A stretch of DNA of 43,923 nt from the NCBI GenBank assembly GCA_016210495.1, contig JACQUC010000040.1, positions 1 to 43,923 on the forward strand, in the 5' to 3' direction. Shown piece by piece: positions 1-43,923 of the stretch (within the stretch, counting starts at the first letter, position 1; every line of letters begins with the position of its first letter). Position numbers and translations under genes: made by a program. The DNA comes from Chloroflexota bacterium. GTDB taxonomy: Bacteria > Chloroflexota > FW602-bin22 > JACPRP01. The notes below the pieces were generated by a model. The model was not told where the DNA came from. It made no database searches and was given only the letters and a program-made list of their open reading frames with translations.

Positions 1-296
1 ACGGTGGCCGTGGGCGAGAGCGGCACGGTCGGGCTGAGCGTAGCGGTAGGCAAGGCCGTGCCGGTGGCGACGGATGCCACAGCCGGCTGCGTGGAGGTAG
101 GCGCTGTAAGCGTGGCAGCCGTGGGCGGCGGTGCAGGCACGGTGGCCTCGGCGCCCTCCGCCCTCGCGGAGCGGGGGACGGCCGTGGGCGCGTTGTCCAG
201 CGGCGAAGGGAAGGTGCTCAAGAGCAGGGAAGCGACGCATAACAGGCTCAGGACGCGGAGCAGGGGGGAACGGGTGGAAAGCCATCTCGCCATCAT
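1..296 (-). CDS. Secreted Thr/Pro/Ala-rich protein, N-terminal part only
   Basis: The frame is open from an ATG-ATG pair at 296-291 to the window edge, so only about 98 residues are visible and the function is unknown. The N-terminus looks like a signal peptide: Arg near the start, a hydrophobic stretch with LSLLCVASLLLS, then a polar segment. After it comes a low-complexity Thr/Pro/Ala/Val-rich stretch (PAPPPTAATL, TALPTATLSPT) typical of extracytoplasmic linkers in secreted or wall-associated proteins. A CGGAGG ribosome site at 306-301 lies 4 nt before the first ATG and 7 nt before the second, so the second Met (293) may be the true start. The plus-strand reading of this stretch is a shadow. 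Confidence 0.6.
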   Translation of the reverse strand, partial: MMARWLSTRSPLLRVLSLLCVASLLLSTFPSPLDNAPTAVPRSARAEGAEATVPAPPPTAATLTAPTSTQPAVASVATGTALPTATLSPTVPLSPTAT

Positions 297-362
297 CACA
301 CCTCCGCCGAGTAGAAGAATCGCGACCAGAGGGTATGCCGGCAAGTAGGTTAGCACAAAACC

Positions 363-450
363 CGTACGTTGTCATCCGGGTTTGTACGTATTTTTCTACG
401 TACAAACCCTCAAAAACGAGTACGGGGTGCGAGTACGTAGTAGTACGTAC
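363..450. promoter_or_regulatory. Cluster of GTACGTA motifs with a perfect 13-bp inverted repeat
   Basis: GTACGT or its palindromic complement occurs at about 364-369, 384-389, 398-403, 433-438 and 443-448. Two copies form a perfect 13-bp inverted repeat (GGGTTTGTACGTA at 378-390, complement at 397-409) around a 6-nt loop. It lies 70-150 bp upstream of the start of the secreted protein at 296, where an operator array would sit. No known regulator consensus is recognised. Confidence 0.4.
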
Positions 451-480
451 AGGGTGGCTGTGCGAGTGGCACAGAAGCGC

Positions 481-528
481 CCTCCCATCCCCTCTCCCAG
501 AGGGGCCCACAGGGGGGAGGGGATAGGA
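481..528. repeat. GC-rich imperfect inverted repeat
   Basis: ATCCCCTCTCCC at 487-498 pairs with GGGGGGAGGGGAT at 512-524 around a short loop. It resembles the dispersed CCCCTC/GAGGGG palindromes common in GC-rich bacterial genomes. It is intergenic and noncoding on both strands as far as I can see. Confidence 0.4.
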
Positions 529-590
529 CGGCTGCATTGTCCAGGTTCTCTCACCGTCGTGCCAAGCTCTTGGTTTGATGCCACCGGAGA

Positions 591-622
591 GACCGACTCG
601 GTTTTCGGAAACCGAATCGGTC
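591..622 (-). terminator. Hairpin downstream of the tup operon
   Basis: A 14-bp stem with one mismatch (GACCGACTCGGTTT at 591-604 against 609-622) has a 4-nt loop. It lies about 90 nt beyond the stop of the tupC-like gene, where the operon transcript would end. No U-tract follows on the minus strand, so it is a stable 3' stem or a non-canonical terminator. Confidence 0.4.
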
Positions 623-708
623 TGGCGAGTTTCCAGGCGACACTGTTTGTGCCGGACTATTTAGGCCCCGGCCCGGCCGGCAGGAACGAGAAGTGGCCTG
701 GCAATGCT

Positions 709-1980
709 CTACCGAACTATCACGTGCGCCGCGGAGGCTTTGAATGAGGCGAATACTTGCTGGCCGGGCGATAGCGATAGCGTGGCGGCGGATCGTCGGG
801 TGACGAGCGCCACCAGCGGAAAACCGCAGTTCACGACGGCGCGGACCTGCGGGCCGAGGGGTGTGACTCGATCGACCACTCCACGCAGACAGTTCAGCGC
901 GCTGCTGACCTCACCGTGCGCGGGGGCTTTCAGCAGCGTCACGTCTTCGGGCCAAAGGCAAAGCAGCACGGCGCTGCCCAGCGGTAGGGGAGAAACCACC
1001 TCCACGACCTGCCCGCCGATTTCGACGCGGGCGAGTCCTTCATCCTGGCCGACTACGACGCCGTGGGCCACCGTTTCGACGCCGACGAAGGTCGCCACCT
1101 CGGTGTCGACGGGCGATGAGAAGACCTCTTCCGCCGTTCCCAACTGGCGGACTTGCCCGCCGATAAGCACGCCAACGCGATCCCCCAGCGCCAGCGCCTC
1201 CTCGCGATCGTGGGTGATGAGCAGCGTGGTGACGCCCGTGTCGCGCAAGACCTCCTTGAGATCGCCGATGACAGAGGCGCGGGTGGGTGCGTCCAGGGAC
1301 GCGAAGGGCTCATCCAGCAGGAGGATCTCCGGGGCGAGGGCGAAGGCGCGAGCGAGGCTTGTGCGCTGGGACTCTCCTCCCGAGAGTCGCCTGGCGTGTT
1401 GGCGTGCGAGATGGGCGATGCCGAAGCGTGCCAGCCAGGCCTGCACCTGTCCTTGCGCCTGCGGGCCTTTTTGGCCCCGGAGCCGCAGGCCGACGGCAAC
1501 GTTATCCTCGACGCTCGTGTCCAGCAGCAGAGGCTCCTGAAAGACGACGGCCATCCTTCGGCGCATCCGCAGGAGGTCCCGGCCCCAACGAACAGGCTCG
1601 CCGCCGATGCGTATCTCGCCCGTCGTGGGGCGTTGGAGCAGGCCCAGGCTCAGCAGCAGCGTGCTTTTGCCTGCGCCATTGGGGCCCATAATGGCCATCA
1701 CCTCGCCGGCGCGGACCCCAAGGTAAGGCACGTCCAGCACCTGCCGGTCGCCCAGGGTCACGGCCAACTCTGTTGCCTCGAGCGCCGGGCTGCCAGCCGG
1801 CCTGGAGTATCCTTCTTGGAAGGACGCCCCAGAAGATTGCACTACGCCCCCGAAAATAGATGGACGTTCGTCCGAAGTACCCACGCGTAGGGGCATCCGC
1901 CTTAGGCGGACGCCCGGGGTGGGGTGGGGTACAGCAGCCATTTTGCACCGCAAACTAGCCACCGCAGGTCTCCCACTCAT
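709..1980 (-). CDS. tupC: Tungstate/molybdate ABC transporter ATP-binding protein
   Basis: This is the ATPase subunit that powers oxyanion import through the adjacent permease. All ABC signatures are visible: Walker A GPNGAGKST, Q-loop FQEP, signature LSGGESQRTSLARA, Walker B EILLLDEPFASLD and H-loop ITHD. A C-terminal TOBE-like region follows (around GGQVVEVVSPLPLGSAV, LLCLWPEDV). The ATG at 1980 overlaps the permease stop as ATGA, which argues for coupled translation and gives 423 aa. The first 75 or so residues are not ABC-like, however, and they include a GTAGGGGC palindromic repeat (1887-1917). A later start, such as the in-frame ATG at about 1897 or a GTG nearer the ABC core, is therefore possible. 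Tungstate specificity is inferred from the TupA- and TupB-like neighbours; molybdate is the alternative. Confidence 0.85.
   Translation of the reverse strand: MSGRPAVASLRCKMAAVPHPTPGVRLRRMPLRVGTSDERPSIFGGVVQSSGASFQEGYSRPAGSPALEATELAVTLGDRQVLDVPYLGVRAGEVMAIMGPNGAGKSTLLLSLGLLQRPTTGEIRIGGEPVRWGRDLLRMRRRMAVVFQEPLLLDTSVEDNVAVGLRLRGQKGPQAQGQVQAWLARFGIAHLARQHARRLSGGESQRTSLARAFALAPEILLLDEPFASLDAPTRASVIGDLKEVLRDTGVTTLLITHDREEALALGDRVGVLIGGQVRQLGTAEEVFSSPVDTEVATFVGVETVAHGVVVGQDEGLARVEIGGQVVEVVSPLPLGSAVLLCLWPEDVTLLKAPAHGEVSSALNCLRGVVDRVTPLGPQVRAVVNCGFPLVALVTRRSAATLSLSPGQQVFASFKASAAHVIVR
1887..1917. repeat. GTAGGGGC-type palindromic repeat inside the tupC 5' region
   Basis: GTAGGGGC is followed by the palindrome CCGCCTTAGGCGG. 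It belongs with similar copies at about 37650 and 41025 and with the ends of the elements at 5061 and 43800. It falls in the poorly conserved N-terminal extension of the ATPase, which casts doubt on the long start. Confidence 0.5.
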
Positions 1981-2675
1981 AGCGGCCGCCGACCTTGTTG
2001 AATGAATGTCAGCCCCACGTTCACCAGGTACACCAGCACAAGGAGCAGCACGCTCAGGGCGATGGCGACGTCGAAGTTGCCTTTGGAGGTCTCCAGCACC
2101 GTCGCCGTGGTCAGGACCTGCGTCTCGTGGCGGATGTTGCCGCCAACCATCATCGAGGCGCCGACCTCCGAGATCACGGCGCCGAAGCCGGCCATCACGG
2201 CGGCCAGCAACGGCAGCCTGGCCTCCCGTAGCAGCAGCCATACCATCTGCACGCGTGAAGCGCCCAGGGCCAGTATCTGCAAGCGCAGCTTGGGGTTCAG
2301 TTGCTGGATGGCGGCGACGGTTAGCCCTGTGACGACGGGCGCGGCGATGATCAACTGGGCGACCACCATAGCTAGAGGCGTGTAGAGGATTTGCAAGAAT
2401 CCCAGCGGCCCGTTGCGCCACAGAGTTATCGTGATGAAGAGTCCCACCACCACAGGCGGCAGGCCCATGCCCGTGTTGACGGCGCTGATCAGGATGCCCC
2501 GTCCCAGGAACCGATTGAGCGCGAGAAACGTCCCAAGTGGAATGCCTATCAGCAAGCTCAAGACCGTGGCCGAGCCGGAGATCCCCAGCGATAGCACGGT
2601 GACGCCGAGTATCTCGGCGTCGCCGTGAACGACCAGCCAGAAGGCACGACTCAGCCCATCCCAGATGAGATCCAC
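1977..2675 (-). CDS. tupB: Tungstate/molybdate ABC transporter permease
   Basis: A 232-aa integral membrane subunit with about five hydrophobic segments and the binding-protein-dependent permease EAA-like loop (LGASRVQMVWLLLREARLPLLAAV), where the ATPase docks. The GMGLPPVVVGL and SEVGASMMVGGN segments are typical of TupB/WtpB-type permeases. The start is GTG at 2675. A GGAGG ribosome site sits 10 nt upstream, inside the last codons and stop of the binding-protein gene. The stop overlaps the downstream ATPase ATG by 4 nt (ATGA). Gene order A-B-C on one strand with near-zero spacing indicates a single transcript. Confidence 0.9.
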   Translation of the reverse strand: MDLIWDGLSRAFWLVVHGDAEILGVTVLSLGISGSATVLSLLIGIPLGTFLALNRFLGRGILISAVNTGMGLPPVVVGLFITITLWRNGPLGFLQILYTPLAMVVAQLIIAAPVVTGLTVAAIQQLNPKLRLQILALGASRVQMVWLLLREARLPLLAAVMAGFGAVISEVGASMMVGGNIRHETQVLTTATVLETSKGNFDVAIALSVLLLVLVYLVNVGLTFIQQGRRPL

Positions 2676-2681
2676 GCTTGG

Positions 2682-3578
2682 TTAGCCTCCGATATCCTCG
2701 TCGTTCTTATCGGCGTCGGGGAAAAACAGAGGCTCGCCAAAACGGTCTGTCCCGAACTTGCCAATCGCCGCCTGCGTTTCAGGCGCCACCATAAACGCGG
2801 CAAAGGCCCTCGCGCCGGCCACGTTGATCTTCGGCGACTTCTGAGGGTTCACGGTGATCACGTGGTAGACGTTTAGCAGGCTCGTGTCGCCCTCCAGAAG
2901 GATCGCCAGGGAGAGGTTCTTCCTGGTCGATAAATAGGTCGCACGGTCGGTGAGGGTGTAGCCGTTCTTCTCCGAAGCCACGTTCAACGTTGCCCCCATC
3001 CCCTGCCCGCTTTGCCTGTACCATTCCTGTCCCGCGGGTTCGAGACCAGCCTCTTTCCAAAGCTTCTTTTCGAGCTGGTGTGTGCCGGATTCGTCCGCGC
3101 GGCTGAAGAAAGGAGCTTTCGCGGCGGCTATGCCCCGCAGGGCCTCCCGGGCGGTCTTCTTGCCCTTCACTCCGGCGGTGTCGGACGGAGGACCGACGAG
3201 CACGAAGTCGTTGTGCATGATGAGCCTTCTATCCGCGCCGTGTCCAGCTTGCATAAACTTCTGCTCCGCATCGGGCGCGTGGACCAGAAGCACATCGGCC
3301 TCGGCGCGCTCACCCATGGCAATCGCCTGGCCGGAGCCGACGGCGATGGGCTTCACCCTGTAGCCCGTTTGCTTCCCGAACAGCGGGATCAAGAGGTCGA
3401 GCAGGCCGGAATCCTGCGTGCTTGTCGTCGTGGCAAGAATGAGCTGTGGGTTATCCGAACGAGGAGCCGCTATGGGTGCCGCCTGGCCGGGCGTTTCCGC
3501 GGTCCTCCCCACCGCACACGCCAGCGACAGAGAGCTCACGCCGAGTATGAGAACAAAGATACCGAGTACCTTGCGCAA
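2682..3578 (-). CDS. tupA: Tungstate-binding extracytoplasmic protein
   Basis: A 298-aa substrate-binding protein that captures the oxyanion outside the membrane for the TupBC importer. The diagnostic TTTSTQDSGLLD motif near residue 50 matches TupA-family proteins, where the TTTS segment helps coordinate tungstate. MGATLNVASEKNGYTLTDRATY is also family-typical. The N-terminus is a signal peptide ending at SLAC, a possible but non-ideal lipobox. The start is TTG at 3578: an in-frame stop lies two codons upstream and an AGGAG site sits 8 nt before it. It is the first gene of the tupABC unit, 170 bp downstream of the regulator gene. Tungstate rather than molybdate is a family-level inference. 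Confidence 0.9.
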   Translation of the reverse strand: MRKVLGIFVLILGVSSLSLACAVGRTAETPGQAAPIAAPRSDNPQLILATTTSTQDSGLLDLLIPLFGKQTGYRVKPIAVGSGQAIAMGERAEADVLLVHAPDAEQKFMQAGHGADRRLIMHNDFVLVGPPSDTAGVKGKKTAREALRGIAAAKAPFFSRADESGTHQLEKKLWKEAGLEPAGQEWYRQSGQGMGATLNVASEKNGYTLTDRATYLSTRKNLSLAILLEGDTSLLNVYHVITVNPQKSPKINVAGARAFAAFMVAPETQAAIGKFGTDRFGEPLFFPDADKNDEDIGG

Positions 3579-3670
3579 TGGTTACTCTCCTTGTAGACGT
3601 TATTCCTTAGTGACTTGGCCCACCTTTGCTGGGCGTCCCTCCACCTGATATGCTCCTGCCAACCATCCCA

Positions 3671-3683
3671 CAATGTGACATTG
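3671..3683. promoter_or_regulatory. Possible second operator for the GntR-type regulator, ahead of tupA
   Basis: CAATGTGACATTG is a perfect 13-bp palindrome about 95 bp upstream of the tupA start. On the minus strand it contains TGTCACATT, a 9-mer also present in the strong operator at 4901-4927. That makes it a plausible weaker binding site of the same regulator. Confidence 0.4.
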
Positions 3684-3697
3684 CCAGGTCGAGAGCT

Positions 3698-3771
3698 TTC
3701 ACAGATACCGAATCTCGTCAATCTGCGTAATCCGCTAATCTGCGTACATCAGCGGTTCAGACCCGTCTCCC
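3698..3771. repeat. Dispersed repeat copy overlapping the regulator 3' end
   Basis: TTCACAGATACCGAATCTCG, then AATCTGCGTAATCC and CTAATCTGCGT, and finally CGGTTCAGAC match the element at 28790-28893, with small gaps. This copy lacks the left terminal repeat. The stop codon of the GntR-type regulator (3749) lies inside it. Confidence 0.6.
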
Positions 3772-4894
3772 CCACTACCTGCCCGGTCGCCGAGATGTCG
3801 TAGCCGCCCAGCTCATGGACGAGGCGGCGAAAAGCCTCACCGCGAATAGTATCGAGCAAGGGCTGCAGGAGCGGCGCGTCGTAGTAGCTGCGCGGGATGG
3901 CTAGATCGTAGCGCTCTTGCCAGAGCGGTACGAAATCCAGCTCCATCGCCCGCGCCGCGGCGAGGATGCCGAGGCCGACATCGGCTACCCCACCCGAAAC
4001 GGCCGTGGCGACCCCCAGGTGCGTCGTCTCTTCGTGCTCGTACCCCTTTATGTCGAGGGGATCCATGCCCGCCTGCCGCAGCCTGTAGTCGAGGAGCACG
4101 CGTGTTCCCGAGCCGCGCTGTCGGTTGACGAAGGTTACTCCATCGCGGGCCAGGTCGCTCAGGCCGGAAACCCCTTTCGGGTTGCCCCGTGGAAGCATCA
4201 GCCCCTGGATGCGATGGACGAGATTCACCAGCACGATGCCCTGTCCCGGCAGCAGGCGCTTGACGTAGGGCAGGTTGTACTCCCCTGTCTCTTCGTCGAG
4301 AAGGTGGCAGCCCGCCACGTGCGCCTCGCCCCTCGCCAGGGCGATCAGGCCGCCGAGACTTCCGACGTGGGAGGAGGTCATTCTGGTCGGCGGAGTGCGC
4401 TGTCGCAGTTTTCCCGCCAGTAGGTCGAGGGACAGGTCGTGGCTGCCGACGACGGCGATGACGTCCGGGGGAAGCAGCGCGGGCGCGGCCTGTATTGGAG
4501 ATGTCTGCATAGCATCCCGCCATTTCGCCAAGCGCAGGGCGAAAGCGGCCTCCACCTGATCCGCGGAGTAGCCCAGGCTAAGGGCCTCCAGCGTCGCCCG
4601 CCCCACTATGGCCTGCAACCTCGCCTCCCTCTCGGCGGCTATCCGCTCGTCCTCGCCGGTGGCTCGGATGAAGGAGCCCTGGCCTCTATGGCAGACGAGC
4701 ACGCCGGCCTCCTCCAGCTCGGCGTAGGCGCGGGCCACCGTGTTGGCGTGGATGCCCATGTCCTTGGCCAGTTGGCGGACCGTCGGCAGGCGCCAGCCCG
4801 GCGTGATGCGGCCGCTGGCGACGGCGTGTCGCACCTGCTCGCTGATCTGGTGGTATATGGGAACGTCGCTGGTTGGGTCCACGTGAAACCGCAT
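3749..4894 (-). CDS. GntR-family regulator fused to a PBP-like oxyanion-sensing domain
   Basis: A 381-aa one-component regulator. Residues 1-75 form a GntR/YtrA-type winged helix (DVPIYHQISEQVRHAV, LPTVRQLAKDMGIHANTVAR, then ELEEAGVLVCHRGQGSF). Residues from about 140 onward resemble the periplasmic-binding-protein-like domain that ModA/TupA proteins use for oxyanions (GSHDLSLDLL, FVNRQRGSGTRVLLD, EETTHLGVATAV, ADVGLGILAAARAM). The neighbouring tupABC genes suggest that bound tungstate or molybdate controls DNA binding. The start ATG at 4894 lies just downstream of a strong promoter with an overlapping palindromic operator, so autoregulation is likely. The last codons come from a dispersed repeat. 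The exact ligand is inferred. Confidence 0.88.
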   Translation of the reverse strand: MRFHVDPTSDVPIYHQISEQVRHAVASGRITPGWRLPTVRQLAKDMGIHANTVARAYAELEEAGVLVCHRGQGSFIRATGEDERIAAEREARLQAIVGRATLEALSLGYSADQVEAAFALRLAKWRDAMQTSPIQAAPALLPPDVIAVVGSHDLSLDLLAGKLRQRTPPTRMTSSHVGSLGGLIALARGEAHVAGCHLLDEETGEYNLPYVKRLLPGQGIVLVNLVHRIQGLMLPRGNPKGVSGLSDLARDGVTFVNRQRGSGTRVLLDYRLRQAGMDPLDIKGYEHEETTHLGVATAVSGGVADVGLGILAAARAMELDFVPLWQERYDLAIPRSYYDAPLLQPLLDTIRGEAFRRLVHELGGYDISATGQVVGETGLNR

Positions 4895-4900
4895 CGCCTA

Positions 4901-4927
4901 ACTTGTCACATTTGAGATGTGACAAGT
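4901..4927. promoter_or_regulatory. Perfect palindromic operator at the regulator promoter
   Basis: ACTTGTCACAT (4901-4911) and its exact complement (4917-4927) flank a 5-nt spacer. The site overlaps the -10 box of the regulator's own promoter, the classic place for a repressor to block RNA polymerase. The GntR-type protein encoded next to it is the obvious ligand. Confidence 0.8.
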
Positions 4928-4952
4928 ATAACATGTGGTCGGCAAATGTCAA
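4925..4952 (-). promoter_or_regulatory. Sigma-70-type promoter of the tup regulator
   Basis: On the minus strand, a -35 box TTGACA (4952-4947) and a -10 box TATACT (4930-4925) are separated by 16 bp. The predicted start of transcription falls within the palindromic operator, about 25 nt before the ATG at 4894. Confidence 0.8.
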
Positions 4953-5060
4953 GAGTGCTATAATGCGTGCAACGTAGGGCCAGGTTTCACACCTGCCCCG
5001 TGAATATCGGCCAAGGGTCAATGCCAACACGAGCCCTATCGACTGGGGACGCAGCCTAAC

Positions 5061-5214
5061 GTAGGGGCGAACGGCGTTCGCCCGCGACGTTGGTGCGCAG
5101 ATGTGAGAAATCAGCGTGTACACCGATCGGGGGCTTCGGGCCCACGTTGCGCACGCTGGACAGGCGTCTCGGTCTGATCGAGAGATCGTTCGGGCGAACA
5201 CCGTTCGCCCCTAC
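5061..5214. mobile_element. MITE-like element with 23-bp terminal inverted repeats
   Basis: A 154-bp noncoding element. The left end begins GTAGGGGCGAACGGCGTTCG (5061-5083) and the right end (5192-5214) is its inverted copy with one mismatch; each end is itself palindromic. The interior (for example GATGTGAGAAA and TGGACAGGCGTCT) recurs in the truncated copy at 43800, which shows it is a mobile or amplified unit. No clear target-site duplication is visible. It separates the tup regulator from the nitroreductase. Confidence 0.75.
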
Positions 5215-5263
5215 GATATGATGGTTGGAAGCCCATGGGCACATCGTAAAGAGGAGCTAAGAG

Positions 5264-5926
5264 ATGGCAATCGACGAGTTCCTGGACCTGGTGCGCCGCC
5301 GCCGTACGGTGCGGCGGTATCTTGACGACCCCGTTTCTGACGAGCAGATCGACAATATCATCGAAGCCGGTAGATGGGCTCCTTCCGGGGTAAACACCCA
5401 GCCCTGGGAGTTCCTGATCGTGCGCGACCGGGCCACGATCGGCGATCTGGCGAGCTTATGGATCGCGGATCAGGCGCTGACCGAGGAGCGGGACCCGACT
5501 TTCAGCCCGTCGGACAAACAGTACCTAAAGCGCGTCCCGGTTATGATCGTGGTCCTCGCTGACACAAGGTGCAGGCGGGTGTATCCGCGTCTCAATGAGG
5601 AAACGCCCGACGTTATCTTCCACCACAGCATGGCGGCGGCGATCCAGAACATGCACCTGGCCGCGGCGGCGCAGGGGCTGGGCAGCGTGTGGCTCTCGGT
5701 TCACCCGTATATGCAGGGGCCGTTGCGTAAGCTGTTGAACGTGCCACCCATCCTCGATGTGGAGGTAGTGATACCTGTCGGTCACCCGACGAGGGAATTC
5801 GAGGGTCGGCGTCGTGACACGGCCAGGATGGTGCACCGCGAGCTGTACGACCCGAGCAAGCTGCGGGACCTGGCCGCCTTCGAGGAGTACCTGCCCGCAA
5901 ATCGAGCCGGGCGGGCGCTCGAATAG
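5264..5926 (+). CDS. Nitroreductase-family flavoprotein
   Basis: A 220-aa protein of the FMN-dependent nitroreductase fold, whose members use NAD(P)H to reduce nitro, quinone or other substrates in the cytoplasm. The N-terminal FMN-binding pattern RRRRTVRRYLDDPVS and the EAGRWAPSGVNTQPWEF segment are diagnostic. AAAIQNMHLAAAAQGLGSVW supplies the central helix and VVIPVGHP the second flavin-contact region. Length matches the family. The ATG at 5264 follows a GAGGAG ribosome site. It is transcribed divergently from the tup regulator across the MITE-like element. The substrate cannot be told from sequence. Confidence 0.9.
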   Translation: MAIDEFLDLVRRRRTVRRYLDDPVSDEQIDNIIEAGRWAPSGVNTQPWEFLIVRDRATIGDLASLWIADQALTEERDPTFSPSDKQYLKRVPVMIVVLADTRCRRVYPRLNEETPDVIFHHSMAAAIQNMHLAAAAQGLGSVWLSVHPYMQGPLRKLLNVPPILDVEVVIPVGHPTREFEGRRRDTARMVHRELYDPSKLRDLAAFEEYLPANRAGRALE

Positions 5927-5944
5927 ATTGAATCTAGCATTCCG

Positions 5945-6268
5945 TTAGGAAGACGGATGCAGCAGGCGCCTCGCCAAGCGCATGAACCAGTAGAATGCTG
6001 CAAGGACACCGGCTATTAGGGCTAGGACCCAGAAAATTTGCTGACCGGAAAGATACCAGGTGTCAACAAAGAATATGGCTAAGGCTGCGAGCGACAGGGC
6101 GACTCTCACTGCCTCTTGGACACGCGGGACTCCTAGTGCCAAGAATAGAACCAGCGCCACGGAAGCGACCGACGACAACCATGAAGTGTCAGCTTGGGAG
6201 GTGCTGAACTCGACGAAGAACTTGGTGATCATAAGAATAAGCAGAACGTCGTACAATGTTTTTCGCAT
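5945..6268 (-). CDS. Small membrane protein of unknown function
   Basis: 107 residues, mostly hydrophobic, with three or four predicted membrane segments (around YDVLLILMITKFFVEF, VASVALVLFLALGV, VALSLAALAIFFVDTW and IFWVLALIAGVLAAFYW) and a basic C-terminus (RLARRLLH). A GGAGG site 9 nt before the ATG at 6268 supports expression. It converges with the nitroreductase, whose stop is 18 bp away. No family is recognised. The local sequence is somewhat more AT-rich than its neighbours, as expected for membrane codons. Confidence 0.65.
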   Translation of the reverse strand: MRKTLYDVLLILMITKFFVEFSTSQADTSWLSSVASVALVLFLALGVPRVQEAVRVALSLAALAIFFVDTWYLSGQQIFWVLALIAGVLAAFYWFMRLARRLLHPSS

Positions 6269-6576
6269 TATCGTTCTCCTCCGTGGCTACCGGCAACAAG
6301 CCGGGCTACTCTTTGCTCGGGCCTATTGGTCACCGGCTGGGGTGGAACGAGGAGGGACGATGTGCTACTGCACCGGGACGAGGAATTTAGCGGGAATCCA
6401 GCCGATGTTTCCACGAGGATCCTTCACTTTGCTGTACTAGCTAGCGCTCGTCCTTGGTCTGTTCTTCGTCCTGATGTAACTACTCGGGTGCTCCGGATGG
6501 GCTCGGTAGCTGGTCACACCTTGGCCCCATATCAACCTATTGTACGATCAGTTGGTAGCTAGTTAGTTTAAGCTAC
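6269..6576. other. Intergenic region without a convincing gene
   Basis: Some 308 bp between the small membrane protein and the end of the nine-gene operon. It is less GC-rich than its surroundings. Its only coding-like item is a 26-codon plus-strand frame at 6360-6440 preceded by GAGGAGGG, too short to assert. It should hold the promoter for the membrane protein. Confidence 0.5.
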
Positions 6577-7311
6577 TCACTCGTCAGACAATCCGAGCCT
6601 CTGGATAGTGGTTGCCAACCCGGGCGCGGGGCCTTGCTCTTCATCTGGTCGCCACTCCATGAGGATTTTCGATGCTCGGTCCAGGTTGGCCTGCGTGAGG
6701 AATCCCTCCACCAGTCGAGGAACCGTGCCGTTCACTATGGTCTGCCTGTCGCCGAGGACGACCTCGGCAGACGGGCTATCGCAGCCAGGATCACATCCCC
6801 GCAGCCGATGGGTTAGATAGATCAGTCGCTGGTTTCGCGATCCCCGCCAACGCAGCGAGGGATCGTATTCTCCGAGAACGAATGGGCCATCGATGAGCAG
6901 GTCCGTAGCAGCCAGCAGCCGGTGTATGGCGTGATCTGGGTCCTCCAGCAAGTTCTCATAGACTCGACCCGTGAACACGACCGTCGAGAATCCTAGGTCC
7001 TGGACCCCCTCCAGCAGTGCTGTGACCGCCTCAACCTGTTCGGTTGGCTCACCGCCGAGCACGGAGATTCCATTGATCCTTCCGCCCCTGCTTCGGAAAT
7101 GAGCCAGCAACTGACGAACCGAAAGAGACCGGCGCGGCACGTGAGGAAGGAAAGCCACGTTTGCACAGCCCGGGCAGAGAATAGAGCACCCCTGGACCCA
7201 AACAGCATCGCGTCTCCCCGGACCCACGGCGGCCGAGTCCTTCAAGAAGGCTGCCGCGTTGATCGCCATATCCATTGGATGCCTGGAGGAGGCAGTGGAA
7301 AGTCTAGCCAA
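6577..7311 (-). CDS. Radical SAM protein of the activase (NrdG/PflA-like) type
   Basis: 244 aa. GPGRRDAVWVQGCSILCPGC carries the CX3CX2C cluster motif (Cys42, Cys46, Cys49) that binds a 4Fe-4S cluster and S-adenosylmethionine. LGGEPT near residue 85 is the SAM-contacting GGE motif. The overall pattern is that of anaerobic ribonucleotide-reductase or glycyl-radical-enzyme activases, but no such partner enzyme is encoded nearby. It is the last gene of the operon and overlaps the AAA+ ATPase stop by 8 nt. The TTG start at 7311 has GAGGT 10 nt upstream; an ATG at 7275 would begin the protein closer to the usual family start. Its substrate may be an operon protein (inference). Confidence 0.82.
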   Translation of the reverse strand: MARLSTASSRHPMDMAINAAAFLKDSAAVGPGRRDAVWVQGCSILCPGCANVAFLPHVPRRSLSVRQLLAHFRSRGGRINGISVLGGEPTEQVEAVTALLEGVQDLGFSTVVFTGRVYENLLEDPDHAIHRLLAATDLLIDGPFVLGEYDPSLRWRGSRNQRLIYLTHRLRGCDPGCDSPSAEVVLGDRQTIVNGTVPRLVEGFLTQANLDRASKILMEWRPDEEQGPAPGLATTIQRLGLSDE

Positions 7312-9457
7312 GACCGGTCGTACCTCGATTTGCGCTAAGTAGCTCTCGATGCCGCTTCTGATACTCTTGAGGCAGCAGGTCGGAGTATCTCACCTCCATC
7401 AGCGCCAGGTCCTCCATGTCGCGATAGTCGTTTCGGACTTGCTGAGGCGCATACACGTCCAGCACCGTCTCGAAAGAGCCCCGATTGATCTCTACCACAT
7501 TGTCGGTCTGCACGCGCTGCCGGGCCGCTCGCCGCAGCAGCTCGGCCACCAGACCTTCGATCTCGGCGCCGCTGAACCCGACAGTTCTCTCGGCCAAAGC
7601 CCCATAATCCTCCGCACTCAGGGTCACGGTGATCCCCTCAATCCTGTCCAGCTTGCGAGCCAACTGCATCCTCAGTATCTCTTCGCGACTGGGCCCATCA
7701 GGGAGCAAGAAGGGCAGCACCAGGTCGAAGCGTCCAACCCTTTTCATGGCCGGGTCTAGCTTGTCGGGACGGTTGGTGGCCCCGATCCACAGGATCTTCC
7801 CCCGATGGCTCGTATCGCTCATGAACTGCAGTAGCTTCCCGAAGATCCGTTTGGACACGCCGCTGTCTCCCGTTTCGCCGCGAGTTCCTTCCGACTGGTC
7901 CAGCTCGTCCATAAAGACGATGACTGGATGAAGGGCCTCGATCAGCGACAGCAAGCGGCTGAGGTTGCGCTCGGACTGCCCGACGTACATACCCCGAAAG
8001 TCACCCATCTTTGCGATGTTGATCTGCGAACTGCCCGCGATGGCCTCGGCGGCCCAGGTTTTCCCTGTGCCGGGCGGGCCGACGAACAGGATGCCCATGG
8101 GGATGGTTGAGCGCCACAGGGAATCGGCCTGGTTGTTGATGGCATGGATGATCTCTTGCAACCGACACTTCAGCTCCGGGTATCCTGCGAAATCGCCGAG
8201 AGTGCGACTCGGGTCGATCACCTCCAGAAGTCCCTCGCTCTCCTGCCGCAATCGCTCGCGCTTGGCCTGCATCACCTGCTTTCGGTCCAGGGCGTGTCTC
8301 GGATCGAAAGCGGCCTGCTGCACAATGTCCTCGATCCCTATCAGCGTGAGGCCCGCGATGTCCTGGGCGATGCGCAGCAACTGCTGCCCGTCGCTGTCGC
8401 CGTAGTTCTGGAGGTCCAGTCCCTGGGACAGTCGGGCGACCCGGGTCTCCACCATAGAGGCCTGGGGCTGGAGCAGCGGCAGGAGGAACTTCAGGCGCGA
8501 TTCCGTGCTCGAGGGCCGTTCGACGGCGATGTTGTCGATCTTCCCGCCCCGCACCCCCAGCTCGTCGCTGACATCCTCCAGGAAGTCCGCCATCAGGATC
8601 AGGCAGTGGGGGCTGTGGAACAGGGTTGGGGAAACCGACCAGCTCAATAGGCTGTCGATCAGAAAGTTCCGTTCTGTGGATGCGCCGGAGGGAGGGATGA
8701 TTAAATGAACGTTCTCCACGACGATGGCTATCCCTTGGCTCTGGTTGTCGGGCTTCTCAAGCCACCTCCGGAGTTCATCGAAGCACTCGCAGATCTGCAC
8801 CGCCAGCGGCTGTTTGAGATCGAACCTGCCGATCCGGTCCAGCGGAAATCCCCGGTCTTTCAGCGTCTGTCGGATCTGCTGGTCCTGGGACTCCAGCGAC
8901 CACCCGCGTGAGAGGCTGAGGGTGAGAACGAACTCCTTGTGGCGCCGCAGGGTGTCTACCAGCAGGCGGATCCCCGGGCGATATCCGAGAACCGGATCGA
9001 AAGCGTAATCCGAAATGTTACCGGACAGCAGAAAGAGGCGGGCGATCTGGGCACGGTCACGTTCCAGCAGCTCCGTCAGCCACTTCGGATCGTCGGCGAG
9101 AAAGCCGTGCTCCAACCAGGCGCGCTGAGCGTCCAGGCTGATATCCTCTCGGCTGAGAAAGCCGGCGAGCCACGCGGCGTACGGCTCCCCGCTCCGAAGG
9201 TACCGGGGGATGGATGGCTCCGCGTGGTTCCCCGAACGGAAGCCAGCTCGGAGCAGATCGCGCCCATGGCGCTGCTCGATCTGGCTAAGCACTTCCCTGG
9301 CCCACTCGGCGAGGGAGGGCGAGGCCACCATCTGTGCGAACCAGTCCTGGGGCGCCAGGTCCGGACGCCCCGAGGCGGTATCCTGGAGTGTGCTCAGAGC
9401 CCCCGACGCAGGCGAGCCCGCGTCGAGATCTGGGAAGTTGGTCGAGAACGTCGACAT
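7304..9457 (-). CDS. Ycf46-like AAA+ ATPase
   Basis: 717 aa. The C-terminal half is a complete classical AAA module: Walker A GPPGTGKT (460-467), Walker B VIVFMDELD (512-520), sensor 1 GATN (559-562), arginine fingers in RVGRFD (573 and 576) and sensor 2 GFSGAEIEGL. Residues 130-330 look like a degenerate first ATPase-type domain (LFLLSGNISDY, IAIVVENVHLIIPP, CLILMADFLEDV) without a Walker A, the arrangement of the Ycf46 family. It likely remodels protein complexes in the cytoplasm. The ATG at 9457 follows GAGGAG. It lies 37 nt downstream of a coiled-coil gene and overlaps the radical SAM gene, so it probably acts on or with those proteins. Confidence 0.88.
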   Translation of the reverse strand: MSTFSTNFPDLDAGSPASGALSTLQDTASGRPDLAPQDWFAQMVASPSLAEWAREVLSQIEQRHGRDLLRAGFRSGNHAEPSIPRYLRSGEPYAAWLAGFLSREDISLDAQRAWLEHGFLADDPKWLTELLERDRAQIARLFLLSGNISDYAFDPVLGYRPGIRLLVDTLRRHKEFVLTLSLSRGWSLESQDQQIRQTLKDRGFPLDRIGRFDLKQPLAVQICECFDELRRWLEKPDNQSQGIAIVVENVHLIIPPSGASTERNFLIDSLLSWSVSPTLFHSPHCLILMADFLEDVSDELGVRGGKIDNIAVERPSSTESRLKFLLPLLQPQASMVETRVARLSQGLDLQNYGDSDGQQLLRIAQDIAGLTLIGIEDIVQQAAFDPRHALDRKQVMQAKRERLRQESEGLLEVIDPSRTLGDFAGYPELKCRLQEIIHAINNQADSLWRSTIPMGILFVGPPGTGKTWAAEAIAGSSQINIAKMGDFRGMYVGQSERNLSRLLSLIEALHPVIVFMDELDQSEGTRGETGDSGVSKRIFGKLLQFMSDTSHRGKILWIGATNRPDKLDPAMKRVGRFDLVLPFLLPDGPSREEILRMQLARKLDRIEGITVTLSAEDYGALAERTVGFSGAEIEGLVAELLRRAARQRVQTDNVVEINRGSFETVLDVYAPQQVRNDYRDMEDLALMEVRYSDLLPQEYQKRHRELLSANRGTTGLG

Positions 9458-9494
9458 GGCCGTCTCCTCGGTACGAAGTTCCTGACCGCAGTAG

Positions 9495-10115
9495 CTACTG
9501 GGTCTGTTGCTGTTGCTGGTGTTGCTGTTCTCCTATTGACACCGAGGCATCTTCAAGCTCCTGGGGCCATGGCTGCTGTGGTCTCTCCGCGTGGACAGCC
9601 TTCCTGGCCCGGGCTCGCGCTTCCAGGTGAGAAGGCATGGCAATCTCGAGCCACCGCTCCCTGGTCCCGCCAACTGCTTCCGAAGGGATTTTGGGTGTCT
9701 CCACAGGAGGTTGAACATCCACCAGCGGCTGTGCTGCGTGGAGCAAACCCTCCGTCGTCCCGACTTCGGCTCTCTCCGTCGGCTGGCTCCAAGCCGGGGG
9801 CGACAATCCTTCCGGGCACGGCGGTCGGGCCATAGCCGTCGAGATGGCCTCTGTCACCCCACGGTGTGTGGCAGCGGCTTCGGACTCGATGGCTTCAAGT
9901 CCGTTCCGCATGGCTTGCCCCTCTTGCTCGCGCGAAGTAAGGGCCGCTACATGGCCGTGGGCCAGCCGCAACTCTCCATCGGCACTTTGTTGCGCCTTTT
10001 GAGCTCGGTGCATGATCACCCTCAGTTCCCGACGCTTGGCATCAGCCTCTCCCGCAAGCTGTCGCGAAGCCGCGAGGTAACGTTCAATCTGGCGGCAGGC
10101 CCCGTCGGTTGCCAC
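9495..10115 (-). CDS. Coiled-coil protein with Gln-rich tail, unknown function
   Basis: 206 aa. Residues 5-95 are charged and Ala-rich with heptad-like spacing, a probable coiled coil (RQIERYLAASRQLAGEADAK). The middle is Pro-rich (PPAWSQPTE, VDVQPPVETPKIPSEA). The end is a polyglutamine-like tail (EQQHQQQQQTQ). No family is recognised. The start is GTG at 10115 with GGGAG 6 nt upstream; it follows the preceding gene's stop by only 3 nt, so it is translated from the same message. Low sequence complexity makes homology hard to judge. Confidence 0.65.
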   Translation of the reverse strand: MATDGACRQIERYLAASRQLAGEADAKRRELRVIMHRAQKAQQSADGELRLAHGHVAALTSREQEGQAMRNGLEAIESEAAATHRGVTEAISTAMARPPCPEGLSPPAWSQPTERAEVGTTEGLLHAAQPLVDVQPPVETPKIPSEAVGGTRERWLEIAMPSHLEARARARKAVHAERPQQPWPQELEDASVSIGEQQHQQQQQTQ

Positions 10116-10118
10116 TTC

Positions 10119-11039
10119 TTACTCCCGCTCCCGCCGGATTGTGGCTGCCCGCCCGTTCTGCTCCTTCTCCCGCTGTCGAGGGAGAGGAATGCCCGACTCG
10201 CCGTCCCGCTTTGGGTAGCGCCGCTCGACGAGCTCGGCAGCGACAACCGACGTTTCCTTGACCCCCTCGACGAAGTCCTCCAGAACGTACAAACACTCCT
10301 CGCCGGCTAGGTGGAAGGTTTCCACCTCCATGCGCCAGCGCTCGGAATGCCCCGAGCCAGCTTGCTCTGGTGGCTGGATCCGCACCGCGATCTGGTGGGT
10401 CTTCTCCCGATCCTGGAAATAGCCCACCAGCCCGTCCTTGTCAACGGTCTCCCGCAGAACATAGCCGTTCGCTTGCATGGCGCTGAGCGTCGCCATCGCC
10501 GGGACCCGCAGTTGCGGGTCCTGGGAGACGAACTGGACCTCCCGGCTCAACCGGGCGCTCTCTTCTGCCATCGCCTCAAGCTGCTGCCGTTCACCTTCGT
10601 CGCGTTCGATGCTGATACCCAGACTGCGCAGAGAGCCCGTCACAGCCGCGCTCACGTCGGCAACCCGAGTCAGTGACTCCTCGCATATGCCGGTGGCCTC
10701 GCGGATTCCCTGCAACTGCTCGACTACCGCCTGACGGTTCTGGTGGCCCTCCGCGCCCGCCCGCTCCAGAAAGCTCTGGGCCGAGCGGACAGACTCCTCA
10801 GCTTGGGCCAGTCTCTGCTCCATCGCATCTAGGCTGTACAGCAACTCCTGGTTCTGCCCGGCCGCAGCGTCGAGTTGGGCACGATAGCGAGGCAGTTGGG
10901 TCCTTTCGGCCCGAAGGTGCGCCTGCGCACGCTCGAGCCGTTGCCTCTCCACGGCCAGCCGCAGAGCGTTTATCATCACCAGGGAAGCTTCCAGACCCCC
11001 GATCGCGGGGTTCACCCCGACAACGTCTATGGTGCTCAT
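10119..11039 (-). CDS. Coiled-coil protein with C-terminal globular domain, unknown function
   Basis: 306 aa. Residues about 25-190 are a long coiled coil (LAVERQRLERAQAHLRAER, SLDAMEQRLAQAEESVRSAQ). Residues about 200-270 alternate hydrophobic and polar positions like a compact beta-rich domain (GYVLRETVDKDGLVGYFQDR, HQIAVRIQPPE, WRMEVETFHLAGEECLYVLE). The tail is basic and Arg/Glu-rich. No family is recognised. The ATG at 11039 has GGAG 9 nt upstream. Together with its neighbours it gives three successive coiled-coil gene products before the AAA+ ATPase, suggesting an extended assembly. Confidence 0.72.
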   Translation of the reverse strand: MSTIDVVGVNPAIGGLEASLVMINALRLAVERQRLERAQAHLRAERTQLPRYRAQLDAAAGQNQELLYSLDAMEQRLAQAEESVRSAQSFLERAGAEGHQNRQAVVEQLQGIREATGICEESLTRVADVSAAVTGSLRSLGISIERDEGERQQLEAMAEESARLSREVQFVSQDPQLRVPAMATLSAMQANGYVLRETVDKDGLVGYFQDREKTHQIAVRIQPPEQAGSGHSERWRMEVETFHLAGEECLYVLEDFVEGVKETSVVAAELVERRYPKRDGESGIPLPRQREKEQNGRAATIRRERE

Positions 11040-11079
11040 CTCGACCTACTCCTTTATCACAAGGATCTCCGGCTACCCT

Positions 11080-13884
11080 TTATGAGGTTTGGAGGAGTTG
11101 GTGTCTTTCCACTGCCTGAGAGATATCGTGGGCGTACCAGAGCATGCTTTCCTGGTTCTCCCAGGTCAGCCTTTCGGCCGCGAACTGCCGCTCCCTTCCG
11201 GCCCGATCGGCGCGGGCGCTCTCAACCCCTGCCTGATCGAGCAGCCTATCGTAGTGCTGTCGGCCCAACTCGATCTCGGCCCCGGTCTTCTGGGCCTCGG
11301 TGCGGCCTCGTTGTATGGCATCGTTCGTGGCGACCATCTTCCCGCTAGTTTCGGACAGTTGTTCCTGTATCCGGTCGAGCCGTGTCCTTACCGACTGCAG
11401 CGTGCTGGTAGTGCTATCCAACTCCGACTGGTGGGCGTTCCGTGCGTCTTCGACCTGCGTTCTCAGTTCGTCCACCTGTCGGGTAAGGTCTGCAATCAGG
11501 GCGCGTAGCCGGTCCCGGACAGCTTGTCCGCTCTGAAACCGCCGCCGCAAGGTTTCGGTTTCCGAAGAAAGGGCGGCCGCACGGCGAAGGACGGCTGCGG
11601 TTGCTTCCGCAAGACGGGCCAACGCCGTCTGCCCCTCCCCGATGCCTTGGGAGCAGGTCCGTGTCGTCGATTCCGCTTCGTGCGCCCTCGCTCTTGCTTC
11701 CCTGATCTCGCGACGAAGGCGCTCTACCCCGCCGACCTCTGAACCGGGCCTGTCCCTTAGATCCCTTTCCAACCGCTCCAACTGCGACAGGGCGTCCCGG
11801 TGTATCTGGTCCGCCCTCGCCCGTTGGCGCTGGAGATCGTCTATGCGAGCGTCCCAACCGTCGGTCTCCGCGGCAAGGGTTGCGGCCTCGTCTCGACTGC
11901 TTTGAAGCTGCTGGACGTTGAGGTCAATGGCGTTGGACAGCTCCTGCAGCTCGGCCTCGCACCGACTGCACTTGGCCAGCGCGACGCTCAGCTTCTCCAG
12001 GACCCCACGCAACTGGACCTCCAGGTCGGTGGTTCGCAGCAGGTAGCTGGTGTTGACGAGGTCTCGCTGGAGCAAGAGGGCCCGAACCTCCAGGGTCAAC
12101 TGGGTGCGATCCACGTGCAACTGCGTCGCCTGGTCGGCCAGCGCATTGAACTGTCTTTCCAGCTCGACCAGTTCCTCCCCGAGATCCCTCAGGTGCAGCC
12201 GGAGCCGCTCTAGGTCGCGACGCTTCCCCTCTCGCTCCAGCTCGGCAGCGTAGCCGGCAGCAATGATGGCGTTTCGTGCAGCGTCCCGCACGGCGAGGTC
12301 AGGGTCCTCCATCGCCGTCAGGATCAGCGGCGGGACGCCGATGTCGGTCTTACTGACACTCTCGTAGCATCCCAGGGCCCTCGCCACAAGGCACAGCTGT
12401 TGCACTCGCTCGCGCCGCCCTGGTGTACTGGCATCGCCTTCCAACAGCCGCGCCCAGGCCCGGTCCACATACTCCCAACTCTCTCGCTGGTAGCGTTCTG
12501 TTGCCACGTCGAGGGTCGCCGCGAACAACGCCGGGTTGGCTGCCAGGTCGCCCGCCAACCCACGCTGGACGAGATCCCGGCGATCCTCTGGCAGCGAGCG
12601 CAAGAGAGCTTTCCAGGCTCGCTCCCGAACCGCCACCGGGTATGCCTCGTCGGTACTGAGTTGCGCCAGCAGATCTCGCACGAGGCGGTCGTTCGCCAGC
12701 GCCTGCTGGCGCGCCCGCAACAGTCGGCGCTTCTCGCGCTCCACGTGTTGAGGAGGGCGATCGCCGGCGGCAACATCCTCCGCATCCAACTTCGCGACGG
12801 GAATGCCGGTCACGACCGATTCCAGCAGCTCCATGATGCTGTCCCAGGTCTGTGGGCGCAGCGATCTCAGCCGATCTTCTCCTATCCAACAAGCCAGTTC
12901 TGGCAAACGCTGTCGCACCCCCGGCAGATAGCGAAGAGCCTGGAACCCGGCGACGAGAGTATCCTCGCCCTCAGAATGGGTGTAGCGCTCCCTCAGGAGC
13001 ACCAGCAGGTCGTTGGATCGAGCCGGCCCTGGCAGAAATACCAGGTGCGCGGCCAGGTGCAGGGCAACCAGCGGAGGAAGCTCCTCCCACGGGACGCCTA
13101 CGCCAGCTCGTCGGGCATGGGCCGCGTAGGCAGTTCTCTGCGCCAGGTCGTTAGGAAGTGCCCGAAACCAACCGACCAGATTGTGCAGGGCCCGGATACG
13201 GGCGCTTGGGGCATGGGATTGGACCTCGATCAGGGAACGGTAGCCCCGCAGGTGATCGATTGTCACCTGGGTGACCTGACGCTGGGAGTCCTCGATCAGG
13301 TAGGCCAACAGGACGTCTTCCGGAGTCCCCGGATTGGTGTAGGCCCGAAGTTTGTGAAAATCGGCCAGAGCTGCGGCAGCCAGGGCATCGCTGCGTTCGA
13401 GGTCCTGAGCCAGGGCTTTGGCCAACTGGAGGGCTCCGCGAGTAAACCACACCCCATGATGCATCTGCTGCAGCGCCTGCTCGAGGAGGAGAACCTGGGT
13501 GCGCAGGTGCTCGTGCTGGCCGGGGTTCGCCAGCAGGTAGCTGGTGATGTCACTTAGCAGGCCGCGACGGATTTCGGCGGTGCGCTGATCCTGGCTGAAG
13601 TGACAGTAGCTGAGGAGGGATCGGAAGAACAGGTCCTGGGCTTCAGGTGTCGCGGCGAGCTCTTGCAGTCGGGTGAGGCAGGCCTGCCGGACCTCCGAGC
13701 GAACGGCCTCGTCCGGATGGTCGAGTGCCTCGAGCAGCGCAAGATTCCACGTCTCCTCCGGCGGCGCCGTTTCCAGGACCCGAACCGCGTTCAGGGCCTC
13801 GGCTCCTGCGGTGCGATCCCCGCTGACTAACAGAAATGCTGCCGCAGCCAGGACTTCGGGTCTTGCCAAAGATCTAACAACCAT
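11080..13884 (-). CDS. HEAT-repeat plus SMC-like coiled-coil protein, unknown function
   Basis: 934 aa from the ATG at 13884. Residues 1-540 are helical-repeat sequence with HEAT-like units (LLEALDHPDEAVRSEVRQAC, TAMEDPDLAVRDAARNAIIA). Residues about 545-920 form an almost uninterrupted coiled coil (LRDLGEELVELERQFNALAD and onward), like the arms of SMC or myosin-type proteins but with no ATPase head. A CxxC-like pair (CSRCEAELQ) sits inside the coiled coil. The ATG has GAGGT 8 nt upstream; a TTG two codons earlier is possible. It directly abuts the upstream gene's stop. It is probably a scaffold or tether; homology is not recognised. Confidence 0.8.
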   Translation of the reverse strand: MVVRSLARPEVLAAAAFLLVSGDRTAGAEALNAVRVLETAPPEETWNLALLEALDHPDEAVRSEVRQACLTRLQELAATPEAQDLFFRSLLSYCHFSQDQRTAEIRRGLLSDITSYLLANPGQHEHLRTQVLLLEQALQQMHHGVWFTRGALQLAKALAQDLERSDALAAAALADFHKLRAYTNPGTPEDVLLAYLIEDSQRQVTQVTIDHLRGYRSLIEVQSHAPSARIRALHNLVGWFRALPNDLAQRTAYAAHARRAGVGVPWEELPPLVALHLAAHLVFLPGPARSNDLLVLLRERYTHSEGEDTLVAGFQALRYLPGVRQRLPELACWIGEDRLRSLRPQTWDSIMELLESVVTGIPVAKLDAEDVAAGDRPPQHVEREKRRLLRARQQALANDRLVRDLLAQLSTDEAYPVAVRERAWKALLRSLPEDRRDLVQRGLAGDLAANPALFAATLDVATERYQRESWEYVDRAWARLLEGDASTPGRRERVQQLCLVARALGCYESVSKTDIGVPPLILTAMEDPDLAVRDAARNAIIAAGYAAELEREGKRRDLERLRLHLRDLGEELVELERQFNALADQATQLHVDRTQLTLEVRALLLQRDLVNTSYLLRTTDLEVQLRGVLEKLSVALAKCSRCEAELQELSNAIDLNVQQLQSSRDEAATLAAETDGWDARIDDLQRQRARADQIHRDALSQLERLERDLRDRPGSEVGGVERLRREIREARARAHEAESTTRTCSQGIGEGQTALARLAEATAAVLRRAAALSSETETLRRRFQSGQAVRDRLRALIADLTRQVDELRTQVEDARNAHQSELDSTTSTLQSVRTRLDRIQEQLSETSGKMVATNDAIQRGRTEAQKTGAEIELGRQHYDRLLDQAGVESARADRAGRERQFAAERLTWENQESMLWYAHDISQAVERHQLLQTS

Positions 13885-13890
13885 CGCCAA

Positions 13891-15054
13891 TCACCTCACA
13901 ATAGCCACTACGAGGGCCGTGGCCGCGCTGGCGATGATCACGAGGATTAGTAGCGCGTTTTGCTCAATCTGGTGCCGCCTGGTGGGCAGTTCCCCCGCCA
14001 GCCGGTTGACCTGCTCAAGCAGCAGGTCGTAGTCTGCCTGGAGCCGCTTGTGATCCCTCTCCAGGCCAGCCAGCGTCTGCTGGTACCGCGCTGCCGTGGA
14101 ACTAGAGAGCGACTCCATGTTGCTGGCCATCGTGGCGATTTGCGCCTGCACGCTTTGCTGCAGGTCCGCCTGCCACCTCTCCACCGCCTTGCTGATCTGG
14201 TTGATCCGCTCCACGGGTTCGGCGAGCTGCCGCACCGCGGCTTCTTCTCGACGGGCTATCTCCCGGGTGCTCCTGCCCAGCTCCTCGACAAGTGTCTGCT
14301 GGCTGGTGACGAGGGTTGTCTCTCCGCGCGCGATCTGCCCTAGCAGATCCTGCATGACCTGAAACGACGTGTGCAGGTTCTCAGAACTCTGTGCCAGCCT
14401 CGCCACCTCGGTCTTCAACCCGTCGAAGTTCCTCGCCAACAGGTTGCTCTGGTGGTTGTTGTCCTCCAGTCGCTGGACGATCCGGCGCTCGATCTCGGTT
14501 CGGCTGGTCGACTCCCGCGCCGTCCAGGTTGCCAGCAGACCGGACATCCGCTCGCACTCTTCCGCTACGGAGGCTGCCTGGGACGACCATCGCGTCAGCA
14601 GGTCGCCTGCCGTGGCCAGCAGCCGCTCGTTCGTCTGGTAATGGCCGTTTACCTCGGCATGTATCTCGCGGATCGGCTGGACGGCACCTTGAAGCGCGTT
14701 TATCCACTCCTGGAGGCTGCCCGGCTCGGCCAAGGTCATCACCACGCTCTGGAAGGTGCGGTGCGAGTGGTAGAGCATCGTCTGGAGGTTTCCGACCTGG
14801 TCGGCCACCGTTCCCAACTGGTCCTTCGACTGGCCGAAAGCCGAGGCTATCTGCGCCATCTGCTGAACAAGAGGGGTTGTTCCTTTGGCGATCTCTTGCG
14901 CCGCAGTTTCCGTGAAGACTTGGGGCAGCGCATTCCGGGTGCTCTCCAAGGAGCTGACGATTTGCTCCAGCAGCGTCCGCAGGAACAGGCCGAAAGAGAC
15001 CACGGCCACCGCGGTAACGACGGTTGCCGCAGCGACCAGGATAGTCCAGTCCAT
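13891..15054 (-). CDS. Membrane protein with a large coiled-coil domain between two terminal TM segments
   Basis: 387 aa. A first membrane span (ILVAAATVVTAVAVVSFGLF) starts at residue 5 and a second (ALLILVIIASAATALVVAIV) closes the protein. The 330 residues between are predicted helical coiled coil in the style of methyl-accepting chemotaxis proteins and RmuC-like proteins (QMAQIASAFGQSKDQLGTVA, EVARLAQSSENLHTSFQVMQ). No methylation hairpin or HAMP motif is evident. The ATG at 15054 has AAGGA and GAGGTG just upstream. With both ends in the membrane it would form a bow-shaped anchor, probably cytoplasmic, for the soluble coiled-coil partners. No family assigned. Confidence 0.78.
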   Translation of the reverse strand: MDWTILVAAATVVTAVAVVSFGLFLRTLLEQIVSSLESTRNALPQVFTETAAQEIAKGTTPLVQQMAQIASAFGQSKDQLGTVADQVGNLQTMLYHSHRTFQSVVMTLAEPGSLQEWINALQGAVQPIREIHAEVNGHYQTNERLLATAGDLLTRWSSQAASVAEECERMSGLLATWTARESTSRTEIERRIVQRLEDNNHQSNLLARNFDGLKTEVARLAQSSENLHTSFQVMQDLLGQIARGETTLVTSQQTLVEELGRSTREIARREEAAVRQLAEPVERINQISKAVERWQADLQQSVQAQIATMASNMESLSSSTAARYQQTLAGLERDHKRLQADYDLLLEQVNRLAGELPTRRHQIEQNALLILVIIASAATALVVAIVR

Positions 15055-15060
15055 CTTCCT

Positions 15061-17067
15061 TCACCTCGCCAACAGGTGTAGTTGCGGCCGGCCCAGGAAC
15101 TCGCTAAGGCCGCGGGCTGAGACCTCGCGCAACCCCTCATCGAGGGCGTTCCAGTCCACGGTGTTCGCGGGTAGAGCGTTGCGCCCGTTGCGAAGAAGCT
15201 GTCCCGCCACGGCCTTCCCGTGGCGGACGAGTATCAGCTCGAGATTGCGGAAGTTCTCACTCTGCACTATCGGGTGTCTGGAACGCGCGAGGACGTCTCG
15301 GGTGTTGACGAAGTGAGCTAGGACAACCCGAAGCTGACGCAGAGTGAGGGGTAGGCTAACCAACTCCGCCCAATTGGCGCACCAGGCAGCCCGGTCGCCC
15401 CATTCTCTTCCCCGCGACATGGCGCTCTCCGCGCCGCCCGTGACGGAAGCAAGGAGGCGGTAGAACTGGGGTTCTGGATAGGGGCAGGCAGTACGCAACG
15501 CTTCGAACTCTCCGAAATGTCGATCAACGAAGGCTCTGAGTCGTGGCCACAGAGCGAGTTGTACGAGTGCGTCGAGGTAGCCTCTGGCCGCATGCGGAAC
15601 CAACCAATGCAGCTTCAAGGATACCTCGCCGAGGGCCCACTGCTCATAGAGGCGGATTCTCTCCTCCGGACCCGCGGCCAGGGCTACCAGCGCAAGCTGC
15701 GCATAGCGGCGAAGAACATTGCGCATTCTGCTGTCGGTGGAGCTTCCACCCGGGTCGGGCTGCACCAGAAGCTCCCAGTGTTTGCGGACCCATTGGGAAT
15801 AGGGCGACGGCTGTTCCGGCAGAACCCGAATCAGAGCCTCGGTCAGCGACAGGAAGCATCGCTGAAGGTCCTCCTCTTGCGACAGGAGGCGCGGCCATTC
15901 CCCGGCCGGAGCGTCCTGGGGGTCCTGCCCCGCCTCCGATTCCTTGGGACGGGGGACAGCTCTGGCGAGGGATTGCTGAAGCAAGGCAAACCAATCGGAA
16001 AGGGTGTCCTTCCAAACGCCCCTGGAGTTCTTGAGCTCGAGCTGCGCCCAGAGGGGACAATCCCTCCCGTCGCAGTGGCTCGCGAGATGCAGGCGGTACG
16101 GCAGCTTCTGGCCCGAGAGACTCGGCAGCAGCTTGCTCGGGTACGGAAAGACCTTCTCCGTTTCAAACCAGTGGCGTCGGTAGATCACGAGAGCGTCTTC
16201 GTGGCGTCCGACCCGCGCCAGGGAGGCGATCTGAATGGCCTCGAGGTCGTTCCATTGCTCCGAGTCGGGCTCCTTCTCCGACTCGCCCACGTGAAGGCAC
16301 CTGGCGCCTTCAGGGCCGAGACTGAAGGTTGCCGCGGCCTCGGCGGCTACCGCGTAGAGCTCGTGTGCAAAGGCCAGACGGCAAAGCTGCGCGAGGCTTT
16401 CCGCGTCGCTCCCGTGCGCGAGGACAGCGCGTCGCAAGAGCACCTCCCCCAGGGACCTCAGCTCGGGAAAAGCGAGTAGGCGCCCGAAGATGGCGACCTC
16501 GTTGGGATCTCCCATGGGGCCCTGGAGCCACTTCAGCACGGCGTCTCGGGCCAGGGGGCGATCGCCCCCTTCGGCGAGGGCGATCGCCGTCCAGCCGAGG
16601 GCCGCCTGGTGCGGTTCCATCCAATCGAAAAGACGGCGGTGTTCGGTCAGCATGGGGTTTTGGGGCCAGGTGACCCAGCCGCGCGCAAAAAGCACCGCCT
16701 GGGCGTCGCTCAGCGAGGGGCCCCTCGCCAGCCTTCCGGGAAGGCCAGCGGCAGTACGAGTGCACTGGTTGATGACCCACTGCAGCATCGCCCCGGAAAC
16801 CCGATTGCAGGCCTGCACCGGCAGGCTGACGGCGCGCAACTCTCCTCGTCTGCCGCCTTCGGCATCAAGGAGGCTTCGAGACAATCGCCATTCGATCAGG
16901 CTCTTGTTGAGGAGCCAGTCATAATCCCGCACGTAACTGAGTAGTGTCTCTTCCCGGAAGGGGGAAAGGGCGTCAGGGGCCAGGTATAGAGTGGTCTGGT
17001 GCAGGGACTCGCCGACGTCCAGAACGCCCAAGTATGCGTGGCTTCGTGGAGCAGTACCAGAACTCAT
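15061..17067 (-). CDS. Large helical protein of unknown function
   Basis: 668 aa, Leu/Ala/Arg/Trp-rich and predicted nearly all alpha-helical, with an irregular TPR- or HEAT-like texture in the middle (AIALAEGGDRPLARDAVLKW, SLGEVLLRRAVLAHGSDAES, IASLARVGRHEDALVIYRRH). The N-terminus (HAYLGVLDVGESLHQTTLYL) is more beta-like. A Cys cluster (CDGRDCPLW) lies near residue 335. No catalytic motif is recognised. The ATG at 17067 overlaps the preceding ORF's stop as ATGA and has AAAGGGG upstream, so translation is coupled. The next gene starts 6 nt after its stop. It is likely a scaffold subunit of the operon's complex. Confidence 0.75.
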   Translation of the reverse strand: MSSGTAPRSHAYLGVLDVGESLHQTTLYLAPDALSPFREETLLSYVRDYDWLLNKSLIEWRLSRSLLDAEGGRRGELRAVSLPVQACNRVSGAMLQWVINQCTRTAAGLPGRLARGPSLSDAQAVLFARGWVTWPQNPMLTEHRRLFDWMEPHQAALGWTAIALAEGGDRPLARDAVLKWLQGPMGDPNEVAIFGRLLAFPELRSLGEVLLRRAVLAHGSDAESLAQLCRLAFAHELYAVAAEAAATFSLGPEGARCLHVGESEKEPDSEQWNDLEAIQIASLARVGRHEDALVIYRRHWFETEKVFPYPSKLLPSLSGQKLPYRLHLASHCDGRDCPLWAQLELKNSRGVWKDTLSDWFALLQQSLARAVPRPKESEAGQDPQDAPAGEWPRLLSQEEDLQRCFLSLTEALIRVLPEQPSPYSQWVRKHWELLVQPDPGGSSTDSRMRNVLRRYAQLALVALAAGPEERIRLYEQWALGEVSLKLHWLVPHAARGYLDALVQLALWPRLRAFVDRHFGEFEALRTACPYPEPQFYRLLASVTGGAESAMSRGREWGDRAAWCANWAELVSLPLTLRQLRVVLAHFVNTRDVLARSRHPIVQSENFRNLELILVRHGKAVAGQLLRNGRNALPANTVDWNALDEGLREVSARGLSEFLGRPQLHLLAR

Positions 17068-17364
17068 TCGCCCGTTCCCCTTTCGTCCATCAGAACGCGC
17101 TGGCAGCCGGATGGACGCGACCCATCGTTCAAATAATCCAACGTCCAGTCGCGAATATCGAGGGCGCCGGTCACAACTACCACATCCTCGCCAGGATGTT
17201 GCAGTAACCCCTTAGCTTCATCCCCATGGTCCCCTGTCTCGAGGAGTGGTCCTGAAGAGCGGACTACGCCGGAACCTCAACCCACGTCGCTCGAAGGTGG
17301 CTTCTCCTGGTTCCAGCGGCTCGAACCCAACATGGCGGTGCGCCGCAGGCAGCCTTCTCGCCAC
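17064..17364 (-). pseudogene. Small ORF split by a +1 frameshift; unknown function
   Basis: One frame starts with GTG at 17364, 10 nt after the zinc-finger gene's stop, and reads a protein-like sequence (FEPLEPGEATFERRGLRF) before hitting TGA at about 17219. A second frame, open from about 17287 but lacking a good start, continues with equally protein-like sequence (GEDVVVVTGALDIRDWTLDY) and ends with TGA overlapping the 668-aa gene's ATG. Removing one G from either GGGG run on the minus strand (17231-17234 or 17222-17225) joins them into one protein of about 99 aa. It may be a sequencing or assembly indel, a real mutation or programmed frameshifting. No family is recognised. Confidence 0.6.
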
Positions 17365-17374
17365 CGCGTCGGCG

Positions 17375-17533
17375 CTACTTCCGGCCGAGTTGTTCTCGGC
17401 AAATCGCGCATATGCCGTCCTTGATATGGCTAAGACAAGCGTATTTGCCGCAAACTCGGCACTGTTTCCCCGATGCAAACATGGCGTATGGTTCAATCTT
17501 GTCGCCACATACCCTGCAGGTGTAGTCGGACAT
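17375..17533 (-). CDS. 52-aa zinc-finger protein with eight Cys/His ligands
   Basis: Reads MSDYTCRVCGDKIEP at the start and ends CAICREQLGRK. The ligands are Cys6/Cys9, Cys25/Cys28, Cys33/His36 and Cys42/Cys45, spaced CX2C-X15-CX2C-X4-CX2H-X5-CX2C. Four pairs in this order are what a two-zinc FYVE/RING-like treble-clef fold uses, although two consecutive zinc ribbons are also possible. An AAGGGGG ribosome site precedes the ATG at 17533. It is the first confident gene of the nine-gene operon. It may act as an adaptor or nucleic-acid/protein-binding module; this is inference. The clear cysteine pattern makes the gene real despite its size. Confidence 0.8.
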   Translation of the reverse strand: MSDYTCRVCGDKIEPYAMFASGKQCRVCGKYACLSHIKDGICAICREQLGRK

Positions 17534-17945
17534 ACTATACCCCCTTGAAAACCCTGGCGCGCCGTCCCCTCACGTGCGGAGGAAAGAGCGCGACGCCGCA
17601 AATCGCGATACATGTCGTTGGAACCCCTAGTAGGGACCTCAGCAGCCCTGCGCCCTCCACCCAATGTTTGCTGCGGGGTAGACTGGCAAGCGACCGGCAG
17701 GAGAACAATATCATAGGTAGACTTGCCGGAAAAGGCGCCCGGCCCGCTCGGTCGTCCCGAGAAATACGGCGCCGAACCAGGCGGATGACCTGCTTCCGGA
17801 ACAACGATGGGAGCCGACCAGCGGGTTGCTCACCGGCAAATCGAGCGGCGTGTTACATAGCAGGGTACACGTTCTCGTTCTGGATTGTGGCCTCCTCGTT
17901 TCTGTGAAGGAATATCAAGGGATCATAACACGCCTTCGCCAGTCT
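17534..17945. other. Upstream region of the nine-gene operon
   Basis: Some 412 bp between the membrane TPR gene and the zinc-finger gene. It should contain the operon promoter, but no -10/-35 pair stands out. A minus-strand frame ending at 17534, one base before the zinc-finger ATG, contains a hydrophobic stretch, but it has no ribosome site or coding bias I can trust. Confidence 0.5.
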
Positions 17946-19925
17946 TTATGGTTGCCCGTCCACTTCTCTGGAGTCCATCATACGGCATGCCGCGCATATC
18001 TTCGCTAGCAGTTCAACCCGGACGACCGGGTCGCCCTGAGCCGCAATCTCCACGGCCTGATCGATCTTCCCACTATTGGCGAGGAACTCTGTCAGGGCGA
18101 CCCATGGCTCGAAAGCCCTATAAGCGTGCGTTTCGGGAATCTGGTTGATTATCTCAACGCATTCATTGACTTGCCCATCTCTAGCCAATCGGGTCGCAAT
18201 CGTCTCCAGCGCCTGCGAACGTTCTTCGTGACCGAAGATTCTGCGTACCACTTCCTGCGCTTCGGTTATGCGGCCGGCCGCGACCAACGCCATACAAATG
18301 GATAACAGAGCCTGATCTGTTTGGTCGACCTCCACGGCGATCTGCAAGGCCCTGTCGAGCCTCGCTGTTGCTGCAAGCGCACCGCATATTGCACGAAGAG
18401 CAAGCGAACGGCGCGTCGACTCCTGTATGCCTCTGGCGGTCGATAGTGCCTCATCGATGTCACCCGATGCAGCCTGTACGGTTGCCGTCCGGAGGGAAGC
18501 CCAGTCGCGCTCATCACCGGGAAGTGCAAGCGCCTCGTGCGCAAGTGACCTCGCTTGGTCTAGGTTGCCGACTCTGGCCATCTGTTCAGCCACAGCAAAC
18601 AGCGCTGATTGTCGGGATGACACGAAGGCCACGCTGATGGATCTCGCCACTGTCAACGCTTCCTCAACCTTGCCTGCCTCGCATAGAGCTTCACACATAC
18701 GACACAGTATGAACACCCTGTGGCAATCATCAGCGATGCTCTGGGCAAGGGATAAGGCTGTGACGAATCGTCCCGCAACGGCGGCTGCCAGACAGATGCC
18801 GCCCAGCGCAAAGTCTCTCTGCTCCATGTCCACAAAATCAGGGATCATCTGGGTGGCCTTTTCGAAGTCGCCGACATCTTCTGAAAGGCTATCGACGATC
18901 CAGCGAAGGATGTTGTCTCTATACTCATCTGCGGCCGCAACGCCGATTATGTTCGCGGCATCCTTACGGATCTTGAGAGCATCTTCCAGCCTATCGGCAA
19001 TCACTAGAGTTCTGCATACCTCTGCTAGCGTGTCTCGCCGGGCGTTCTCATCCGTTATCTCCCGAATCCGTGGAAGGACTTTGTAGCCTTCTTCTGCAAC
19101 GACCGTGACTTCTTCTGCGAAACCGGCGTGATGTAGCGCCTTCGCCACGCGACGTAAGAGGTAGCAGCGTTGTGGCAGACTAACCTCCGGTTGACCGCTG
19201 TCGACAGTCCAGACGTTTCTCACTGCCTCGCGCAAGACCGCTCGGAGCTCACTGGTCACTATGGGCGATGTCGGCGCCACTCGTTGGGGTATATCTCCAG
19301 ACTCGGCGGTCGGTTTGTAGAACCGAGAAAAGTACGCGTCGTACAGCTTTTGAGGAATCCAGCCGTAGATGTAATACGGGAGGACAACGATAACAAACCG
19401 GATCCAGCCAGTCCACGATGGGATACGGTCTGCCGCAAGCGCCCTTTGCCAACTTGCATCTAGACGCGCAATCGGACCATCGGTGAGGGCAGCGACATAA
19501 ATGGCGATTACCGCTCCGCCAAAGAGGGCCTGTGCTAACAGCAAAGCGACTTGGCCTATACTCACATGACGGATGGGCGGCAAAAACAGATTGGACACGA
19601 AGATCACTGGAATGCTCCAGCCCCAGGCAACCAGCCAGTAAATTCTAAGTGGACTGCTCCGGATCCATTCGGCAAGGGCAGCACCTTTCTGTGCCATCAG
19701 CTTTTTGGAGGACCGCTGTTGTGGGCCGCCCTCCCGCTCGGCGTCTTCCCGTCGTTGCTCAACCAAATCAGGGGGTAAGGCGACGGTCGCGTGAGTTACC
19801 GGCTGAGCGGCCATTCGTGCGAGCGTCTTCTCCTCAAGGACTTCATGCTGCCCCGCGCTGTCGGCGGCCACCTGGGGATTGGCTGGCGTTGTTAACCGCG
19901 AGCCCGACGCGATGTTCTCGGACAT
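17946..19925 (-). CDS. Membrane-anchored TPR-like repeat protein
   Basis: About 659 aa. After a polar N-terminal region come three hydrophobic segments at roughly residues 95-115, 125-148 and 175-190. A long array of about 34-residue helical repeats follows (SLAQSIADDCHRVFILCRMC, EALTVARSISVAFVSSRQSA, EALSTARGIQESTRRSLALR), each with the small-residue pattern of TPR-type units, running to the C-terminus. Such proteins are scaffolds; the partner is unknown. Start choice: an ATG at 19931 directly abuts GGAG, so the ATG two codons on (19925), 6 nt after GGAG, is preferred. It lies 412 bp upstream of the nine-gene operon on the same strand and may belong to the same function. Confidence 0.75.
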   Translation of the reverse strand: MSENIASGSRLTTPANPQVAADSAGQHEVLEEKTLARMAAQPVTHATVALPPDLVEQRREDAEREGGPQQRSSKKLMAQKGAALAEWIRSSPLRIYWLVAWGWSIPVIFVSNLFLPPIRHVSIGQVALLLAQALFGGAVIAIYVAALTDGPIARLDASWQRALAADRIPSWTGWIRFVIVVLPYYIYGWIPQKLYDAYFSRFYKPTAESGDIPQRVAPTSPIVTSELRAVLREAVRNVWTVDSGQPEVSLPQRCYLLRRVAKALHHAGFAEEVTVVAEEGYKVLPRIREITDENARRDTLAEVCRTLVIADRLEDALKIRKDAANIIGVAAADEYRDNILRWIVDSLSEDVGDFEKATQMIPDFVDMEQRDFALGGICLAAAVAGRFVTALSLAQSIADDCHRVFILCRMCEALCEAGKVEEALTVARSISVAFVSSRQSALFAVAEQMARVGNLDQARSLAHEALALPGDERDWASLRTATVQAASGDIDEALSTARGIQESTRRSLALRAICGALAATARLDRALQIAVEVDQTDQALLSICMALVAAGRITEAQEVVRRIFGHEERSQALETIATRLARDGQVNECVEIINQIPETHAYRAFEPWVALTEFLANSGKIDQAVEIAAQGDPVVRVELLAKICAACRMMDSREVDGQP

Positions 19926-20064
19926 GGTCATCTCCTACACATGCCATCATCATCCACTTGCTGACGGCTCGGCCCGAAGCTTACGTCTTCATTTTGCTGA
20001 GATGATAACATCTCGCTAACAATAAGTCAACTAGGCAAATAATCGATTGGGTGGATGACATAGA

Positions 20065-20494
20065 CTCGCCCTCGAAGTAGCAGGAGGTCAGGTCGAAGTG
20101 AAGGACCGCAAGGTCCACGCTCTCTCGACGAATGGCCTGAGCTGCCAACTCGACCCAGCGCGTACCCAGGTGAGGGAAGAGAGCGTCCAAGGCACGTCCC
20201 AGGCGCATATCGTGCAGTTGTTCGCCGGGCATCCCCGAAGACCGGCCAAGGCCGTCCTTTGCGCCCAGTCGCCAACGCCGGACAAAAGGTTCCGGTGCGA
20301 ACAGGCGATTGAGTGCCAGTACTACCGCGATGTGCCCCAAGTCTACCAACGCCTTGCGTGGGCCAATCGGTTGATAGTTCCGCAAAGGTCGAGATCGTCC
20401 AGAATGGCAAGACCAGCGGGCTGGCGCCAAGTTGACGCGTCCGCAGTCGCTGGCTCACTCGGGCAAACTGATTAGCACGAGTTTCGTTGTCCAT
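20065..20494 (-). pseudogene. IS1634-type transposase remnant, frameshifted and truncated
   Basis: Starts at an ATG (20494) after AGGAGGT and reads FARVSQRLRTRQLGASPLVL. The match to IS1634-family transposases then moves to a second frame (AILDDLDLCGTINRLAHARR, near 20400) and a third (VVLALNRLFAPEPFVRRW, later ALDALFPHLGTRWVELAAQA and LHFDLTSCYFEGES). Two frameshifts therefore break the gene. Homology ends just after the conserved YFEGE motif, so the DDE catalytic core is missing. It is a dead insertion-sequence relic. No terminal repeats are visible. Family assignment rests on recognised motif order. Confidence 0.75.
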
Positions 20495-20824
20495 CGAGGT
20501 ACCTCCTTCACGGTTGATAGGAAGCACCTTTCGTGCCACGTTACGCGCTACTCATTGTATAAGGGTTGAAAACAGGCTAAGCATCCGGAGTTACGAACTG
20601 AGGTCTTGAGAACCCTTCCTATCGGTGTTTTGTTGATCTCGGCTCAGCGCCCATTTGCAGCTGCCTAGCGTCAGCTATGACAGACTGCCTTGTGAGCGAA
20701 GCGTCCGCGCGGCGCGGCGGCCGAGTGGGCAGCGTATTCGGCGAACTTCCCAGATTCAACAATCTACCGCTATGTGTGCGTATAGAAGGAACTACAGAGG
20801 TGGCGATAGTCAGAATCTTTGAAT
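20495..20824. other. Intergenic region between transposase relic and pho operon
   Basis: Some 330 bp with the strong ribosome site of the dead transposase (AGGAGGT near 20500) at one end and the 3' flank of the HD-domain gene at the other. I see no gene here. A GC-rich patch near 20705-20720 (GCGGCGCGGCGG) could form structure. Confidence 0.45.
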
Positions 20825-21598
20825 CTAAAACGTGTAGAACTTGACCAGCCGCTTCTCTACCTCGCCCTCGATTCTGGCCTCGATCTCGACGTAGTCGGCG
20901 ATGCTCGAGTTGCGCAGCTTGCGCTTCAATAGCTCGTCTATTTGGAATATGCCGGCCGAGTTGCTCATCTTGATCTCGATGCCGATGGGCTTGACCTCGC
21001 CGCTTTTCAGCGTGACGCTGTCGATGGCGGCGGCGGATACGGAATGGATATTCACCTGGCCGGCCTCGAATAGAATCCTGGACCGCCCTTGCGTTATGTC
21101 GAGGGCATCGGCCACCTTGACCACCCCAGCCTCGATGGTCAGGCACGGCGTGTCCCAGCGGTGTGCGACGATGGCGTGGAGAACTTCGCTGGTGATAATG
21201 GTACCTTCCTCTACCGCATAGATGCCGTCCAGGAGCTCCTTGAGCTTGGGCCGGGCAAGGGTCAGACTGTGCCGCTCGTGGTCCTCCCTGTGGATGGCGA
21301 TTCCCAGGTCGTGCAAGCATTCCGCGAGCACCACGATGACCTCGGCGTCGTCGCCGGTCATACCGTAGTTCTTCACCACACTGGGCTCGATTCCCTTGTC
21401 GACGAGCAGCCGCAGCAGCTTGAGCGCGATGTTGGCGATGATGCGAATGTGCACCTCGCCGTGGTCGGTCAAGCCCGAGCGATCCACGGCGTTGACGTTG
21501 GCGCACTTCCAGAGCTGGCGCAGCTCTACGTCCTGGTTTATCTTGCCCACGACCTGCTCTAGCTTGTGGTTGTGTCTCGTCGGGACGTTTATGGGCAT
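20825..21598 (-). CDS. HD-domain phosphohydrolase-like protein at the end of the pho operon
   Basis: 257 aa. An HD-type metal site is visible: His in LTDHGEVHIRIIANIALKLL near residue 46, the HD doublet in LAECLHDLGIAIHREDHER, and a later VVKVADALD aspartate, the typical H...HD...D order. The C-terminal 90 residues (KPIGIEIKMSNSAGIFQIDE, VEIEARIEGEVEKRLVKFY) form a separate, probably regulatory or oligomerising part. HD proteins hydrolyse phosphate esters, often of nucleotides. It lies 27 nt after phoU on the same strand, suggesting a role in phosphate-starvation signalling or nucleotide turnover. Ribosome-site spacing at the ATG (21598) is long, so the start is less certain. Confidence 0.8.
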   Translation of the reverse strand: MPINVPTRHNHKLEQVVGKINQDVELRQLWKCANVNAVDRSGLTDHGEVHIRIIANIALKLLRLLVDKGIEPSVVKNYGMTGDDAEVIVVLAECLHDLGIAIHREDHERHSLTLARPKLKELLDGIYAVEEGTIITSEVLHAIVAHRWDTPCLTIEAGVVKVADALDITQGRSRILFEAGQVNIHSVSAAAIDSVTLKSGEVKPIGIEIKMSNSAGIFQIDELLKRKLRNSSIADYVEIEARIEGEVEKRLVKFYTF

Positions 21599-21625
21599 AT
21601 TACGGTCGGTTTCCTCCAGCGGTGC

Positions 21626-22291
21626 TCAATAGGTGGACACATTCATTTCCACCATCTTTCCGGTTACGGTGAAGACCACGCGCTCGCAGATGTTGGTCAC
21701 GCGATCCCCGATGCGCTCCAGATTGTGCGCGGCCCACAGTAGATAGGTAGCCCGTGTGATGGTCCGCGGATCCTGAATCATGAAGGTAAGCAGCTCACGA
21801 TAGACCTGGTCGTAAAGCACGTCGATCTCGTCGTCCTCGGCGGCGATGATCTTCGCGGCCTCCGCATCTCTGGCCACCAGGGCGTCCAGAGACCTTCGCA
21901 GCATGTCACGTGCCTTCTCGGCCATGCGGGGAATGTCGATCAGCGGCTTGATGAGCGGCTCCTCGCCCAGCATCAGGTTGAGCTTCGCGATTCCCTCCGC
22001 GTGGTCGGCCATCCTCTCCAGATCGGTGATGATGCTCAGAGCGGCCGCGATGAAGCGCAAGTCGCTGGCCATGGGCTGCTGGGTGGCGATGAGCAGCAGC
22101 GCCCTCTCTTCGATGTCGAAGCGCTTCTGGTTGATCTTCAGATCATCCTCGATGATGCGCTGTGCCTCCTGCAAATCCCGCTTCTTCAGCGACTCGATGG
22201 ACCGATCGATGGCCTTGTCCACCATACTTCCCAGGACGAGCACCTCGTCTTGCATCGCACGCAGTTGCTTATCGAAGCTCTCTCGTGTCAT
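21626..22291 (-). CDS. phoU: Phosphate transport system accessory protein PhoU
   Basis: 221 aa, the usual PhoU length, with the two-repeat three-helix architecture. The metal-binding E/D signature is present in both halves (FIAAALSIITDLERMADHAE and YLLWAAHNLERIGDRVTNIC). PhoU relays the state of the Pst importer to the sensor kinase and keeps the regulon off when phosphate is ample. One base separates the pstB stop from its ATG (22291); GGAGG lies 10 nt upstream. It is followed by the HD-domain gene. Confidence 0.95.
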   Translation of the reverse strand: MTRESFDKQLRAMQDEVLVLGSMVDKAIDRSIESLKKRDLQEAQRIIEDDLKINQKRFDIEERALLLIATQQPMASDLRFIAAALSIITDLERMADHAEGIAKLNLMLGEEPLIKPLIDIPRMAEKARDMLRRSLDALVARDAEAAKIIAAEDDEIDVLYDQVYRELLTFMIQDPRTITRATYLLWAAHNLERIGDRVTNICERVVFTVTGKMVEMNVSTY

Positions 22292-22292
22292 A

Positions 22293-23123
22293 TCAGCCGA
22301 TCCTCCCCGTTATGTAATCCTCCGTGCGCCGGTCACTCGGGTTGGTGAAGATCCTGCGCGTTGGGCCAAACTCTACGATTGTCCCGGCACGGTCTTCGCC
22401 CGCCATCAGCACTGCGGTCCAGTCGGATACGCGTGCCGCCTGCTGCATATTGTGCGTGACGATGATTACAGTATACTCCTCCCGCAGCTCGCGCATAAGG
22501 TCCTCGATCTTGAGGGCTGCAATGGGATCGAGCGCGCTGGCAGGCTCGTCCATCAGGATGACCTCCGGCTCCACGGCCAGCACGCGGGCGATGCACAGCC
22601 GTTGTTGCTGGCCGCCCGAGAGCTCGAGCGCCGGGCGATATAGCTTGTCCTTGACGTCATCCCACAGGGCCGCTCTGCGAAGGCTCTTCTCGACGATAGT
22701 CGCGAGGCGTCCGCGATCTCCCACGCCGTGGACCCTGGGTCCGTACGCTACGTTGTCGTACACGGATTGAGGAAAGGGATTGGGCCGCTGAAAGACCATC
22801 CCCACCCTCTTCCTCAGCTCCACGACGTCGACCGTGGGAGCGTATATGTCCTCGCCTCTCAGCAGCACCTTGCCCTCCAGTCGCGTGTCGCGAAACACCT
22901 CGTTCATACGGTTGACGGTGCGCAAGAGGCTTGACTTGCCGGATCCGGAGGGACCGATGATGGCCGTGATCTGCCTGGCGAGGACGTCGAGGCGCACGTC
23001 CTTCAAGGCGCGGAAAGAGCCGTAAAAAAGGCTCACCCCTTGCAGACTGGCCTCGATGGGGGCATTGTCCTTTGGGCCGTGGCCCTGGTTACTCAGTTTG
23101 GTACCATTTGCAAACAATGGCAT
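22293..23123 (-). CDS. pstB: Phosphate ABC transporter ATP-binding protein PstB
   Basis: 276 aa. Walker [11 protein letters not shown]-loop [14 protein letters not shown] (the FPxS-type Q-loop is typical of PstB), signature [13 protein letters not shown], Walker [14 protein letters not shown] and H-loop VTHN are all present. It hydrolyses ATP to drive phosphate import through PstCA. The ATG at 23123 has GAGGTG 7 nt upstream and lies 6 nt after the pstA stop. The first 25 residues are a poorly conserved extension. Its stop nearly touches phoU. Confidence 0.95.
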
Positions 23124-23129
23124 GCCCTG

Positions 23130-23972
23130 TCACCTCATTACGCGCAATCGTGCTCTTATGAGTGTAGCAATGACGTACGACGATAGGACGAGTGCCAGCA
23201 GCACCAGCGCCGTGCCGTACTGGATTCTGGGGGGCATATTGGGCACCTGGGTCGTAATGACGAACAGGTGGTAGGGCAGCGCCATAACCTGGTCGAAAGG
23301 AGACGTCGGGAGCCTTGGCAGGAAGAAGGCGGCGGCGGTGAAGAGAATGGGCGCCGTCTCCCCGGCGGCGCGGCCCAAGCCGAGCACGATGCCCGTGATT
23401 ATACCGGGCAAAGCGTAAGGGATGACCTGGTGTCGGACCGTTTGCCACTTAGTGGCGCCAAGGGCCAGGCTGGCCTGCCGGAAGTCCTGCGGAACGGCCC
23501 GAATAGCCTCTTCGGATGCGGTGATAATCACGGGCGTTATCAATATGGCCAGCGTCAGCGACCCGGCCAGAATCGAGGCTCCGAAGCCGAGGAAGATGAC
23601 GAAGATGCCGAGGCCGAAGAGACCGTAGACCACAGAGGGCACGCCGGCCAAGTTGACGATGGCGATCCTGACGAGCCTGGTAAAGCGATTGTCCTGCGCA
23701 TACTCGGACAGATATACTGCAGCGCCCACGCCGATGGGCACAGAGAAAACCGCCGTCCCGACGATCAGCAGCACCGTCCCGTAGATGGCAGGAAAGATGC
23801 CCCCCGCCTTCATGCCGCGTCGGGGCATCTCGGTCAGGAACTCCCAGCTCAGACCGGGCAGGCCCTGGGCCAGGACGAAGACCACGACGAAAAGCACCGG
23901 AGCCACGATGGCGATGGCCGCCGCCGCCATAAGGGCGAAAGCCAATCTCTCGGAGGCTCGCTTAGAGATCAT
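23130..23972 (-). CDS. pstA: Phosphate ABC transporter permease PstA
   Basis: 280 aa with six hydrophobic segments. The ATPase-docking loop is clear (EEAIRAVPQDFRQASLALGA, ATKWQTVRHQVIPYALPGII), followed by GRAAGETAPILFTAA, all typical of PstA. The ATG at 23972 overlaps the pstC stop as ATGA, which fixes the start and indicates coupled translation. The frame stays open upstream of this ATG, but there it only shadows pstC. Confidence 0.95.
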   Translation of the reverse strand: MISKRASERLAFALMAAAAIAIVAPVLFVVVFVLAQGLPGLSWEFLTEMPRRGMKAGGIFPAIYGTVLLIVGTAVFSVPIGVGAAVYLSEYAQDNRFTRLVRIAIVNLAGVPSVVYGLFGLGIFVIFLGFGASILAGSLTLAILITPVIITASEEAIRAVPQDFRQASLALGATKWQTVRHQVIPYALPGIITGIVLGLGRAAGETAPILFTAAAFFLPRLPTSPFDQVMALPYHLFVITTQVPNMPPRIQYGTALVLLALVLSSYVIATLIRARLRVMR

Positions 23973-24877
23973 GCCGGCCTCCTGCGCATTCGGTGCAGCA
24001 CCACGTCGGCGACGGTGTTTATCATCAGAGTGATGATGAACAGCGCGATGCCGATGGCGAAGAGGGCGTGGTAATGATCGCTGCCGCGCGCCGTCTCGCC
24101 CATTTCGGCCGCGATGGTGGCCGTGAGCGTTCGCAGAGGCTCGAGAAGCGTGGTGGGCATGACCGGCGCGTTGCCGGTTACCATCCAGACGGCCATGGTC
24201 TCGCCGATGGCGCGCCCAATGCCCAGCATGATGGCGGCGGCGATTCCCGACAGGGCCGCGGGCAGGGTCACGCCCCGAATGGTCTGCCATTTTGTCGCCC
24301 CCAGGGCCAAGGAGGCTTGCCGGTACTCGTCGGGCACGGCCCTGATGGCATCGTCGGAGATGCTCACGATGGTGGGCAGCGCCATGTACGCCAGTATTAT
24401 GCTGCCGGTGAGTCCCGTCAGGCCAGTGGGCAGATCGAAGGCGTTCTTCACCATCTGGGCCAGAACAAGGTAACCGACGAAACCAAGGACGACCGAAGGG
24501 ATACCCGCCAACAGCTCGACGGTAGGCTTGAGAATGCCCTTGACCCAGTTGGGCGCGACCTCCGCCAGATAGACCGCGACGGCGAGACCTAGGGGAAGGG
24601 CGATGGCGATGGCGCCGGCCGTGACCAGCAGCGAGCCGAGGATCAAGGGCAGGATGCCAAATATTCCGGACAGCGGGAACCACTCGACGCCGAGGACGAA
24701 GCTCACGGGAGGCACGACCGCGAAGATAGGCAGTCCCTCGCGGAGCAAGAAGATCAGGATCAGCAGCACGAAAACCATGGCGGCGATGCCGGACAGAAAG
24801 ATTAGCCCTTCGGCCAGCTTATCGCCGAGCCGGGTTCTTCTCGATGTCTTGGACCACGCCGCTGCACTTCTGTTCAC
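23969..24877 (-). CDS. pstC: Phosphate ABC transporter permease PstC
   Basis: 302 aa with six hydrophobic segments. The EAA loop (DDAIRAVPDEYRQASLALGA, ATKWQTIRGVTLPAALSGI) and GRAIGETMAVWMVTGNAP are characteristic of PstC. The start is GTG at 24877 with GAGGT upstream. It pairs with PstA to form the phosphate channel. A gap of 257 bp separates it from pstS, larger than elsewhere in the operon and containing hairpins (see 25018-25110). Confidence 0.95.
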   Translation of the reverse strand: MNRSAAAWSKTSRRTRLGDKLAEGLIFLSGIAAMVFVLLILIFLLREGLPIFAVVPPVSFVLGVEWFPLSGIFGILPLILGSLLVTAGAIAIALPLGLAVAVYLAEVAPNWVKGILKPTVELLAGIPSVVLGFVGYLVLAQMVKNAFDLPTGLTGLTGSIILAYMALPTIVSISDDAIRAVPDEYRQASLALGATKWQTIRGVTLPAALSGIAAAIMLGIGRAIGETMAVWMVTGNAPVMPTTLLEPLRTLTATIAAEMGETARGSDHYHALFAIGIALFIITLMINTVADVVLHRMRRRPA

Positions 24878-25017
24878 TCGGACCTCACTACAAACTCACG
24901 CCATACGCTCTGTCGCCGCACGCTTATCGTCCTTGAACTATTGGATTCGGTGTCTCATCCACGCGGGTTGCACGGGATGTCGTGCTTGGCCGCTTTGGTC
25001 GTCCTTCGCGGCCCCGA

Positions 25018-25110
25018 TAGGTCTCCAGCAATGTACCGGGGCTCGCGTCAAGCCTTTTTCTGGCGTGATTGCTGCTAAGCGGCTTGACGGCGTCCCCGAT
25101 GCATCGGGGC
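25018..25110. promoter_or_regulatory. Hairpins between pstS and pstC
   Basis: Two structures lie in this 257-bp gap: CGTCAAGCC pairing with GGCTTGACG (about 25047 and 25081, 26-nt loop), and the perfect 16-bp palindrome CCCCGATGCATCGGGG (about 25096-25111). In pst operons, stems after pstS often cause partial termination or protect the 3' end, so the binding protein is made in excess. The role here is inferred. Confidence 0.4.
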
Positions 25111-25134
25111 GCCGAAGGAAGCCATTCGCCAACC

Positions 25135-26049
25135 TCACGACCCGCCGACCTTCCTCAACGGCACGAAATCCAGATCCAACACGATTTGCTGGCCCTCGTC
25201 GCTGAGGGAGAACTCGACCAACTCCCTCACGGTTCCCTCGGGCTTCCCTCGGGTATACCAGAAGAGAGGGCGGGAGATCGGGTAGTCGCCGGAGACCACC
25301 GTAGCCACCGTGGGCAGCACGGCTTTTGCGCCCGGTTTGGGCGCGATGGCAAGAGCCTTCTGTCGATTGCCGACGTAGCCCAGTCCGTAGTAACCGATGG
25401 CATTACGGTTGGTGGCCACCTCGTCGGCGATGGCCTGGGATGAAGGCATGAGCAGCGCCCTGGGCGCGAACTCCTCCGGCCCCTTCTCGTTGCCGCGCCT
25501 CAAGACGTGCTCCTTGAAGTACAGGTGGGTGCCCGAGTTGCTTTCGCGCGAGAGGACGACGATTCGGCCCTCCCGGCCTCCAACCTCGCTCCAATTGGTT
25601 ACGGTGCCCATAAAGATATCGCGTAGCTGATCCATCGTCAGCTCGTTCACCGGATTAGCCGGGTTGACGACCACCGCGAGCCCATCCAGAGCGACCTTGA
25701 ACTCCTGAGGCTCGACGCCGTTCTTCCTGGCGCTCTCGATTTCCTCCTGCTTCATTTGCCGGGAGCTCTGGGCAATGTCGGTCGTGCCGTTGATCATCGC
25801 GGCGATGCCCGTGCCCGAGCCGCCGCCTGTCACGGCGATGCCAACACTCTTGTTCTCGATCATAAACTCCTCAGCCCAGGCCTGGCCCAGATTGACCATC
25901 GTGTCTGAGCCCTTGATCTGGATAGAGCTGCCGGGTTGGCCGGCCTGCCCGAGGCCGGCCTGTCCGCAGCTTAGGAGAAGGAGACTCAATGAAGCCAAAA
26001 ATAAAAACCAAACGCGCGACAGGTGTTGGGGGTTGTGGGTTCGTCGCAT
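25135..26049 (-). CDS. pstS: Phosphate-binding lipoprotein PstS
   Basis: 304 aa. A signal peptide ends in the lipobox LLLSC (Cys28), so the mature protein is lipid-anchored outside the membrane. Phosphate-contact segments are recognisable: IKGSDTM near residue 45, AVTGGGSGTGIAAMINGTTD, and SRESNSGTHLYFKEHVL. The ATG at 26049 follows an AGGAG region. It is the first transport gene after phoR, with its own promoter-like sequences (PHO-box-like repeat and TATACT) in the 79-bp gap. Confidence 0.95.
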   Translation of the reverse strand: MRRTHNPQHLSRVWFLFLASLSLLLLSCGQAGLGQAGQPGSSIQIKGSDTMVNLGQAWAEEFMIENKSVGIAVTGGGSGTGIAAMINGTTDIAQSSRQMKQEEIESARKNGVEPQEFKVALDGLAVVVNPANPVNELTMDQLRDIFMGTVTNWSEVGGREGRIVVLSRESNSGTHLYFKEHVLRRGNEKGPEEFAPRALLMPSSQAIADEVATNRNAIGYYGLGYVGNRQKALAIAPKPGAKAVLPTVATVVSGDYPISRPLFWYTRGKPEGTVRELVEFSLSDEGQQIVLDLDFVPLRKVGGS

Positions 26050-26059
26050 ACTTTCTCCT

Positions 26060-26085
26060 CTTCAATCACTTCTACTTGATTGAAG
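26060..26085. promoter_or_regulatory. Inverted repeat in the pstS leader
   Basis: CTTCAATCA (26060-26068) and its exact complement (26077-26085) flank an 8-nt loop. It lies between the -10-like TATACT and the pstS ATG, so it may be a leader hairpin or an extra operator. Confidence 0.4.
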
Positions 26086-26137
26086 TATACCTGCCGGATG
26101 TTAGGGCCGGCTAACCGTATTGTAAACTCTATGTAAA
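26084..26137 (-). promoter_or_regulatory. PHO-box-like direct repeats and -10 box for pstS
   Basis: On the minus strand, TTTACA occurs twice, at 26137-26132 and 26126-26121, in direct repeat with 11-bp period. This is the arrangement PhoP/PhoB proteins bind one helical turn apart; the sequence resembles the Bacillus TT(A/T)ACA type more than the E. coli PHO box. A -10-like TATACT follows at 26089-26084 with no good -35 box, as expected for an activator-dependent promoter. The repeats overlap the phoR stop codon. Confidence 0.65.
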
Positions 26138-27934
26138 CAGTCTAAGAGTAAATATGAAGGTGGCGCCCTGGCCCTCGACGCTTTCCACCCAAATGGACCC
26201 GTTGTGTGCCTGGACGATGTGCTTGGCGACGGCCAGGCCTAGACCGGTGCCGCCGGAAGAGCGCGACCTGTCCGCCTTGTAGAAGCGCTCGAAGATGCGC
26301 GGGAGATCCTCGGCAGGGATACCTACGCCGGTGTCGGCCACGGCGAAGGTCACGTGGTCGTCCTGCCGCCGCGCAGAAATGGCCACCTTGCCACCGGCCG
26401 GGGTAAACTTGATGCCGTTGTGGATCAGATTGATGAGAACCTGCTGGATGCGCTCGGCATCCGCCTGCACAGGCGGAATGTCGCATGGCACTTCCAGCAG
26501 TAGCTCCACGCCGGCTCTGTCCGCCTGCGGCCGGAGCCTTTCCACCGGGTCCTTCACGAGAGCGGCGACGTCGGTCGGCCGCAGCCGCGGTGAAGCCTGG
26601 CCCGATTCGATGCGCGACAACTCGAGGAGCTCCCGCACGAGCTGCGTCATGCCGTCTACCTCGACGTCCATTCTCGACAGGAAGTCTCGTGTTGCCACCG
26701 GGTCGTCGACAGTGGACTCTTGCAACGTCTCCACCAGGGCCTTCATCGAGGCGAGGGGCGTCCGCAGTTCGTGGGACACGTTGGCGATGAACTCCCTGCG
26801 GACGGTTTCCAGGCGGCGGAGCTCCGTGAGATCCTGGAGCACGAGAAGAACCTGCGCGGACCGATCGTCTTGGACAGGCGTCGCTATGGCGCGCACTGAG
26901 CGCTTAGGAATGCCGTATTCCACCACTCGCGCGTTTCCCGCGACGCCGTGAGTATGGTCCTGGCCTCGGTACATCTGTCCCTCTGCTCCGTATCGGGGCA
27001 GGCACTCCTGGGCCAGGTCTACCAACTCGTGATCTCGCAGCACCTCGACGTAAGAATGCCCGATGGCTTTGCTCTCCGTCGTTCGCAGAATTCGCGCGGC
27101 AGCCGCGTTCATCAGGGTGACCTTGCCCTGGTCGTCTATTATGAGTATGCCGTCTGCCAACGTTGCCAAAATGGCCGCCATTCGGTTGCGCTCGGCAGAG
27201 ATGGCCCCGATCGTTTGCTTCAGTTGCTCCCCCATATGATTGAAGGCCCGCCCCAGTTCCCCGATCTCGTCGCGCGTGTGCACGCCAATCCGTTGATCCA
27301 GGTCGCCGGCGGCGATGGACTTGGCCATCCTGGTCAGCGCCACCACCGGCCGCGTGGTAGCGCGCGCTAGGTAAAGAGCCAGCACGATGGCCAGGATGGC
27401 TGTCATCGACGCGCCTGCGACAACCGCTCGGGTGACGCTGTCCACCGAGCGATTGATCTCCGTAAGGGGCAGCGAAATGCGGGCGACGCCTACATTGTCG
27501 CCGCTCATCTTGATGGGCACGGCCACGTAGATCATGTCGTAGCCCACTGTCTTACTGTGGCGTCTGGCCTCCCCCAGACCCGAGGCGAGGGCTTGCGTGA
27601 CCTCCGGGCGAGTCCCGTGGTTCTCCATCGCGGCGGGGTCCTCGTGCGAGTCGCCGCGCACGACGCCGTTCTTGTCGATAAGCGTGATGCGTGCATTCGT
27701 CTGGCGTCCCAACCTCTTGGCTAGTTCGTCCAGATCAGCACTCTGGCGCCCAGAGCTTAGATAGGTTTCCGCGTTGTCGGCGACGAGACGAGCCTGGGCT
27801 GCCAGGTGAAGCTCCAGGTTCTGCAGGTAGTGGTCGCGCACGAGGTTGAGGAGGTACACGGAAAGGAGCAGCATGCACACCAAAACAAGCGCGACGTAGG
27901 ACGCCGCTATCCGCCATTGAAGACTCTTGAACAC
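26129..27934 (-). CDS. phoR: Phosphate-sensing-type histidine kinase PhoR
   Basis: 601 aa. Order: a TM segment at residues 8-30; an extracytoplasmic region (to about 170) with a VTRAVVAGASM-type exit; a second TM; HAMP (RPVVALTRMAKSIAAGDLDQ); PAS (MAAILATLADGILIIDDQGK); HisKA with phospho-accepting His in NVSHELRTPLASMKALVETL; and HATPase with N box NLIHNGIKFTP and G boxes DTGVGIP and GGTGLGLAVAKHIV. It autophosphorylates and phosphorylates the adjacent response regulator, 3 nt upstream in the same operon. Its placement between phoB and pstS identifies it as PhoR, with PhoU and Pst as the negative input. Confidence 0.93.
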   Translation of the reverse strand: MFKSLQWRIAASYVALVLVCMLLLSVYLLNLVRDHYLQNLELHLAAQARLVADNAETYLSSGRQSADLDELAKRLGRQTNARITLIDKNGVVRGDSHEDPAAMENHGTRPEVTQALASGLGEARRHSKTVGYDMIYVAVPIKMSGDNVGVARISLPLTEINRSVDSVTRAVVAGASMTAILAIVLALYLARATTRPVVALTRMAKSIAAGDLDQRIGVHTRDEIGELGRAFNHMGEQLKQTIGAISAERNRMAAILATLADGILIIDDQGKVTLMNAAAARILRTTESKAIGHSYVEVLRDHELVDLAQECLPRYGAEGQMYRGQDHTHGVAGNARVVEYGIPKRSVRAIATPVQDDRSAQVLLVLQDLTELRRLETVRREFIANVSHELRTPLASMKALVETLQESTVDDPVATRDFLSRMDVEVDGMTQLVRELLELSRIESGQASPRLRPTDVAALVKDPVERLRPQADRAGVELLLEVPCDIPPVQADAERIQQVLINLIHNGIKFTPAGGKVAISARRQDDHVTFAVADTGVGIPAEDLPRIFERFYKADRSRSSGGTGLGLAVAKHIVQAHNGSIWVESVEGQGATFIFTLRLFT

Positions 27935-27937
27935 AGC

Positions 27938-28639
27938 CTATTCCCTGAAACGGTAGCCTACGCCTCGCACGGTCTCGAGGTGAAGAGGTTCGCCGGGATC
28001 AACCTCGATCTTCTCCCGGAGACTGCGGACGTGAACGTCGACCGTGCGCGTATCGCCGGCGAATTCGTAGCCCCAGACCCTTTGGAGAAGAACGTCCCTG
28101 GAGAAAACCTGGCCACGGTACTTTACCAGGAAGGTCAAGAGGTCGAACTCCTTGGGCTTAAGCGTCACCTCCTTGCCCCTCTGGACTACACGGTGGCGGG
28201 CGAGGTCGATAACCAGTCCGCCTGCTACTATGGGTGGGGGCACATCGGCGGCCGCATCCGTGGCTTCCTCCCGCGACATCTGCGCCCGACGCAGCATGGC
28301 CCGCACACGTGCCATCAGTTCCCGCATGCTAAACGGCTTGGTGACGTAGTCGTCGGCTCCGAGCTCCAGCCCCACCACCTTGTCGACCTCGTCATCCCTC
28401 GCCGTAAGCATGAGGATCGGCACTGCCGTTACCTTGCGCAAGGTACGGCAGACCTCGAATCCGTCCATCTTTGGCAGCATTATGTCCAATAGCACGACGT
28501 CCGGTTTCTCCCTGCGCGCGACTTCGAGAGCCTGAAGTCCGTCCAGAGCAACGCAGACTTCAAAGCCTTCGCGGCGCAGCCTGTACTTGATCGTCTCGAC
28601 GAGTGTCGCCTCATCGTCTACCACTAGTATCTTTGCCAT
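27938..28639 (-). CDS. phoB: OmpR-family response regulator PhoB/PhoP
   Basis: 233 aa. Receiver domain with acidic pair DDE at 8-10, phospho-acceptor Asp52 ([13 protein letters not shown]), Thr in MLTARDD and Lys in YVTKPFS. The C-terminal winged helix of the OmpR/PhoB type contains [20 protein letters not shown] and [15 protein letters not shown]. It should activate pstS through the direct repeats at 26121-26137. A candidate promoter (TTGCGC-18-TACAAT) lies at 28702-28673. In genomes of this type the gene could equally be named phoP. Confidence 0.93.
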
Positions 28640-28672
28640 CCGACAGGTCTACCTCAAGCGCATTCTCCGGAA

Positions 28673-28702
28673 ATTGTATGCCAAAGCCGGCTGGCGGCGC
28701 AA
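28673..28702 (-). promoter_or_regulatory. Candidate promoter of the pho operon
   Basis: On the minus strand, a -35-like TTGCGC (28702-28697) and a -10-like TACAAT (28678-28673) are separated by 18 bp, about 34 nt before the phoB-like ATG. The -35 match is only partial. Confidence 0.4.
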
Positions 28703-28789
28703 GCAATCAGCCGCACGTCTCACTGGGCAATCATGCCCTTGGCAGCGCGCCACCATTGATGAAAAGGCGGGGACGTTCATCGCAGGGAA

Positions 28790-28893
28790 TCTGAACCGCA
28801 GATCAAGCAGATGGAGGGGATTTCACAGATACCGAGTCTCGATCATCTGGCAATCTGCGTAATCCCCTAATCTGCGTCAATCTGCGGTTCAGA
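28790..28893. mobile_element. 104-bp MITE-like element with 14-bp terminal inverted repeats
   Basis: TCTGAACCGCAGAT at 28790-28803 is exactly inverted at 28880-28893. The interior carries repeated AATCTGCG units and TTCACAGATACCGAGTCTCG. A partial copy of the right two-thirds lies at 3698-3771. It is noncoding and lies between the cytochrome and phoB-like genes. Confidence 0.7.
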
Positions 28894-28942
28894 CTCTTTG
28901 CGGTTCACCCGTTTTCGTGTTAGGAACCGAGATGGGTGGGAA

Positions 28943-28981
28943 GGGTCGGGAAGGTGCGCCTGGCCGGTACCTTCCCGACCC
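28943..28981 (-). terminator. Strong hairpin downstream of the cytochrome gene
   Basis: A perfect 13-bp stem (GGGTCGGGAAGGT at 28943-28955 against 28969-28981) with a 13-nt loop begins about 17 nt past the cytochrome stop on the minus strand. No U-tract follows. Position and stability fit a transcription end. Confidence 0.5.
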
Positions 28982-28997
28982 GGAGATGGCGGATGGC

Positions 28998-29777
28998 CTA
29001 CGCGCGTTGCGCGGCGAGCATCTTGATGACCAACCCGGCTGCGAGACCAAGGCCGCCCAGGATAACCAGGAGCCGAAGGAGGTTCTCCGGGGCATCGCCG
29101 GTTCTGGGCAAGGTTGTGGGCGCAGGCTGCGACGGCGCCACCGGAGCCTGTGGCTTGGTCTCGGCCGGCGGCTGTGGCTTGGGAGCGGCGGCTGGCGCCG
29201 GCATGCTGCGCAGCCACTCGTTGACCGTCGTAACGTCGGCATCGCTGATCTGCGCCGCCGTGAAAGAAGGCATGCGGGCGCGCGGCGTCCTGACCTGGGT
29301 TATCTCCTGCGCGGCGTCCAGCCTGGTGCCGGCGACGCTTGGAGGAATGCGGTGGCAGGCGGCGCAGCCGTTTTCCACGAAAATCACCTGTCCGGCCGGA
29401 TCGCCCTCCTTGGTGGAAAACGCGTAGGTGCCTCGAGTGGCCGGTGCTGGCGTCGACTTGAGGAAATCCACGATGTCGGCTATCTCCGCGTCGGAGACCT
29501 GTGCTTCAGAGAAGCCGGGCATGTTGCCCACTTTGGCGCGTGCCTTGGCTGTGACCTGGGCTAGGGTCCTCTGGGTCCCAGCCAAGGTTGGACCGAACCC
29601 GCCCTCTGCGTTCTGCCCGTGGCAGTTCGCACAGAGCTTCGCGGCGAAAAGCTCCTTCCCTTTGGCGGCATCGGCTGACGGTTCGGCGGCGGCTAGGCCG
29701 ACAGCAACGAACGTGAGCACCAACCCCCCAATCAGGGCAAGGACTAGCCAGTGGTTTCGGCCTAGACTCTTGTCCAC
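28998..29777 (-). CDS. Diheme c-type cytochrome with LPXTG-like wall-sorting tail
   Basis: 259 aa. A signal peptide or anchor occupies residues 10-30. Two class-I cytochrome c domains follow, with heme motifs CANCH (49-53) and CAACH (138-142). Met86 (NMPGF) and Met169 (RMPSF) are likely the distal ligands. A Pro/Ala-rich linker leads to LPRTG (223-227), a hydrophobic span (LLVILGGLGLAAGLVIKML) and a short basic end, the layout of a sortase substrate. It would carry electrons outside the membrane, possibly fixed to the cell wall. The start is GTG at 29777 with GGAGG 8 nt upstream. It appears monocistronic. A plain C-terminal membrane anchor is the alternative to sortase attachment. Confidence 0.85.
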   Translation of the reverse strand: MDKSLGRNHWLVLALIGGLVLTFVAVGLAAAEPSADAAKGKELFAAKLCANCHGQNAEGGFGPTLAGTQRTLAQVTAKARAKVGNMPGFSEAQVSDAEIADIVDFLKSTPAPATRGTYAFSTKEGDPAGQVIFVENGCAACHRIPPSVAGTRLDAAQEITQVRTPRARMPSFTAAQISDADVTTVNEWLRSMPAPAAAPKPQPPAETKPQAPVAPSQPAPTTLPRTGDAPENLLRLLVILGGLGLAAGLVIKMLAAQRA

Positions 29778-30271
29778 GATTTCATCCTCCCTTTTGTACT
29801 ACTAAGTATCTGCCAGGCGCAAATCTGGTGTACTGTGCCAACTGGGCGTGGTGGCGTCCCGTAATGCCCCGCGCAGGCTCAAGCCTGCGGCTACAAGGCC
29901 CCACCCGCATCGTGGGGCACATCGAAGAGCACTGAGGGTTATATCTACGCTCCCACACTACGCTTCCCAACAACACACGAGGCTATTCTGCCTGCTCAAT
30001 CACTTGGTGGCGGCCTGCGATGGCGTCTTTTCGACTGGCAACGTCCGTGAGTTTTCCAAAAGTGGCTACAGGCACAAATACTGCAAGAACCGTGCCTAGG
30101 CACTGTCGCCATGTTGGTGCAGACGGCTTCGCGGTACCGAGGGTTACGTTTTCACATCCCTATTCGTTTTCGGCGGCAAAGTGCAATGGACATATGGTAA
30201 AATAATTTGGTCAACATGATTGGGGTGGATGATGGGAGGCGTGGGAAAGCACGCCTTGTTTTGTTGAAGCT
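29778..30271. other. Intergenic region with a palindromic repeat and the TPR-gene leader
   Basis: A 494-bp divergent region. It contains the palindrome CGCAGGCT-CA-AGCCTGCG at 29872-29889, similar to dispersed repeats in GC-rich genomes. A TAAAAT-like -10 lies near 30198 on the plus strand, ahead of the TPR gene. I see no gene in it. Confidence 0.5.
30234..30265 (+). promoter_or_regulatory. Terminator-like hairpin just before the TPR gene start
   Basis: GGCGTG (30238-30243) pairs with CACGCC (30250-30255) across a GGAAAG loop, and the T-rich TTGTTTTGTT follows. It ends about 7 nt before the ATG at 30272. The only SD-like sequence, GGGAGG (30234-30239), overlaps the 5' arm. This could be a leader attenuator or a structure controlling ribosome access. 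Confidence 0.45.
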
Positions 30272-32539
30272 ATGGGAACGAAGAAGGCAAAAAATCGACA
30301 GGTGCAGGGCAAAGCCACCCGCCAAGGGCTAGACGCGGACACACTTGTTCGCAGAGCCGAATCGGCTTTGATGCGCGGAGAGGCCGATCTGGCGTGCGAC
30401 TTGTTGTCGCAGGTCCGATGCTCGCCGACAGATCTGGCTGCTGCAGAGTTGCGTGCGAGGGCCTATATAACTCAGCTTTTCTCGCGCTGGGACAAGCCGG
30501 GGCGAGCGTTGAGCTCAATCGAACGGGCGATCGAGGCGGCGCCGGATAGGGCTGATCTGCGGCGCCTGCACGGCAATCTGCTCTGGCGGTTGGGACGCGT
30601 TCGGCCTGCGGCCGTCGAGTTAGCGGAGGCGCAGCGCCGGGCGGGCGGAGATGGGCAGATCGCTTTCGAGGCGCTTCTCGCCCGCATGCACAGTGGTGAG
30701 CGTGGTGGTGACATCGCAGGCTTGGCCGCCTCGCTCGAGGGGACGGCGGCGCGACGAGCCGCCGCGCTCCTTGCCGCCGTCGAGGGCGATCTGGCGGCCT
30801 CCGAAAGCGCTCTGGCAGGCTCGCAAGATCCCGTAGATTCGCTCATGAGAGGGGTAATTCTGCTTGCTCAGCGCCAGGCCGAACAAGGGATCGCGGCGCT
30901 GGAAGGCGTTGCCGCGACGGAGCAACTGCCGGGCGCCATTGCCGCGTATGCAAACCTCTACCTTGGCATCGCCAGGGCGCAAACCAGGCAGTTGGCGACG
31001 GCGGCCAACGCTCTGGAAAAGGCTCGATCGTGTGGCGCGCGCGACGACCAGGTGCGTCCCTGCTTGGCCTGGGTCTACCAGCAGCTTGCGATCGACGCCG
31101 TGCTGAACGGCGATCTATCCGGCGCGGCCGCGGCCTTCCAGCAACTGGCAGGCCTTGGCGGGCCCGAGGCGGTCGGGGCGCGCGAGAACGCGGCCTATGC
31201 CCTGAGCCTGCACGGGCAAGAGCAGGCGCGTGCCGGCAACTATGACGCGGCCGCAGGGGCCTGGTCGAGGGCGCTTGCCATCACGCCACGTGACGCGGCA
31301 TTGCGCCAGAACCTGGCCGTCGCGCTCGAGCGAGCAGGACGAAAAGACGAGGCTATCCCGCACTGGCAGGATCTGGTACGGCAGTTGCCACGGGCAGGCG
31401 GCAAGGAGGCCCGGCGGGCTGCCGGCGGCCGTGCTGACGGTGACGAAGGTGCGATTCAAAGGCACGTACGTGCCGTGGCGCACCGGCATCTGGCCGACCT
31501 TTACCTGGACCAGCATGAAACCGAGCGCGCCATCGAGCAGATGGAGCGGGCACTCCAGGCAGTGCCTTCAGACGTCGAAACTCACCGGGCGCTGGCGCGA
31601 CTGCTTATGGAGGAGGGACAGATGCGCAAGTCCCTCGCCCATTTCGAGCAAGTGGTGGCCATCGGGCCTGCCGGTGCCGACGATCATCTCGACCTCGGTC
31701 TGGCGCATACGGCCTGCCAGAACGAGCAGCTCGGGATAGAGCACATGGAGAAGGCGCTCGGCATGGCGCCGGATAACCCGAGCGTGCGCCACCTGCTGGG
31801 CCGAGCACTGGCCCAACGCGCCAGGACGTCTCCCAGCGCCAGCACGGCGCTTGACGACGCACAGCGTGCCCTCGATCTTCTCGGCCTGAACGACCCGTTC
31901 CGCGGACCCGCCACGCTGGCGCTCGGAGCGGTCCAGTGGGCTCAGGGGGAAACACGCCGCGCACAGAAGACGTTTAATGAGGCCCTCAAGCTTGCGGTAG
32001 ACAGGACTGCCGCGAGCGTGCACGTGGGGCAAGTCTACTGGGATGCGGGCGAACGAGACCTGGCCATTGCGACCTGGAACAAAGCGATGAAAAAGGCGGC
32101 CAAATCAACGGTCACGTCCCTTGCTCTTGCCAGGACGTGGGGGTTGGCCGGCGACTTCCAAAAATGCGAGGAATGCTTGAGTAACCTGTTGATGCACGAC
32201 GACGCCGAGTACGTCGTCGAGGTCGTCAAGGAAATAGCCAAAACACGGCAGTCCCAGCCGGCCCTGCGCCAAATGCTGCACCGGCTAGTCGCCGAGACAG
32301 AGGACCTTTCGGATCGGGTACGCCTGGCCGAGGCGCTCATTTGCGTGGGGGATTGGGAAGGTGCGAGCACGTTGCTACGCAGTGTCGCCCGAGAGGCCGT
32401 GAAGCAGGATGACGCCGATGCCATGTTGGATGCCACCGACCTTGATTACAAATACAACTACAAGCTCCTCGACAAGAAGACGGCGGGCATAGTCCTGGAC
32501 TGGATGGAAGACAGGGGAGGCGCGGCTTGGGAGGACTGA
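30272..32539 (+). CDS. Tetratricopeptide-repeat protein of the Hsp70 module
   Basis: 755 aa, made mostly of TPR units with the usual W/L-G-Y-A-F-A-P spacing (IERAIEAAPDRADLRRLHGN, AGAWSRALAITPRDAALRQN, EQMERALQAVPSDVETHRAL, IEHMEKALGMAPDNPSVRHL, AQKTFNEALKLAVDRTAASV). The N-terminus is basic (GTKKAKNRQVQGKATRQG). TPR arrays bind peptide tails or partner proteins; lying 13 bp before a J-domain gene, it is probably the client- or partner-binding scaffold of the chaperone module. The ATG at 30272 lacks a nearby SD and follows a terminator-like hairpin. No signal peptide, so cytoplasmic. Confidence 0.88.
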   Translation: MGTKKAKNRQVQGKATRQGLDADTLVRRAESALMRGEADLACDLLSQVRCSPTDLAAAELRARAYITQLFSRWDKPGRALSSIERAIEAAPDRADLRRLHGNLLWRLGRVRPAAVELAEAQRRAGGDGQIAFEALLARMHSGERGGDIAGLAASLEGTAARRAAALLAAVEGDLAASESALAGSQDPVDSLMRGVILLAQRQAEQGIAALEGVAATEQLPGAIAAYANLYLGIARAQTRQLATAANALEKARSCGARDDQVRPCLAWVYQQLAIDAVLNGDLSGAAAAFQQLAGLGGPEAVGARENAAYALSLHGQEQARAGNYDAAAGAWSRALAITPRDAALRQNLAVALERAGRKDEAIPHWQDLVRQLPRAGGKEARRAAGGRADGDEGAIQRHVRAVAHRHLADLYLDQHETERAIEQMERALQAVPSDVETHRALARLLMEEGQMRKSLAHFEQVVAIGPAGADDHLDLGLAHTACQNEQLGIEHMEKALGMAPDNPSVRHLLGRALAQRARTSPSASTALDDAQRALDLLGLNDPFRGPATLALGAVQWAQGETRRAQKTFNEALKLAVDRTAASVHVGQVYWDAGERDLAIATWNKAMKKAAKSTVTSLALARTWGLAGDFQKCEECLSNLLMHDDAEYVVEVVKEIAKTRQSQPALRQMLHRLVAETEDLSDRVRLAEALICVGDWEGASTLLRSVAREAVKQDDADAMLDATDLDYKYNYKLLDKKTAGIVLDWMEDRGGAAWED

Positions 32540-32552
32540 AAGGAGGTGCGAC

Positions 32553-32957
32553 GTGACCGAGCGTGAGCGAATGGGTATGGTTGACGCCTGTTCCATATTA
32601 GGCATAGAGCCAGCCGGCAGCTCCGCCGAGGTGCGTGCGGCTTACATGCAGAAGCTGCGGGAGCATCCGCCGGAGCGTGACCCCGAGGGCTTCAAGCGCG
32701 TGCGGGAGGCATACGAAACCCTGCGGTCGCCCCGCAAGCGGGCCGAGCTGACCTTGCTCGAGCTGCGACACGGGCCGGCGGAGTTCGACCTGGACCGGCT
32801 GCGCGACGCGCCCCCGCCGCCATTCCCAGAGCGATTTGTCGATCATCTCATCGCGGTGCTCCTGGCGGATGTGAACGCCGCCGTCGACGCCGAGGTAGCG
32901 CGAGCGCGGGAGGTAGCTCTTGCCGCGTCGGGCTCGCCCGGGGGTGCTGCGTGCTGA
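32553..32957 (+). CDS. J-domain (DnaJ-like) co-chaperone with HPP in place of HPD
   Basis: 134 aa. Residues 8-65 match the J-domain helix pattern (VDACSILGIEPAGSSAEVRA, then AYMQKLREHPPERDPEGFKR, then REAYETLRSPRKR). The canonical HPD loop that triggers Hsp70 ATP hydrolysis reads HPP (38-40), followed by ERDPEGF. Such HPP variants form their own J-like family. There is no Gly/Phe region, zinc finger or C-terminal client domain; the rest is a short helical tail. The start is GTG at 32553 with AAAGGAGG 6 nt upstream. It is translated next to a GrpE-like and a DnaK-like gene, so the partner is evident. Confidence 0.85.
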   Translation: MTERERMGMVDACSILGIEPAGSSAEVRAAYMQKLREHPPERDPEGFKRVREAYETLRSPRKRAELTLLELRHGPAEFDLDRLRDAPPPPFPERFVDHLIAVLLADVNAAVDAEVARAREVALAASGSPGGAAC

Positions 32958-34069
32958 TGCGTTCTCTCGGCATCTTTCGCCTGCTTCTGGGCAGACCGTC
33001 GCCCTTGCCGGCCTCCGGCAGCGTTGTAGGCTCAGCAAGAGAGCAGGAAGCGCCGCGTGGCAACGAGGATCGGCCTTCTGGCGGGCCAGGCGTGGCCGAG
33101 GCGACCGGGCACAAGTCGGCGGCCACGGGCGACGAGGACAAAGAGACCCGGCGAGCGCCGGAGCTCTCACGGCTGATGACGGCGTATCTCAACGCACGAG
33201 CCGAGGAAACCCTGGCACTGCTGATCGAGGAGTTGGCACGAGAGACGACTAAACAGGTGGGCCAGGCCGTCGAGCGTACCGGCCGCGTGATTTCGACCGA
33301 CATCGCGGGGGTCCGCGAGGATTTCGTGGCTTCGCAACGCGAGCTGTCCCGCATCGGCCGCGAGCTGGTGCGCTCTGGAGCGATCCTTGAAGCCATCAAG
33401 GCGGCGACGGCGTCGACAGCGCCGACCCTGGAGCGTTTGGAGGAGGTGCTTCGCGCGGAGCTGGCCAGGGGAAGTGCCCGCGATCAGCAGCTTCGCGAGG
33501 AGCTGGAGCGGGCGGCGCTGGAAGACATCCTGGTTACCCTGGACGGGTTGGAAGCCGGCCTGGAGGAAGGTCGAGAGCTGGCGAAGACGCTGGGAGAAAC
33601 GCAGCGGCGTCTGAAAGACGCCACCGTTCAGCGCTGGTGGCGGGCGCTGGGCGAGGCCACCGGCGCCAAGCGTCCCTTGCCGGATGTGCCACTGGCCGAT
33701 GTCGAAAGCCTGGTCGGCGGTCTGGAGCTCACCTATCGCCGGCTGTTGGATGCCCTTGCGCGGCGCGGCGTGACGCCGATCGAGGCCGCGGGGCACCCCT
33801 TTGACCCGCATCTCCACGAGGCCGTGGCCGTCGAGCCCTGCCCGGAGGAGCAGGACGGGCTGGTGCTGCGTGAGCAGCGCCGTGGCTACCGCTCGCCGGA
33901 GCGCGTCATCAGGCTCGTCCAGGTAGTGGTGGGTCGTGGAGTGGCAACCGAACCGGATACCAAACAGGGCCGGCCACGCCGGAGTCGTGCCGGCGCGGTG
34001 GAGGATTTTGCCTCGCCAACGGCTGATGGTCCGAATAGCGAAGAATTGAATATTAGAGGTAATGAATGA
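32957..34069 (+). CDS. Long GrpE-like nucleotide exchange factor
   Basis: About 370 aa. Numbered from the alternative GTG at 32951, residues 273-330 match the GrpE head: GVTPIEAAGHPFDPHLHEAV, then LVLREQRRGYRSPERVIRLV, with the invariant G-x-P-F-D-P-x-x-H-E-A. It is preceded by about 170 residues of coiled coil (EETLALLIEELARETTKQVG, ELARGSARDQQLREELERAA) and a low-complexity N-terminus, roughly twice the usual GrpE length. GrpE releases ADP from Hsp70. The ATG at 32957 overlaps the J-gene stop as TGATG; the GTG two codons earlier is possible. Its own stop overlaps the DnaK-like start, so the three are coupled. Confidence 0.82.
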   Translation: MRSLGIFRLLLGRPSPLPASGSVVGSAREQEAPRGNEDRPSGGPGVAEATGHKSAATGDEDKETRRAPELSRLMTAYLNARAEETLALLIEELARETTKQVGQAVERTGRVISTDIAGVREDFVASQRELSRIGRELVRSGAILEAIKAATASTAPTLERLEEVLRAELARGSARDQQLREELERAALEDILVTLDGLEAGLEEGRELAKTLGETQRRLKDATVQRWWRALGEATGAKRPLPDVPLADVESLVGGLELTYRRLLDALARRGVTPIEAAGHPFDPHLHEAVAVEPCPEEQDGLVLREQRRGYRSPERVIRLVQVVVGRGVATEPDTKQGRPRRSRAGAVEDFASPTADGPNSEELNIRGNE

Positions 34070-35781
34070 TGAATGAAGGAATGAGTGAGGAAATAGTAGG
34101 CATAGATTTGGGGACGACCTATTCGCTGGTCGCGGCTGTCCTCGACGGCAGGCCGACGGTGCTGAGCTACAGGGGCCAGAAGCTGCTGCCTTCCGTGGTT
34201 GGCCTCGGCAACTCCGGGGAGTTGCTGGTGGGCACACCCGCGCGCAACCAGTACGTGGTCGCCCCCGAGCGCACAGTAAAATCGATCAAGCGGAAGATGG
34301 GGTCAGCCAAGCTGGTGCAGCTTGGTGATCGCGAGTATTCGCCGCCGGAGATCTCGGCGTTCATACTCCGCGAGCTGAAGCGAAGGGCCGAATCGGTTCT
34401 AGGGCAGCCTGTTAGCCGCGCCGTTATCACCGTGCCGGCACGCTTCAGCGATGCCCAGCGTCAGGCGACCAAGGACGCCGGCGAGATCGCGGGGCTGGAA
34501 GTAGTGCGCATTATCAATGAGCCGACCGCGGCGGCTCTGGCCTATGGTCTGCAGCGTTCCGACGCCCAGCGGGCGCTGGTTTACGATCTGGGTGGTGGCA
34601 CCTTCGACGTTTCGGCTATCGAGATGTCCGATGGCATCGTGGAGGTGCGCGCCTCGCACGGCGATCCCAACCTGGGTGGCGACGATTTCGACACGCTCCT
34701 GGCCGAGCGGCTTGCGGAATCCGTGGCTCGGCGCTACAAGGTCAAGCCGCTGGAGGACCGCCGTGCGGCGGCGCGCCTGGCCCAGGCTGCCGAGGGGGCC
34801 AAAATCACTCTGTCTGACGCGCCGTATGCTACCGTTCGCGAGGAGCATCTTCTGAAGCGGGTTCACGTCGAAGAGCAGGTCTCGCGCGAGGAGTTCGAGG
34901 AGCTTATTCGTCGCTTGCTCGGTCGGACGATCCACGCGGTCGATCGTGCGCTGGCAGACGCGGGATGGAAGCCCAAGGACCTGGAAGATGTCTTGCTGGT
35001 GGGCGGCTCAACCCGCATCCCGCTCGTGAGGCAGTTGGTTTCCCGCCATCTCGGCGTCGAGCCACGCTCCGAGATTCATCCGGACGAGGCTGTGGCCCTG
35101 GGAGCGGCCGTGCAGGCGGCGATCATCGCGGGGGAACCCATCGACGCCATCCTGGTCGACGTCTGTCCGTACTCGCTGGGTATCAAGACGCTGAGCTTTA
35201 CCCTTGGCGTCACCGTCGGCAATCGCTTCAGCGTCGTCATACCGCGCAACACGGCTGTGCCGTGTTCTAAGACGGAGCGCTTCTACACCTTGCATCCGGA
35301 CCAGGACAAGGCGCTGATAGAGGTCTATCAGGGGGAGGGCTATACGGTTGACCGAAACACCCACCTGGGCGAGTTCGAGTTCAGCGGCATCTCGCCCAAC
35401 CCAAACGGCGGCGTTCGAGAGGTGCTCGTCGCCTTCGACTACGATATCGACGGCATCGTCCGCGTGTCGGCGCGCGACCGGCACACCGGGCGCCAGGCGA
35501 ACATAAAGGTGACGGGATTGAAGGACCGCCTGTCTGTGGAAGAGAAGGCACAGGCTCGCGCGGCCCTCGAGCAGGCTCCTGAAGCGGTCTCCGACGCCAC
35601 GGCAATTCTGCGACAGCGCGCGGAGAACGTGCTTGCCAGGCTACAAAAGGAGGGCAAGAGCGATGCTGCGGCGGAGCTTGCGGCCTTGCTGGCCGAGTTG
35701 GATGGTACGGGTGACGCCGGGGCGGACGGTGCCGTGGTGGATCGATTGGTGGACTGGATATACGAACACGAGGAGGTATAG
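34066..35781 (+). CDS. DnaK-like Hsp70 ATPase with short C-terminal lid
   Basis: 571 aa, shorter than the usual 600-640 of DnaK. The nucleotide-binding domain is complete: phosphate 1 GIDLGTTYS (12-20), catalytic Lys around 72-75 (SIKRK), INEPTAAALAYG (150-161), phosphate 2 YDLGGGTFDVS (173-183) and adenosine loop VGGSTRIP (312-319). The substrate-binding beta domain follows (DVCPYSLGIKTLSFTLGVTV, RNTAVPCSKTERFYT, FEFSGISPNPNGGV, VSARDRHTGR). Only about 85 residues remain for the lid. A GAGGT site 5 nt before the ATG at 34066 supports that start; the ATG one codon later also fits. With the J, GrpE-like and TPR genes it forms a specialised chaperone. Confidence 0.93.
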   Translation: MMNEGMSEEIVGIDLGTTYSLVAAVLDGRPTVLSYRGQKLLPSVVGLGNSGELLVGTPARNQYVVAPERTVKSIKRKMGSAKLVQLGDREYSPPEISAFILRELKRRAESVLGQPVSRAVITVPARFSDAQRQATKDAGEIAGLEVVRIINEPTAAALAYGLQRSDAQRALVYDLGGGTFDVSAIEMSDGIVEVRASHGDPNLGGDDFDTLLAERLAESVARRYKVKPLEDRRAAARLAQAAEGAKITLSDAPYATVREEHLLKRVHVEEQVSREEFEELIRRLLGRTIHAVDRALADAGWKPKDLEDVLLVGGSTRIPLVRQLVSRHLGVEPRSEIHPDEAVALGAAVQAAIIAGEPIDAILVDVCPYSLGIKTLSFTLGVTVGNRFSVVIPRNTAVPCSKTERFYTLHPDQDKALIEVYQGEGYTVDRNTHLGEFEFSGISPNPNGGVREVLVAFDYDIDGIVRVSARDRHTGRQANIKVTGLKDRLSVEEKAQARAALEQAPEAVSDATAILRQRAENVLARLQKEGKSDAAAELAALLAELDGTGDAGADGAVVDRLVDWIYEHEEV

Positions 35782-35794
35782 GGCGTGACGCCCG

Positions 35795-37495
35795 CTACAG
35801 CGTGAAGCAGACGGTTGCTCCTTGCTCTACCGCTCCTTCAGCCCAAACTCGACCTCCGTGGCGGTGCACGATGCGCTGCACGGTTGCCAGACCGATACCG
35901 CTGCCTGGGAACTCGCTTTCGCCGTGCAGGCGCTGAAACGGGCGGAATAGCTTGTCGGCGTAGCGCGGGTCGAAGCCCGCGCCGTCGTCGCGGACGAAGT
36001 ACGTTCTCTTGCCATCCTGCTCTACGCGCCCGAATTCTATCTTCGCCGCCTGGTGCTTCGAGGTAAACTTGAACGCGTTGCCCAGGAGATTCTCCAGAAG
36101 CACCCGCAGGAGCCGTGCGTCTCCACTTGCCGTCAACCCTGGTTCGATGACGAGTTCAACCGAGCGCTCCGGCTCCGTCCTTCTCAGCTCCTCGGCGACA
36201 TCGTCGGCCAGTTCGCTCAGATCGACGGGTCCAACGTGCATCTGCGACCGGGTCACACGGGACAGGTCCAGGAGGTTGTCGATGAGCTGCGACATCCGCG
36301 TGCTCTCTTGCCGGAGGTACTGGAGGTAACGCGTACCGGAATCGTCCAGCTTGTCGGCATAGTCCTCGAGCAGCGCCCGGCTGAAACCGTCGATGCCCCG
36401 CAGCGGGGACCTTAGGTCGTGCGAGACGGAGTAGCTGAAGGCCTCCAACTCCTGGTTGGCGACGTCCAGCTCGGCGGCCCGGCGCTGCAATTCCACGAGC
36501 AGCCGCTCCCGTTCCTCCTCGACCCGCTTGCGTTCGGTGATGTCCGTGATCATGCCGAGTGTGCCAGCGTAGCCCCCCTGCTTGTCCTGAATGGGAGTCG
36601 TCGATACGATGGCCCACAAGTCGGTGCCGTCCTTACGCCGGAACTTGAAATCGTGCTGCCCTCTGCTGCTCTGGCGGCGGTGCTCCACGGTGATTCGCGC
36701 GACCCTCCGGCTTTCCTCGTCCATAAACGCGAACAAACTCTCACCCATCATCTCGTCAGCCGTGTAGCCGAGCATATCGGCCAGCGCCTGATTCACGAAG
36801 GTCGTCTTGTTGTCGGCGTCGACGATCCAGATGCCTTCCGAGGCGGTTTCGACGATGCGGCGGTGCACTTCCTCGCGCTCCCGCAAGGCATCCAGTGCCC
36901 GCTTTCGCTGCGCGCTTTCGATGATCTCCCATCTGCCGTGACGCTTGACGAGGGCAAACTGATGGTTGCTGATCACATCCGCGACCTCGGAGACGCCGCA
37001 TTTGTCGACAGCGTAGGTGCAAATTGCCACCATCCGGTACTGGCCGATCACACTGTCGACGGCTCGTTCGTAATCGGCGAAGCTTCGCCAATCCCGTTTC
37101 TCGAGCCAGAATGTATTGCCGGTTAGCCTCAGGCCATCGTATCCCTCCCGCAAGGCATTGCTCAGCTTGTCGACCCAGCCGTTAAGAACTCTGTCTGAAT
37201 CAAAAGCTCCGCCCTTGGTATACCAGTCGCGGTACGACAGAATCTCCAACTGTCCGGACGCCAGATACCGATCGACGTCAGGCACAGCCTTGCTCAACGC
37301 CCGCTTGGCGTCCGCCACGCCCACAGGTTCCGCGGTAACCCACATGCAAAACTCATTGTTTTCCAATCCGGCTTTGAAGTAGGGCACGAGGATGTCGAGC
37401 AAGTCGTCCCCGCTTTCAAAGAACTGGCAAAAGTGCGTGCCCCATGGCACGTTGCCTATGATGTCGATGCCGGAGTTTCTGAGGCCTGTCTCCAT
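35795..37495 (-). CDS. MEDS-PAS sensor histidine kinase
   Basis: 566 aa from the ATG at 37495, which has GGAGGGG 5 nt upstream; the longer open frame has no support. Residues 1-185 match the MEDS (DcmR-type) sensory domain (GTHFCQFFESGDDLLDILVP, FKAGLENNEFCMWVTAEP). A PAS domain follows at 205-325 (VETASEGIWIVDADNKTTFV). HisKA carries His359 in FSYSVSHDLRSPLRGIDG. HATPase has N box ENLLGNAFKFTS and G boxes DDGAGFD and GSGIGLATVQ. No TM segment, so it senses a cytoplasmic signal, perhaps a small molecule or redox state. No response regulator is adjacent. It converges on the DnaK-like gene with 13 bp between the stops. Confidence 0.9.
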   Translation of the reverse strand: METGLRNSGIDIIGNVPWGTHFCQFFESGDDLLDILVPYFKAGLENNEFCMWVTAEPVGVADAKRALSKAVPDVDRYLASGQLEILSYRDWYTKGGAFDSDRVLNGWVDKLSNALREGYDGLRLTGNTFWLEKRDWRSFADYERAVDSVIGQYRMVAICTYAVDKCGVSEVADVISNHQFALVKRHGRWEIIESAQRKRALDALREREEVHRRIVETASEGIWIVDADNKTTFVNQALADMLGYTADEMMGESLFAFMDEESRRVARITVEHRRQSSRGQHDFKFRRKDGTDLWAIVSTTPIQDKQGGYAGTLGMITDITERKRVEEERERLLVELQRRAAELDVANQELEAFSYSVSHDLRSPLRGIDGFSRALLEDYADKLDDSGTRYLQYLRQESTRMSQLIDNLLDLSRVTRSQMHVGPVDLSELADDVAEELRRTEPERSVELVIEPGLTASGDARLLRVLLENLLGNAFKFTSKHQAAKIEFGRVEQDGKRTYFVRDDGAGFDPRYADKLFRPFQRLHGESEFPGSGIGLATVQRIVHRHGGRVWAEGAVEQGATVCFTL

Positions 37496-37749
37496 CGCCA
37501 CCCCTCCTACAGGCGCGCTCCAATGATACTCCCAGCAAGCTTGGAAATCAAGCGCAAACGCGTCAGCGAATGCGGCAGCGGTTAAGCGGATACGGTAAGC
37601 CGGTAGATAACGGATGGCTGCACCGCCATCGGCTACGCCAAGCACAATCGTAGGGGCGTCCCGAAACGGGATCCCGATTCCATCGGAAGACGTCCGCTGT
37701 CCGCCCCGGGGCGGGGTGGGCCTGGGCTGTACTCCAGGTACACCACCTA
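37496..37749. other. Intergenic region with GTAGGGGC repeat
   Basis: A divergent region of about 250 bp. At 37650-37668 a GTAGGGGCG motif leads into TCCCG-AAA-CGGGA, a palindrome of the dispersed GTAGGGGC family; a GC-rich CCGCCCCGGGGCGGGG follows near 37700. The HEPN promoter lies at its right edge. Confidence 0.5.
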
Positions 37750-37779
37750 TTGAACGCCCGCCAAGCCATCGGATATACT
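37750..37779 (+). promoter_or_regulatory. Promoter of the HEPN/MNT pair
   Basis: -35 TTGAAC (37750-37755) and -10 TATACT (37774-37779) are 18 bp apart. The expected transcription start is at or within a base or two of the ATG at 37786, implying a leaderless message; there is no ribosome site in front of that ATG. Confidence 0.65.
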
Positions 37780-37785
37780 AAGCGT

Positions 37786-38271
37786 ATGGAGAGAGGTGGG
37801 CGTTCGAGGGGACGCAGACGGACACATCGTGAGCGCACTGCGCAGATGGCGCAGCGGTTCTGGCAGCAGGCTGAGCGAGATATCGAAACCGCGCGTTTCA
37901 ATCTGCAGCCCCGCTGCTACTACGCCGCGGCCGACTTCGCCCATCAGGCTGCCGAGAAGGCGCTCAAGGCCGCCCACTGGTACGTGCGGGGCGAGGAGCC
38001 GCCGTGGATACACGAGCTGGGTCGATGCCTTGAGCGAGTCGCGCCCACTTTGGGCGAGACACCGGCGCAGGTGAATGCGGCAATCGGGCAGCTAGAGCCG
38101 ATCTTTGATCGCAGCCGGTACCCTTCAGCGATCTTGAGCCAACCGATACCAGCGGAACTGGTACAGGAAGCAGACGCTCGGGCGGCAATAGCGGCTGCCG
38201 AGGACATTGTGGCATGGGTGCAAACATTACTCCTTCAGCCAATAAGCGGAAGCCAGCCGAAGAAGAATTGA
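37786..38271 (+). CDS. HEPN-domain protein (putative toxin of a HEPN/MNT pair)
   Basis: 161 aa from the ATG at 37786, or 141 aa from the ATG at 37846. The second begins MAQRFWQQAERDIETARFNL, the usual HEPN start, but lacks an SD; the first coincides with the predicted start of transcription. HEPN features are RCYYAAADFAHQAAEKALKA and an H-E-L site for the next helix (WIHELGRCLERV). The RX4-6H ribonuclease motif of toxic HEPNs is not obvious, which suggests the minimal HEPN type found beside MNT nucleotidyltransferases. It overlaps the MNT gene. In such pairs the MNT protein usually neutralises the HEPN. Confidence 0.82.
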   Translation: MERGGRSRGRRRTHRERTAQMAQRFWQQAERDIETARFNLQPRCYYAAADFAHQAAEKALKAAHWYVRGEEPPWIHELGRCLERVAPTLGETPAQVNAAIGQLEPIFDRSRYPSAILSQPIPAELVQEADARAAIAAAEDIVAWVQTLLLQPISGSQPKKN

Positions 38272-38591
38272 TAGTCAGGTTCGCGCGTGTGATGCGGAAG
38301 CGCTATGGTGCGCGCCTGTACCTTTTTGGCTCGCGCGCTCGAGGGACAGCTCACGGCGAAAGTGACTACGATTTGGTGGCCGTTGCTCCGGCCTTTGGGG
38401 AGCAACCGCTGCTGGGCCGAGCTCCCGATCGGCGCATACTGTGGCGTGAAGCCGGTGGCTGGGGAATTGGATTAGACCTGCACTGCTACACGCCGGAAGA
38501 ATTCCGCGAGGAGTTGGCCGGCCTTGGCTATTTGGGAATGGCCAAGCGGCGCGGCGAGCTGATCCACGTGAAGGTCGGGCGAGCGGCCTAG
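38214..38591 (+). CDS. MNT-type nucleotidyltransferase (putative antitoxin)
   Basis: 125 aa. The pol-beta-type motif is intact: LYLFGSRARGTAHGESDYDL, that is GS-X10-DXD, the metal- and nucleotide-binding site. A further acidic residue in GLDLHCYTPEEF may complete the triad. In known HEPN/MNT modules the transferase AMPylates or otherwise blocks its HEPN partner. The ATG at 38214 gives a 58-nt overlap with the HEPN gene. A TTG at 38268, overlapping the HEPN stop as TTGA, would give a more typical N-terminus and is a real alternative. It converges with the next histidine kinase. Confidence 0.85.
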   Translation: MGANITPSANKRKPAEEELIVRFARVMRKRYGARLYLFGSRARGTAHGESDYDLVAVAPAFGEQPLLGRAPDRRILWREAGGWGIGLDLHCYTPEEFREELAGLGYLGMAKRRGELIHVKVGRAA

Positions 38592-38628
38592 CGTAACTTC
38601 TGCAGTTCAGGCAAATGGTTAAGCAGAA

Positions 38629-40758
38629 TCATATGAGCTGGATCGGCAGCGTGAAATAGAAACTACTCCCCTTCCCGAGCTCGCTCTCCACCCAGACGCG
38701 GCCGCTATGGGCCTCCACCAGCATCCTGGTGATGTACAGACCCAGCCCCAATCCCTCGGGCTTGCGCTCGCCTTTGACGCGGTAGAAACGCTGGAAGATA
38801 TTGGGCAGGTCCTCGGGGGCTATGCCGATGCCACGGTCGGTAACCGAGACGGTCACTTCGCCGTTGGCCCTCTCCGCCCTGACGGTTACCTCTGTCTCCG
38901 AGGAAGAGTATTTCAGGGCGTTGGTGAGCAGGTTCATAAGGATGCGCTCGATCCGGTCCGGGTCGGCCGCGACCGGGGGCAGATCCGGGGGCATCTCCAC
39001 TTTGACCCGCCCAACTTCCATCATCGTTCTGGCCCGGTCCAGTAGATCGGAGACGAATCTTCGCAAGTCAATCGAGGTTTTCGCGAGCTTGAGCAGTCCG
39101 GCTTCCAGTCGCACCGAATCGACCAGGTCCTGGATCATCGCGTTCATCTTGCGGGCGCTGGTGTGGACGGCCTCGGCGCTGTGCTGCTCGACGCCTCTTA
39201 GGCCGGCTTTCTCGCCGACGCGGAGAAGAAACTGCGATTGGCCCAGGATGATCGTGAGGGGTGCACGAAGGTCGTGAGAAACGGTGCGGAGCAGATCCTC
39301 ACGCCGCGTGCGCTCCTCCGCTAGCTCCACTACGTGTCGCCGGGCTTCTTCAAACAGACGCGCGTTTTCGATAGCTACCGCGAACATATTGGCGACACGT
39401 CGGGCTATGTCCAGGTCACCTTCCGTGAAGCGGCGAGGCGTGTGTGCACCGTAGGTAATGGTGCCGATGGGCCTGCCGCCTGCGCGCAGGGGTAGCGCGA
39501 CCAGGAAACGAGCGCCCTCGATGGCGACGAGGCGGCGCGTCATGGGTAGATCCGCGGGTATCTGGGAGACATCTTCCATCATCTGGACCTCGCCCGCGGC
39601 GAACGCACGTGCCGAGAGAACCGGGGCGTCGAACGGCAGGCGGCGGAGTAGACCCTCGGTCTCGGGCCGGATGTTGCGGTGGGCCGTGAGCACCAGCTCC
39701 CGACGCTCCGCGTCGGCCAGGAACACCCCCACTAGATCGGCACCCAGCAACTGAAGCGTCTGGTCCAGCGTCGTCTGCAATATGGCTTCCAGGTTCAGCC
39801 CCTGACTGAGCGCCTCGCCCACCTGGGAGAGCACCCGCCGCTGCCATTCCCCGCGCCGCTGCTGGGTCACGTCCCGCACCACCGCCACCGCGAGCACGAC
39901 CTCGCCCCGCTCGTCTCGCACCGGCGCGGCGTTGATCTGGACCAGGCGTTCCTCTCCATCCGGCAAGCAGACGCGTATCTCCCTCATCATGACGGTCTCC
40001 CCATGGAGAGCGCGCAAGGCGCTCCATTCTTCGGGTGGAACAGGCCGGCCGTCGGGGTAGAAGAAACGGAAACTGGGCTGGTAGTCAGTCAACGGCCTGA
40101 GCAAATGACTTCGGTCGGCGACCTTCCCCATCTCCATGACGGCACGATTGATAGCTACGACGTTCTGGTTCTGATCGACGATGATGACGGCGTCGGGTAC
40201 GGCCTCGATCAATCTCTCCAGTTGCCTGATCCTGGCCTCGGCCTCGGCTCGTGCGGCCTGCTCCTGAACGAGCCGGTGCCGATCCCGCTCCGCCTGTACG
40301 CGCTCGGTGACCTCGCGCGTCAGCATCAGGTAGCCAATGAGCACATTCCCGTCCCGGTAGACTGGAGAGAGGCTGAAATCCCAGTAGGTGGTACCCCGCT
40401 GCGGCTGGTTCTTGAACACAAAAGGGAACGCCTGCGCCTGAAACGACTGGCCGGTTGCACGCACCTTATGGACGATGTCTCCCATTTGCTCTGTCCAGCC
40501 GGGTGTCAGCTCATCCGCCGATCGCCCCGCGATGCGATCGAGAGGGACGCGAATCTGGCGCGCCAGGCTCTGGTTGGCGGCACGGACTACCAGGTCGGTG
40601 TCGCCGAAGGCCATCCCCTCGGGGGAGTAACGGAAGATGGCAGAAAGGAGAGCGGCCTGTTCCTCGATCCTCAGGCATTGCCGCAGCGCCTCTTCGGTGA
40701 TGCGATCTTGCTTTTCTTCTTTCCCTATTCGCGGCCTGTTTCTCTGAGAACCGGGCAT
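38629..40758 (-). CDS. PAS-PAS-GAF sensor histidine kinase
   Basis: About 709 aa. Order: PAS (LSAIFRYSPEGMAFGDTDLV), a second PAS (LIEAVPDAVIIVDQNQNVVA), GAF (GLNLEAILQTTLDQTLQLLG, then FLVALPLRAGGRPIGTITYG), HisKA with the phospho-accepting His in TVSHDLRAPLTIILGQSQFL, and HATPase (N box NLLTNALKYSS, G boxes DRGIGI and GLGLGLYITRM). No TM segment, so it is a cytoplasmic sensor. No response regulator lies beside it. The start was set at the ATG at 40758; a GTG four codons upstream (40770) is too close to the AGG ribosome site. Confidence 0.9.
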   Translation of the reverse strand: MPGSQRNRPRIGKEEKQDRITEEALRQCLRIEEQAALLSAIFRYSPEGMAFGDTDLVVRAANQSLARQIRVPLDRIAGRSADELTPGWTEQMGDIVHKVRATGQSFQAQAFPFVFKNQPQRGTTYWDFSLSPVYRDGNVLIGYLMLTREVTERVQAERDRHRLVQEQAARAEAEARIRQLERLIEAVPDAVIIVDQNQNVVAINRAVMEMGKVADRSHLLRPLTDYQPSFRFFYPDGRPVPPEEWSALRALHGETVMMREIRVCLPDGEERLVQINAAPVRDERGEVVLAVAVVRDVTQQRRGEWQRRVLSQVGEALSQGLNLEAILQTTLDQTLQLLGADLVGVFLADAERRELVLTAHRNIRPETEGLLRRLPFDAPVLSARAFAAGEVQMMEDVSQIPADLPMTRRLVAIEGARFLVALPLRAGGRPIGTITYGAHTPRRFTEGDLDIARRVANMFAVAIENARLFEEARRHVVELAEERTRREDLLRTVSHDLRAPLTIILGQSQFLLRVGEKAGLRGVEQHSAEAVHTSARKMNAMIQDLVDSVRLEAGLLKLAKTSIDLRRFVSDLLDRARTMMEVGRVKVEMPPDLPPVAADPDRIERILMNLLTNALKYSSSETEVTVRAERANGEVTVSVTDRGIGIAPEDLPNIFQRFYRVKGERKPEGLGLGLYITRMLVEAHSGRVWVESELGKGSSFYFTLPIQLI

Positions 40759-41250
40759 TTTGCAGCACACCTTTCGGTTGTCGCCTCCGGCGGCGTGCGC
40801 TTGTCACGGCGTGAATGCCGGACTCGTCCGAGACGAGAAATCCAACGGCGCGGGGACCGCTCCCCTACGCGGTACAAGGGCCCCCACTTGCGCGTGGCGG
40901 CGCCGAAATGCCAGGAGGTGCCTGTGATCGAGGCACCTCCCTACGGCCAACCGCCCGGTATTCGTTTAATCTCCCCTCGACAGGGGACTGGTGCACGATC
41001 AGACAACATGTGCGGCGACGTCTCGTAGGGGTCCGCCTATGGCGGACGTGGTTGCCCTGTCGCTTCCAGGCCAACGAAGTCATTCCGACGATGATGTCTG
41101 CGAGCGCACTAGTGATAACCTCCTCCATCTATCGTACCACCTCGCCTGTAAGACTGCAATTGGTTATCGTTTGGTTTTGGTTGATTTTTTGCAGTGGCGA
41201 GCGCTCTTGAATGGCTGGCGCGGAATGGGCTATACTGGCTTTGAAGGTAG
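40759..41250. other. Intergenic region rich in palindromic repeats
   Basis: About 490 bp between divergent genes. It contains GGAGGTGCCT / AGGCACCTCC (40914-40940, 7-nt loop), a CCCCTACG copy near 40862, and GTAGGGGTCCGCC-TAT-GGCGG at 41025-41045. All are variants of the palindromes that begin CGTAGGG elsewhere in the window. No gene is seen. The radical SAM promoter lies at the right end. Confidence 0.55.
41207..41236 (+). promoter_or_regulatory. Promoter of the radical SAM gene
   Basis: -35 TTGAAT (41207-41212) and -10 TATACT (41231-41236) are 18 bp apart. Transcription would start near 41243, leaving an 8-nt leader that contains AAGG just before the ATG at 41251. Confidence 0.65.
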
Positions 41251-42207
41251 ATGCAAGAAACACCAGAAGCCAGGCATTTCGAAAGACCTCAGATCATCAG
41301 GCCGCCGAGCGAGTGGCGAAGCTACTACATGCCTGTAACCAGCGGTTGTTCCAACCACTCCTGTACCTTTTGCAACTACTTCCAGGGGGCGAAGCTGCGG
41401 ATCAGGGACGTCGAAGACGTCAAAAAAGAGATCGACGCGCTGGCCCTGTACGCGCGATACGGCGTGGGGGTGCCGGCAATGCCCGGCATCGTCTACGCTA
41501 TGGCACGGGAGTGGGATGGAAAAAGGGTCTTTCTCCAGGACGGCGATGCGCTGGTCTATCCGTTCCCCAGGCTGGTGGAGGTTCTGCGCTACCTTGGCGA
41601 GAAGCTCCCGTTCGTCGAGCGGGTTGCCGCTTACGCGACGCCGCGGGATGTGCTGCGCCGCAGCGTGGACGAGCTGAGGCAATTGCGGGAGCTGAAGCTG
41701 GGCATCGTCTATATGGGCGTCGAGAGCGGCGACGAGGAGGTGCTCAAGAAGGTTCGCAAGGGCGTCGGCTACGGTGAGATCGTTGCGGCGGGACGACGCG
41801 CCCGGGAGGCCGGCATCGCCCTCTCCGTGACGGTTATCCTGGGCCTGGCCGGCGTCGAAGGCAGCGAGAAGCACGCGCGCGAGACGGCCAGGATACTGAG
41901 CGCCATCGATCCGAATTACGCCGGAGCGCTAACGCTGATGCCCGTGCCCGGCACGCCAATCTACGACCAGGTGCGACGCGGCGAGCTGCACCTTCTCTCC
42001 CCTCTGCAGTCCCTCGAGGAGCTGAAGATCATCATCGAAAACGCCAGCTTCTCGCGCTGCCTCTTCAGCTCGATGCACGCCTCGAACTACTTCGCCATCC
42101 GGGGACCTTTGCCCAAGGGCAAAGAGCTGATGCTGCGAAACCTGCAAGCCGTCCTCAACAGTGGCGACCCCGCGCTGCTGCGGCCGGAGTCCATGCGGGG
42201 GTTATAA
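41251..42207 (+). CDS. Radical SAM protein, B12-independent, unknown substrate
   Basis: 318 aa. The cluster motif is CSNHSCTFC (CX4CX2C) within VTSGCSNHSCTFCNYFQGAK, close to the N-terminus. It is followed by family-typical segments LGIVYMGVESGDEEVLKKVR and TVILGLAGVEG (SAM-binding and barrel strands), then LTLMPVPGTPIYD. The pattern is that of Elp3/MiaB/NifB-like radical SAM enzymes of COG1032 type without a B12 domain. The cytoplasmic reaction is unknown. The ATG at 41251 has AAGG 3 nt upstream and a good promoter. The stop TAA falls 16 bp before the RHH gene's start, so the two may be one transcript. Confidence 0.88.
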   Translation: MQETPEARHFERPQIIRPPSEWRSYYMPVTSGCSNHSCTFCNYFQGAKLRIRDVEDVKKEIDALALYARYGVGVPAMPGIVYAMAREWDGKRVFLQDGDALVYPFPRLVEVLRYLGEKLPFVERVAAYATPRDVLRRSVDELRQLRELKLGIVYMGVESGDEEVLKKVRKGVGYGEIVAAGRRAREAGIALSVTVILGLAGVEGSEKHARETARILSAIDPNYAGALTLMPVPGTPIYDQVRRGELHLLSPLQSLEELKIIIENASFSRCLFSSMHASNYFAIRGPLPKGKELMLRNLQAVLNSGDPALLRPESMRGL

Positions 42208-42223
42208 TAGAGGAGGAACTTCG

Positions 42224-42499
42224 ATGACCGGCACCACAAAGACCGGTGATATTGCGCCGGCTCGGCTGGATGAGCTGGCCGGGTATTTCGACCGTACCGA
42301 CGCGGGCGACACGGTTTGGGAGGAAGCCACAGACCTGGCGATCCAGCGCCAGGAGCTCGAGCAAATCTCCATCCGCCTGCCGAAACAGGATCTGGCAGAG
42401 CTCAAGCGGCGCGCTGCGCGCGTGGGGGTGGGCTACACCACGCTCATGCGTATGATTCTGCGACAGTATTTGCGAACTCCCGCAGCACGCCCAGGATGA
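42224..42499 (+). CDS. Ribbon-helix-helix (CopG-like) protein, possible antitoxin
   Basis: 91 aa from the ATG at 42224, which follows a strong GAGGAGG ribosome site; an upstream extension of the frame is unsupported. The C-terminal 45 residues fit an RHH DNA-binding motif: a beta strand ISIRLPKQ, helix DLAELKRRAARVG and helix YTTLMRMILRQYL. The N-terminal half (LDELAGYFDRTDAGDTVWEE) resembles the linker of CopG/BrnA-type antitoxins. No toxin gene of BrnT or RelE type is visible beside it, so it may be solitary or regulate the radical SAM gene. Confidence 0.78.
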   Translation: MTGTTKTGDIAPARLDELAGYFDRTDAGDTVWEEATDLAIQRQELEQISIRLPKQDLAELKRRAARVGVGYTTLMRMILRQYLRTPAARPG

Positions 42500-42533
42500 G
42501 CAAGTAAGGCTACGCCGACGGCGAAGGTGGCGT

Positions 42534-43715
42534 TCACGCTGGCCGCAGGCTGGCGCCGATGAGGCGCGGGTACCTGATGCCGGTCGAGGTGTTGATGACC
42601 ACCACACGCTCGTCGCGGCGGAGCCTCCCATCCTGCCGCATCTTCGCAGCAACGGCTATGGCGGCCGCGCCTTCGGGGCCTATGAGAAGCCCTTCGGTTT
42701 TCGCCACCAGCGCCATCGAGCGCAGTATCTCGGCATCGCTTACCGCCACGGCGGCGCCCTGAGTGTGGCGTATGGCTCGCAAGACGAGGCGTGCGCCAAT
42801 GGGCTTGGGCACCAGAAGGCCGACGGCGATAGTCTCGGGGTCCCGCCACAACGCACAGTCGTCCTCACCTCGCTCGAGCGCTTCCACCAGCGGCGCGCAC
42901 CCGCTGGACTGAGCGGCTACCAGACGGGGTCTGCGGCCATCGATCCAGCCGGCGGCCTCAAGCTCGTCGAAGGCCTTTGCCGTGGCGATTAGCCCGACCC
43001 CGCCACCGGTCGGGTGTATGATCACGTCCGGAATCTCCCACCCCAATTGCTCGGCCAGCTCGAATCCAATCGTCTTCTTGCCCTCGACCCTGTAGGGCTC
43101 GAAAAGCGCCGTCACGGGAAACCAGCCGTGTTCCCTCACCCCGTCCTGGACGACCTGATACAGATCGATAAATGGCCCTTTCCGAATGACGACGTGCGCC
43201 CCGGCGGCGCGGCACTCGTTGCGCACCGTCGTGGGCGCCTCGACCGACATGACGACGAACACCTCCAGGCCCGCCCGCGCACCGTAGACCGACCAGGCTG
43301 ATGCCGCGCTGCCCCAGCTCAGAAGGGCCAGCTTGCCGATGCCAAGCTCTTTGGCCCGCGTGACGCCGGCCGAGGCGCCCCTCGCCTTGAACGTGCCCGT
43401 AGGGTTCGCTCCCTCGTCTTTAATCAGCAACTCGTCGATGCCGATTTCGTGGCCAAGCCGTTCGACCCTCAGCAGCGGCGTGAACCCCTCGCCCAAGGTA
43501 ACGACGTTCGCAGGATTCACGACCGGCAGGAACTCGCGATACCTCCACATCGACGCCGCTCGGGCGCGAAGACCTTCCTTGGAGGCTGCCCGTGCGATCC
43601 CGGCCAGATCGTAGCGGCAAACCAGTGGCGAGCCACAGGCGCACACGGTTGCCGGCCTATCCGGCGCATACCTACTTGCGCACTCGGGACACTCGATGTG
43701 GCTCAGAAAGGTCAT
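42534..43715 (-). CDS. thrC: Threonine synthase
   Basis: 393 aa, PLP-dependent beta-family enzyme that converts O-phosphohomoserine to threonine and phosphate. The N-terminus has the threonine-synthase zinc-binding-like region (CPECASRY, CACGSPLVCRYDL). The PLP lysine is in NPTGTFKARGA. The PLP phosphate loop is PTGGGVGLIA. The C-terminus carries GLLIGPEGAAAIA and VVINTSTGIRYP, standard for ThrC. Length fits the family. It is transcribed toward the RHH gene; its ATG (43715) faces the right-end repeat. An upstream palindrome, GACGTTGC-A-GCAACGTC (43738-43754), may be an operator or leader hairpin. Confidence 0.92.
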   Translation of the reverse strand: MTFLSHIECPECASRYAPDRPATVCACGSPLVCRYDLAGIARAASKEGLRARAASMWRYREFLPVVNPANVVTLGEGFTPLLRVERLGHEIGIDELLIKDEGANPTGTFKARGASAGVTRAKELGIGKLALLSWGSAASAWSVYGARAGLEVFVVMSVEAPTTVRNECRAAGAHVVIRKGPFIDLYQVVQDGVREHGWFPVTALFEPYRVEGKKTIGFELAEQLGWEIPDVIIHPTGGGVGLIATAKAFDELEAAGWIDGRRPRLVAAQSSGCAPLVEALERGEDDCALWRDPETIAVGLLVPKPIGARLVLRAIRHTQGAAVAVSDAEILRSMALVAKTEGLLIGPEGAAAIAVAAKMRQDGRLRRDERVVVINTSTGIRYPRLIGASLRPA

Positions 43716-43737
43716 TGTCCTTATCCTTCGCCTATGC

Positions 43738-43754
43738 GACGTTGCAGCAACGTC
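43738..43754. promoter_or_regulatory. Palindrome upstream of thrC
   Basis: GACGTTGC and GCAACGTC, perfect 8-bp arms around one base, lie 23-39 nt before the thrC ATG on the minus strand. Candidate operator or 5' UTR hairpin. Confidence 0.4.
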
Positions 43755-43799
43755 CCGTAGGCATCAACCTAAGCAACCCGCATGCTCGACAGGCGTAAT

Positions 43800-43923
43800 G
43801 TAGGGGCGAACGGCGTTCGCCCGCAACGTTGGTATGAAGATGTGAGAAAAAGGCGAGCACAACGAAGAGGGGGCATCGATCCGAAGTCTTGCACAGTGGA
43901 CAGGCGTCTAGGTAGGATAGAGA
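43800..43923. mobile_element. Second copy of the MITE-like element, cut by the window edge
   Basis: Begins GTAGGGGCGAACGGCGTTCG, identical to the left end of the element at 5061-5214, then shares interior words in the same order (ACGTTGGT, AGATGTGAGAAA, TGGACAGGCGTCT). The rest diverges moderately. The right end lies beyond the window. Confidence 0.75.

What the first reader, a model, noticed from the sequence alone, without database searches (positions are those of the whole stretch)
6577..17533. Nine-gene operon: zinc finger, helical scaffold, membrane coiled coil, HEAT/coiled-coil proteins, Ycf46-like AAA+ and radical SAM activase
All nine reading frames run on one strand, with overlaps or gaps of 0-40 nt in almost every case (ATGA overlap at 17064, direct abutment at 13891, 8-nt overlap at 7304), so it behaves as one transcript. 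Four products are dominated by coiled coil, one of them with a TM segment at each end. The only enzymes are an AAA+ ATPase with a degenerate first domain and a radical-SAM protein of the activase type without its usual glycyl-radical or ribonucleotide-reductase partner. I know no described system with this content. A membrane-tethered, ATPase-remodelled assembly with an Fe-S-dependent modification step is my reading; defence or envelope-stress roles are both open.
Basis: partly seen in the sequence, partly recalled or inferred. Interest (0 to 1): 0.9.

Follow-up and report, generated by a model that had tools for sequence, protein, structure and literature searches.

The report
Membrane coiled-coil AAA+/radical-SAM operon
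A string of bacterial genes pairs a protein-unfolding motor that has one dead and one live engine with an iron-sulphur radical enzyme and several long rod-shaped proteins, one of them probably set in the membrane; relatives of the radical enzyme sit beside such motors, with other partners, on a dozen or so plasmids, so this looks like a new, membrane-linked version of a little-studied protein machine whose job is not yet known.

Summary
Seven minus-strand genes (17067-6577) run with gaps or overlaps of 40 nt or less; the zinc-finger ORF lies 307 nt upstream and a 39-aa ORF between them is unproven. The AAA+ protein is predicted to fold like Cdc48/p97, with a dead first domain and intact catalytic residues in the second (39 of 39 aligned proteins); at least 46 relatives exist. 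The NrdG-like radical SAM enzyme falls outside NrdG in a tree. Of 15 plasmid loci of its relatives that I opened, 13 have an AAA ATPase within 2 kb; 5 of 5 NrdG controls sit with anaerobic ribonucleotide reductase. The dead domain is homologous to that of a Clp-type ATPase next to the same enzyme clade (hhalign E 1.1e-8). Against this, other two-AAA relatives lack a radical SAM gene nearby. Whether the coiled-coil and membrane proteins stay with the pair could not be tested: of the two searched, the 668-aa protein found only itself, the 306-aa protein one relative on a 3.6-kb contig. The nearest published system (FtsH ternary conflict systems) needs MoxR and vWA, not found here. Function is unknown; I favour AAA+-assisted radical modification of a partner at the membrane.

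The parts
17375..17533 (-). 52-aa zinc-finger ORF (CxxC, CxxC, CxxH, CxxC); membership of the operon uncertain
   Evidence: weak zf-C5HC2/Prok-RING_2/FYVE matches below cut-off; 307 nt before the next large gene; own frame second of six
17064..17183 (-). 39-aa GTG ORF overlapping the 668-aa start by 4 nt; may not be a gene
   Evidence: own frame first of six over only 120 nt; homologues not searched
15061..17067 (-). 668-aa protein, no recognised domain
13891..15054 (-). 387-aa coiled-coil protein with a hydrophobic segment at each end (probable membrane anchor)
   Evidence: coiled-coil family matches only below cut-offs; not searched in the protein database
11080..13890 (-). 936-aa protein: N-terminal half with a weak HEAT match, C-terminal long coiled coil
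   Evidence: not searched in the protein database
10119..11039 (-). 306-aa protein: helical coiled coil (16-190) plus C-terminal strand-rich domain (about 190-275)
   Evidence: one relative P0050, 60% identical over residues 150-290; model pLDDT 73 from two sequences
9495..10115 (-). 206-aa GTG ORF, weakly supported
   Evidence: 0.042 vs 0.033 for the next frame; not searched in the protein database
7304..9457 (-). 717-aa two-AAA ATPase: N-terminal helical domain (36-120), dead D1 (about 125-410), active D2 (about 415-700)
   Evidence: domain limits are my reading of the model
6577..7311 (-). 244-aa NrdG-like radical SAM enzyme of the AAA-linked clade
   Evidence: not searched in the protein database

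Best explanation
This is a membrane-linked, coiled-coil variant of a recurring AAA+/radical-SAM module. Shown: the ATPase is predicted to fold as a Cdc48/p97-like tandem with a dead D1 that is conserved as a domain and a D2 with intact catalytic residues; the radical SAM enzyme belongs to a clade that sits with AAA ATPases and not with ribonucleotide reductase. Inferred: the D1 ring is a docking platform; D2 unfolds or disassembles a partner, most likely one of the operon's helical or coiled-coil proteins held at the membrane by the 387-aa protein; the radical SAM enzyme makes a radical-based change on a residue that the ATPase exposes, as NrdG does on its glycine target; together they arm or reset an assembly at the inner membrane. 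The likeliest purpose is a conflict (anti-invader) response, then envelope-stress repair.
For: Of 15 plasmid radical SAM loci opened, 13 have an annotated AAA family ATPase or ATPase within 2 kb; 5 of 5 NrdG-annotated controls sit beside or one gene from anaerobic ribonucleotide reductase. AAA-linked enzymes split from NrdG in a tree, 93.8/82. D1 homology to a Clp-type ATPase next to the same enzyme clade: hhalign 95.6%, E 1.1e-8, 196 columns. Plasmid partners include PIN proteins and a 2086-aa protein matching PADLOC models. Published parallels.
Against: No gene neighbourhood of any of the 46 ATPase relatives could be seen, so co-inheritance of the coiled-coil and membrane proteins, and even of the radical SAM gene with this ATPase family, is untested outside the window. 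The closest full-length plasmid relatives of the ATPase (Aneurinibacillus L109, Paenibacillus L110; 29% identity) and the Nostoc (L111) and Acidobacteriota (L118-L121) relatives have no similar radical SAM ORF in the stretches fetched. D1 of the classical plasmid ATPases is not detectably related. Geminocystis (L129) has a clade member with no AAA family ATPase within 8 kb. The 306-aa relative sits on a 3.6-kb contig. Window genes outside the operon with family matches are ordinary transport, regulatory and metabolic ones; PADLOC was run on the operon only. The substrate is unknown.
Confidence: 0.45

Rival explanations
1. ESCRT-III/PspA-like membrane repair: the coiled-coil proteins form membrane-bound polymers that the ATPase takes apart, as Vps4 does, and the radical SAM enzyme is an accessory.
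For: Two loci drawn from the Acidobacteriota (L120, L121) carry a distant two-AAA relative directly after PspA and a coiled-coil protein that looks membrane-anchored by eye; Ravi et al. 2024 report two-AAA proteins beside PspA. The window has a probable membrane coiled-coil protein and further coiled-coil ones.
Against: No PspA match by Pfam; hhalign of the 306-aa pair against those PspAs and of the 387-aa protein against their coiled-coil neighbour found nothing (few sequences, so weak tests). No radical SAM ORF similar to the window's in those 20-kb stretches.
Confidence: 0.22
2. The radical SAM protein is simply an NrdG serving a ribonucleotide reductase elsewhere in the genome, and its place behind the ATPase is accidental.
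For: Best NCBIfam match is NrdG (81.4 bits, E 6.3e-23). Several two-AAA relatives lack a radical SAM neighbour.
Against: Below the NrdG cut-off (126.1); outside the NrdG branch; its plasmid relatives sit with ATPases, NrdG controls with the reductase; 8-nt overlap with the ATPase gene.
Confidence: 0.08
3. A peptide-modifying (RiPP-like) module: the radical SAM enzyme modifies a small operon product (zinc-finger or 39-aa ORF) and the ATPase handles its release.
For: Two small ORFs at the head of the operon, the 39-aa one with slight codon support; Kaur et al. 2020 predict a peptide substrate for the radical SAM enzymes of FtsH ternary systems.
Against: No codon support for the zinc-finger ORF; homologues of the small ORFs were not searched; no transporter or peptidase family matched the operon proteins.
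Confidence: 0.12

Closest known systems
FtsH ternary conflict systems (Kaur et al. 2020, PMC7159879)
   Same: Two-AAA ATPase with dead first domain, a radical SAM enzyme (in a subset), several unique helical proteins
   Different: No MoxR AAA or vWA match among the window ORFs scanned; the published radical SAM enzymes are described as Memo-AMMECR1-related, this one is NrdG-like
Plasmid AAA - DUF1257-like - DUF2997 - radical SAM operons
   Same: Same radical SAM clade, classical AAA second domain
   Different: D1 similarity not detected; DUF1257/DUF2997 not found in the window; different middle genes
Plasmid cassettes: large AAA-domain protein - PIN protein - hypothetical - Clp-type AAA - radical SAM
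   Same: Homologous dead D1, same radical SAM clade, ATPase gene directly before the radical SAM gene
   Different: Second AAA domain of the AAA_2/Clp type; no PIN match in the operon
PspA with two-AAA ATPase (Ravi et al. 2024, PMC11237479; L120, L121 here)
   Same: Two-AAA ATPase with dead D1 beside coiled-coil proteins
   Different: No PspA found, and a radical SAM enzyme is present
Cdc48/p97, Rix7
   Same: Predicted tandem AAA fold
   Different: D1 lacks Walker A; N-terminal region is a small helical domain in the model

Membership tests
NrdG | CxxxCxxC radical SAM motif | tested here: met
   CSILCPGC
NrdG | Score above the curated NrdG cut-off | tested here: not met
   81.4 vs 126.1 bits
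NrdG | NrdD partner next door | tested here: not met
   No such family among the window ORFs scanned; the rest of the genome is not held
FtsH ternary system (Kaur 2020) | Two AAA domains, first inactive, second active | tested here: met
   (activity inferred from residues)
FtsH ternary system (Kaur 2020) | MoxR AAA+ protein | tested here: not met
   None among the operon proteins or the other window ORFs scanned
FtsH ternary system (Kaur 2020) | vWA protein | tested here: not met
   No vWA match; a very divergent vWA cannot be ruled out
FtsH ternary system (Kaur 2020) | Memo-AMMECR1-type radical SAM | tested here: inconclusive
   Best matches are NrdG-type and no AMMECR1-system model is listed; that such a model exists in the library is recalled
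PspA/two-AAA association (Ravi 2024) | PspA/Snf7 protein | tested here: not met
   No Pfam match; hhalign of the 306-aa pair negative
AAA/DUF1257/DUF2997/radical SAM operon | DUF1257 and DUF2997 proteins | tested here: not met
   No Pfam match; home-made models do not beat shuffles for the 306-aa protein
Clp-type AAA/radical SAM cassette | Homologous dead D1 | tested here: met
   hhalign E 1.1e-8
Clp-type AAA/radical SAM cassette | AAA_2 (Clp) second domain, PIN and large AAA-domain partners | tested here: not met
   Second domain is classical AAA and no PIN match in the operon
IetAS defence | IetS protease partner | tested here: not met
   IetA models match only the AAA half; no protease family in the operon

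The most novel reading that the evidence does not exclude
There is a general class of bacterial machine, not recognised as such in the paper listings I searched, in which a tandem-AAA unfoldase with a dead D1 works with a dedicated NrdG-like radical SAM enzyme to change a protein that it unfolds. The dead D1 is the fixed docking part, shared between ATPases whose second domains are classical AAA (the window) and Clp-type (plasmid cassettes), while targets and outputs are swapped: PIN-protein cassettes on plasmids, DUF1257/DUF2997 proteins, a contractile-injection-like locus in Treponema, and here a membrane coiled-coil scaffold. ATP-driven unfolding coupled to radical protein modification would be a new biochemical principle.
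Probability: 0.3. Interest if true: 0.85.

Novelty: new variant of a known kind. Interest (0 to 1): 0.6.

Why it matters
Radical SAM 'activases' without a glycyl-radical partner are usually left unexplained in genomes (my general knowledge). If a clade of them works with dedicated dead-D1/live-D2 unfoldases, a set of unassigned plasmid and chromosome genes gains a shared, testable mechanism, and conflict-system ATPases, PspA-type membrane repair and radical chemistry become linked.

Tried and rejected
The one genome-contig scan was given the whole ATPase alignment, used generic AAA motifs and kept 80 distantly related ATPases (best segments 29-38% identical); it could not be repeated. The same with viral contigs gave 28 generic ATPases, and with the N-terminal profile none. 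Genome draws with the N-terminal profile A2 found no true relative: 0 of 14 (E <= 1e-5), 0 of 398 (1e-10), 0 of 240 (1e-10), 0 of 229 (1e-10), 0 of 304 (1e-20), 0 of 149 (1e-20), 0 of 197 (1e-5), 0 of 150 (1e-5); 4 of 199 from the Acidobacteriota matched weakly (E 1.7e-15 to 1.9e-8) and are other two-AAA proteins. The draws overlap and had no positive control, so they suggest rarity and no more. Chloroflexota, my guess for the window, could not be reached.

The idea that the C-terminus of the 306-aa protein is a fused DUF1257/DUF2997 looked good by eye and failed: hhalign nothing, no Pfam match, and shuffles do as well (2000 made: for DUF2997, 1215 of 1515 scored shuffles reach the 306-aa score and P0050 has no hit; for DUF1257, 887 of 1828, and 104 of 1828 for P0050, whose hit lies in its coiled coil). 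PspA homology of the 306-aa protein and similarity of the 387-aa protein to the PspA-linked coiled-coil protein: none. D1 similarity to the Ycf46-type plasmid ATPases: not detected. The 306-aa model gave no PDB match at E <= 0.001 and two viral-library matches at that level with TM-scores by query length of 0.22 and 0.12, which I take as coil matches.

Full report
What is there. The minus strand between 17067 and 6577 carries seven genes with gaps or overlaps of 40 nt or less: 668, 387, 936, 306, 206, 717 and 244 codons. A 52-codon zinc-finger ORF lies 307 nt upstream of the 668-codon gene, and a 39-codon GTG ORF lies between them. Codon statistics trained on twelve window genes, eleven of them with a family match and the ATPase and radical SAM genes among them, support the 936-, 387-, 306- and 717-codon genes clearly; the 668-, 244-, 206- and 39-codon ORFs come first of six frames by small margins, and the zinc-finger ORF second. 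The promoter/terminator scan found no more than shuffles. Window G+C is 57-66%. No whole genome is held for the window, and I could not fix its phylum; the best PstB match among 18 genomes tried was 64% in Carboxydocella.

The ATPase. Pfam sees one AAA domain, residues 456-581, plus a lid. A search with residues 1-415 found 47 proteins including itself among the 7994 candidates scored; the 46 others are 42-55% identical in the aligned part. They come from metagenome and archive collections, and one organism is named (a Rhodospirillales MAG). In 39 aligned proteins, the window included, the second-domain catalytic residues are invariant, and the first domain has GNxxDY with G, N, D and Y invariant where Walker A would be. 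The window protein lies in an eight-member group (support 0.999). The AlphaFold model has mean pLDDT 86.7; residues 1-31 are of low confidence, 36-120 is helical, then come two AAA-like modules. The 50 PDB matches listed are all p97/Cdc48 or Rix7, aligned over 527-697 columns, with whole-chain TM-scores by query length of 0.34-0.53. The sequence profile also ranks VCP/Cdc48-type chains first; A2 alone finds no solved relative (best E 0.14).

The radical SAM enzyme. It has CSILCPGC and GGE and matches NrdG below the cut-off. It was not searched in the large protein database. Tblastn against 72,556 plasmid records found 101 records, 60 of them listed. I opened 15 loci. Twelve are from the first 18 rows; the six of those not opened are five further Moellerella records and Paenarthrobacter AT5, which has an AAA hit 1.7 kb from its radical SAM hit. 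Three lie further down (Treponema, Paenibacillus M1, Rhizobium) and were chosen because they are not annotated nrdG. Thirteen of the 15 have an annotated AAA family ATPase or ATPase within 2 kb; of the twelve top-row loci it is ten. Geminocystis has none within 8 kb. The unannotated Subdoligranulum locus has upstream a 759-aa ORF without Walker A, which I read as NrdD. Five hits annotated nrdG, chosen as controls, all sit beside or one gene from an anaerobic ribonucleotide reductase gene, with no AAA family ATPase annotated within 3.5 kb. The controls were picked by annotation, so this contrast is partly built in; the tree is the independent part. In a maximum-likelihood tree of 21 sequences (179 columns), the window enzyme and 14 plasmid enzymes (the 13 with ATPase and Geminocystis) separate from the five NrdG and the Subdoligranulum protein with support 93.8/82. 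One of the 15, L135, is annotated with a short start and lacks the cysteine motif in that frame. The window's place inside the group is unresolved (53/58).

Different ATPases, one enzyme clade. The plasmid ATPases are not orthologues of the window's: no plasmid match to the window ATPase exceeds 60% identity, and the best-covered ones are 28-29% identical. They are of two kinds. One is classical AAA: tested by Pfam in Paenarthrobacter L122; the others, in Rhodococcus, Paenarthrobacter L126, Arthrobacter and Treponema, are 38-40% identical to the Paenibacillus one, L122 37%. Four of these six loci have an annotated DUF2997 protein between ATPase and enzyme, and Paenibacillus also a DUF1257 protein. 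The other kind has a Clp-type AAA_2 second domain (Pfam in Leisingera, Moellerella and Rhizobium; Photobacterium, Polaromonas and Acinetobacter are 56-58% identical to the Moellerella one). In five of these six plasmids the order is large AAA-domain protein, PIN protein, hypothetical, ATPase, radical SAM. The Calothrix ATPase was not typed. The dead first domain of the window family is homologous to the first domain of the Clp-type group: hhalign probability 95.6, E 1.1e-8, 196 columns, around a shared GN...D region. It was not detectably similar to that of the classical plasmid group.

Results that cut the other way. The best-covered plasmid relatives of the window ATPase (Aneurinibacillus L109 and Paenibacillus L110, 29% identity) have no radical SAM gene annotated within about 10 kb, nor has the Nostoc one. 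No ORF similar to the window's radical SAM enzyme was found in any locus held, the four Acidobacteriota loci L118-L121 included. So enzymes of this clade usually have an AAA neighbour, but two-AAA ATPases often lack the enzyme.

Defence leanings. PADLOC gives a weak MkoB match to the Polaromonas PIN protein, PDC-M37B and DolB matches to its ATPase over the AAA domain, weak viperin-model matches to its radical SAM enzyme, and strong PDC-S37, Hhe and MkoA matches to the 2086-aa protein beside the Rhizobium pair. In the window, IetA models match the ATPase over its AAA half (E 3.3e-28), coil-rich models match the coiled coils weakly, and the radical SAM enzyme matches none.

The other operon proteins. 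The 306-aa protein has one relative, P0050, 60% identical over residues 150-290 and 44% overall, and none on plasmids. Its model (pLDDT 73 from two sequences) is a helical coiled coil followed by a strand-rich domain, without PDB match at E <= 0.001. The 387-aa protein has hydrophobic segments at both ends. The 387-, 936- and 206-aa proteins were not searched in the large database, because the three searches went to others. So the claim that this gene set stays together is untested.

Literature. Kaur et al. 2020 (PMC7159879; section 21 read, passages elsewhere) describe FtsH ternary systems: MoxR, vWA and a two-AAA protein with inactive N-terminal domain, in a subset with a radical SAM enzyme, and unique helical proteins. 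The window shares three of these features but shows no MoxR or vWA among the ORFs scanned. Ravi et al. 2024 (PMC11237479; passages) report two-AAA proteins with inactive N-terminal domain beside PspA; two such loci turned up in the Acidobacteriota draw. Author names of both papers are recalled; the identifiers come from the calls. Searches for the gene set or the AAA+/radical SAM pairing were made, on PspA, Ycf46 and DUF2997/DUF1257. Apart from the two papers named I saw listings only; no listed title or abstract start points to this pairing as a class. The library holds open-licence papers only.

Judgement. Well supported: a tight gene cluster; a two-AAA ATPase with dead D1 and catalytically complete D2; a radical SAM enzyme of an ATPase-linked clade; the enzyme clade recurs with AAA ATPases of at least two kinds, one sharing the window's dead D1. 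Inferred: a common mechanism of unfolding-assisted radical modification, D1 as docking domain, the membrane scaffold as substrate or stage. Open: purpose, substrate, and whether the coiled-coil partners are constant.

Noticed in passing
L123, L125, L128, L130, L131 (plasmids): Conserved five-gene cassette (large AAA-domain protein, PIN protein, hypothetical, Clp-type AAA ATPase, radical SAM) on plasmids of alpha-, beta- and gammaproteobacteria; may be a defence cassette.
   Followed up: partly
L120:7692-11270 and L121:7652-11063: PspA, coiled-coil protein with hydrophobic N-terminal stretch and two-AAA ATPase in a row in two genomes drawn from the Acidobacteriota, in line with Ravi et al. 2024.
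   Followed up: partly
L132:1561-13162 (Treponema succinifaciens plasmid): Radical SAM gene and an AAA ATPase inside a locus with VgrG/Pvc8 and baseplate V genes, a contractile-injection-like setting.
   Followed up: no
L127 (Calothrix plasmid): Hsp70, 1316-aa TPR protein, radical SAM, hypothetical and an 848-aa AAA ATPase close together; the window also has GrpE and Hsp70 genes, but blastp at E 1e-4 found no similarity between the two sets.
   Followed up: partly
window 30272-35781 (+): TPR protein (755 aa), GrpE-domain protein (372 aa) and an Hsp70 of 571 aa that scores below the DnaK cut-offs: an unusual Hsp70/GrpE pair.
   Followed up: no
window 17946-19931 (-): 661-aa protein with hydrophobic segments and TPR-like repeats just upstream (412 nt from the zinc-finger ORF); could belong to the operon.
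   Followed up: partly
window 41251-42207 (+): 318-aa radical SAM protein that matches the later parts of B12-binding radical SAM families without their N-terminal part.
   Followed up: no
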